Assembly: GCA_003576975.1 (NCBI GenBank)
Contig: QEVD01000083.1
Coordinates: 1 to 38,761, forward strand
DNA from: Candidatus Zhuqueibacterota bacterium
GTDB lineage: Bacteria > Zhuqueibacterota > Zhuqueibacteria > Zhuqueibacterales > Zhuqueibacteraceae
Direction of reading: 5' to 3'
Length of the DNA stretch: 38,761 nt
Shown: positions 1-38,761 of the stretch, piece after piece
How positions within the stretch are numbered: the first letter of the stretch is position 1
How the letters are laid out: each line of letters begins with the position of its first letter
Translations under genes and position numbers: made by a program
The notes under the pieces: generated by a model
Told to the model about the DNA's origin: nothing
Databases searched by the model: none
What the model saw: the letters and a program-made list of their open reading frames with translations, nothing else

Positions 1-1278
1 GTGTTCGTGCTCGACGACGGCAACGAGGCGCCCGATAATTTCATCGGCGAAGGCCCGAACAGCTCCGATATGTTCTATTGGATGAATCAATTCGATCTCG
101 CGCAAGATTTTTTGCTCGAAGGTTTTTATCTCTACATGCGTTCGGAAGCGTTGAATGAAAACACCATTGAAATTGCGGTGATGGACGATCAGCTTCTCGA
201 TATCGTGCGCGGCGACGTGAGCATGCCCATTGCGCCGAACGGAGGATGGTTCACGATCACGCTTACCAATCCCATCACTTTCAAGGCCAGCGACACTTTT
301 TATATCGAAATCGGCGCGCACGAAGCGATTGAATATCCCGCGGGCGCGGACCGAAACGCGCAAACGCCGCAGCGCAGCTTTCACTACAATTGGGTTTCGG
401 GCGATTATGATCCGATTGGCGCAGTGACAGGTTTTGAGAACGGCGCCTATCTCATTCGCGCATTCGGCACGAAGAGCGGCGGCAACAATCAACCTCCGGT
501 CGCGCGCGCGCAAACCTCGAAGTCGGTGGCAAATGTGAACGAAGCGATCACGTTCGATGCCTCGCAATCTTTTGATCCCGACGGGCAGATCACGCAATAC
601 GCCTGGGACTTCGGCGACGGCGCTTCGAGCAATTTGAAAATCGCGACGCACGCTTACAGCCGCGCGGGAAATTTCACGGCGAAGCTCACAGTGACGGACA
701 ATCAAGGCGCGACCGGAGAAACGATTCGCCTCTTGACGATTCATCCGAACGGCACAAGCCGACTCGCGGTGAATCCCGCGATTGGCGCGATTGCAGCGGG
801 CGGCGCGCATACGATCAATGTCACGTTCGATACCCAAGGCCTCGCGGAAGGCGAATACGAAGGGCAGATCATCATCACCAGCAACGGCGGCAATCTCACG
901 CTGCCAGTGCACGTTCGTGTGAGCCATGCGACGGCTGTTGATGAGCAAGCTGCGAGCGCGCCGCGCACGTTTGAGTTGCAGCAAAATTATCCCAACCCAT
1001 TCGCCGTGAACGGCGCCGTCGTCAATTCGGCAACGACGATCAAGTATCAATTGCCCTCAACTGCACAAGTAGAACTGATGATTCATGATCTTGCGGGTCG
1101 GGTCGTGGCAACATTTGATGTCGGCGTGAAAGAAGCGGGCGAATACTTCGTGGAATGGAATGGTCGCGACGGCAAAAGCGCGCACGTTGCCAGCGGTATC
1201 TATTTTTACCGGCTCACGGCAACTTCTGTGGATGGCAACATAACGACTTTGTCTAAAAAACTGGCGGTTTTGAGATAA
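1..1278 (+). CDS. Secreted PKD-domain protein with type IX-style C-terminal sorting domain (5' truncated)
   Basis: The reading frame is open from the first base, so the N-terminus lies outside the window; the GTG at base 1 is unlikely to be the true start. Residues about 1-155 are a beta-rich stretch I do not recognise. Residues about 165-248 are a PKD domain with the hallmark WDFGDG (202-207). Residues about 250-308 look like another Ig-like sandwich ending in a LPVHVRV strand. The last about 100 residues carry YPNPF (330-334), a HDLAGRVV strand and the terminal GIYFYRLTA pattern, typical of C-terminal sorting domains of exported FCB-group proteins. It is probably a cell-surface or secreted protein; any catalytic domain would be upstream of the window. 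No signal peptide can be seen because the 5' end is missing. Confidence 0.85.
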   Translation: MFVLDDGNEAPDNFIGEGPNSSDMFYWMNQFDLAQDFLLEGFYLYMRSEALNENTIEIAVMDDQLLDIVRGDVSMPIAPNGGWFTITLTNPITFKASDTFYIEIGAHEAIEYPAGADRNAQTPQRSFHYNWVSGDYDPIGAVTGFENGAYLIRAFGTKSGGNNQPPVARAQTSKSVANVNEAITFDASQSFDPDGQITQYAWDFGDGASSNLKIATHAYSRAGNFTAKLTVTDNQGATGETIRLLTIHPNGTSRLAVNPAIGAIAAGGAHTINVTFDTQGLAEGEYEGQIIITSNGGNLTLPVHVRVSHATAVDEQAASAPRTFELQQNYPNPFAVNGAVVNSATTIKYQLPSTAQVELMIHDLAGRVVATFDVGVKEAGEYFVEWNGRDGKSAHVASGIYFYRLTATSVDGNITTLSKKLAVLR

Positions 1279-1633
1279 AGCATTAGCGCAAATCCAAGCT
1301 GTTTTTCGATCTTCGTGACATAGAAATCGAAGCATGCCGGTCGCCGGCGATTGATTGCGAATTCTTTGACAAAGAGCAGAACGAGCATGCGGTCTTTGCA
1401 CCGGCTGGCATCCATGCCGCGCAGTTCGTTTTAGCTTGACCAGAGAGATGAAATGAGTTCGGATTTGGGTCGCCATGCAGATATCTTGCAGTGGGAAACG
1501 ACTAAGAAGAACTCCCAAAACCGTTGTAGGAATGGTGAGAAGTTGATAGTCCGCGTGAGCCGCAACAAACTTTTTTGCTTGCAAGTATGCGCGCAAAGAT
1601 GTAGAATGCCTGCACTCAAAAAGGCTATCCCGT
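1279..1633. other. Gene-poor stretch without recognised content
   Basis: This stretch of about 355 bases follows the stop of the PKD protein. Short reverse-strand frames exist (for example 1206-1415) but they overlap the upstream gene, have no ribosome binding site and match nothing I recognise. I see no RNA gene or strong hairpin. Confidence 0.4.
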
Positions 1634-1729
1634 ATGACTGAAATTCCTCATTGCCGTTCGCTCATCGACTGGGGCACCTCCACCTGGACGTATCCCGAAT
1701 GGCGGGGCATCGTTTATCATGAGTCCTAA
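1634..1729 (+). pseudogene. N-terminal remnant of a DUF72 (YecE-like) protein
   Basis: An ATG at 1634 opens a 31-codon frame ending at TAA 1727-1729. Its product contains WGTSTWTYPEWRGIVYHE, which matches the N-terminal signature of DUF72/YecE proteins (GTSxWxYxxWxGxxY). Family members are about 240-300 residues long, so only the first tenth remains. No continuation is recognisable in any frame downstream, so the rest of the gene was lost before or during establishment of the downstream regulator genes. The function of the intact family is not firmly established. Confidence 0.6.
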
Positions 1730-1790
1730 GCCGACCATACTCATGAAACTCATTTAACCCTTCTCGGGCTTGGATTGCCTCCATTGTTTT

Positions 1791-4583
1791 ATGAGTCAAA
1801 ACTACGAACACGAGTCGCTTTCTTCCACCGCTTTGCTCACCACCAAGCTCTTTCTCCCAGCGGCGCGCACGGATTTGGTTCGACGTTCTCGTTTAACCGA
1901 ACGGCTGAATCAGAATCTCCAACTCAAGCTTACGCTTATCTCCGCGCCTGCCGGATTTGGCAAAACTACTCTGTTGGGTGAATGGATTCCCGCCAGCCCG
2001 CGCTGTGTCACGTGGGTCTCGCTGGATAAAGGCGACAACGATGCAATGCGCTTCTGGAGCTACGTTATCGCCAGCCTGCAATTGCTGCGCAACGATCTGG
2101 GCAAAAAGACGCAGGCTTTGCTCAATTCTCCGCACCCGCCCACATTTGAGATCATACTTACCAGCTTGGCCAATGAGATCAACGCATTCCCCGAAGCTTT
2201 TGCGCTTGTGCTCGATGATTATCATCTCATCGAAGCCCAACCGATTCATGCGGGCCTTGCGTTGTTGTTCGAACACTTGCCGCGCAACATGCATGTGATC
2301 ATCACCAGCCGCGCTGACCCGCCGTTGCCGCTGCCGCGTTTGCGCGCCCGGCGCGAGATGATGGAATTGCGCGCCCACGATTTGCGTTTTACGCTTGCCG
2401 AATCGACCACCTTTCTCAATGAGATCATGAAGATTGGCCTCGCGGAAAAAGACATTGCCGCATTGGATCATCGCACCGAGGGCTGGATCGCCGGCTTGCA
2501 ATTGGCCGCACTGTCGCTGCAAGGCCGCGACGACGTTTCCGCTTTCATCAAGGCTTTCACCGGCGACGACCGCTATATTTTGGATTATCTCATCGAAGAA
2601 GTCTTTCGCCGCCAACCGGAGCCTATTCAAGACTTTCTACTGCAAACTTCGATTCTCGAGCGGCTGTGCGGTCCGCTGTGCGACGCGGTTCTGAATGCGG
2701 ATTGGGGATGGCAGATTGCGGATGAAGAAAATGGAACCCGCAATCAACAATCCGAAATCCGCAATTCACAGGCCATGCTCGAGCATCTCGAGCGCGCCAA
2801 TCTTTTCATCGTCCCGCTGGACGACAAGCGGCAATGGTATCGTTATCATCATCTGTTTGCCGATCTGCTGCGGTTCCGTTTGCAACAGCAAAAAAGCGGG
2901 ACGAGGCGAGAGTTGCACTTGCGCGCGAGCCTTTGGCACGAGCAAAACGGTTTGTTCTCCCAGGCGATTGATCACGCGCTGGCCGCGGAAGAGTGGTCAC
3001 GAGCCGCAGACATGATCGAGCGCTTGATGCTGATGCCGATGTTTAGACAAGGCCGGTACGCCACATTGCAGGTTTGGCTGGAGAAACTGCCGGAAAGCGA
3101 ATTGCAAACCAAGCCCGATCTTTGTTTCTGGTATGCGTGGGCTTTGTTGATCTCCGACCGGCGCGAAGAATATGAGCAACCGTTGCGCTTGGCCGAGCGG
3201 GCATGGCAATCGCAGGCCAACACGCACAAGCTGGCGCAGATTCACGTGATTCGCGGCATGGAGGTTTATTTCAAGGCGCAGGCGCAAGAAACGATTGCGC
3301 TCGCGCAAAGCGCGCTGCGTGATCTTGCCGAGGATGATCGCTTCAATCGCGGCATCGCCTATTTGCTCTTGGGCGGTGGTTATAGCTTGGCCGGCAAAGT
3401 TGCTGAGGCAACAACGGCGCTGCTCGCCGCATGCGCCAACAGTCGGGAAACCGGCGATCTCAGCATCGAGCTGGCGGCGACGGAAGAATTGGGCTACGTG
3501 CAAATGCTGCAAGGAAAACTGTGCGATGCCGTTAAAACTTATCAAGACGTGCTCCGGCGCCATGACAATCGTTTTCACAATCAGGCGATTCGCGCCAATA
3601 TCGGCATGGGCGTGATTCACCGCGCATGGAATGATTTGGAAGCGTCGCGGCGCTATCTGGCTAGCGCTTTGGAGATTGATCGGCAAACGGGCTTCGGAAA
3701 AAAGTGGCCGTGGCTTCACGTTGAAAATAGCCGGACGCTCGCACTAACCGGCGAAATGGAATCCGCGGTTGCGGAGATGAATCGCGCCATCGAACTTGGC
3801 GAGCAAGCCGGCAATCACCGCATTGTTCGCGAAGCGCGCGCCTATCTTGCTCGTTTTGCATTGGCGCAGGGGAATTTAATCGCGGTGGAAAAATGGCTCG
3901 CGCAATGCAAGGTGCGGGATGATAACGATATTCATGAAGGCCTTGAGGTTGAGTATCTCACGCAGGCGCGCTGCCTGTTCAGCCAGGACGAATATGCGGC
4001 GGCTGTGAGTTTGTTGCAACGCTTGCGACAAGCCGCGGAAACCGATGGCAGAATGAGCAGCGTGGTGGAATGCCTCACGCTCGAGGCGCTTGCCCTGCAC
4101 GCGCAGCGCCAAGTGGAACCGGCTTGCAGTTGTCTTGCCAAAGCGCTGGCGCTGGCTGAACCTGAAGGCTTTGTGCGCGTGTTTGTGGAGGAGGGCGCGC
4201 CCATGGCGGAATTGCTGCGGCAATTTCTCAGAGCGCAGCAAAAAGGAAATTCTCCCGGCGCCAACCAGCTCTTGCAGAGCTATGCGATCAAGCTGCTCGC
4301 CGAATTTCCACCGGAGCAGGTGCCGGCGGCGATTCAGACCCATAAAACCGCAACAGGCTTGCCGGCCTCTTATCTCGTCGATCCGTTGAGCGAGCGCGAA
4401 TTGGAAATTTTGAGGCTTGTGGCCGAAGGCTTCTCCAACCAGGAGATCGGCCGCAAGCTTTTTATAGCCACCAGCACGGTGAAACGGCACATCAACAACA
4501 TCTACGCGAAACTTGATGTACATAACCGCACGCAGGCGGTGGCGAAGGGGAAGGAGCTGAGGATACTCGGCGAGAGCGAATAA
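1791..4583 (+). CDS. MalT-like LuxR-family STAND regulator, copy 1
   Basis: Large ATP-dependent transcriptional regulator of the MalT type, 930 residues from ATG 1791; a TTG start 21 bases upstream is possible, but the second copy begins at the equivalent position, which favours 1791. The Walker A motif is APAGFGKTT (about 52-60), Walker B is ALVLDDYH, and the sensor-like segment is VIITSRADPPLPLPRLRARR. A long helical TPR-like middle region follows. The C-terminal about 65 residues are a LuxR helix-turn-helix (LSERELEILRLVAEGFSNQEIG, TSTVKRHINNIYAKL). Family knowledge: such proteins bind ATP and an inducer, oligomerise and activate promoters with direct repeats. The inducer is unknown. Its stop is only 20 bases from the next gene, so the two are probably one operon. 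No convincing Shine-Dalgarno is seen. Confidence 0.9.
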   Translation: MSQNYEHESLSSTALLTTKLFLPAARTDLVRRSRLTERLNQNLQLKLTLISAPAGFGKTTLLGEWIPASPRCVTWVSLDKGDNDAMRFWSYVIASLQLLRNDLGKKTQALLNSPHPPTFEIILTSLANEINAFPEAFALVLDDYHLIEAQPIHAGLALLFEHLPRNMHVIITSRADPPLPLPRLRARREMMELRAHDLRFTLAESTTFLNEIMKIGLAEKDIAALDHRTEGWIAGLQLAALSLQGRDDVSAFIKAFTGDDRYILDYLIEEVFRRQPEPIQDFLLQTSILERLCGPLCDAVLNADWGWQIADEENGTRNQQSEIRNSQAMLEHLERANLFIVPLDDKRQWYRYHHLFADLLRFRLQQQKSGTRRELHLRASLWHEQNGLFSQAIDHALAAEEWSRAADMIERLMLMPMFRQGRYATLQVWLEKLPESELQTKPDLCFWYAWALLISDRREEYEQPLRLAERAWQSQANTHKLAQIHVIRGMEVYFKAQAQETIALAQSALRDLAEDDRFNRGIAYLLLGGGYSLAGKVAEATTALLAACANSRETGDLSIELAATEELGYVQMLQGKLCDAVKTYQDVLRRHDNRFHNQAIRANIGMGVIHRAWNDLEASRRYLASALEIDRQTGFGKKWPWLHVENSRTLALTGEMESAVAEMNRAIELGEQAGNHRIVREARAYLARFALAQGNLIAVEKWLAQCKVRDDNDIHEGLEVEYLTQARCLFSQDEYAAAVSLLQRLRQAAETDGRMSSVVECLTLEALALHAQRQVEPACSCLAKALALAEPEGFVRVFVEEGAPMAELLRQFLRAQQKGNSPGANQLLQSYAIKLLAEFPPEQVPAAIQTHKTATGLPASYLVDPLSERELEILRLVAEGFSNQEIGRKLFIATSTVKRHINNIYAKLDVHNRTQAVAKGKELRILGESE

Positions 4584-4603
4584 AACACAAAAGTCGCCAG
4601 CGT

Positions 4604-7375
4604 ATGAGCGAAACCATCTCACCACCCGCCTTACTCACCACCAAATTTTTTCTACCGCCGGCCCGTTCTGACCTGGTGCGGCGCCCGCGTTTGACCGAAC
4701 GCCTCAATGAGGGTTTGCAGCGCCAGCTCACGCTCATCTCCGCGCCCGCCGGATTCGGAAAAACCACTTTGTTGGGTGAATGGATTCCCGCCAGCCCGCG
4801 CTGCGTCACCTGGGTCTCGCTGGATAAGGATGATAACGATGCAGTGCGCTTTTGGACGTACGTCGCGGCGGCGTTGCAAATGCTGCGCAGCGATCTCGGA
4901 AAGAATACCCGGGATTTGCTAAATTCTCCCCAACCGCCAACCTTCGAAACGATACTCACCAGCCTGGTCAACGAAATTGCTGCCTTTCCCGATGTTTTTG
5001 CGCTTGTGCTCGACGATTATCACGTCATAGAATCATCACCGATTCACGACGCCCTTGCGTTTTTGCTCGAGCATCTGCCGCGCAACATGCACGTGATCAT
5101 CACCAGCCGCGCCGATCCCGCGCTGCCGCTGGCGCGTTTGCGCGCCCGGCGCGAGATGACGGAATTGCGCGCGCAAGACTTGCGTTTCACGCTCGCCGAA
5201 TCAACCGCTTTTCTCAATGAAGTCATGAAAATTGGCATCGCGGAAAAAGACGTTGCAGCGTTGGATCATCGCACCGAAGGCTGGATTGCCGGCTTGCAAC
5301 TCGCCGCACTGTCAATGCATGGCCGCGACGATGTTTCCGCTTTCATTCAAGCTTTCACCGGCGACGACCGCTACATTTTGGATTATCTCATCGAAGAAGT
5401 CTTCCGGCGCCAGCCCGAGTACATTCAAAATTTTCTGCTGCAAACTTCGATTCTCGAGCGCTTGTGCGGTCCGCTGTGCAGCACGGTTTTGAATGCGGAT
5501 TTCGGATGGCAAATTGCGGAGGCTGAAAATGAAAACCGCAATCCGCAATCTCAAATCCGCAATGCACAGGCCATGCTCGAGCATCTCGAGCGCGCTAATC
5601 TCTTCATTATTCCTCTCGACGATAAGCGGCAATGGTATCGCTATCACCATTTGTTTGCCGAGTTGCTGCGTTTCCGGCTGCAACAATCCCAACCGGAAGC
5701 CGTCGCGGAGTTGCATTACCGCGCCAGCATTTGGTTCGAGAGCAACGATTTGATGGAAGAAGCCATCGAACACGCGATTGCCGCCAAAGATTGGGATCGC
5801 GCCGCGGGCTTGATCGAAACCGTGGCGTTGAAAATGCTGGCGCGCTGGCAGCAAGGCAGTTTGTTGAACTGGATCAAATTTCTTCCCGATCAGGCTTTTG
5901 AAAAGCGGCCGAATCTCTGTCTTTGGTCCGCCTATCTGGCGATTCACACTGCAAATTATGATTCCTGCGAACCGTACTTGCAAAAGGCGGAACAGGCTTG
6001 GCAGCGTGACCCGCACGATCAAAAACTTTGCGCGGTATGGACGGCGCGCGCCTTCTTGGCATATTTTCGCGGAAATGCCGCCGGAGTATTGGAGTCCGCT
6101 CAACAAGCTGTTGCCCTTGCGCATCCCGACAATGCCCGGGAACAGGCACAGAGTCGCATGGTTTTGGCGCTTGGCTCACTGCTGAAAGGATTCATCGCTG
6201 AGGCGCAAGAAGGTTTTGAGAAAGCCCTCCTTGCCAGCGAGGAGGCCGGCGACGACATCACTTATTTGGGTTCGTGCGCGTGGTTGGGATTTGTGCATGC
6301 TGCCCAGGGCCGGCTGCAGGACGCCACGACGATTCTGCATCACGCCGTGTCGCCCAAGAGCCGGGAATTTCCCCGGGCCGCGCTGATGGCACACAGCATT
6401 CTTTGTGATCTCGAGGACGAACGGAACAACGCGGCCGCTGCCGAGGCCCATCTGCGCGTATGCGTCGATATCGATCAACGCAGCAAAAGAAGTTGGGTGC
6501 TCATCTCAGAAGGATTGCGGGCGTTGGTGCGGATGCTTTATAAGCGCGGAGACAAAAAAGAAGCTCTGAATCTCATTGCTCACCAACAGACACTGGCCCA
6601 AAAGCATCGTAATAAGACCACAATCCAGCAGATGCGAGCACTTCATGCGCAACTGTGCTTGTGGGAGAAAGATCTCGTTGCCGCCGCGCGTTGGGCAGAG
6701 GTGAGTCATTTGGCAAGCGATGCGGATTTCTCTTTTGGCCGCGAGATCGAGTATCTCACTTTCGTTCGCGTGCTCTTTGCGCAAGCGCGGTACGATGAGG
6801 CGATCACCTTGCTTAGACGGCTTCAACGCACGCTCGAGGCCGATGGAAGGAGGCGATGTTTAGTGGAGGTTTCAGTGCTACAGGCTCTTGCACATAAAAA
6901 CCTTGGACAGACACAGCAGGCCACATATGCTCTCGAACGCGCTCTCAATCTCGCCGAGCCGGAAGGCTACCTCCGCACGTTTGTAGATGAAGGCGCGCCG
7001 ATGGTGGAGTTGCTGCGGCAATTCATGCGAGATCAGCAGAAAGCGAGTCAAGCCGAATCGAGCCGCGTTTTGCAGAATTACGCAATGAAATTGCTCGCTG
7101 CATTTCCATCGGAGTTGGTGTCGGCAGCGATTCAAACTCATAAAACCTCAGCCGCATTGCCGGCTTCCTATTTGGTCGATCCGCTCAGCGAACGTGAATT
7201 GGAAGTCTTGAAACTCATTGCCAACGGCTTATCCAATCCCGAAATCGCCCGCAAGCTTTTTGTGGCGACCAGCACGGTGAAACGGCACGTCAACAACATC
7301 TACGCGAAGCTTGATGTACATAACCGCACGCAGGCCGTGGCAAAGGGGAGGGAGCTTGGACTTTTGGCTGGATAA
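4604..7375 (+). CDS. MalT-like LuxR-family STAND regulator, copy 2
   Basis: A 923-residue paralogue of the preceding gene. Walker A is APAGFGKTT (about 47-55), Walker B ALVLDDYH, and the C-terminal LuxR helix-turn-helix contains LSERELEVLKLIANGLSNPEIA and TSTVKRHVNNIYAKL. The ATPase and DNA-binding parts are nearly identical to copy 1 at protein and largely at DNA level, while the TPR-like sensor region (about residues 400-750) is strongly diverged. I infer that both regulators recognise similar DNA sites but different signals. It follows copy 1 by 20 bases and ends upstream of a nested palindrome (7431-7502). It immediately precedes the group of genes that share the TACACC promoter module, so it is a candidate regulator of them. 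Confidence 0.9.
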   Translation: MSETISPPALLTTKFFLPPARSDLVRRPRLTERLNEGLQRQLTLISAPAGFGKTTLLGEWIPASPRCVTWVSLDKDDNDAVRFWTYVAAALQMLRSDLGKNTRDLLNSPQPPTFETILTSLVNEIAAFPDVFALVLDDYHVIESSPIHDALAFLLEHLPRNMHVIITSRADPALPLARLRARREMTELRAQDLRFTLAESTAFLNEVMKIGIAEKDVAALDHRTEGWIAGLQLAALSMHGRDDVSAFIQAFTGDDRYILDYLIEEVFRRQPEYIQNFLLQTSILERLCGPLCSTVLNADFGWQIAEAENENRNPQSQIRNAQAMLEHLERANLFIIPLDDKRQWYRYHHLFAELLRFRLQQSQPEAVAELHYRASIWFESNDLMEEAIEHAIAAKDWDRAAGLIETVALKMLARWQQGSLLNWIKFLPDQAFEKRPNLCLWSAYLAIHTANYDSCEPYLQKAEQAWQRDPHDQKLCAVWTARAFLAYFRGNAAGVLESAQQAVALAHPDNAREQAQSRMVLALGSLLKGFIAEAQEGFEKALLASEEAGDDITYLGSCAWLGFVHAAQGRLQDATTILHHAVSPKSREFPRAALMAHSILCDLEDERNNAAAAEAHLRVCVDIDQRSKRSWVLISEGLRALVRMLYKRGDKKEALNLIAHQQTLAQKHRNKTTIQQMRALHAQLCLWEKDLVAAARWAEVSHLASDADFSFGREIEYLTFVRVLFAQARYDEAITLLRRLQRTLEADGRRRCLVEVSVLQALAHKNLGQTQQATYALERALNLAEPEGYLRTFVDEGAPMVELLRQFMRDQQKASQAESSRVLQNYAMKLLAAFPSELVSAAIQTHKTSAALPASYLVDPLSERELEVLKLIANGLSNPEIARKLFVATSTVKRHVNNIYAKLDVHNRTQAVAKGRELGLLAG

Positions 7376-7430
7376 ACACATTATGTGGATTAGGACGTCA
7401 AAGGTAGAATAAAATTCCAAATTCTTATCA

Positions 7431-7502
7431 CCAACGGATAGATTAAGACCAACGGACGAAAAGACAAAAAGCTTTATCCGTTGGCGTTAATCTATCCGTT
7501 GG
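7431..7502. repeat. Nested perfect palindrome downstream of the regulator pair
   Basis: The outer arms 7431-7446 (CCAACGGATAGATTAA) and 7487-7502 are perfect 16-base reverse complements. Inside them 7449-7456 (CCAACGGA) and 7477-7484 (TCCGTTGG) form a second perfect 8-base stem. The loop is about 20 bases and A-rich. The word CCAACGGA or its complement thus occurs four times. In RNA this would give a very stable long hairpin; it may act as a terminator or mRNA-stabilising structure although no T-tract follows, or it may be a mobile palindromic repeat. Confidence 0.85.
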
Positions 7503-7627
7503 AGCCGCCTGGGGCTGCAGTTTTCAGCTTGGCTAAAATTTGGCGTAAAATTTTCAAGCATTGAGGAAGTCTTGATGCTAATTTAAATTCTCCATCTCCG
7601 ATTTCCCCTCCCGATTCACCTCCAAAA

Positions 7628-7671
7628 TCCACCCCTCGGCTCATGCTGCTACACCCCTGTCGGCGTATATT
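7628..7671 (+). promoter_or_regulatory. Shared promoter module, copy A
   Basis: Box 1 TCCACC (7628-7633), a conserved CTCGGCTCATGCTGC-like core, box 2 TACACC (7650-7655) exactly 22 bases after box 1, and a -10-like TATATT (7666-7671). The similarity to copy C continues past the -10 (TTGAT-type, then AATTGATTC). It is the most diverged of the five copies. It lies about 100 bases before the ATG at 7773. Confidence 0.65.
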
Positions 7672-7772
7672 GATCATGTAAATTGATTCGTTCTGCAACG
7701 CGTCGCCGAGTTGAACTCGCATCGCGTGCAAGCTCGGCGGCGCAAACCCCACAAATTGAAAGAAGACTCATT

Positions 7773-8203
7773 ATGCAAGCCATCAAACGCTGGTTTGGCT
7801 GGACCGCGGTCATCGGGCCGATTCACATGTGTGAGCAGCTTCTCTTCGGCCTCGACGAGGTTGATGAGCTGAAAGGCTTTGCCGAAAGCTACTACTCTTT
7901 ATTCAGCAATCCAGATTATGGCACCGTGTTGCTGGTCACATTCTCATTCAGCCTGATCAATTTGATCGTGTGCGGCCTGTTGAAGGGTGGCCGGTCGCGG
8001 CTCGCAGCCATGTTTTTTTTGCGCTGGTCGCAGTCGGCGAGATGCACCACCTCATCAAAACGATCGTTCATGCCTCCTACGACATCGGCGCAACAACGGC
8101 GATTCCATTTGTGATGTTCGGCGTGCTGCTCTCCCGCGAATTGGTGAGAGAGTTTCGCAAAACTTCTGCGCCCATTGTGGAAGCGGCGTTTCAACAAGCA
8201 TGA
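7773..8203 (+). pseudogene. Small integral membrane protein, frame interrupted at a T8 run
   Basis: ATG 7773 is preceded by a GAAAGAAG Shine-Dalgarno. The first frame encodes MQAIKRWFGWTAVIGPIHM..., a protein with at least two hydrophobic segments, through SRLAAMFF. At the run of eight T (8013-8020) the hydrophobic, helical sequence continues in the -1 frame as FALVAVGEMHHLIKTIVHAS and runs to TGA 8201-8203, giving about 143 residues in all. The 0-frame reads T TTT TTG at the junction, a classic slippery heptamer, so this may be a programmed -1 frameshift, a phase-variable tract, a sequencing error or a true pseudogene. I do not recognise the family; the EMHHLIKTIVHASYD segment has two His near a membrane helix. 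It carries promoter copy A upstream. Confidence 0.6.
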
Positions 8204-8445
8204 ACAACCTCACCCAATGCGATGAAGCCGGCGTATTCCTCCTCGCCGCTTTTTTGCAGGGCAAGTTCTTTCGCTTCAAAGTCGAGGCCTTTGATGAAGC
8301 CGATTCAATTGCGAGGACGAGCACTTGCGGGCAGTCATAAACACGGAGCGTTTGTTGGCCGGCGCTGCGCGACGCAAGGCTTGAGAGAGGCATGCGGCTT
8401 GTGCAGCAGTATAGATCCCAAAAGAATCGCAGTACACGCGCAAAT
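8204..8445. other. Intergenic region with a possible reverse-strand gene remnant
   Basis: No forward gene is supported before promoter copy B. On the reverse strand, 8197-8312 reads, without a start codon, as an acidic helical peptide including LDFEAKELALQKSGEEEY and AGFIALGEVVHA. It has protein-like composition but no recognisable family and stops on both sides, so it may be a decayed gene. Confidence 0.3.
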
Positions 8446-8490
8446 TACACCCTTCGGCGCAAGCCGCTACACCCTTCCGTTGCGTATCTT
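8446..8490 (+). promoter_or_regulatory. Shared promoter module, copy B
   Basis: Box 1 TACACC (8446-8451), core CTTCGGCGCAAGCCGC, box 2 TACACC (8468-8473, 22-base period), and TATCTT (8485-8490) followed by GATC. It lies about 105 bases upstream of the membrane protein gene at 8596. Confidence 0.75.
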
Positions 8491-8595
8491 GATCTCGTCA
8501 ATTGCTTCAATCAACGGCACGAGGCCGAACTTGCGCTTACGATTTGATAAACCACCGCGCGCGAGTTCGGCTTCAAAATCTATCAAAGAAAAACT

Positions 8596-9069
8596 ATGAT
8601 GAAGGCACAAGAAACTCTGTATGGGCTTTACTCACACAAGCCGTCTATCCTGTCGGCCATCGCAGCAGCGTTCAGCCGTATGGCAAAACCGGCGGTGTTG
8701 ATCACGTTGGGCGTCGGCGTGTATCTGCATGTCACGCGTTTGTTCATTGGCGCCGAGTTGCTCATCGAACACATTTACACGGCAACATTCGATGTCGTAT
8801 TTGCTCTCCCCATGTTGGCCGGCGCCATCGGCATCTTGACGGCTTGGAAGCATATCGTTTTTCGAAACCGGTTTGAGAAAGGAATTACCGCGGTGACCGG
8901 CGCGTACTTTTGGGTGAGCGTGCCATTGCACGTCCAAACTTGGCTCTCGCAGAGTACGGACTACATCTTGATTTTCCCGAAGTGGTACAGCCTCGTTTTT
9001 TTGGTTTATTCTTCACTGCTAATGCTGGTTTGGCAGCGGTTAAAAATTGTAACCGAAAGGCGATCTTAA
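8596..9069 (+). CDS. Small polytopic membrane protein of unknown family
   Basis: This gene encodes 157 residues (156 if the second ATG at 8599 is used). The translation has about four hydrophobic segments, near residues 33-53, 65-82, 98-112 and 125-145, joined by short charged loops; His residues occur at the first and third segments (YLHVTRLFIGAE, VPLHVQTWL). The upstream AAAGAAA is only a weak ribosome binding site. I cannot assign a family. The size, the membrane character and the identical promoter module suggest it acts with the interrupted membrane protein at 7773 in the same inner-membrane process. A role in the efflux regulon is only inference. Confidence 0.75.
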   Translation: MMKAQETLYGLYSHKPSILSAIAAAFSRMAKPAVLITLGVGVYLHVTRLFIGAELLIEHIYTATFDVVFALPMLAGAIGILTAWKHIVFRNRFEKGITAVTGAYFWVSVPLHVQTWLSQSTDYILIFPKWYSLVFLVYSSLLMLVWQRLKIVTERRS

Positions 9070-9072
9070 AAT

Positions 9073-9117
9073 TACACCCTTCGGTGCATGACGCTACACC
9101 TGTTCATCTCGTATCTT
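9073..9117 (+). promoter_or_regulatory. Shared promoter module, copy C
   Basis: Box 1 TACACC (9073-9078), core CTTCGGTGCATGACGC, box 2 TACACC (9095-9100), TATCTT (9112-9117). The TGACGC at 9089-9094 sits 17 bases before the -10-like hexamer, so it could be the -35 element. It lies about 97 bases upstream of the lipoprotein start at 9214. Confidence 0.8.
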
Positions 9118-9213
9118 GACCCCGTTAATTGATTCAATCATTCACGCGAAGCCGGATGTGTACACGCACTACACGAATCCGGCTTCATAACCTCTCACAT
9201 GAAAGGAAGTTTT

Positions 9214-9765
9214 ATGAAAACTGCAGTTCTGTTTTTGACGCTTGTTGCTTTGGCGCTGGCCCTCGGCTGTTCTCCCGTGAACATCAAGCATGACTATGAC
9301 ACGGACGCCAACTTCGAGGCGCTGAAAACTTATAGCTGGATGTCGGCGCCAACCAACGCAACGGGCAGCGTGCAAGCCGCTCTGCAGCGCAACAGCTTGA
9401 TGGATAAACGCATCAAAGAATCCGTTGACCGTTACTTGGCCGCCAAAGGATATGCGACAAACACCGATAGTCCGGACTTCTTGGTTCTGTATCATGTCGG
9501 CGCGCAAGACAAGATCAACGTCACGGATTGGGGCTATGGCTACGGACGTTATGGCCGTTGGTATGGCGGCCGCGGCGTCGAGGTTCATCAATACCAAGAA
9601 GGAACGTTGATACTCGACATCATCGCAGCCGAGTCCAGGCAGTTGGTGTGGCGCGGCTTTGCAGCAGGCACGATTGATCCGCATGCTTCCCTCGAAACGC
9701 GCAAGCGCAAACTCGATGAAGTCATTGCCAAAGTTCTTGCGGAGTTTCCGCCGACAACGAAGTGA
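9214..9765 (+). CDS. DUF4136-domain lipoprotein
   Basis: I chose ATG 9214 because AAAGGAAG lies just before it and the product begins MKTAVLFLTL with a lipobox LALGC; an ATG at 9199 is in frame but overlaps this ribosome binding site. The mature 165-residue part has the DUF4136 pattern: a FEALKTYSW strand, a central Tyr/Gly-rich stretch (WGYGYGRYGRWYGG), a GTLILDIIAAESRQLVWRG segment and a conserved C-terminal helix KLDEVIAKVLAEFPP. It would be anchored in the periplasm or outer membrane. The molecular function of DUF4136 proteins is not established; they often occur near envelope stress or transport genes. It carries promoter copy C upstream. Confidence 0.9.
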   Translation: MKTAVLFLTLVALALALGCSPVNIKHDYDTDANFEALKTYSWMSAPTNATGSVQAALQRNSLMDKRIKESVDRYLAAKGYATNTDSPDFLVLYHVGAQDKINVTDWGYGYGRYGRWYGGRGVEVHQYQEGTLILDIIAAESRQLVWRGFAAGTIDPHASLETRKRKLDEVIAKVLAEFPPTTK

Positions 9766-9798
9766 GGGATTGGACGACGGGGCATTTCATGCGCAAAA

Positions 9799-9843
9799 TA
9801 CACCTTTCGGTGCATGACGCTACACCCGCCCGTTTTGTATATT
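9799..9843 (+). promoter_or_regulatory. Shared promoter module, copy D
   Basis: Box 1 TACACC (9799-9804), core TTTCGGTGCATGACGC, box 2 TACACC (9821-9826), TATATT (9838-9843). From box 1 through box 2 it differs from copy C at a single base. It lies 48 bases before ATG 9892. Confidence 0.8.
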
Positions 9844-9891
9844 TTGCGCGTGAACTTTTGGAAGATGCCGATTCATTTAGTGAGAATTACT

Positions 9892-10125
9892 ATGAAGCAG
9901 AATTACACACAGGAAGTTTACCAAATCCGCGTGCAAGGCCGCCTGGATTCAAACTGGTCCGCTTGGTTTGATGATATGACTTTGGCGTTCGAGAATGGCG
10001 TGACAACCATTTCCGGCGTCGTGGCAGATCAAGCTGCGCTGCACGGCCTGCTCGCGAAAGTGCGCGATCTCGGCCTCACGTTGATCGATGTGCATCGCGT
10101 TGAAGCGGAAAATAAACAAGAATAG
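9892..10125 (+). CDS. Small conserved soluble protein (77 aa)
   Basis: Starts at ATG 9892; frames beginning further upstream would read through promoter copy D. The product contains YQIRVQGRLDSNWSAWFDDM, a turn with ENGVTTISG, and VADQAALHGLLAKVRDLGLTLIDV. I recognise this as a widespread family of about 75-residue proteins found in Chloroflexi, Actinobacteria and others, where they are annotated as hypothetical. The predicted fold is alternating beta strands with one C-terminal helix, and there is no signal peptide or membrane segment, so it is cytoplasmic. The function is unknown. Being in the TACACC-promoter group, it may be a regulatory or ligand-binding partner of the regulon, which is inference. 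Confidence 0.85.
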   Translation: MKQNYTQEVYQIRVQGRLDSNWSAWFDDMTLAFENGVTTISGVVADQAALHGLLAKVRDLGLTLIDVHRVEAENKQE

Positions 10126-10249
10126 GTTGAAAGAATAGAAGCGCTGACAGAAAGTTGTATGACAGAAAAATGGAGCTTCTATCAAAACAAAGACACGCTA
10201 TAAAATTTTTTTACCATACATTTTTCGGTCAATAGAACGGAGAAAAAAT

Positions 10250-12643
10250 ATGACCTCGACATTCAAATCTCTCACCATATTGCTGACCGTTTTCTGCTTC
10301 ATCATACCGGCAGCGGCGCAGAATCCCACGATCCACGTCGGTGTCATTCTCGACGGGCCCTCGGAGCGCAACGCGGTGAGGCAGCGAGAATTTCAAAAGC
10401 AGATCACCGAGTTTTTCAACAGTGAATACGACGTGCGTTTCACGCCGGAAAATACGCTGGAAGGGGATTGGACCGCCGCCGGCGTCAAAGCTGCGGTGGA
10501 TCGCCTGCTCGCCGACAAGGACGTGGAGTTTATTCTGGCGCTCGGCCCGATCAGTTCGAATGAAATCGCGCTGCGCAAGAATTTGCCGAAACCGGTAATT
10601 GCCGGTGCCGTGATCGATGCGAAGTTGCAAAATTTTCCGACGAAAGACGGCGCCAGCGGCGTGAAGAACCTCAACTATCTCGACGAGGCTTATTCCGTCA
10701 CGCGCACCATCAAAGCGTTTCAAGAAGTCGTTCCGTTCAAGAAGCTCGTGGTTTTGCACAACCCCGGCATACTTACTGCGATTCCGCAATTGCGCGAGCG
10801 CGCGCAGCAAGAAGTGCAAGCGTTAGGCGCGCGATTAGAATTTGTGCCGGTGACGACTTCCGCAGCAACTGCCTTGCAAGCTCTTCCCGCTGACGCGGAT
10901 GCGGTCTACATTTCACCTTTGCTCCAAATTCCCGAGAAGGAGTTCGATATACTCGTGGCTGGTATCAATCAACGACGGTTGCCCAGCTTTTCATATCTTG
11001 GCAAAGCCGAAGTGGAAAAGGGCGTGCTGGCCTCTTATGCGCCGACTGATGATGTCACGCGGCGCGCGCGGCGAATCGCAAGCAACATGCAGCGTATTCT
11101 CCGCGGCGAAGAGGCGGGCAGCATTCCGGTGGATTTTTCGACTGCGCCGCAGCTCATCATCAATATGGCCACCGCGGCCGCGATTGATTTTTATCCCAAC
11201 TGGAAAGCGTTGACCGAAGCAGAATTGCTCAATCAAGAAGAAATAAAAACCGGACGAACGCTTTCACTGGCAACGAGCGCACGCGAAGCCGTGCGCGTGA
11301 ATCTCGATTTGAGAGTCGCCAACAAAGAAGTTGAATCCGGCAAGTATGAAGTGAAGAAGGCGCGCGCGAATTTATTGCCGCAAGTTGAGGCTTCGGCAAC
11401 GGGAGTCTTGATCAAAAAAGAAACTGCCGAGGCGAGCTTCGGGCAACAAGCCGAACGTCAAATCGACGGCGCGCTCACTTTTTCACAAGTGCTTTACTCC
11501 GAATCGGCGCACGCGAATTTTTCCATTCAAAAGCATTTGCAAGCTGCGCGCGAAGATGATCGCCGTAGCGTTGAGCTTGACATTGCTTTGGAGGCGGCGA
11601 CGGCATATTTGAACGTATTGCGCGCAAAGGCGTTGTCGCGCATTCAACGTGGCAATCTGAAACTCACTGTGTCAAATCTCGAACTCGCGCGCTTGCGCGA
11701 AAGCGTTGGCGCTTCGGGCCGCTCGGATGTTTATCGCTGGGAAAGTGAAGTGGCGACGAGCCGTAAGAATCTCATCGACGCCGACGCGCAAGTCGAAGTG
11801 GTCAAAATAGAAATGAATCGCGTGTTGAACCGGCCGCTCGAAGAGCAATTTGCAACGGAAGAAACCGCGATTGATGACCCGATTCTCCTCACCGGTGATA
11901 AAAAGATTTTTGCTTATCTCGATAACCCGCGCACCTTCGGTGTTTTCCGCGATTTCATGGTGCAAGAAGGCGTGAATGCCGCGCCGGAATTGCGGCAACT
12001 CGACGCCGCCATCGCGGCACAACGGCGCGCAAAAACTGCAACGAGCCGTGCGTTTTGGATGCCGACCGTTGCCTTGCAGGCGAAAGTGAGCAACGTCTTC
12101 TCGCGCAGCGGCGCCGGCTCGGAAGGATTTCAGCCTCCGCCCTCGATTCCACTGTCTTTTCCTTCTGCGCAAGATTTGAATTGGAACGTCGGGGTGCAAC
12201 TCGCGCTGCCGCTGTTCACGGGTTTGAATCGGATTGCTGAAAACGAGCAGGCGCGCGTGGAGTTGGATCGGCTGGCGTTGGAACGCGACGCGGCGCAGTT
12301 GGCGATCAGCCAACGCATTCGTTCCGCGATGCACGTTGCCGGCGCTTCGCACGCGGGCATCGAGCAAGCACGCACCGCTGCCGAAGCCGCGCGCAAAAAT
12401 TTGGAATTGGTGACCGATGCATATCGCAGCGGCGCGGTGTCCATCATCACGCTGATCGACGCGCAAAACTCCGCGTTGATCTCGGAGCAAGCTGCGGCAA
12501 GCGCAGTGTATGATTTCATGCTCGATCTCATGAACGTCGAGCGCGCCGTCGGGCAGTTTCATTTCTTCAGAACGGAACCAGAGCGGCAAGCGTACTTCAA
12601 CCGGCTGGAGGAGTTTTATCGCAAGGCGGGGATTCGTTTGTAG
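10250..12643 (+). CDS. Fusion of ABC-type substrate-binding domain and TolC-like outer membrane efflux protein
   Basis: 797 residues. A signal peptide (about 1-23, ending AAAQ) is followed by an ABC substrate-binding domain of the PF04392 type (about 27-310; VGVILDGPSERN, LALGPISSNEIAL, VYISPLLQIP, LASYAPTDDVTRRARR). From about 335 to 790 the protein is a TolC-family channel, with two heptad-rich coiled-coil halves (AREAVRVNLDLRVANKEVES; AAEAARKNLELVTDAYRSGA) and a SIITLIDAQNSAL segment. TolC proteins are normally about 420-480 residues, so the N-terminal domain is an addition. It presumably sits in the outer membrane with the binding domain in the periplasm, and would serve as the outer channel of the RND system encoded downstream. 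It does not carry the TACACC module; its immediate upstream region is AT-rich. Confidence 0.9.
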   Translation: MTSTFKSLTILLTVFCFIIPAAAQNPTIHVGVILDGPSERNAVRQREFQKQITEFFNSEYDVRFTPENTLEGDWTAAGVKAAVDRLLADKDVEFILALGPISSNEIALRKNLPKPVIAGAVIDAKLQNFPTKDGASGVKNLNYLDEAYSVTRTIKAFQEVVPFKKLVVLHNPGILTAIPQLRERAQQEVQALGARLEFVPVTTSAATALQALPADADAVYISPLLQIPEKEFDILVAGINQRRLPSFSYLGKAEVEKGVLASYAPTDDVTRRARRIASNMQRILRGEEAGSIPVDFSTAPQLIINMATAAAIDFYPNWKALTEAELLNQEEIKTGRTLSLATSAREAVRVNLDLRVANKEVESGKYEVKKARANLLPQVEASATGVLIKKETAEASFGQQAERQIDGALTFSQVLYSESAHANFSIQKHLQAAREDDRRSVELDIALEAATAYLNVLRAKALSRIQRGNLKLTVSNLELARLRESVGASGRSDVYRWESEVATSRKNLIDADAQVEVVKIEMNRVLNRPLEEQFATEETAIDDPILLTGDKKIFAYLDNPRTFGVFRDFMVQEGVNAAPELRQLDAAIAAQRRAKTATSRAFWMPTVALQAKVSNVFSRSGAGSEGFQPPPSIPLSFPSAQDLNWNVGVQLALPLFTGLNRIAENEQARVELDRLALERDAAQLAISQRIRSAMHVAGASHAGIEQARTAAEAARKNLELVTDAYRSGAVSIITLIDAQNSALISEQAAASAVYDFMLDLMNVERAVGQFHFFRTEPERQAYFNRLEEFYRKAGIRL

Positions 12644-12649
12644 TAAAAG

Positions 12650-12758
12650 TTTGTAGTAGCGCCTTCAGGCACAAAGGCGCCGTGTGAACGCAAAAGCTCG
12701 TTACAATTGAAATATGATTTAGCTTTCGAAACTCGATGCCTAAAGGCATTACTACGAA
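12650..12758. repeat. Imperfect palindromic intergenic element (GTAGTA...GCCTT.AGGC family)
   Basis: The arm 12650-12671 (TTTGTAGTAGCGCCTTCAGG...) matches the reverse complement of 12737-12758 at about 18 of 22 positions. The element fills most of the gap between the TolC fusion and the monooxygenase. It includes the in-frame ATG at 12736, which therefore is not the monooxygenase start. A related palindrome lies at 29616-29695. Confidence 0.7.
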
Positions 12759-12801
12759 CGATAATGCACTTCATCACCTTAACCGCAAGGAGAGACTTGT
12801 T

Positions 12802-13995
12802 ATGGCAAACAATTTTTCTGTAAATGGAAAAAGCACCGACGTGCTGATCGTCGGCGCAGGCCCAACCGGACTGGCGCTGGCGACGATGCTCATGCGCTCC
12901 GGCATAACGCCGGTGATTGTGGACAAACTTGCGACAGGCCAGAACACTTCGCGCGCTGCGGTGATTCATTCTCACACGCTGGAAGTGTTGGAGCAGCTCG
13001 GCGTATCTGAGCGGCTCGCGAACCAGGGCCTCAAGCTTGCCAAATTCAGCATCCGTGATCGCGATCGGGTTTTGGTGCGGCTGCGCTTTGACAAGCTCCC
13101 AACGGCATACAACTGCCTGCTGATGCTGACGCAGGATAAGACGGAGAAAATTTTGGCCGCTGGACTTGCAGAGGCCAAAGGCGCCGTGCGCTGGGGCTGT
13201 GCTGTGGAATCGTTGATCGAAACAGCAGAGGGGGTGCAAGCGACCATCGTCTCGAGCGAGGGCAGACAGACGATTCACGCGCGGTATGTGATCGGCGCCG
13301 ACGGCATGCACAGTTTGGTGCGGCAAACGGCGGGGATTGGATTTACCGGCGACACTTACGAAGAGTCTTTTGTTCTTGCCGACGTGGATATGAATTGGGA
13401 TCACGGTCGTGACGAGGTAATGCTGTTTTTTTCGCCGGCAGGTTTGGTCGTCGTTGCGCCGTTACCTGGCGGCAGATATCGTATCGTCGCCACGCTCGAC
13501 AACGCTCCGCAGGAACCAGGGTTAGCCGACATTCAAGCGCTGCTCGACGAACGCGGTCCGACACACGGCACCGCAAAAGTTCTGTATGTGCATTGGGGCT
13601 CCCGCTTCCGTTTGCATCATCGGGTGGCCGATCAATACCGTCGCGGGCGTTTTCTGCTCATGGGTGATGCCGCGCACGTGCATAGTCCGGCCGGCGGGCA
13701 AGGCATGAACACGGGTCTGGTGGATGCTTGCGTGCTCGGACGCATTTTAAGCGAGGTGATTTCGAAGCGCAAAGACGAGAGCCACCTCGATAAGTATGAA
13801 ACGTTGCGGCGGCCGGCGGCCAAGCAAGTGCTGCAACTCACCGAACGATTGACCGAGATGGCGACCATGAAAAGCGCGCCGAAGCGATTCATGAGAAATA
13901 TCGTTCTTCGGACGATCGGCCTCTCTCCGATTTTTCGGCGCCGTTTGGAAATGAATCTTTCCGGCTTGAGCCGCCGCGCCGCTGCGGAGTTGTAA
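12802..13995 (+). CDS. FAD-dependent monooxygenase (PheA/TfdB, PHBH-like)
   Basis: 397 residues from ATG 12802, preceded by a strong AAGGAGAGA; the upstream ATG at 12736 lies inside a palindromic repeat. The N-terminal Rossmann motif is VLIVGAGPTGLAL (GxGxxG about 18-23), the middle DG motif is VIGADGMHSLVR, and the GD motif is LLMGDAAHVHSPAGGQGMN near residue 290. These are the three fingerprints of class A flavoprotein hydroxylases, which use NAD(P)H and O2 to hydroxylate aromatic or polyketide-like compounds. The C-terminal thioredoxin-like domain of phenol hydroxylases is absent. The gene sits between the efflux outer channel and adaptor genes, so a role in modifying a toxic aromatic compound before export is plausible but unproven. 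Confidence 0.88.
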   Translation: MANNFSVNGKSTDVLIVGAGPTGLALATMLMRSGITPVIVDKLATGQNTSRAAVIHSHTLEVLEQLGVSERLANQGLKLAKFSIRDRDRVLVRLRFDKLPTAYNCLLMLTQDKTEKILAAGLAEAKGAVRWGCAVESLIETAEGVQATIVSSEGRQTIHARYVIGADGMHSLVRQTAGIGFTGDTYEESFVLADVDMNWDHGRDEVMLFFSPAGLVVVAPLPGGRYRIVATLDNAPQEPGLADIQALLDERGPTHGTAKVLYVHWGSRFRLHHRVADQYRRGRFLLMGDAAHVHSPAGGQGMNTGLVDACVLGRILSEVISKRKDESHLDKYETLRRPAAKQVLQLTERLTEMATMKSAPKRFMRNIVLRTIGLSPIFRRRLEMNLSGLSRRAAAEL

Positions 13996-14041
13996 GCTCA
14001 AAATGTTCACAGCGAATGGCCATTGACAATTGCCTCGTAAT

Positions 14042-14086
14042 TACACCTTTCGGTGCATGACGCTGCACCCAATCATTCGTTATATT
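14042..14086 (+). promoter_or_regulatory. Shared promoter module, copy E
   Basis: Box 1 TACACC (14042-14047), core TTTCGGTGCATGACGC, box 2 TGCACC (14064-14069), TATATT (14081-14086) then GATCATG, as in copy A. It lies about 60 bases before the RND adaptor start at 14148, which ties the efflux genes to the same control. Confidence 0.8.
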
Positions 14087-14147
14087 GATCATGTCATTTG
14101 ACTTGAAATTAGTGAAGGCATTTCATCAGCATTTGGAGAAAACAATC

Positions 14148-15220
14148 ATGAGAGCTTCGAAGGTTCTCAATCTTATTTGCGTTGCGGCCATGACGTTAGC
14201 TGCTTGCAGCAAGCATGAAGAGCGCATCGCGCAGCCGACACCCGTGACGGTGTGGACGGTTGCGAACACGGCAGGTGAGAATGGCCTGCGTTACTCCGCC
14301 AACATCAAGTGCAGGTTGATCTCGCGTTCAAAGCCAGCGGCTATGTCGAAGAGATCTTTCAAGTGACCGGAGTTGATGGCCGGCGGCGCAACGTGCAGGA
14401 AGGCGATTTCATCAAGAAAGGAACGGTAATGGCCCGTGTACGGGCCAATGAATATCGCGACCGCGTCGCCGAGGCGCAAGCGGCGCTCACTAAAGCCAAG
14501 TCGGATTTCGATCGCGCTGCCAAGCTGTTCGAAAATCAATCCGTTTCCAAAGCGGATTATGACGCAGCTTACGCCGGCTACACTTCTGCGCAAGCGCGCT
14601 ACGATCAAGCGGCGCAAGCGCTGCGAGATTGCGCGTTGCAAGCACCAATGGACGGCTTCGTGTTGCGCAGAAACGTCGAAGTGGGAACGTTGGCTGCCCT
14701 CGGCATGCCCGGATTCGTACTCGCTGACACGCGCGCCGTCAAAGCCGTCTTCGGCGTGCCGGACATGATCGTCGGCCAAATGAAAATGGGCGACTTTCAA
14801 ACCGTCACCACCGAAGCCATTCCCGGCGTGGAATTTCGCGGGCGCGTCACGCGCATCGCGCCTTCGGCTGATCCGAATAGCCGTGTCTTCGAGGTGGAGT
14901 GCACGATTCCGAATCCGGACAATCGCCTCAAAGCCGGCATGATCGCCGCACTGAAAATTGCAGCGCAAGCATCGTCTCCGTCGGTCCTGTTATTGCCGCT
15001 GAATGCGATCGTGCGCCCGCGCCATGATCCGAAAGGCTACGCGGTTTTTGTCGTGGAAGAATCAAATGGCAAATCCACCGCGCGAGAGAGAAAAATAAAT
15101 TTGGGAGACGTGGTCGGAAACTCGATTTCAGTGAATGCAGGATTGCAAGGCGGGGAAAAAGTGATCGTCAGAGGCGCGACGCTGGTGGTGGATTCGCAGG
15201 AAGTGAGGATTATTCCGTAA
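14148..15220 (+). pseudogene. RND efflux periplasmic adaptor (HlyD/AcrA family), frameshifted
   Basis: ATG 14148 has a GGAGA eight bases upstream. The first about 50 codons encode a lipoprotein signal (MRASKVLNLICVAAMTLAAC) and the start of the adaptor (PVTVWTVANTAGENGLRYSA). Near 14300-14309 the frame changes: the continuation QVDLAFKASGYVEEIFQVTG is in a different frame and runs to 15220. This second part has the lipoyl-like and coiled-coil segments (RVAEAQAALTKAKSDFDRAA), the beta-barrel (VEFRGRVTRIAPSADPNSRV) and the membrane-proximal domain. The expected linker between RYSA and QVDL is short or missing, so one base (or one plus whole codons) was lost. It may be a real pseudogene or a sequence error. 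Normally this protein bridges the RND pump and the TolC channel. Confidence 0.8.
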
Positions 15221-15251
15221 CGTACTTTTATTCAGTTTTCCTTGAAGAAAA

Positions 15252-15533
15252 TCAAACAAGCTGAATTTTTAGACGTTTTCCCAATACTGCGGCAGCACGT
15301 TCTAAAGTATGCAAAGTGACAGAGCCATTTTGAGGATCGAGCAAACGATCGAGCGCTGCGCGGCTGGTTTGCATACGCTTCGCCAGCGTGGCTTTGGAAA
15401 TGTTGTGACTTTTCATGATTTGGGCGAGCTGAAAAGCAATGACTCGTTTTACGGCTACGGCTTCAGCTTCTGCGAGCAAGCCTTCTTCTTCAAGAAACTT
15501 GTCAAAATTGCTGCCGAGGTTTTTTTTGCTCAT
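15252..15533 (-). CDS. Xre/HTH antitoxin of a HigBA-like module
   Basis: 93 residues. ATG at 15533 is preceded by AGGAGA and overlaps the toxin stop in an ATGA, so the two genes are translationally coupled. A helix-turn-helix is visible in IMKSHNISKATLAKRMQTS followed by RAALDRLLDPQNGSVTLHTL, the usual Xre-type pattern where the second helix binds DNA. The N-terminal part is acidic and helical. Gene order toxin-then-antitoxin is that of the HigBA class. The protein would neutralise the toxin and repress the shared promoter. It is encoded on the strand opposite to the efflux genes, between the adaptor and the pump. Confidence 0.88.
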   Translation of the reverse strand: MSKKNLGSNFDKFLEEEGLLAEAEAVAVKRVIAFQLAQIMKSHNISKATLAKRMQTSRAALDRLLDPQNGSVTLHTLERAAAVLGKRLKIQLV

Positions 15534-15898
15534 TGATTTCTCCTGAGAGTTGACAATCGCTTTCTTGCAAGGCTCAGATCAGTCGGCGGCATTTTTTGAG
15601 ATTTCTTGATAAAGCCGTGCAAGAGCACCATAACGTTCTGATGAACCGTAAAGAGCACACGAGCAATCCGATTGTCCAAATCGGATCGAATTTCCCAAAG
15701 CCCGGTTTCGATTTTTCGAACCAGAGGCATTCCCAATGGCCAGCCAAACTGCACAGTCTTGATGTCTTCGCCAATGACCTTCTCTTCAGCTCGTGGCAGG
15801 CTTCGCAGCCATTCTCGAACAGGTTCCCTTCCGGAATCGGTTCGATAAAAAACGACCTGTAATCGTAGGTGATCCTTTATTTGAATGCAGTGTACCAA
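15530..15898 (-). CDS. HigB/Gp49-family (RelE superfamily) toxin
   Basis: Up to 122 residues from a TTG at 15898. It shows the phage-derived Gp49-like HigB pattern (PF05973): VVFYRTDSGREPVREWL, a central GLWEIRSDLDNRIARVLF strand pair, VMVLLHGFIKKSQKMPP and a C-terminal ARKRL helix. Such toxins cleave mRNA on ribosomes. The start is uncertain. The good promoter at 15889-15917 would start transcription near 15882, inside the first codons, and AAAGGA at 15873-15878 lies before a CTA codon (15868-15866), exactly where related proteins begin (xRLQVVFYRTDSG). The native ATG may have been lost, which would inactivate or weaken the toxin. Confidence 0.82.
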   Translation of the reverse strand: MVHCIQIKDHLRLQVVFYRTDSGREPVREWLRSLPRAEEKVIGEDIKTVQFGWPLGMPLVRKIETGLWEIRSDLDNRIARVLFTVHQNVMVLLHGFIKKSQKMPPTDLSLARKRLSTLRRNQ

Positions 15899-15917
15899 TT
15901 TTGATACTCAATGTCAA
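15889..15917 (-). promoter_or_regulatory. Consensus-like promoter of the toxin-antitoxin pair
   Basis: On the reverse strand TTGACA (15917-15912) and TACACT (15894-15889) are separated by exactly 17 bases, close to the sigma-70 consensus. It directs transcription toward the toxin and antitoxin, away from the RND gene. Initiation would fall near 15882. Confidence 0.7.
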
Positions 15918-15965
15918 GGGTCGAAATTCCGAAAATAAATAAATTCGAGAAAGAGAGAAAACAAA

Positions 15966-18900
15966 ATGGCTCACAAATCTGACAACTGGTTCATCCAAAA
16001 CACCCACAACACCGCGCGCTTCTTCACCGAGAACCGCCACATCTCGTGGATGGTGCTGGTGGCAACGGTGGTGTGGGGAATTTTTGGGTATTTCAAAATG
16101 CCGCAGCGCAAAGATCCGGATATTCCGGTGCGCGTTGCGGTGGCGATTTGCTCGTGGCCCGGCGTGGCGACCGAGAAAGTCGAGCAGCTCGTCACGCGCA
16201 AGATTGAAGAGAAGATGGCTGAGAATATCACCGTTAAAAGAATCGAATCGACCACGCGCGTCGGCGTTTCATTCGTCTACGTCACGTTGCAAGACAATAT
16301 CGAAGAGACCGGCAAGCAATTCGACGACATCAAGCTCAAGCTCGACGATCTCCAAGCCTCGTTGCCGGACGGCGTGCAGCCGATCAACTTCATCAAAGAT
16401 TTCGGCAGTACGGCGGCGCTCATGCTCACCGTCGCCAGCCCGAAGATCGGCGAAGTGGAAATTTCGTTGCGTGCCAAAGCGGTACAACGCGCGCTCGAAC
16501 AAGCCCGCGCACCGTTTTACACCAACGGCGCCAACGAACGCATGGCGATCATCTATTGGTTTCCGCCCTCGGTCGAGCAGGACTTGGCGAAGCGCCGCTT
16601 CGAAGCTTTCGTTCGTTTAGCGCAAAACGAAGGCGTCCTTCGCGATCCGCGTCTCATCGAAGGATCGGGTTTCCTCGGCGTCGATGGCATCTCGGATTAT
16701 GACGACGCGAAGATGCACGCCTACATTCAGCATTACATCAAAGACCATCTGCGCATTGCGGAGCTGCATCCGGACGGCTGGCCGCCGATCGTCATTCGCA
16801 ACCTCGAAGAGACTGAAAAGAAATTTGCCGAAGCTGCCGGCGATAAATATACCTATCGCGAGCTGAATGAATTCACCGAGCTGATCAAGCGCACTATACA
16901 AACTGTTCCGCAGGCTTCCAAAGTCGATCGCGCCGGCGTGCTGGACGAAGCCATTTACCTCGCGTATTCCCAGGAACGCTTGGCAGCGTATGGTTCGCAA
17001 ACCAACAATCTCCGCGACATTCTCAGCGCGCGCAACACGGCGCTTCCCGGCGGCGTGGTGGAGTATGAAGGAAAAAATCTTGCCATCGCGCCCACCGGTG
17101 AATTTAAAAGCGAAAAAGAAATCGGCGGCGTGATCGTCGCCGCTTCGCCAAACGGTTCGCCGGTTTACTTGCGCGATATGGTGGAGATCAATCGCAGCTA
17201 TGACAGCCCGCCGCGCTACATGAATTTTTACACCTGGCGCGACGCGCAAGGCAACTGGCAGCGCTCGCGCGCCGTCACGCTCGCCATTCAAATGCGGCCC
17301 GGCGAGCAGATCGGCAAATTCGGCGCAGCCATCGACGCAGCGCTCGCCAATGTCAAGCATCGTTTGCCCGAAGATTTGATTTTCGCGCGCACCTCCGACC
17401 AGCCGCTGCAAGTCGCCGAAAACATCGACCTGTTCATGAGTAGCTTGTACGAAGCCATCGCGCTCGTCGTGCTCATCGCGCTCGTTGGCTTTTGGGAATG
17501 GCGCTCCGCCGTGCTGATGGCGCTCTCCATTCCGCTGACGCTGGCAATGACCTTTGGCATGATGTACGTGCTTGGCGTCGATTTGCAACAAGTCTCCATC
17601 GCTTCACTGATCATTGCGCTCGGTCTGCTCGTCGATGATCCGGTCGTGGCCGGTGATGCGATCAAGCGCGATCTCGCCATCGGACACAAGCCCATCATCG
17701 CCGCGTGGCTCGGGCCGACGAAACTCGCGACGGCAATTCTGTATGCCACCATCACGAACATCGTGGCCTATCTGCCGTTCCTCATGCTCACCGGCGACAT
17801 GGGCCGTTTTCTCACGACCTTGCCGATAGTGATGACGTGCTCGCTCGTGGCTTCGCGTTTGGTCTCGATGACTTTCATTCCGCTGCTTGGATACTATCTG
17901 CTGCGCCCGAGCAAGAAGCAGGAATTGCCGATGTCAGAACGCCGCCAACGCGGCTTTGCGGGATGGTATTACAAAATTGGGCATTGGGCCATCGCGCATC
18001 GCTGGAAAGTTTTTGCCGGCTCGCTGGCGTTTCTGGCGCTGGGCGGATTTTTCGGATCGCAACTGAAGTCGCAATTCACGCCCAAAGACCTTTCCTATTT
18101 TTCTTATATCGACGTCTGGCTGCCGGAAGATGCGCCGCTCTCGGCAACGCGAGAAGTGACCGAGCGTGTTGAAGCCATCACGCGAAGGGAAATAGATGAA
18201 TACGGCAAAGCACACGCGGAAAATGGCGCGCCTCTCGATCTTTTGGAATCGCTCACGACTTTTGTCGGCGGCGGCGGCCCGAGATTTTGGTTTTCGGTTT
18301 CACCGGAGCCGCGGCAAACCAACTATGCGCAAATCATCGTGCAACTGAAGGACAAGCACGCAACGCATCATCTCGTCGAGCCGCTGCAAGCCGCGTTCTC
18401 TGCTGAAATCGCCGGCGCTCGAGTCAACATGCGGCAGCTCGAGACCAGCGCCATCGGCATTCCGGTTTCGATTCGCCTTTCCGGCGAAGATATTCCCACG
18501 CTGCGCGCCGAAGCGGAAAAAATGAAAGAAATCTTCCGCGCCCTCCCGCTCGCCGACCGCGTGCAAGACAACTGGGGCGCGCAAAGCTTCGTGGTGAATT
18601 TGGAGATCGACCCCGACCGCGCCAACCTCGCGGGCGTGACGAATCTCGACGTCGCCGTGTCATCGGCGATTGCGATGAATGGTTATCAAGTCGGTGAGCT
18701 GCGCGAAGGCGACAAACAAATTCCGGTGATCGCGCGCATGCGCATGGAAGAGCGCAGCCAGCTTGCGGATTTGCAGAACCTTTACGTTTATTCCTCGCAA
18801 AGCGGACAGAAAGTGCCGCTGCGGCAAATTTCTTCGATGAATTACACGATGCAGACCGAAAAAATACAGCGGCGCAATCAGTTTCGCACCATCACGGTGT

Positions 18901-19559
18901 CGTGCTTCTCTGTTGCCGGCGTGCTCCCTTCGGAAGTGTTGGACGCCGCCCTGCCGCAGTTGCAAGAATTTGAAAAGAAGCTGCCGTCCGGCTACCAGAT
19001 GGAAATCGGCGGAGAGTATGAAGAACAAGTCAAAGGATTCGGTGAACTGGGAATAGTGATGGGTATCTCCATCGCGATGATTTTCATGGCGCTGGTCGTG
19101 CAATTCAAGAATGCGGTGAAGCCGCTGCTCGTCTTCGCCGCCATTCCCTACGGCATCGTCGGCGCATTGGCGGCGCTGTGGATTATGGATATGCCGTTCG
19201 GCTTCATGGGCTTTCTCGGCGTCGCGAGCCTCGTCGGCGTCATCGTCAGCCACGTTATCGTGCTGTTTGATTTCATCGAAGAGGCGCACGAACGCGGCGA
19301 GTCACTGATCGAGTCTCTGCTCGACGCCGGCATCATGCGCTTGCGGCCAGTGATGATCACCGTCGGCGCCACCGTGTTCGCTTTGTTCCCATTAGCCGCG
19401 CACGGCGGACCGCTGTGGGAGCCGCTCTGCTACGCGCAAATCGGCGGTCTCACCGTGGCCACGTTCATCACACTGCTGCTCGTGCCGGTGCTGTATGCGA
19501 TTTTTGTGCTGGATTTGAAGATTGTGAAGTGGGAGAAGACAGCCGACCATGATGTCTAG
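15966..19559 (+). CDS. RND-family efflux pump inner-membrane transporter, enlarged
   Basis: 1197 residues, longer than the usual about 1020-1050. TM1 lies at about 27-43, followed by the porter-domain start PDIPVRVAV. Membrane helices near 490-660 contain ALGLLVDDPVVAGDAI, whose paired D557 D558 match the proton-relay aspartates of AcrB TM4. The second half shows the duplicated porter domain and a final helix bundle (FMGFLGVASLVGVIVSH, RLRPVMITVGATVFALFPLA). The TM4 aspartates lie about 150 positions later than in AcrB because of extra sequence around residues 165-315. Substrates cannot be read from sequence; the pump would use proton motive force with the adaptor and TolC-like channel upstream. 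A reverse-strand toxin-antitoxin pair separates it from the adaptor. Confidence 0.92.
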   Translation: MAHKSDNWFIQNTHNTARFFTENRHISWMVLVATVVWGIFGYFKMPQRKDPDIPVRVAVAICSWPGVATEKVEQLVTRKIEEKMAENITVKRIESTTRVGVSFVYVTLQDNIEETGKQFDDIKLKLDDLQASLPDGVQPINFIKDFGSTAALMLTVASPKIGEVEISLRAKAVQRALEQARAPFYTNGANERMAIIYWFPPSVEQDLAKRRFEAFVRLAQNEGVLRDPRLIEGSGFLGVDGISDYDDAKMHAYIQHYIKDHLRIAELHPDGWPPIVIRNLEETEKKFAEAAGDKYTYRELNEFTELIKRTIQTVPQASKVDRAGVLDEAIYLAYSQERLAAYGSQTNNLRDILSARNTALPGGVVEYEGKNLAIAPTGEFKSEKEIGGVIVAASPNGSPVYLRDMVEINRSYDSPPRYMNFYTWRDAQGNWQRSRAVTLAIQMRPGEQIGKFGAAIDAALANVKHRLPEDLIFARTSDQPLQVAENIDLFMSSLYEAIALVVLIALVGFWEWRSAVLMALSIPLTLAMTFGMMYVLGVDLQQVSIASLIIALGLLVDDPVVAGDAIKRDLAIGHKPIIAAWLGPTKLATAILYATITNIVAYLPFLMLTGDMGRFLTTLPIVMTCSLVASRLVSMTFIPLLGYYLLRPSKKQELPMSERRQRGFAGWYYKIGHWAIAHRWKVFAGSLAFLALGGFFGSQLKSQFTPKDLSYFSYIDVWLPEDAPLSATREVTERVEAITRREIDEYGKAHAENGAPLDLLESLTTFVGGGGPRFWFSVSPEPRQTNYAQIIVQLKDKHATHHLVEPLQAAFSAEIAGARVNMRQLETSAIGIPVSIRLSGEDIPTLRAEAEKMKEIFRALPLADRVQDNWGAQSFVVNLEIDPDRANLAGVTNLDVAVSSAIAMNGYQVGELREGDKQIPVIARMRMEERSQLADLQNLYVYSSQSGQKVPLRQISSMNYTMQTEKIQRRNQFRTITVSCFSVAGVLPSEVLDAALPQLQEFEKKLPSGYQMEIGGEYEEQVKGFGELGIVMGISIAMIFMALVVQFKNAVKPLLVFAAIPYGIVGALAALWIMDMPFGFMGFLGVASLVGVIVSHVIVLFDFIEEAHERGESLIESLLDAGIMRLRPVMITVGATVFALFPLAAHGGPLWEPLCYAQIGGLTVATFITLLLVPVLYAIFVLDLKIVKWEKTADHDV

Positions 19560-19615
19560 AAGTTTTTCATCAGCACCGTCGTGATCTTTTAAAAACGATG
19601 CTAAAATATCGTATC

Positions 19616-19660
19616 CCTTCAGTGAACCCGTATTCGAAACGATGTCGGGTTCATTGAAGG
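19616..19660. repeat. 15-base inverted repeat after the RND gene
   Basis: 19616-19630 (CCTTCAGTGAACCCG) and 19646-19660 (CGGGTTCATTGAAGG) are complementary at 14 of 15 positions with a 15-base loop. No T-tract follows, so it is not a standard intrinsic terminator but could still form a 3' hairpin ending the pump transcript. Confidence 0.7.
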
Positions 19661-20144
19661 CGTGGTTTGGTGCGACACGCAGGGGATGAAATCGCCGGAG
19701 TTCTGGCCGCAGGAGTTGGCAGCGTTTTTTCAGATGATGCATGTTGAGCCAATACCGGCACGGATAATAGCCGAGGCTTACCTGTCGACAGAACTCTGTT
19801 TGCCAAAGTCCATTCGCGAGAAATCGTTCGACCTTTTCAAACATCTCTTGCGCGTGTGTCTGATCGCAATGCCGCTGTTCCAGCCGTTCTCCCTTGTAAT
19901 TCGACACAACATCAAACCTCGAATCGAACAAAAAAGATGGGTTCAACGAGTGATACCCACACGTGAGCTCTCTTTTGCCCGCTTTCGCCTTCCACAGACA
20001 TTTCCTTTGGCGATTCCCGAATACAACATTTTCGCCGTTCTTGGGTCTTTATTCCAGGCGTGGCCGGATTACAATGCCAGAAAATTCTTTTGATGATCGG
20101 CCAGGCCATTTTATACTGTGAAAGTCAAAAAGGATGAATCGGCG
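19661..20144. other. Region without a recognised gene
   Basis: Open frames exist on both strands here (forward 19662-20093, reverse 19392-19946), but neither has a ribosome binding site or a family match, and the reverse one overlaps the RND gene. The reverse frame around 19700-19940 has a protein-like composition (KGERLEQRHCDQTHAQEMFE), so a decayed gene is possible. Confidence 0.3.
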
Positions 20145-20705
20145 ATGAAAAAACTCGTCTTCCCGCTGTTGATCACTCTGTTTGTGATTAAAGCGAGCGC
20201 GCAAGAGAAAGATTCCAACAACGCAAACAGGCTGGTGCAGATTGAAGCGGCGCTCAAGTCAGAGGTTCCGCGCGTGCTTTGTTTGAATGAGAATGTCGCA
20301 ACCGGCGGCCAGCCCAAGTCAGCCGCGTTTGCCAAGCTCGCAAGCAATGGTTATCGCTCTGTGCTGACGTTGCGCACCGATAAGGAAAACGTCGATCTCA
20401 AAAAAGATCGCGAATTAACTGAAGCTGCCGGCATGCGTTACATTCAAATTCCGGTAGTCACGGCTGCGCCAGATCCCAAGCACGTTGAGGAGTTCATCAA
20501 AACCGTACAGGACAAAAAGAACTATCCCATGCTAATTTATTGCGGCAGCGCCAATCGCGTTGCTGCATTTTGGATGATCTATCGGGTTGTCGCAGAAGGT
20601 TGGGCAGAAGAAAAGGCTATGGAGGAAGCTGTCAAAATCGGTTTGACGCGGCCGGAGTTGAAAGCATTTGTGCAGTCGTATCTCGCTTCGAATAAACAGA
20701 AATGA
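20145..20705 (+). CDS. Secreted DUF442-type (beta-lactamase-hydrolase-like) phosphatase
   Basis: 186 residues from ATG 20145; a GTG 27 bases upstream is possible, but ATG 20145 starts a clean signal peptide MKKLVFPLLITLFVIKASAQ and follows AAGGA. The mature protein has the DUF442/PF04273 pattern: NENVATGGQPKSAAFAKLAS, SVLTLRT, and the active-site loop LIYCGSANRVAAFW with the nucleophilic Cys and Arg in a CxxxxR arrangement. These proteins resemble dual-specificity phosphatases; the physiological substrate is unknown. The export signal suggests a periplasmic role, which is less common than the cytoplasmic form. It is followed by a region with mobile-element and gene remnants. Confidence 0.85.
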   Translation: MKKLVFPLLITLFVIKASAQEKDSNNANRLVQIEAALKSEVPRVLCLNENVATGGQPKSAAFAKLASNGYRSVLTLRTDKENVDLKKDRELTEAAGMRYIQIPVVTAAPDPKHVEEFIKTVQDKKNYPMLIYCGSANRVAAFWMIYRVVAEGWAEEKAMEEAVKIGLTRPELKAFVQSYLASNKQK

Positions 20706-20780
20706 TTGTGGTTAATCTGGGAGAGCCTCATGAAGGAATGATCACAACCGAAGAACTCCAGTATCATATCATTATCCGCC

Positions 20781-20855
20781 GTGAACCGCCGCATGCAGAC
20801 TTGCACGTTCGGTGATGAGGCCCGGGGTGGGAGAGAAGCCCGTCCCGACTCGCAT
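20781..20855 (+). mobile_element. Group II intron 3'-end (domain V/VI-like) relic
   Basis: The sequence from GTGAACCGCCGCATGCAGAC (20781) to TTGCACGTTCGGTGATGAGG (ends 20820) strongly resembles the domain V tail of bacterial group II introns, which pairs ACCG...CGGT and ends in a short hairpin. A GC-rich hairpin (CGGGGTGGGA...CCCGTCCCG) follows as domain VI would. No reverse transcriptase gene remains in the window, so only the 3' end survives. I base this on recall of the common AACCGCCGTATGCGG...GTACGGTG tail; a covariance search would decide. Confidence 0.55.
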
Positions 20856-20911
20856 AGACAAGTCTTGCATCAACTACACCTTTCTTACACCGCATTTCAA
20901 CCAACTTTACG

Positions 20912-21097
20912 CTATTTCAATCTGAAGTGAACTGGGAGAGCCACCCACACGCGGTATGGATTCCCGTTTAATTTCGCCGGAAGCCTTTTAACCGCTTTGA
21001 TTGCTTCGTAGGTCGCTTCTGCAAGTTTCGCAGACGGAGATTCTGTAGGTTCGTAAGGGCCGGCATTCCCGTCTTCGTCAAGCATGAATTTAATCAC
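20912..21097 (-). pseudogene. TonB C-terminal-domain fragment
   Basis: About 60 codons, closed upstream by a stop two codons before the GTG at 21097. The end reads AIKAVKRLPAKLNGNPYRVW and then VALPVHFRLK, which fits the last helix and strand of the TonB C-terminal domain (ALEAVRxWxFxPAxxNGxPVxV...PVxFxLR). The beginning (IKFMLDEDGNAG) matches the preceding strand. The transmembrane and proline-rich parts of a TonB protein are missing, so this is a 5'-truncated remnant rather than a working energy transducer. Confidence 0.6.
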
Positions 21098-21204
21098 TTC
21101 TTTTCATTCTTTATTTGTTCTTTTTGCAGATTCGGGTTACCTTAATTTATTGTGTATCAGTTGAAGTCCGTTCGAGGCGGCTTCACAAATCTCTTTGCGA
21201 ATTA

Positions 21205-22200
21205 TCATTGCGGCGATTTTTTGCCGGGGGTTTTGCCTGCCCTCTGCGGCTTTCTTGAGCTTCGGCGGCGAACGCTCGCAGCCGGGGCGTGGCTGTAGGC
21301 GGTCCGGGCTGTGGCCGCAATCTGCCGAAGCGCCGGGCCAAGCGGCGAGCGGCTGCGCCACACGAGCGCAATGGTGCGCTTGGGTGCTGGCCGCGCAAAG
21401 CGACGGATCGCAAGCTCAGCGCGCTTCGCCTCGGTCGCCACGGCGATCTCGGGCAGCAACGTTACGCCCGCGCCGCCGGCGACCATCTGCGCCAGCGTCG
21501 AGAGGCTGGTTGCTCGAAATTCAAGCTCGTGAGCTTTTGCATTCGAGCAGAAGGCAAGCGCCTGCTCCCGAAAGCAGTGGCCATCGTCGAGCAGAAGCAC
21601 ATTGGCGCCCTTCAACTCTACGGCCCGCGCGGGCGAAGCCTTTGCCCCCAGCGGATGCCCCACCGGCGTGGCGAGCACAAACGGGTCTGATCCGATGATC
21701 TCGTGCTCAACATTGCCAATGTGGGTTTCGAGCGCGAGGAGAGTAGCGTCGAGCGTGCCGGCTTTCAGGCTCTGCATCAGGGAGTCGGTTTTGTCTTCAG
21801 CCCAGAGAACCGTGAGGCGCGGGTAGGTTTCGCGCAACGCGGCAGTCAAGCGCGGCAGAAGGTACGGTGAAAGGGTCGAAATCACGCCGATGCGTAGCGT
21901 GCCGGAGAGCGGATCGGCGGAGCGGTGCGCGGACTCCAACAGGTCGACGGTCTCGCGCAGAATGAGGCGAGCACGCTCGATGATCTTGCGGCCGGCAACC
22001 GTGACGAGCACCCGCCGCCGGTCGCGTTCGAAGAGCCGCACACCGAGCGCCTCTTCCATCTGCGCGAGCTGCGCGCTCAGAGACGGCTGCGAGACGTGGC
22101 AGCTTTCTGCTGCTTTGCGAAAGCTGAGCGAGTCGGCGACAGCAACAGCGTATTGAAGCTGCCGCAACGTGAAGGGAAGCGGGCCGAGGCTCATAGTCAT
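21205..22200 (-). CDS. oxyR: OxyR-type LysR-family peroxide sensor
   Basis: 331 residues. The N-terminal winged helix is LRQLQYAVAVADSLSFRKAA followed by CHVSQPSLSAQLAQME, typical of LysR regulators. C209 and C218 in LLLDDGHCFREQALAFC match the redox pair C199/C208 of E. coli OxyR with the same 9-residue spacing, which is the diagnostic feature. On peroxide the disulfide forms and the tetramer activates its targets. The gene is divergent from katG with a 129-base gap. Two ATG codons (22200, 22194) are possible starts. The C-terminal about 25 residues are basic and low complexity, beyond the usual length of about 305. The gene is visibly more GC-rich than its neighbours, suggesting transfer together with katG. 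Confidence 0.93.
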   Translation of the reverse strand: MTMSLGPLPFTLRQLQYAVAVADSLSFRKAAESCHVSQPSLSAQLAQMEEALGVRLFERDRRRVLVTVAGRKIIERARLILRETVDLLESAHRSADPLSGTLRIGVISTLSPYLLPRLTAALRETYPRLTVLWAEDKTDSLMQSLKAGTLDATLLALETHIGNVEHEIIGSDPFVLATPVGHPLGAKASPARAVELKGANVLLLDDGHCFREQALAFCSNAKAHELEFRATSLSTLAQMVAGGAGVTLLPEIAVATEAKRAELAIRRFARPAPKRTIALVWRSRSPLGPALRQIAATARTAYSHAPAASVRRRSSRKPQRAGKTPGKKSPQ

Positions 22201-22229
22201 AACCTATCACATTTATCCAAATAGTGTCT
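22193..22229. promoter_or_regulatory. Candidate OxyR binding site
   Basis: ATAG (22193-22196), 7 bases, CTAT (22204-22207), 7 bases, ATCC (22215-22218), 7 bases, GTCT (22226-22229). The OxyR consensus is ATAG-N7-CTAT-N7-ATAG-N7-CTAT; the first half is perfect and the second half keeps 4 of 8 bases. It overlaps the oxyR start codon, fitting autorepression and divergent katG activation. Confidence 0.5.
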
Positions 22230-22293
22230 TGGAAATATCACGCTAGTGTGCGTAACTTAAATTTCTGATTAACGCGAGCAGCCGTCGCGATAA

Positions 22294-24510
<2,217 letters not shown>

Positions 24511-24536
24511 TTCTTTGTTGAAGTTTTGGTTTCCTA

Positions 24537-24578
24537 TGGCGGTTCAGTCGCACGCGAAGTGTGCCGGCTGAGCCGCCA
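24537..24578 (+). terminator. Stem-loop downstream of katG
   Basis: TGGCGGTTCAG (24537-24547) pairs with CTGAGCCGCCA (24568-24578) with one G-T wobble and a 20-base loop. It lies 27 bases after the katG stop. No T-run follows, so it is a weak intrinsic terminator at best. Confidence 0.45.
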
Positions 24579-24671
24579 GTCAATATCCGCAGGAAGCTGG
24601 CCGCAAGGCGGTGAGTTGGAGCCTGCCCAGAACTGCTTAGAAAACAGAACCGCATATTTCACCTTGCAAAA

Positions 24672-24977
24672 TCAAGCCACTTTCTGATTGAACGATTTTA
24701 TTTGCGCATATGCGGCCTTATTCGATTGCAGGGTTTTCCACATATCATAGTTGGTCTGGAGCCCCATCCAAAAATCCGCGGTTGTATTGAAAAATCTTGC
24801 CAAACGAAATGCAGTATCCGGGGTAACCGATCTCTTGCCCAAAATGTTTTCATTGATGCGCACACGAGTAACGCCAATCGCATCCGCAAGTTGTTGTTGG
24901 GTAAGGTTCAATGGTTCAAGAAACTCATAGCGGATTATCTTGCCGGGGTGCGTCGGTTGTCGATATTGGGGTAACAT
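24672..24977 (-). CDS. HigA/VapI-family antitoxin
   Basis: 101 residues starting at ATG 24977, preceded by GAAGAGGATAATCAC. The HigA signature is clear: PTHPGKIIRYEFLEPL, the helix-turn-helix LTQQQLADAIGVTRVRINEN and the SVTPDTAFRLARFF, ADFWMGLQTNYDMW stretch typical of the family. It would bind its own promoter and neutralise a HigB toxin. No intact higB lies upstream; only a short peptide that looks like a toxin N-terminus remains (24978-25058) and it is in frame with this gene. The antitoxin may therefore be solitary, acting as a stand-alone repressor or anti-addiction factor. Confidence 0.9.
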   Translation of the reverse strand: MLPQYRQPTHPGKIIRYEFLEPLNLTQQQLADAIGVTRVRINENILGKRSVTPDTAFRLARFFNTTADFWMGLQTNYDMWKTLQSNKAAYAQIKSFNQKVA

Positions 24978-25058
24978 TGTGATTATCCTCTTCAATGGTA
25001 CTGCACCAACCGTATTCCCAAAATATTCCAACCAAGACTGCTTAAATCTCTTGATCAT
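24978..25058 (-). pseudogene. Possible HigB toxin N-terminal remnant fused in frame ahead of HigA
   Basis: The 27 codons upstream of higA begin MIKRFKQSWLEYFGNTVG, similar to HigB starts such as MI(K/R)SFK.K.LE.F. The rest of the about 92-residue toxin is absent. An internal deletion of higB leaving its start and the higA ribosome binding site would explain the arrangement. Confidence 0.4.
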
Positions 25059-25742
25059 GGCGGAAAATAGTGTGCAACGACATCCGTTACAAGCGGAATT
25101 ATATTTATATGTTGGGATCTTGTTCGAAGATATTCAGAAATGAATCGGGTCGGCCACGAGGCTTGCGCTCCGATCTCTCCTCAGAAGCGTCCAGAGCGGT
25201 TTCTCGTCATCGGCTCAAACATTTCAATAGGCTGACCTGGTGGGAGCAGCCCCGTAGTAACTCTCGAACCGCAGCCCATCTCATTTTCCTGGGAGATAAC
25301 TCCGGCAAACTGTACTGCCTTCGCGATACGCATTTGAAGTCTTCGAACTTTGTGCTGCACGGCCTTTACTTTTTTCAGACTCTTAGTGCAGTCGCGCGAA
25401 CAGTCTGCTTGCGTTGCACAAGACGGGGAGACAGCTTTTCCACGTTCCGCATAATTGATCCTGTAAGCGAATAACGATCTGCAATTGGCCTTGATGGGCG
25501 AGGAGTGGCAGAATCGGCGTCTCCATGAAGCGCAAGCGGGGTGTCGGTTTGGCGCAGGCCAGCCTGGCCAAGCTGAGTGTCAGCGAGTGTATGAAAAAAT
25601 ACAATTCAATTGCATGCTTGGCCAAATCCGAGGCAAACTTAAGGGGCGATGTTGTCATTTTGGAAGAATCATGCAAAGTTTCCTGCACAATCGGATCCTC
25701 ACAAGATTCTTCTAAACGACGTATTCACTCAATCGAAAACGA
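25059..25742. other. About 700 bases without a supported gene
   Basis: Short frames occur on both strands, but none has a ribosome binding site, family match or consistent codon pattern. I see no RNA gene here. The stretch looks like decayed sequence between the HigA remnant and the convergent LptF gene. Confidence 0.35.
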
Positions 25743-25806
25743 TTTAAAATTAGCGAAGGTTAGCGGACATTCGCGGTTTCAAAGATGAGTACGCTATTTA
25801 AATGGC
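25743..25806. repeat. Partial copy of an AT-rich palindromic element
   Basis: Shares TTTAAAATTAGCG (25743-25755), the GCGGACATTCGCGGTT type core and the end TATTTAAATGGC (25795-25806) with the longer element at 31438-31553. It overlaps the stop codon of the LptF gene, so the last bases of that gene may have been supplied by the element. Confidence 0.65.
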
Positions 25807-27777
25807 AAACCTCATGTCTCTCCCCGAATCCGGCAAAACTTTTTTCCTCCCATCCTGCAGCGTTGTTCGCAGCCGGGTCGCAGCTTCATTGGCATGAATT
25901 TGTACCAACCCGAGTGCAGTGGTTTTCTTCGCCAAAGCGGTTAGAATGAAGTCCTGCTCCATTAGATAAATAAAGAGTTGAAAGCGCGCGCCTTCTTGGA
26001 ATATGCATGTGAATTCACCGTCTTCCTGCAGCGCGGCTCCGAGGCTTTGGGCCATAGTCATTTGCGCGGCTGCGAGCGTTGCGAGTTTATCAACCTCAAA
26101 CAATTGCAGCGAGGGTTTCGCGCTGCTCGCCAATACCAGGCCATTACGGTCGCTGAGCAGCGCCAAATCAAGTTGCGCCCGGGCAACAAACTCAAACAAG
26201 GTTTCGAGCAGGGCCTGGGCATCGTTTCGTGAAGTTGGTGTGGCGAGCTGGCGCGCCTCAGGCGCTGCGTGCCATTGATGCATGAATTCCGGTTCCACCA
26301 CATCAAATGTGATGGCATCGTGATTCCTGTTTGTTTTTACCTCCCGGCCCAATGCGATAAGGCGAAGCATCTTTGCGATTTTAGTTTCTTGGAGTTGCGA
26401 TAAGCCAAAATCTGCGCGCGCAGTCTCCTCGCCCGAACGTGCCTTCCCACGTTTTCGTTGCCAAAACATTTGCGCAAAAATCGCCGGCATAAGGGCAATA
26501 AACCTGAACGAGGGCAAACCGAGAGCGCCATTCGAAACCTGGCGAAATAGGAATGCGCCCAGAACAACTGTGGTCATATTTGCAAACCACATGGCGAAAA
26601 CCGGCGAAAGTATCTGGTGATCGGCAAGCACTTCGCCGCCGATTAACGCCGTCCAATAGAAGAGAAAAAATCCCAGACTGAGGCCGGCGCCAGGGGCGAT
26701 GCCACCGCGGCGCGCTAGTGTCCCCAGGGGCGCGCCAATGACGACGAAAACCAGGCACGCCGCCGGGATTGCATACTTTTTGTGAATTTCCACCAACAAT
26801 GCCCGGATGACGGTCTCAAGACGTTGTGTTTCGGCAAGTTTTGCATCACGCAAACCCCGCAGGCTTTCTTGCGCCGGCAGTTGTGCGAGGTGTTCGCGCA
26901 ACTGCGCCATTTCCGTGCGTGCTGTTTTTACCTCTTGCCGCATCTGTTGGGTGCTCTTCTCGCGGTTGTTGCGCCGCGCTGCGTTGCCGGCAGTCATGAC
27001 GTTCGTCTTTCCGCCAAGTGTCATGAAATGTTTGGAGAAGCTGATTCGCCGGAATTCCTCCCCTTTTGTGATATTGATTTCTTGAATTTCACCATTAAAC
27101 AGCGTCAGCGCCAGTTCGCCCTGCGGGTTGTTCGAATGAATCAAACCCGAGTGTGCGGATATGGTGCGCCGCACCTCGGTCTGGCTGTTATCATCGATGA
27201 GCAGTTGGCGAATGGTGGTTTGACCGGCGCTGTCGACGAGCGCTTGCGCCAACAGGCCATAATTGGGAATTTCATTATACCAAACCCCGGGTTCGATTTG
27301 AACGGTTGGTTTGTGACGCACAATTTCTTCGGCGAGCGTGCGCACGCGGAGATTGTAATCGGGAAGGAGATTGTCATTGAACCAAATCAACGCGACGGCG
27401 AGCAGAGCAGCGGCAACTAAAACGGGTTGGACCTGATGCCACAGGCTGACACCACTGGCTTGCAGGGCTGCGAATTCGTTATCAGCCGCGAGACGGCCAA
27501 AAACCATCAGCGTGGCAGTCAAAACTGCCATTGGAACAGCCGTCGCGATAATCCAGGCAAGATTCAAACCTAGGAATTCCAGGACCACGGTCCAGGCCAA
27601 CCCTTTGCTCAGCAGACGGTTGAGATTACGAAACAATACTTCCAGAAGAAAGGCCAGTGTAATCAGGGCAAAGCTGAAGCAAAAGGGACCGAGGTGCTCG
27701 CGCAAAATATAATGTGGCAGAATGAATTGTCGCATGGTTAGGCGTGTTGCTAAAATGCTGAGTCCACTTGACAGCAT
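25798..27777 (-). CDS. LptF/LptG-family permease fused to a C-terminal Roadblock/LC7-like domain
   Basis: 659 residues as drawn; the second ATG at 27735 (MRQFILPHYILREHLGPF) fits LptF starts better, giving 645. Three N-terminal membrane helices (about 29-50, 66-95, 114-135), a periplasmic domain, a charged coiled-coil-like segment (about 270-330) and three more helices (337-356, 362-382, 388-412) form the LptF/G YjgP/YjgQ fold. LptF/G with LptB extract lipopolysaccharide from the inner membrane. Family members are about 360-400 residues; here residues 420-659 are extra and cytoplasmic. About 521-637 read like a Roadblock/LC7 domain: LDLALLSDRNGLVLASS, a helix KLATLAAAQMTMAQSLGAAL, a strand RFQLFIYLMEQDFILTALA and a final helix ALGLVQIHANEAATRL. 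No second lpt gene is adjacent. Confidence 0.85.
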   Translation of the reverse strand: MLSSGLSILATRLTMRQFILPHYILREHLGPFCFSFALITLAFLLEVLFRNLNRLLSKGLAWTVVLEFLGLNLAWIIATAVPMAVLTATLMVFGRLAADNEFAALQASGVSLWHQVQPVLVAAALLAVALIWFNDNLLPDYNLRVRTLAEEIVRHKPTVQIEPGVWYNEIPNYGLLAQALVDSAGQTTIRQLLIDDNSQTEVRRTISAHSGLIHSNNPQGELALTLFNGEIQEINITKGEEFRRISFSKHFMTLGGKTNVMTAGNAARRNNREKSTQQMRQEVKTARTEMAQLREHLAQLPAQESLRGLRDAKLAETQRLETVIRALLVEIHKKYAIPAACLVFVVIGAPLGTLARRGGIAPGAGLSLGFFLFYWTALIGGEVLADHQILSPVFAMWFANMTTVVLGAFLFRQVSNGALGLPSFRFIALMPAIFAQMFWQRKRGKARSGEETARADFGLSQLQETKIAKMLRLIALGREVKTNRNHDAITFDVVEPEFMHQWHAAPEARQLATPTSRNDAQALLETLFEFVARAQLDLALLSDRNGLVLASSAKPSLQLFEVDKLATLAAAQMTMAQSLGAALQEDGEFTCIFQEGARFQLFIYLMEQDFILTALAKKTTALGLVQIHANEAATRLRTTLQDGRKKVLPDSGRDMRFAI

Positions 27778-28075
27778 ATATACGCCACGCCGCCGGCTGC
27801 GGAATAGTTAAGTAATGCAAATTTTTTTCCGCACATGCGCTTTTTTAGTTCTACAACTATGCGTGTTCTTCGGCTGGAGAGGGCTCGGCTTAAATCTCTG
27901 GTTAAACCGTTTCCTCCCTATTGTGTCTGCCGCAATGGCTGGCGTGCAACACACGAATCCCGCGAAGTGTTTTTCAAAATTGAAGGCCCGCAGAATGGAT
28001 CTTGTTGAAAAGGCACAAGCCACAACCTTGATCTATGTGCGGCTTTCGGCGCTAATTCTTTGCAACCTCTCTCTT

Positions 28076-29594
28076 ATGCGACGAACGGGCAAACAGTTTT
28101 TGCTTCTGCTGACGTTTTTTTTAATTTGCAGTTGCGGCAGCCACTCCAGCAGTAATTCGAATTCGCCGCGAGCGGCGGCTGTGATTGGCCTGACTAGCGA
28201 TTTTGACACCCTGCTGGAATTGGGCACGGCCAACTCTGATGCGTTGCACGTGATCGAAGAGATGCTCTTCCTGACTTTGTGTGAATTGGATGAAGAGTTG
28301 AATCTGCGGCCACGCCTCGCCAAATCCTGGGACATTGGCGCCGGCGGCAAAGAAATCACCTTCACGCTGCGCGATGATGTGTTTTGGTCGGATGGGAAAC
28401 CGACGACTGCCGCTGATGTTCTGCTCACCTATCAACTGGCTGTGCATCCTCAAGTCGGATATACCGGACGCGATCGCTTCACGGAAATCGATACGGTGAT
28501 TGTGCTCGACCGGCATACCATCCGATTCACCTTCAAAAAGAAATACCCCGATGCCATGCTGGATTTACAGATTCCGATATTGCCCAAGCATATTCTGGAG
28601 AATGTGCCGCCTGCGCAATTGCGGCAATCGTCCTTTAACCGCCAGCCGGTTGGCAATGGGCCGTTCCTTCTCAAAGAGTGGCACGCCAATGACCGCATCG
28701 TGTTCGAGGCAAACCCGGATTATTTTGGCGGCCGGCCCAAGCTGGATTACGTCGTGTTTCGCGTTGTTCCAGACGAAACGGTTTTGCTTTCGAGTTTGCT
28801 CGCGGGTGAAATCAATGTCCTGTCATACGTGCCGCCCAACAAGTTGCGCATTCAATCTCAAACGGCCGGTTTTTCATGATCGCCGTGTGCGTGAGGCCAT
28901 AATCCATGCGATCAACCGGCAGAACCTGGTTGAGGTGCTGCTCAACGGCCAGGGCCGGTTGGTTGCCGGGCCGATTCCGCCGTATTTTTGGGCATATGAC
29001 GCATCCTTGCCGTTGGAAGTGTTCAATCCGCAAAAAGCAAATACTTTGCTCGATTACGCCGGCTGGAGCGCGCGCACAAAAGAGGGGTGGCGTGAGCGCG
29101 AGGGCGCCGTGCTCGAGTTTACGATGAAGACAAATGCCGACAACAAACTGCGCAGCGACGCGCTGGTAATGATGCAGGCGGATTTGGCGAATGTCGGAAT
29201 CCGTGCAAAGCCGGAACTGCTGGAATTCGGCAAGCTGGTCGAAGACGTTCTGCAGCGGCGTGATTTTGACGCGGTTTTGCTGTCGTGGAAGACGGGGTAC
29301 GCGGTTGATCCCTCGCCGGTCTGGCACTCGCGCGCGATTGAGAATGGCTATAACCTCGGCGCCTACCGCAATGTTCAAGTGGATTCTCTGTTAACCGCGG
29401 CGCGCTTGGAAACGGATCGCGCCAGGGCAAAACCGTTGTGGCGCGCTTTTCAACAGCAGGTGGTTGCCGATTGCCCCTATGTGTTTTTATATAATCAAGA
29501 CAATGTGGCCGTCGTTAAAAAGCAATTGCAGAATGTCAAAATGGACGTGCGCGGCTATCTGATCAACGTTGAAGAGTGGTATATCGCAAACTAG
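28076..29594 (+). pseudogene. Peptide ABC transporter substrate-binding lipoprotein (SBP_bac_5), broken by an internal deletion
   Basis: The gene starts at ATG 28076 with a lipoprotein signal ending LICSCGS; a frame open from 27815 has no signal and no ribosome binding site. The first frame shows the family pattern (LRPRLAKSWDIGAGGKEITF, TLRDDVFWSDGKP, NGPFLLKEWHANDRIVF, LSYVPPNK). Around 28845-28850 it switches to another frame that reads FNLKRPVFHDRRVREAIIHA, the next conserved block, and continues to EEWYIAN. About 25 residues normally found between these blocks are missing, so a deletion of about 75 bases that is not a multiple of three has occurred. A working copy would deliver peptides to the Dpp/Opp permeases encoded 5 kb downstream. 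Confidence 0.8.
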
Positions 29595-29615
29595 TGCATT
29601 GTTTCTGTGAATTAT

Positions 29616-29695
29616 GTAGTCGCCGCTCCTTGTGGGCGGCTGTTGCGTCAATGAATTCGCGGTTGCAGCAATGCCCCGCAAGGAGACAGGCCTAC
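29616..29695. repeat. Imperfect palindromic intergenic element, second copy of the GTAG family
   Basis: GTAG-N6-CTCCTTGTGGG (29616-29636) pairs with the complement of CCCGCAAGGAG-N6-CTAC (29675-29695), with one mismatch in the 11-base block. The layout resembles the element at 12650-12758. The remainder of the 29595-29970 gap holds no supported gene. Confidence 0.55.
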
Positions 29696-29970
29696 GAAAG
29701 CAATGTAACAATGCACTTGTGTACGGTTGCGCTGATTTGTACGAGTCTCTTATTTTGTCATCCGGCAGGAATCTTGTGTAGTCGCCGGCAAATTGCCGAG
29801 TACCTTACACGATTCGAATGACATTTTCAAGTGCGTGCGTCACAAGGCTCGGCGAAATGATCTTGCGCGAGCACACACTCCCGGAAATTGAGGTAACCGG
29901 GTAGAGGTGAGATAATGCGCCACGTTGTCAAAAATTGGCTGGTTGAGAACAAGTGGAATGAGGAGTTCTA

Positions 29971-31428
29971 TTGAAAGAATTTGCTGACAAGTCATTCACG
30001 ATTCTTGTCATTGGGGAACGTGATTTGCATGAAACCGTGCGGCGCTGCCTACCCGAGGGGGAAGCGATTGAGCTGTGCTGTTGCAACGAAGAAGAGAAGG
30101 CGCAGACGTATCTCGCCAAGCAAGGGCCAGACATGATTGTGGCTGATTTTGATTTGCCGCGCTTCAAGCCGGTACGTTTTCTTGGCAGCCTGTTCAATGC
30201 CAGCGAGCGCCACGAGGTGGTGATGGTGGCAGAAGCGCCCACAATTGAAACCGTGGTGCGCTGCATGCAATTAGGCGTGCGCGACTTCCTGCAATTGCCC
30301 AAAGAAAACCTCAAACTTCACGAGATCGTCAAAAGAATTTATGCGCACTGGCAGCAAAATCAAAAGGGAGCCGTGTTTCAGGCGCAACAGCATGAACGCT
30401 TTTCGGTATCCGGCATCATTGGCGCAAGCCCGCAGATGCAGCATGTTATCCTGCTGATTCAAAAAATCATTGGCCGGCGCTGGGTCACCGTGCTCATTCG
30501 CGGTGAGACCGGCACCGGTAAGGAAGTAGTGGCGCGCGCGATTCATTACGGCAGTTCGGAAGCAGCCAAAAATGCGCCATTCGTGGAGATCAACTGTACC
30601 GCCATTCCGGAAAATTTGCTGGAAGCGGAATTGTTCGGCTATGAAAAGGGCGCGTTTACCGACGCGAAGTTCAGCAAGAAAGGCCTGTTCGAGCTGGCCG
30701 AAGGCGGCACGCTGTTTCTCGATGAAATTGGCGACATGAGCCTGGTGTTGCAGGCGAAGCTGCTGAAAGCAATTGAGGAAAAGCGCTTCCGACGTCTCGG
30801 TGGCACCCAAAGCATCGAAGTGAAAACGCGCATCATGGCCGGCACTCACGCGGACATGGAAAGAAGCATTGAAGTAGGCCGCTTCCGCCGCGACTTGTAT
30901 TATCGCCTCAACGTCATCAATATCATGTTGCCGCCGCTGCGCGAACGCGGAAAAGATGTTCTGCTGCTGGCGCGCCATTTTGTGAATCATTACGCCGTGG
31001 AATACAACGCCACGGCAAAATCATTCCTGCCGGCTGCGGAGGAAGCTTTGATGAGTTATGATTGGCCCGGAAATGTGCGCGAGCTGCAGCACGTCGTGGA
31101 GCGCGCCGTCTTGCTCGGCGATAATGCGGAAATCGGCGTCCGGGAAATCTATGAAGCTCTGGGTTTAGAGCCGCAACCTCAGGCAAGTGCGCCAGCGCCG
31201 GCGCGTGAATCTCAAGGGCCGTTCTGGGGACGTGTCATCGAGATACCCCCCGAGGGCCTTTCGCTGCGTGATGGTGAGTGCAAATTGATCGAAGAGATTT
31301 TGCGCTTAACCAAATGGAACAAAACCCGCGCGTCGCAAATTTTGGGCATTTCACGGCCGCGCTTGGCGCGCAAGATTGAGGAATACCGGATTACGGATCC
31401 GCGCGCGCCGGCGCATGCGTATTCCTAA
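29971..31428 (+). CDS. Sigma-54-dependent activator with a degenerate receiver domain
   Basis: 485 residues from TTG 29971, chosen because AGGAG lies five bases upstream. The N-terminal about 115 residues are a receiver-like domain; D59 is at the phosphorylation position, but the acidic pair of strand 1 is GE (VIGERD), the conserved Thr is Ala and the conserved Lys-Pro is Leu-Pro (LQLPK). The AAA+ domain has Walker A GETGTGKE (178-185), Walker B GGTLFLDEIGDM and the sigma-54-contact loop GAFTDA in place of GAFTGA. A Fis-type helix-turn-helix ends the protein (KTRASQILGISRPRLARKIE). It should activate sigma-54 promoters. No partner kinase is adjacent, and I found no certain -24/-12 promoter. 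Confidence 0.92.
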   Translation: MKEFADKSFTILVIGERDLHETVRRCLPEGEAIELCCCNEEEKAQTYLAKQGPDMIVADFDLPRFKPVRFLGSLFNASERHEVVMVAEAPTIETVVRCMQLGVRDFLQLPKENLKLHEIVKRIYAHWQQNQKGAVFQAQQHERFSVSGIIGASPQMQHVILLIQKIIGRRWVTVLIRGETGTGKEVVARAIHYGSSEAAKNAPFVEINCTAIPENLLEAELFGYEKGAFTDAKFSKKGLFELAEGGTLFLDEIGDMSLVLQAKLLKAIEEKRFRRLGGTQSIEVKTRIMAGTHADMERSIEVGRFRRDLYYRLNVINIMLPPLRERGKDVLLLARHFVNHYAVEYNATAKSFLPAAEEALMSYDWPGNVRELQHVVERAVLLGDNAEIGVREIYEALGLEPQPQASAPAPARESQGPFWGRVIEIPPEGLSLRDGECKLIEEILRLTKWNKTRASQILGISRPRLARKIEEYRITDPRAPAHAYS

Positions 31429-31437
31429 GGATTGTCG

Positions 31438-31553
31438 ATTAAATAACTTGCCCAAATCTCAAACCGCGAATGCACGCCAATAAGCGCGAATTTTAAAATT
31501 AGCGGATATTCGCGTTTATTGGCGGTTCCCCAAATGAGTAAGTTATTTAAATG
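31438..31553. repeat. MITE-like palindromic element
   Basis: The left end ATTAAATAACTTGCCCAAAT and the right end (complement ATTTAAATAACTTACTCATT) are imperfect inverted repeats around the palindrome AATTTTAAAATT near 31490-31500. The arms share CGCCAATAA and CGCGAAT. A shortened copy is at 25743-25806. It begins 10 bases after the stop of the sigma-54 activator. Confidence 0.65.
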
Positions 31554-32127
31554 GCGTTCCTAAGCACCGGCGCAACATATTGCTTCTGGTTTGACTCGTG
31601 CGGCCGCCTTCGACAAACAAGCCGCAGCATGCCCGACAAAACTATTTTTGACAAAGCCAATCCCCGGATGGTTTTGCCAGAAATGGTTTTTGTTTTTAAT
31701 AAGCAGCGGATCTGGTCTCAAAGACGCGCGTGCAATGAAATATTACACTCTTCCGTGTCAGCGGCCTTACGGTCGTAACAAAACATTCCGATGCAAGAGT
31801 CTCATACTCGCGAGCACAGAAGCGCTTTCCAAAACGTATTCGTTAAGCAGTTGTTTTCCCAGGAGGACGCGTATGAACGTTGCCTTAGTGATGCTCCTGG
31901 CATACTCCTTGAAGAAGAGTGAGCGGTAAGTTATTCCATTTCGAGTTGTGTTCCGAACATTTGGCTATCCCACCTTTCGTCTTCCCCGAAAACAGGATAT
32001 TTCGGGACAGTTGTCACGCCATGGGCGGTTTCTTTTTCAACTCTTTTCAAATCACATTGCACAGTAACACAGCACGGCTAAATGATCTAAAGGATAGAGC
32101 ATTTTATTCAAACTTTCGAGGACCGTT
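31554..32127. other. Gap upstream of the lipoprotein gene
   Basis: About 570 bases. Forward frames at 31551-31778 and 31591-31929 lack ribosome binding sites and family matches. The 13-mer AGCACCGGCGCAA (31563-31575) also occurs at 34714-34726. No promoter stands out clearly. Confidence 0.3.
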
Positions 32128-32985
32128 ATGAAACGCTTCCGTTTTTTTCGACGACTCTCTTACGCCATCTGTTTGTGCGCCACGGCTCTGTTTGTTGTAA
32201 GCTGCAGCGAAGAGCCGGCCTCGGGACCAATTTCTCCCTTGCAGTCAACGCAACAGCAGAAGGCCCGGGGCAACGTGAGGCCATTGCCGCGCAAGGCTGA
32301 TGAGAGCACTGCGGTGAAATCACTGGCAAAGGGCAGTTACACGGACGAGCAGCTTATTGCGATGATCAGCCAGCAGTCTCGACTCTCGATGAGTGAGCTT
32401 GGGTTTATTTTGTTGCGAGAATCGCCGCTGTCTTCTAACGTTCTCATGGCGGTTTTGCAGCGCGATCCCAAGTTGCCGCCCCTTTTTCTCAAAACCGTTT
32501 TGCTCGCCAGCACGCCGCTTCCCGTTGCGGTTGCGCAGGCCATTCAGGAAGAAGAACTTCTATCCGGCAGGGATCTGCGCCTCGTGATGGAAGCGCAAGC
32601 GGGATTTACCGGCCATTTTCTTGATACCAAGGTCTCCAAATGGATGACTGCCAGTGAGGGCGGTGAGATTTGGCATGGCGGCCATAAGATCGAGTTTCCG
32701 CCCGGTGCGCTGATGCAGGATGCGTATGCCTCGATTTCAATCAGCCCCAGCAACTATATTCAAGTAGATTTCGGTCCGGACGGGTGGTTTAATCGCGAAG
32801 TAACGGTGGCCATTTCCTACAAGAACGTTGATCTTTCTGGTGTTGATGAGAACGCGCTCACACTGTCCTGGTATGATGAAACGGCGGACCAATGGATCGA
32901 GGTGGCGAGCAGGGTTGACACCAGACGGAAGTATATCTTTGCGCAAGTTTGGCACTTCACGCAATACACGATTTCCGTAAAATAA
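32128..32985 (+). CDS. Lipoprotein with a C-terminal ZU5-like domain
   Basis: 285 residues; GAGGACCG precedes the ATG. A signal sequence ends in the lipobox VVSCSEE. Residues about 65-165 are helical with short repeated segments (LTDEQ-like YTDEQLIAMISQQSRLSMSE, SPLSSNVLMAVLQRDPKLPP). From about 172 the protein has EGGEIWHGGHKIEFPPGAL, IQVDFGPDGWFNREVTVAIS and a final TQYTISVK strand, which resembles ZU5-like domains (GGxVxxxxxxxxxPPGAL). The family of the helical half is unknown. The protein should be anchored to the envelope. The function is not known. It lies between the sigma-54 activator and the TPR protein but 230 bases from the latter, so shared transcription is uncertain. Confidence 0.8.
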   Translation: MKRFRFFRRLSYAICLCATALFVVSCSEEPASGPISPLQSTQQQKARGNVRPLPRKADESTAVKSLAKGSYTDEQLIAMISQQSRLSMSELGFILLRESPLSSNVLMAVLQRDPKLPPLFLKTVLLASTPLPVAVAQAIQEEELLSGRDLRLVMEAQAGFTGHFLDTKVSKWMTASEGGEIWHGGHKIEFPPGALMQDAYASISISPSNYIQVDFGPDGWFNREVTVAISYKNVDLSGVDENALTLSWYDETADQWIEVASRVDTRRKYIFAQVWHFTQYTISVK

Positions 32986-33213
32986 CACCAGGGGTCTCTT
33001 AACTCGGCATAGGTACATTCGAATTTTCGCTCACAGGGCACACAAGAAGGGCGAAAGAGCTTTTGGTGAAATGCGAAGCAAAGTTAAAGATGTAATATTG
33101 CGCCACCTCCTGTAATGAAATGTTATAGACCGTCGCTCAGATTTTATTAAGTTAATGCGATTCAGCGCCAAGATTTCGAGTGGTATGGCTCTTGCGTATA
33201 TTTCCGACGAGAA

Positions 33214-34503
33214 ATGAACATGAGTAAGCACGTAAAAAAAGAAAATCGGCGTGGCAGTGCGGAGGACTATAAGCCGGTTTTGGCCAAACTCGCAGCGGCG
33301 TTGAAACAGGCTGAAGCAAGCGTTGAAGCGGATTCTGACGAATTTGTCGATCTCACCTATAACATGGAAAAGCTGGCGCGAAAATTTCTTTCCCAGGAGA
33401 GGACGCAACAAGGCGCCCAGTACTTTAAAACGGCGGTAACCCATTTGAGACAATTTGCCCAAATCAAGCATGATCAGGAGCAAGAACTCAATCTGTGCTA
33501 TAGCGCCGGTCAAACCTTTGCCCTACTCGGGTTGGTGGAGGAGGCGACGGAGAGCTACGAGCAATCGCTCAAGCTCAGCAAAGAGCTTCATGACAGCAAA
33601 TCGCATGCGCGCACACTGCGCCAGCTCGGCAATCTCAAGCTGCGCCAGAGCAAGTGGAAAGAGGCGATTGCTTGCTTCGAGCTTAGTTATAGAATTTCGC
33701 AGGAGAATGGCGAGCCGCGGGATGAAGCCTACGCGTTGAACAGTCTGGCTGCCGCCTATTTTCATACCGCGGCGTGGCGTAAAATGGAAACCACCTGCGA
33801 ACGCACGCTTTCTCTGGCCGAAAAAATGAACGACGACGATTTGACCGCTTGCGTGTGTAACAATCTTGGCGCGTTGTACAATGTTCAAGGCCAATGGGAC
33901 AAGGCGCTCGCCACGCTGCAAAAAAGTTTGTTGCTGTTTGAACGGCTAGGCGACCGTCGAGGATTAGCAGAAACATATAACAACATGGCAACGGCATATC
34001 GTGACAAAGAGTTTTGGCACGAATCCGGAAAGTGTTATGCCAAGGGGCTGGAGTTGGCGCGCGAAGCCAGCGACGTCGTGGTTGAGGCGCAAGTGATCCT
34101 CAATCGCGTTGAACTGTATTTGCTCATGCACGATCTGGACATGGCCGAAAAGCAATGCCAAATCGCGTTGCGCACGTTTCATGGACTCGAACACAAATCC
34201 GGCGAGGCCGATGCCTGCCGTTTGCTCGGCGTAGTCTATACCAGAAAAGAGAATTGGGGCCTGGCGAAAAAGTATCTCGAAGAAGCATTGCAACTTTTTT
34301 CTCATTATGCCAACACGCTGGGTCTGGCCGAAACCCACAAGAGCTACGCCGAGTTTTGGCATGGCAAAGGCAGCGCAAAATCCGAGCGCAAACATTTGCA
34401 AAAGGCCCTGGAGTATTACAAGCGCATCAAGGCTCAACGGGAAATCAAAAAACTGGAAAAACTGCTGCGCGAGCTGCAAGCCGCGGACAAGCTCAAAAAT
34501 TGA
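33214..34503 (+). CDS. TPR-repeat protein
   Basis: 429 residues (ATG 33214; a second in-frame ATG lies at 33220). About nine tetratricopeptide repeats can be seen from about residue 90 on, for example AGQTFALLGLVEEATESYEQ, LGNLKLRQSKWKEAIACFEL, NLGALYNVQGQWDKALATLQ and NMATAYRDKEFWHESGKCYA. There is no signal peptide or membrane helix, so it is cytoplasmic. Such proteins scaffold protein complexes or act as sensors with LuxR/MalT-type or Rap-type regulators, but no DNA-binding or enzymatic domain is attached here. It may belong with the sigma-54 activator upstream, though the gaps are large. No specific partner can be named. Confidence 0.85.
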   Translation: MNMSKHVKKENRRGSAEDYKPVLAKLAAALKQAEASVEADSDEFVDLTYNMEKLARKFLSQERTQQGAQYFKTAVTHLRQFAQIKHDQEQELNLCYSAGQTFALLGLVEEATESYEQSLKLSKELHDSKSHARTLRQLGNLKLRQSKWKEAIACFELSYRISQENGEPRDEAYALNSLAAAYFHTAAWRKMETTCERTLSLAEKMNDDDLTACVCNNLGALYNVQGQWDKALATLQKSLLLFERLGDRRGLAETYNNMATAYRDKEFWHESGKCYAKGLELAREASDVVVEAQVILNRVELYLLMHDLDMAEKQCQIALRTFHGLEHKSGEADACRLLGVVYTRKENWGLAKKYLEEALQLFSHYANTLGLAETHKSYAEFWHGKGSAKSERKHLQKALEYYKRIKAQREIKKLEKLLRELQAADKLKN

Positions 34504-34803
34504 GCAGCCCCATTTTTTGGAAATCTTGCTTTAGGCCTCCGGCCCCGTTTCGCCTCAATTTGAAGAGAAAAGCCTCGCCGGCAAAATTGCAGTCTCTTGA
34601 AAAGTTCGTGAAGTTTGATTTTTAGGATGGTCTTTTTGCGGGCGAAAACTTGCTGCGGTTGTAAAGGTTTTTTGCGATCAACCTCTCAAGTCTTCGGACA
34701 AAGCATGTTCAAAAGCACCGGCGCAAAGCCTTGTGCCGGTGTCTCTCAAACAACGCTTACAATTTTGCTTTGAATTTCAAAAACGAGTCACCCCGGCGCC
34801 TCT
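34504..34803. other. Gap with a 26-base hairpin before the peptide transporter genes
   Basis: CACCGGCGCAA (34716-34726) and TTGTGCCGGTG (34731-34741) form an 11-base stem with one wobble pair and a 4-base loop. It could terminate upstream transcription or form a leader hairpin for the transporter operon at 34804. No gene is supported in the rest of the gap. Confidence 0.5.
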
Positions 34804-35763
34804 ATGCTCACCCACCTGTTTCGCCGCGCGCTGGAAGCATTGACTGCAATCTGGAGCGTACTCACTCTTACGTTTTTTCTTGTGCACGCGGCGCCCGGCG
34901 ATCCTATGGACCGCTATCTCTCTCCGCGCATCTCTCCCCAAACCCTCGCACAAATCCGGCAGGAATTCGGCTTTGATCAACCCTTGCCCGTGCAGTATGT
35001 CAAATGGCTGCGGCAATGGCTGCGCGGCGATTGGGGCTATTCGTTGACGCAACACCGTCCGGTCGCGCATATTCTCGCAGAAGCAATTCCCGCGACGCTG
35101 CAATTGACGCTGCCGGCGCTCGCGTTGAGTTTGATATTGGGCCTGGTGCTCGGCGCGGTTGCGGCGTTTTATCGCCGGCGTTGGCCCGATCACGTATTGA
35201 ACAATGGCTTGTTGGCGGCGTACAGCATGCCTGGCTTTTGGTTCGGCCTCATGCTGATTTTGATATGTGCCGTCAAACTGGGCTGGCTGCCCAATTCCCA
35301 TGCGGCTTCGCTGTTTATCAATGAAATGGACGCGTGGATGGTTCTGCAGGATCGTCTGCGCCATCTTCTTTTGCCCATGTTGACGCTTGCTTTGCCGGGT
35401 GCAGCAATCGCCGGGCGTTATGTGCGTGAAAGTATCATACAAGCGCTGGAATCGAACTTTGTGCTCCTGGCTAAAGCCAAAGGCCTTTCGTCGTGGCAAA
35501 TCTTGACGCGCCACGCGCTGCCTCATGCTCTTGTTCCACTCATCTCCCTGCTCGGCTTGAGCCTGGCCTTTCTCGTTGGCGGGGCGTTTCTCACCGAAAT
35601 CATTTTCGCGTGGCCCGGCATGGGGCGCGTTACCGGCGAGGCCATTCTCAGCCGCGATTACCCTGTCATTCTCGCCACCACCGGACTTTCCGCTATCATG
35701 ATCATTGCCGGTAATTTTATTGCAGACCTGCTCTACCGTTTTGCGGATCCGAGAATAAAATAA
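34804..35763 (+). CDS. Peptide ABC transporter permease, DppB/OppB type
   Basis: 319 residues, normal length. The N-terminal helix and HAAPGDPMDRYLSPRISP loop are typical of DppB-type permeases. Six membrane segments can be placed, and the EAA loop that docks the ATPases is YVRESIIQALESNFVLLAKA-KGLSS (about 202-225), followed by the GAFLTEIIFAWPGMGR signature. It forms half of the membrane pore for di- or oligopeptides, or possibly nickel. The stop is 105 bases before the second permease gene, and both are followed by two ATPase genes in the same direction, so the four form an operon-like unit. Confidence 0.95.
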   Translation: MLTHLFRRALEALTAIWSVLTLTFFLVHAAPGDPMDRYLSPRISPQTLAQIRQEFGFDQPLPVQYVKWLRQWLRGDWGYSLTQHRPVAHILAEAIPATLQLTLPALALSLILGLVLGAVAAFYRRRWPDHVLNNGLLAAYSMPGFWFGLMLILICAVKLGWLPNSHAASLFINEMDAWMVLQDRLRHLLLPMLTLALPGAAIAGRYVRESIIQALESNFVLLAKAKGLSSWQILTRHALPHALVPLISLLGLSLAFLVGGAFLTEIIFAWPGMGRVTGEAILSRDYPVILATTGLSAIMIIAGNFIADLLYRFADPRIK

Positions 35764-35868
35764 CTCGCGCCGCGTTGGAAGAGCATCACGGCTGAGCGCA
35801 AATTATTATTTACAGCAAAGCCTCGCTGATGCGGTACAAGTTTCTTTGGCTGAATACCCACACTCCTT

Positions 35869-36702
35869 ATGCGTGCTCTTGTCTCCTCGAGAACCTGGCA
35901 ACGTTTTATGCGGCAAAAACTGGCGGGGCTGGGATTGATTTTGGTATTGTGTTGGGTGGTCGCCGGAAGGTTTGTGACAACCTTGACGTCTCATAATCCC
36001 ACGTCCGCCAACTTCGAGCAACGCTATCAACCGCCGAGTTGGTGCCATTTCTTGGGTACGGATCAATTCGGCCGTGATATTTTGAGCCGCTTGCTGCTCG
36101 GCTCGCGTCTTTCGCTCGACCTGGGATTAGCCGTTACGGTGATGGCTCTGCTCATCGGTACGCTGCTCGGAGTCACGGCCGGATACCTGGGCGGTGCGCT
36201 CGACGCACTTATCATGCGCGGCGTCGATACGCTGCTGGCGTTTCCACTTATCTACTTGCTGGTCGCGTGCGTGGCGCTTTTCGGCGCGGACTGGAAAATA
36301 TTGGTTGTGATAATGAGCTTGACCTCGTGGATGGACCTGGCGAGATTCGTGCGCGCCGAAGTCATGTCGCTGAAAGAACGCGATTTCATCAAAGCGGCAC
36401 ATGTGCTCGGGTTTGGCCGCTGCCGGATTATGTTTCGCCATCTTCTGCCCAATGCGTTGGCCCCAGTCATTGCTTTTGCCGCGTTGCGTCTCGCGGACGT
36501 GATTCTGCTCGAAGCAAGCCTGAGTTTTCTCGGGCTGGGAATTCAGCCGCCTGCGGTGAGCTGGGGGAGCATCATCCGCGATGGCCGCGATGTGCTGGCA
36601 AGCGCGTGGTGGATAGCAACGTTTCCCGGTTTGGCCCTTTTATTTACGGTCATGGCTTTGAATTGGGTGGCTGAGGGTTTGCGCAAGGCACTGGACGTAT
36701 GA
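35869..36702 (+). CDS. Peptide ABC transporter permease, DppC/OppC type
   Basis: 277 residues. The DppC hallmark LGTDQFGRDILSR is at about 62-74, directly after a variable periplasmic loop. The EAA loop is FVRAEVMSLKERDFIKAAHV, and the C-terminal SFLGLGIQPPAVSWGSIIRD segment is the usual family end motif. It would pair with the upstream DppB-type permease. Its stop overlaps the start of the next ATPase gene (ATGA, 36699-36702), so translation is probably coupled. Confidence 0.95.
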   Translation: MRALVSSRTWQRFMRQKLAGLGLILVLCWVVAGRFVTTLTSHNPTSANFEQRYQPPSWCHFLGTDQFGRDILSRLLLGSRLSLDLGLAVTVMALLIGTLLGVTAGYLGGALDALIMRGVDTLLAFPLIYLLVACVALFGADWKILVVIMSLTSWMDLARFVRAEVMSLKERDFIKAAHVLGFGRCRIMFRHLLPNALAPVIAFAALRLADVILLEASLSFLGLGIQPPAVSWGSIIRDGRDVLASAWWIATFPGLALLFTVMALNWVAEGLRKALDV

Positions 36703-37517
36703 AGCCGTTGCTGATCATTAACAATCTCGCCGTCCGTTTTGCCTCGCCTGAAAAACCGGAACGGCAAGTCGTCGGCGGTTTCAACTTGGAAGTTTTTCCG
36801 GCAGAAACATTGGCGCTCGTGGGTGAATCCGGGTGCGGCAAAACCACTATCGCACGCGCCATTCTGCGCTTGCTTGATGCGCCCGGAAAAATTACGCACG
36901 GCAAAATTTTGTATCAAGAGGAGAACATCCTGGCGCTGCCGGAAAAACGTTTGCGCCAAATTCGCTGGAAAGAGATTGCCCTGATCTTTCAAGAGCCGGC
37001 TTCTGCGCTCAATCCGTTGCGCCGCGCCGGCAGCCAAGTTACGGAGGCGCTGCGCTTTCATTTGCGGCTCGACAAAAAAGCAGCCCGAGCTAAAACGCTG
37101 CAACTGTTTGAAACCTTGGGTCTCCCCGAGGCCGAGCGCTGCCTTAAGGCATACCCGCATGAATTGAGCAGCGGCATGCGCCAGCGTGTCATGATCGCGA
37201 TGGCAATCGCATGCGAACCAAAATTAATCATTGCTGATGAGCCGACCACTGCGCTCGATGCCCGGCATCAATGCGAGGTGTTGGAATGTTTGCAAGGGTT
37301 AAAGCGAAAACGTGGGTTGAGCCTGCTATTCATCACGCATGATCTCGGCCTGGTTGCCGCCTGGGCAAATCGCCTCGCCATTATGCACGAAGGCAGGATA
37401 GTTGAAGTTGGAACGACTCTGGAAATTCTGGCGCGGCCGCAACATCCGCAAACGCGACAACTGCTGCAAGCCGCTGGAAAATTCAATCGGACCATTTATG
37501 ATGAAGCATGCGTTTGA
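36699..37517 (+). CDS. Peptide ABC transporter ATPase, DppD/OppD type
   Basis: 272 residues. Walker A is GESGCGKTT (42-50), the signature is LSSGMRQRVMIAMAIA, Walker B is LIIADEPTTALD and the switch His is in FITHDLGLV. The C-terminal oligo-HPY extension with Fe-S cysteines found in many about 320-residue DppD proteins is absent, so this is a short form. It energises transport through the two permeases in the cytoplasm. Its ATG overlaps the dppC-like stop by 4 bases. A perfect 10-base hairpin (37534-37560) lies between it and the next ATPase gene. Confidence 0.93.
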   Translation: MKPLLIINNLAVRFASPEKPERQVVGGFNLEVFPAETLALVGESGCGKTTIARAILRLLDAPGKITHGKILYQEENILALPEKRLRQIRWKEIALIFQEPASALNPLRRAGSQVTEALRFHLRLDKKAARAKTLQLFETLGLPEAERCLKAYPHELSSGMRQRVMIAMAIACEPKLIIADEPTTALDARHQCEVLECLQGLKRKRGLSLLFITHDLGLVAAWANRLAIMHEGRIVEVGTTLEILARPQHPQTRQLLQAAGKFNRTIYDEACV

Positions 37518-37533
37518 AAATCAAAACGAATAA

Positions 37534-37560
37534 GGGAAGTTGCAGATTGCGCAACTTCCC
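37534..37560. repeat. Perfect 10-base stem-loop between the two ATPase genes
   Basis: GGGAAGTTGC (37534-37543) and GCAACTTCCC (37551-37560) are exact reverse complements with a 7-base loop. It ends 17 bases before the ATG at 37578, so it could influence processing or translation of the last gene. No T-run follows. Confidence 0.8.
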
Positions 37561-37577
37561 AAAGCAACACGTGCAGC

Positions 37578-38330
37578 ATGCCCGCTCCGCTTGTCGACAT
37601 TCACCAGCTCAACAAATGGTACACGCGCCGAAATGGCCTCTTTGCCAAGCCCGCAGAGCCGGTTCGCGCCGTACAAGACCTCGATTTGCAAATTTTTCCT
37701 GGCGAACGCTTGGCGCTCATCGGCGAATCCGGCTGCGGTAAGACCACATTGGCGCATTGTCTGTTTCGCCTCACGCGGCCGACCTCGGGACAAATTTTTT
37801 TCCAAGGCCGGGAGATTGGGGTTATGCAAGGCGAAGAATTGCTAAACTTTCGCCGGCAGGCACAATTTATTTTTCAGGACGCGGAAGCCGCGTTGCATCC
37901 GCGTCTGACCATCGGCAGCGCGATTGTTGAACCTTGCATGGCGCATCGACAGCTTGATAAAAAGGAAGCCCGTTATCGCGCGCTCGATTTACTGCAGCAC
38001 GTTGGCTTGTGCGAGGAGCATTACCACGCGCTGCCGGGCGAGTTAAGCTCAGGCCAGCGCCATCGTGCAGTCATCGCCCGGGCTTTGGCGCTTCAGCCCA
38101 CATTCCTCGCCGCAGATGAACCATTTTCCTCACTTGACGTGCTGACCAAAAGCCGCCTCTTGAGTTTATTTGATTCTCTGCAACGGCAATTCGGATTCAC
38201 TTATTTTTTCATATCACACGATTTATCGCTCGTTGGACAATGGAGCCAGCGTATCGCCGTCATGAAAGAAGGAAGAATCGTCGCCATTGAAGAAAACAGC
38301 GTGCCGGGCAATTCTCCGGTCGGAATGTGA
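37578..38330 (+). CDS. Peptide ABC transporter ATPase, DppF/OppF type
   Basis: 250 residues, about 60-80 shorter than usual because the oligo-HPY tail is missing, as in the preceding ATPase. Walker A is GESGCGKTT (49-57). The signature is LSSGQRHRAVIARALA, with Ser where most have Gly, Walker B is FLAADEPFSSLD, and the switch His is in FFISHDLSLV. Together with the DppD-type ATPase it forms the heterodimer that drives the DppB/DppC channel. No substrate-binding protein gene follows; the nearest is the broken one at 28076-29594. Confidence 0.93.
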   Translation: MPAPLVDIHQLNKWYTRRNGLFAKPAEPVRAVQDLDLQIFPGERLALIGESGCGKTTLAHCLFRLTRPTSGQIFFQGREIGVMQGEELLNFRRQAQFIFQDAEAALHPRLTIGSAIVEPCMAHRQLDKKEARYRALDLLQHVGLCEEHYHALPGELSSGQRHRAVIARALALQPTFLAADEPFSSLDVLTKSRLLSLFDSLQRQFGFTYFFISHDLSLVGQWSQRIAVMKEGRIVAIEENSVPGNSPVGM

Positions 38331-38341
38331 GGCGTGTGAAA

Positions 38342-38369
38342 AAGCCCTGTTTTCGAAGCCCTGTTTTCG
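38342..38369. repeat. Exact tandem 14-base repeat
   Basis: AAGCCCTGTTTTCG occurs twice back to back (38342-38355 and 38356-38369), just after the last ATPase gene. It is probably a replication slippage product. Confidence 0.85.
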
Positions 38370-38624
38370 TGCAAGCGTTTGCGTCTACTTCGTGTTTGAA
38401 TTTTGCACAAAGCCTTACCAGAATCCGCGATGGTCACGGGTTTGATCAGGCTGCTAATCTACCAATTGGGTGATGCACAAAAAAATTTTGCGCGAGAGTT
38501 TTCTGGCAACTCTGAGGAGTGAAATGTTTATAGTCATGCAGGCTGTTTCTGCAAACTCCGATAGGACTGGCATATTTGGTTTTCACGATAAAGCCTGCGC
38601 CACGTCGCTGAAATCAACATATCA
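38370..38624. other. 3' flank without a supported gene
   Basis: A frame at 38470-38748 has no family match or ribosome binding site and runs through the terminator-like hairpin below, so I do not call it a gene. On the reverse strand near 38430-38480 a tRNA D-arm-like AATTGGTAGA occurs but no tRNA folds. Confidence 0.3.
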
Positions 38625-38656
38625 CCCCTCGTGTTTTTCGCGGGGCAATTTTTATT
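38625..38656 (+). terminator. Candidate intrinsic terminator
   Basis: CCCC-T-CG (38625-38631) can pair with CG-C-GGGG (38639-38645) around a T-rich loop, with one mismatch, and is followed by CAATTTTTATTG. It could end the transcript of the transporter operon, about 300 bases upstream. Confidence 0.5.
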
Positions 38657-38761
38657 GTGCCACAGTAGAATTACGGCATGTCTTTTATAAGTTCGTGCGT
38701 CGAGAAAAAAAGCTCCTCAAAATAATACTTGTTTTGCAGGGCCATTAAACTAAAGCTGAAG

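Follow-up and report, generated by a model that had tools for sequence, protein, structure and literature searches.

The locus described here raises the question of which protein reads a promoter-like module that is found in front of five different genes, and how it does so. The window analysed is the whole stretch of 38,761 nucleotides from Candidatus Zhuqueibacterota bacterium (assembly GCA_003576975.1, contig QEVD01000083.1, positions 1 to 38,761 of the forward strand). The original prediction placed five module copies at 7628, 8446, 9073, 9799 and 14042, and all five were re-found using a regular expression (T-N-CACC, 16 bases, T-R-CACC, 10-11 bases, TATMTT) that gave five matches on the plus strand of the window and none on the minus strand. 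A chance origin of the whole module was rejected because 200 mononucleotide shuffles of the window gave a mean of 0.0 matches. The predicted 22-base period of the boxes holds at all five sites (16 bases between 6-base boxes), and the placing of TATMTT 16-17 bases past the second box is correct when counted from start to start. The distance to the start codon, put at 48-106 bases, was measured as 101, 105, 96, 48 and 62 bases for sites 1 to 5, respectively, counting from the last base of the -10. The shared core described for these sites (TTCGGTGCATGACGC) was found to be exact in three of the five (9073, 9799 and 14042), but differs at three positions at 8446 and is a variant at 7628, where the site shows six differences from the 28-base pattern. 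Searched alone with up to three mismatches, the core gave five matches in the window, which is not significant (shuffle mean of 2.36, with at least five matches in 10 of 100 shuffles). The five sites were identified as:

7628..7671, plus strand: site 1, TCCACC / GGCTCA / ATGCTG (-35-like) / TACACC / TATATT, preceding the small membrane-type gene
8446..8490, plus strand: site 2, TACACC / GGCGCA / AAGCCG / TACACC / TATCTT, preceding the 157-aa gene
9073..9117, plus strand: site 3, TACACC / GGTGCA / ATGACG / TACACC / TATCTT, preceding the DUF4136 gene
9799..9843, plus strand: site 4, TACACC / GGTGCA / ATGACG / TACACC / TATATT, preceding the 77-aa gene
14042..14086, plus strand: site 5, TACACC / GGTGCA / ATGACG / TGCACC / TATATT, preceding the RND adaptor gene

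The order of the module is thus a half-site, an inverted half-site, a -35-like ATGACG, a third half-site and the -10. The inverted half-site GGTGCA had been overlooked in the original prediction, as had an extra TACACC-like box located 12-13 bases upstream in several sites. Alignment of 11 sites gave the consensus TACACC...GGTGCA...TACACC, with the inverted half-site present in most of them. NarL-type 7-2-7 sites consist of inverted heptamers two bases apart, NarL being a response regulator of the same helix-turn-helix (HTH) superfamily. The sequence TACACCY-TT-CGGTGCA would fit this format, with the difference that the module adds a third half-site at 22 bp.

Genes and leader hairpins associated with the sites were identified as:

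7773..8203, plus strand: small membrane-type gene behind site 1, frameshifted in the assembly
8596..9069, plus strand: 157-aa protein behind site 2, no Pfam match
9214..9765, plus strand: DUF4136 protein behind site 3
9892..10125, plus strand: 77-aa protein behind site 4, a widespread family with no Pfam or NCBIfam match above cut-off
10250..12643, plus strand: fusion of ABC_sub_bind and outer-membrane efflux protein (OEP)
14149..15220, plus strand: RND/HlyD-type adaptor gene behind site 5, with a frameshift near 14309 in the assembly
15966..19559, plus strand: AcrB-type RND pump (ACR_tran)
7700..7743, plus strand: leader hairpin after site 1
8521..8574, plus strand: leader hairpin after site 2
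9148..9186, plus strand: leader hairpin after site 3

The membrane nature of the first two products and the lipoprotein nature of the DUF4136 protein are read from sequence. The site 1 gene is intact in a relative (L015, 9159-9599), and no Pfam match was obtained for its pieces or for this relative; the adaptor gene is likewise intact in L014 and L182. The OEP fusion gene perhaps shares an operon with the 77-aa gene, and no module copy was found directly in front of the AcrB-type pump gene. The leader hairpin downstream of sites 1 to 3, also overlooked previously, was found to covary, with statistics biased in favour of the pairing used, which had been drawn from the fold of the site 3 leader and from a slid control. 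Curated Rfam families at gathering score gave no matches in the window, leaving these leaders without an Rfam family.

Scanning of the genome (7,248,468 bases, 94% complete) with the 28-mer, allowing up to three mismatches, identified four matches, and the three-part pattern identified three, all in this cluster and with none in either control. A degenerate 28-mer (up to three mismatches) recovered all five sites and one weak match elsewhere, with two in the control. Random intragenic copies, for which the original prediction had proposed a genome-wide motif scan, were not seen, the sites being confined to the cluster save for this one control-level match. A dispersed repeat, mobile or structural in nature, that lies before genes by coincidence would agree with the presence of five similar copies in 6.4 kb. 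However, no copy above control level exists elsewhere in the 7.25 Mb, all five share their orientation and a similar distance to the start codon, and the module is kept before corresponding genes in other genera. Given the genome scan, this explanation was rejected and is regarded as extremely improbable.

The conservation was found in two other genera, before genes corresponding to those of the DUF4136 protein, the 77-aa protein, the RND adaptor and site 1. The site 1 variant recurs upstream of the corresponding gene in L015 (9013), with counterparts also identified for site 3 (L013 10380, L016 207), site 4 (L013 11402, and with other letters L055 16121) and site 5 (L014 2066, L182 158). Module copies in the other genera also precede an OEP-HlyD pair and a pyridine-nucleotide oxidoreductase gene. 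Among the viral contigs searched, none carried an exact copy of the 22-base front part of the module.

Two MalT-like (LAL) regulators are the only full-length genes of this kind found in the genome, and the module sites adjoin them:

1791..4583, plus strand: regulator 1, 930 aa, with Walker A APAGFGKT, TPR_MalT and GerE
4604..7375, plus strand: regulator 2, 923 aa, with a recognition helix resembling that of regulator 1 (ATSTVKRH[IV]NNIYAKL)

Both possess the features of LAL proteins, namely a length of about 900 aa, an N-terminal Walker A domain (APAGFGKT at residue 52 in regulator 1 and 47 in regulator 2), a MalT-type TPR (178.7 and 165.2 bits) and a C-terminal LuxR/GerE HTH (73.5 and 72.7 bits), with the TPR_MalT and GerE matches above cut-off and AAA_16 matching both below its curated cut-off. 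The NCBIfam MalT equivalog was not reached by either (449.4 and 445.3 bits, with a cut-off of 537), nor are the MalT box letters GGA(T/G)GA / TCMTCC those of the 11-site consensus.

Comparison of eight genomes of the family (the window genome, G147 of the same species and G001-G006) identified the module in four, with TACACC-type sites in G000, G004, G006 and G147, and long MalT-like genes (at least 50% identity) in three of these four. Window-like LAL proteins with the helix [AT]NSTVKRHINN or ATSTVKRHINN were found in G004 (C942, C571), G006 (C14, C21) and G005 (C205), with the closest copies in G006 broken in the assembly. In G005 the same helix occurs on a C-terminal fragment of a LAL protein, yet neither its 9.6-kb contig nor the pattern searches yielded a site. 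In G147 (100% complete, 680 contigs) one site was found, with no full-length LAL gene detected, only an HTH remnant. The contig bearing this site begins 157 bases before it, so that an assembly gap is possible. The suggestion that this site had decayed after loss of the regulator was withdrawn, as its three differences from the pattern are no more than those of site 2 of the window and two of them recur in a G006 site.

The 77-aa family allowed the design to be examined across phyla. Among 80 loci of its homologues, a LAL gene was found somewhere within the retrieved stretch in 67, and ended at most 500 bp upstream of the family gene, directly before it, in 53. An architecture score of at least 14 was obtained upstream of 41 of the 80 homologues compared to 42 of 960 random windows from the same loci, and of at least 15 upstream of 35 compared to 13 of 960; the remaining 39 upstream regions scored below 14. 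Homologue promoters with the same architecture often use letters other than those of the window. The original prediction of a local regulon thus holds for this genome, whereas the design is widespread elsewhere. A search for second operators in 40 of the 80 loci (score of at least 14, L058 excluded) gave matches in 10, seven of which were counted as real (L059, L063, L067, L081, L113, L121 and L130); L071 and L098 were backward readings of the same site, and L105 was without the design. In six Nocardioides loci a second module copy faces an MMPL-type transporter. Searching PDB sequences with the 77-aa family gave no match at E<=1.

In 52 regulator/operator pairs, the letters of the operator follow the recognition helix of the LAL protein once similarity over the remainder of the protein is accounted for. 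The partial Mantel correlation of operator and recognition helix given the LAL body was 0.64 (N=52), where 1000 permutations reached at most 0.19. This value could be inflated by inheritance of both elements as one block, since in most of these pairs no more than a few hundred bases separate the operator from the end of the LAL gene that encodes the HTH; the window pair, with a separation of 2.4 kb, and G006:C47, with one of 9 kb, are exceptions to this linkage. With rows more than 60% alike removed, the correlation was 0.45 compared to 0.20 (N=28), and shuffled intergenic DNA gave 0.05-0.07. The 11 best-associated of 815 variable LAL columns all lie in the HTH, the top two being 894 and 893 in the recognition helix. 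Tyrosine instead of histidine at 895 was rejected as the cause of CCCC-type half-sites, as Acaryochloris has histidine with a CCCC-type operator, and L110 and L131 have tyrosine at 895 without one.

LytTR-type proteins bind direct repeats about 21-22 bp apart, and the sites could be duplicated promoter copies read by such a regulator or another, with the adjoining LAL genes being incidental. The likeness among the sites runs beyond the -10 (GATCATGTAAATTGATTC), as expected from duplication, two-turn direct repeats suit other families too, and G147 retains a site where no full-length LAL gene was found. Nevertheless, this is considered quite unlikely in view of the conserved inverted half-site, the LAL gene that adjoins in 53 of 80 loci, and letters that shift across phyla in step with the LAL recognition helix. 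The connection of the module to the neighbouring MalT-like genes, at first only surmised, has gained comparative support from co-occurrence, this adjacency, the architecture in 41 of 80 loci and the helix co-variation.

From the computed sites, their confinement to the cluster, their conservation, the architecture across phyla and the co-variation, it appears probable that each site is a promoter that depends for its activity on a LAL activator of the MalT-like, STAND type, with regulator 1, regulator 2 or both acting here. As their recognition helices are near-identical, the two regulators probably read the same sites. The prediction of a LuxR/MalT-type activator is supported with regard to a LAL reader, but the site is more than the simple two-box dimer site predicted: three half-sites, two of them forming an inverted pair, are arranged around the -35. 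With transcription assumed to start 6-7 bases after TATMTT, the active regulator would oligomerise, its LuxR-type HTH domains occupying the inverted pair TACACC-N4-GGTGCA (about -51 to -36) and also the third half-site TACACC (about -29 to -24). The bound half-sites would flank the weak -35-like ATGACG and so recruit RNA polymerase. This would result in co-expression of the two small membrane-type proteins, the DUF4136 protein, the 77-aa protein (with the OEP fusion behind it) and the RND adaptor, the output of the cluster probably being an inducible export/envelope response.

An activating role for the LAL regulator at the module is suggested here; alternatively, LAL regulators may read it as a repression site, with half-sites around the -35 blocking RNA polymerase as long as no signal has released the regulator. 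Many repressors bind in the interval between the -35 and the -10, which is where the third half-site sits. Repression via palindromes is described for the LAL-type SCO6993 in the consulted part of its report (PMC9628970). However, sites 1 and 2 have a poor -35 (ATGCTG, AAGCCG), suggesting that activation is needed, and the MalT proteins of E. coli and Actinoplanes activate from sites overlapping the -35, according to the consulted sections of PMC7567727, which makes repression unlikely.

Activation from such sites has precedents, compared here as the consulted portions of the sources describe them. In Actinoplanes sp. SE50/110, the MalT operator TCATCC-5 nt-GGATGA precedes 17 starts within a single gene region, with the 3' end of the motif 34.4 +/- 1.0 bases from the start (PMC7567727). 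The window likewise has a LAL regulator, an inverted hexamer pair and two MalT-like genes in the region, and its palindrome would have its 3' end about 35 bases away from the expected start (by arithmetic, under the start assumed above); it differs in its letters (TACACC-4 nt-GGTGCA), in a third half-site after the -35-like element and in its targets. For MalT of E. coli/Klebsiella, the box is quoted as GGGGA(T/G)GAGG (PMC7567727, PMC9628970) and four MalT sites occur in malPp800 (PMC10427625). Walker A, the MalT-type TPR, the LuxR HTH, a site overlapping the -35 and several sites per promoter are shared with this system, whereas the letters and the inverted arrangement differ, both window proteins fall short of the MalT equivalog cut-off, and no maltose genes were found among the window targets examined. 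TpdR of Rhodococcus jostii TMP1 is a LAL activator, and repeats in both direct and inverted orientation overlap the -35 of its promoter, the inverted ones being 7-mers 4 nt apart (PMC6099782); direct and inverted repeats over the -35 and a LAL regulator are found here too, but the direct repeats of the TpdR promoter are 15 nt long with a spacing of 13 nt, its letters differ and the target is catabolic.

The comparison indicates that a pairing of regulator, switch and small protein recurs in distant lineages. More tentatively, and with somewhat less than even confidence, this may represent a widespread unnamed cassette of a LAL/STAND activator, a 65-80-aa protein of an unnamed family as its adjacent target and often a membrane protein or exporter (RND, MMPL, DUF4386), the promoter grammar being fixed and its letters rewritten with the helix, from KSB1 to Actinomycetota, Chloroflexota and Bacillota. 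The 77-aa-family protein would, at a guess, also be a feedback or sensing partner of the regulator. Such a cassette was not met in the literature searched, including searches with literal operator strings, some of it covered by title and abstract opening.

To our knowledge, operators are known for few LAL regulators. The family is called poorly studied in the consulted part of PMC3282765. As the small-gene neighbour recurs, it provides a ready set of regulator/operator pairs across phyla, from which the sites and regulons of unstudied LAL proteins would be predictable. For this genome, the findings point to a five-promoter regulon around an export system, and they place a conserved unnamed protein family under probable LAL control. 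If the cassette reading is true, the operator specificity of LAL regulators would be readable from sequence.

All five promoter modules of the original prediction (sites 1 to 5, at 7628, 8446, 9073, 9799 and 14042) were found in the window sequence as described. Alignment of these with six sites from related genomes gave the consensus ATTACACCCCCAAAATACACCCTTCGGTGCATGACGCTACACCC-n-CTCGTTGCTTATATTGATCATGTAAATTGATTCA, in which, 5' to 3', a TACACC half-site and an inverted GGTGCA half-site stand four bases apart. The -35-like ATGACG overlaps the inverted half-site by its first A and is separated by a single base from the third half-site (TACACC), and the -10 element TATMTT lies 10-11 bases further on. 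The -35 and -10 elements are separated by 17 bases at site 1 and by 18 at the other four sites, and several aligned sites carry an extra TACACC-like box 12-13 bases upstream.

The modules had been proposed to form a local regulon, and scanning of the 776 contigs of the genome agreed with this, as a 28-mer with up to three mismatches gave four matches, all within the window cluster. A three-part pattern had three matches, every one in the cluster, and a degenerate 28-mer (up to three mismatches) recovered the five sites and one match elsewhere, with two for the reversed control. The neighbouring regulators 1 and 2 (1791-4583 and 4604-7375) both score under the MalT equivalog cut-off and are therefore LAL proteins (large STAND-type LuxR-HTH regulators), not MalT. 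Regulator 2 matched 12 places in its own genome, two being the full-length window genes, one (C92) a stop-containing HTH remnant of 71 aa, and the remaining nine consisting of the HTH only, in short open frames. Immediately 3' of regulator 2 lies an inverted-repeat element (7386-7555) with many partial copies in the same-species genome G147, in G006 and in other family members.

Among 147 genomes scanned, the motif was matched in three, namely the window genome itself and G004 and G006, which belong to other genera of the same family. Their sites precede counterparts of the DUF4136, 77-aa, RND adaptor and site-1 genes and a pair encoding an outer-membrane efflux protein and HlyD, with a further G006 site (four differences) ahead of a pyridine-nucleotide oxidoreductase gene. 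In the G006 assembly the LAL copies nearest to those of the window are broken; two others, of 951 aa (C41) and 1211 aa (C47), are open. Pattern searches of G001, G002, G003 and G005 gave no credible site; G005 has a LAL C-terminal piece at a contig start, with the same helix as the window regulators. G147, outside the 147-genome set and examined separately, has one site (three differences) ahead of its adaptor gene; no LAL gene of full length was found in it. As it stands this is an exception to the pairing of module and LAL, which may reflect an assembly gap since the contig starts 157 bases ahead of the site.

Hairpins were identified in the leaders after three window sites:

Leader hairpins of the window
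7700-7743, hairpin after site 1
8521-8574, hairpin after site 2
9148-9186, hairpin after site 3

The hairpin also follows four sites of relatives, and across these seven leaders its 10 pairs are 95.7% formed, a value reached in none of 500 shuffles. Six pairs were changed on both sides (3/500 shuffles), in nine cells (0/500), these compensatory changes being between genomes. The leaders of sites 4 and 5 and of two sites of relatives are short and lack the hairpin, and no Rfam family matched it in the window.

A second 77-aa gene in G006 (47% identical) is preceded by the same plan in other letters, TACTCC-TTTC-GGGAGA-TGACAC-TACCCC-11-TATATT. C47 (L055, 3625-7260), a different LAL protein encoded 9 kb from this gene, carries an N-terminal adenylate/guanylate cyclase domain and has the recognition helix LGTVKIHLKHIY in place of TSTVKRHINNIY.

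Searching with the 77-aa family brought up 178 relatives, and the analysis went on with the best 80 of them. By record titles these 80 span about ten phyla (Chloroflexi, Actinobacteria, Firmicutes, Cyanobacteria, Desulfobacterota, Aminicenantes, Spirochaetales, a Phaeodactylibacter, Gracilibacteria and KSB1). A LAL gene was present within the fetched stretch (up to 8 kb each side) in 67 of these best 80, and in 53 the LAL gene was on the same strand and ended no more than 500 bp upstream. Five plasmid records were found, three of which were examined: in Chlorohelix the small gene lies between a LuxR-type gene and one for an MMPL transporter, in Acaryochloris about 3.6 kb separate the end of the LuxR-type gene from the small gene downstream, and the Pseudomonas record is without annotation. 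The upstream regions keep the plan in other letters, for example in L084 (ATCACC(12)ATCACCA-GATG-TGGTGATGACCTTTCACCA-10-TATCCT) and L090 (TCCCCAC-AT-GTGGGGA-7-TCCCCAC-9-TATCGT). Scored on a direct repeat at 21-23, an inverted copy and TA...T, 41 of the 80 upstream regions reached at least 14, compared with 42 of 960 windows drawn at random from the same loci; with the five window sites and L055 added this became 47/86 against 24/430 shuffles. The 39 loci below 14 include every locus of the VKGHN helix class; on visual inspection the sites of this class look different.

Operator and regulator were compared in 52 pairs, using the best 30-base intergenic similarity and recognition-helix identity, corrected for the rest of the LAL protein. 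Fifty of the pairs come from loci whose LAL gene lies directly upstream; the other two, those of the window and G006:C47, are not adjacent. The partial correlation was 0.64, the highest of 1000 permutations being 0.19 and shuffled intergenic DNA giving 0.05-0.07. When rows more than 60% alike were dropped (28/52 kept) it was 0.45 against 0.20, and among pairs below 35% body identity the correlation was weak (0.20 and 0.26). This co-variation could be attributed to linkage, the HTH end of the LAL gene lying near the operator in most pairs, but the best-associated columns fall in the recognition helix rather than at the very end of the protein. Among 815 variable columns the best 11 were all in the HTH (16 of the best 20), led by residues 894, 893, 879, 896 and 878. 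In the thinned set the best 10 of 824 columns were likewise in the HTH (13 of the best 20). A single-residue rule, linking tyrosine 895 to CCCC-type operators, failed.

In Actinoplanes, MalT is reported to have as its operator a pair of inverted hexamers, with the 3' end 34.4 +/- 1.0 from the start. This operator precedes 17 starts, all in one region that contains two MalT-like genes, and is backed by deletion and overexpression data (PMC7567727). By arithmetic from predicted starts, the window module would occupy the position described there. E. coli MalT is described as working as an ATP-bound oligomer restrained by inhibitor proteins (PMC10427625); by analogy, one guess is that the LAL regulator could have the 77-aa protein as a partner.

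Two genes behind modules (7773-8203 and 14149-15220) are frameshifted, near 8015-8021 and 14309, and intact in relatives, reflecting either assembly error or decay. Between adaptor and RND pump, Cro/C1-type HTH and Gp49-like genes (15252-15898, minus strand) form a toxin-antitoxin-like pair, with a similar pair after the adaptor in G004. A single protein at 10250-12643 joins ABC substrate-binding-type and outer-membrane efflux (TolC-type) domains, to our knowledge an unusual pairing, and 22330-24510 encodes a 726-aa peroxidase-family protein (Pfam PF00141).

A convincing second module copy was found in 7 of the 40 loci scanned. In six, all Nocardioides by record title, the second copy faces a gene for an MMPL-type transporter that diverges from the LAL gene (the Pfam MMPL match was shown for L059, the other five being its homologues), and in L063 it faces a DUF4386 membrane protein; homologues of the L059 transporter and of the L063 protein occur in 9 and 11 of the best 80 loci, respectively. 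The proposed link between the LAL regulators and the five modules is supported by sequence comparison and is quite probable, and we infer that these regulators activate the modules. As for what the regulon does, its likeliest theme would be export or an envelope response, given the targets of the second copies and those in the window (a pair of small membrane-type proteins, the DUF4136 and 77-aa proteins and the RND adaptor).
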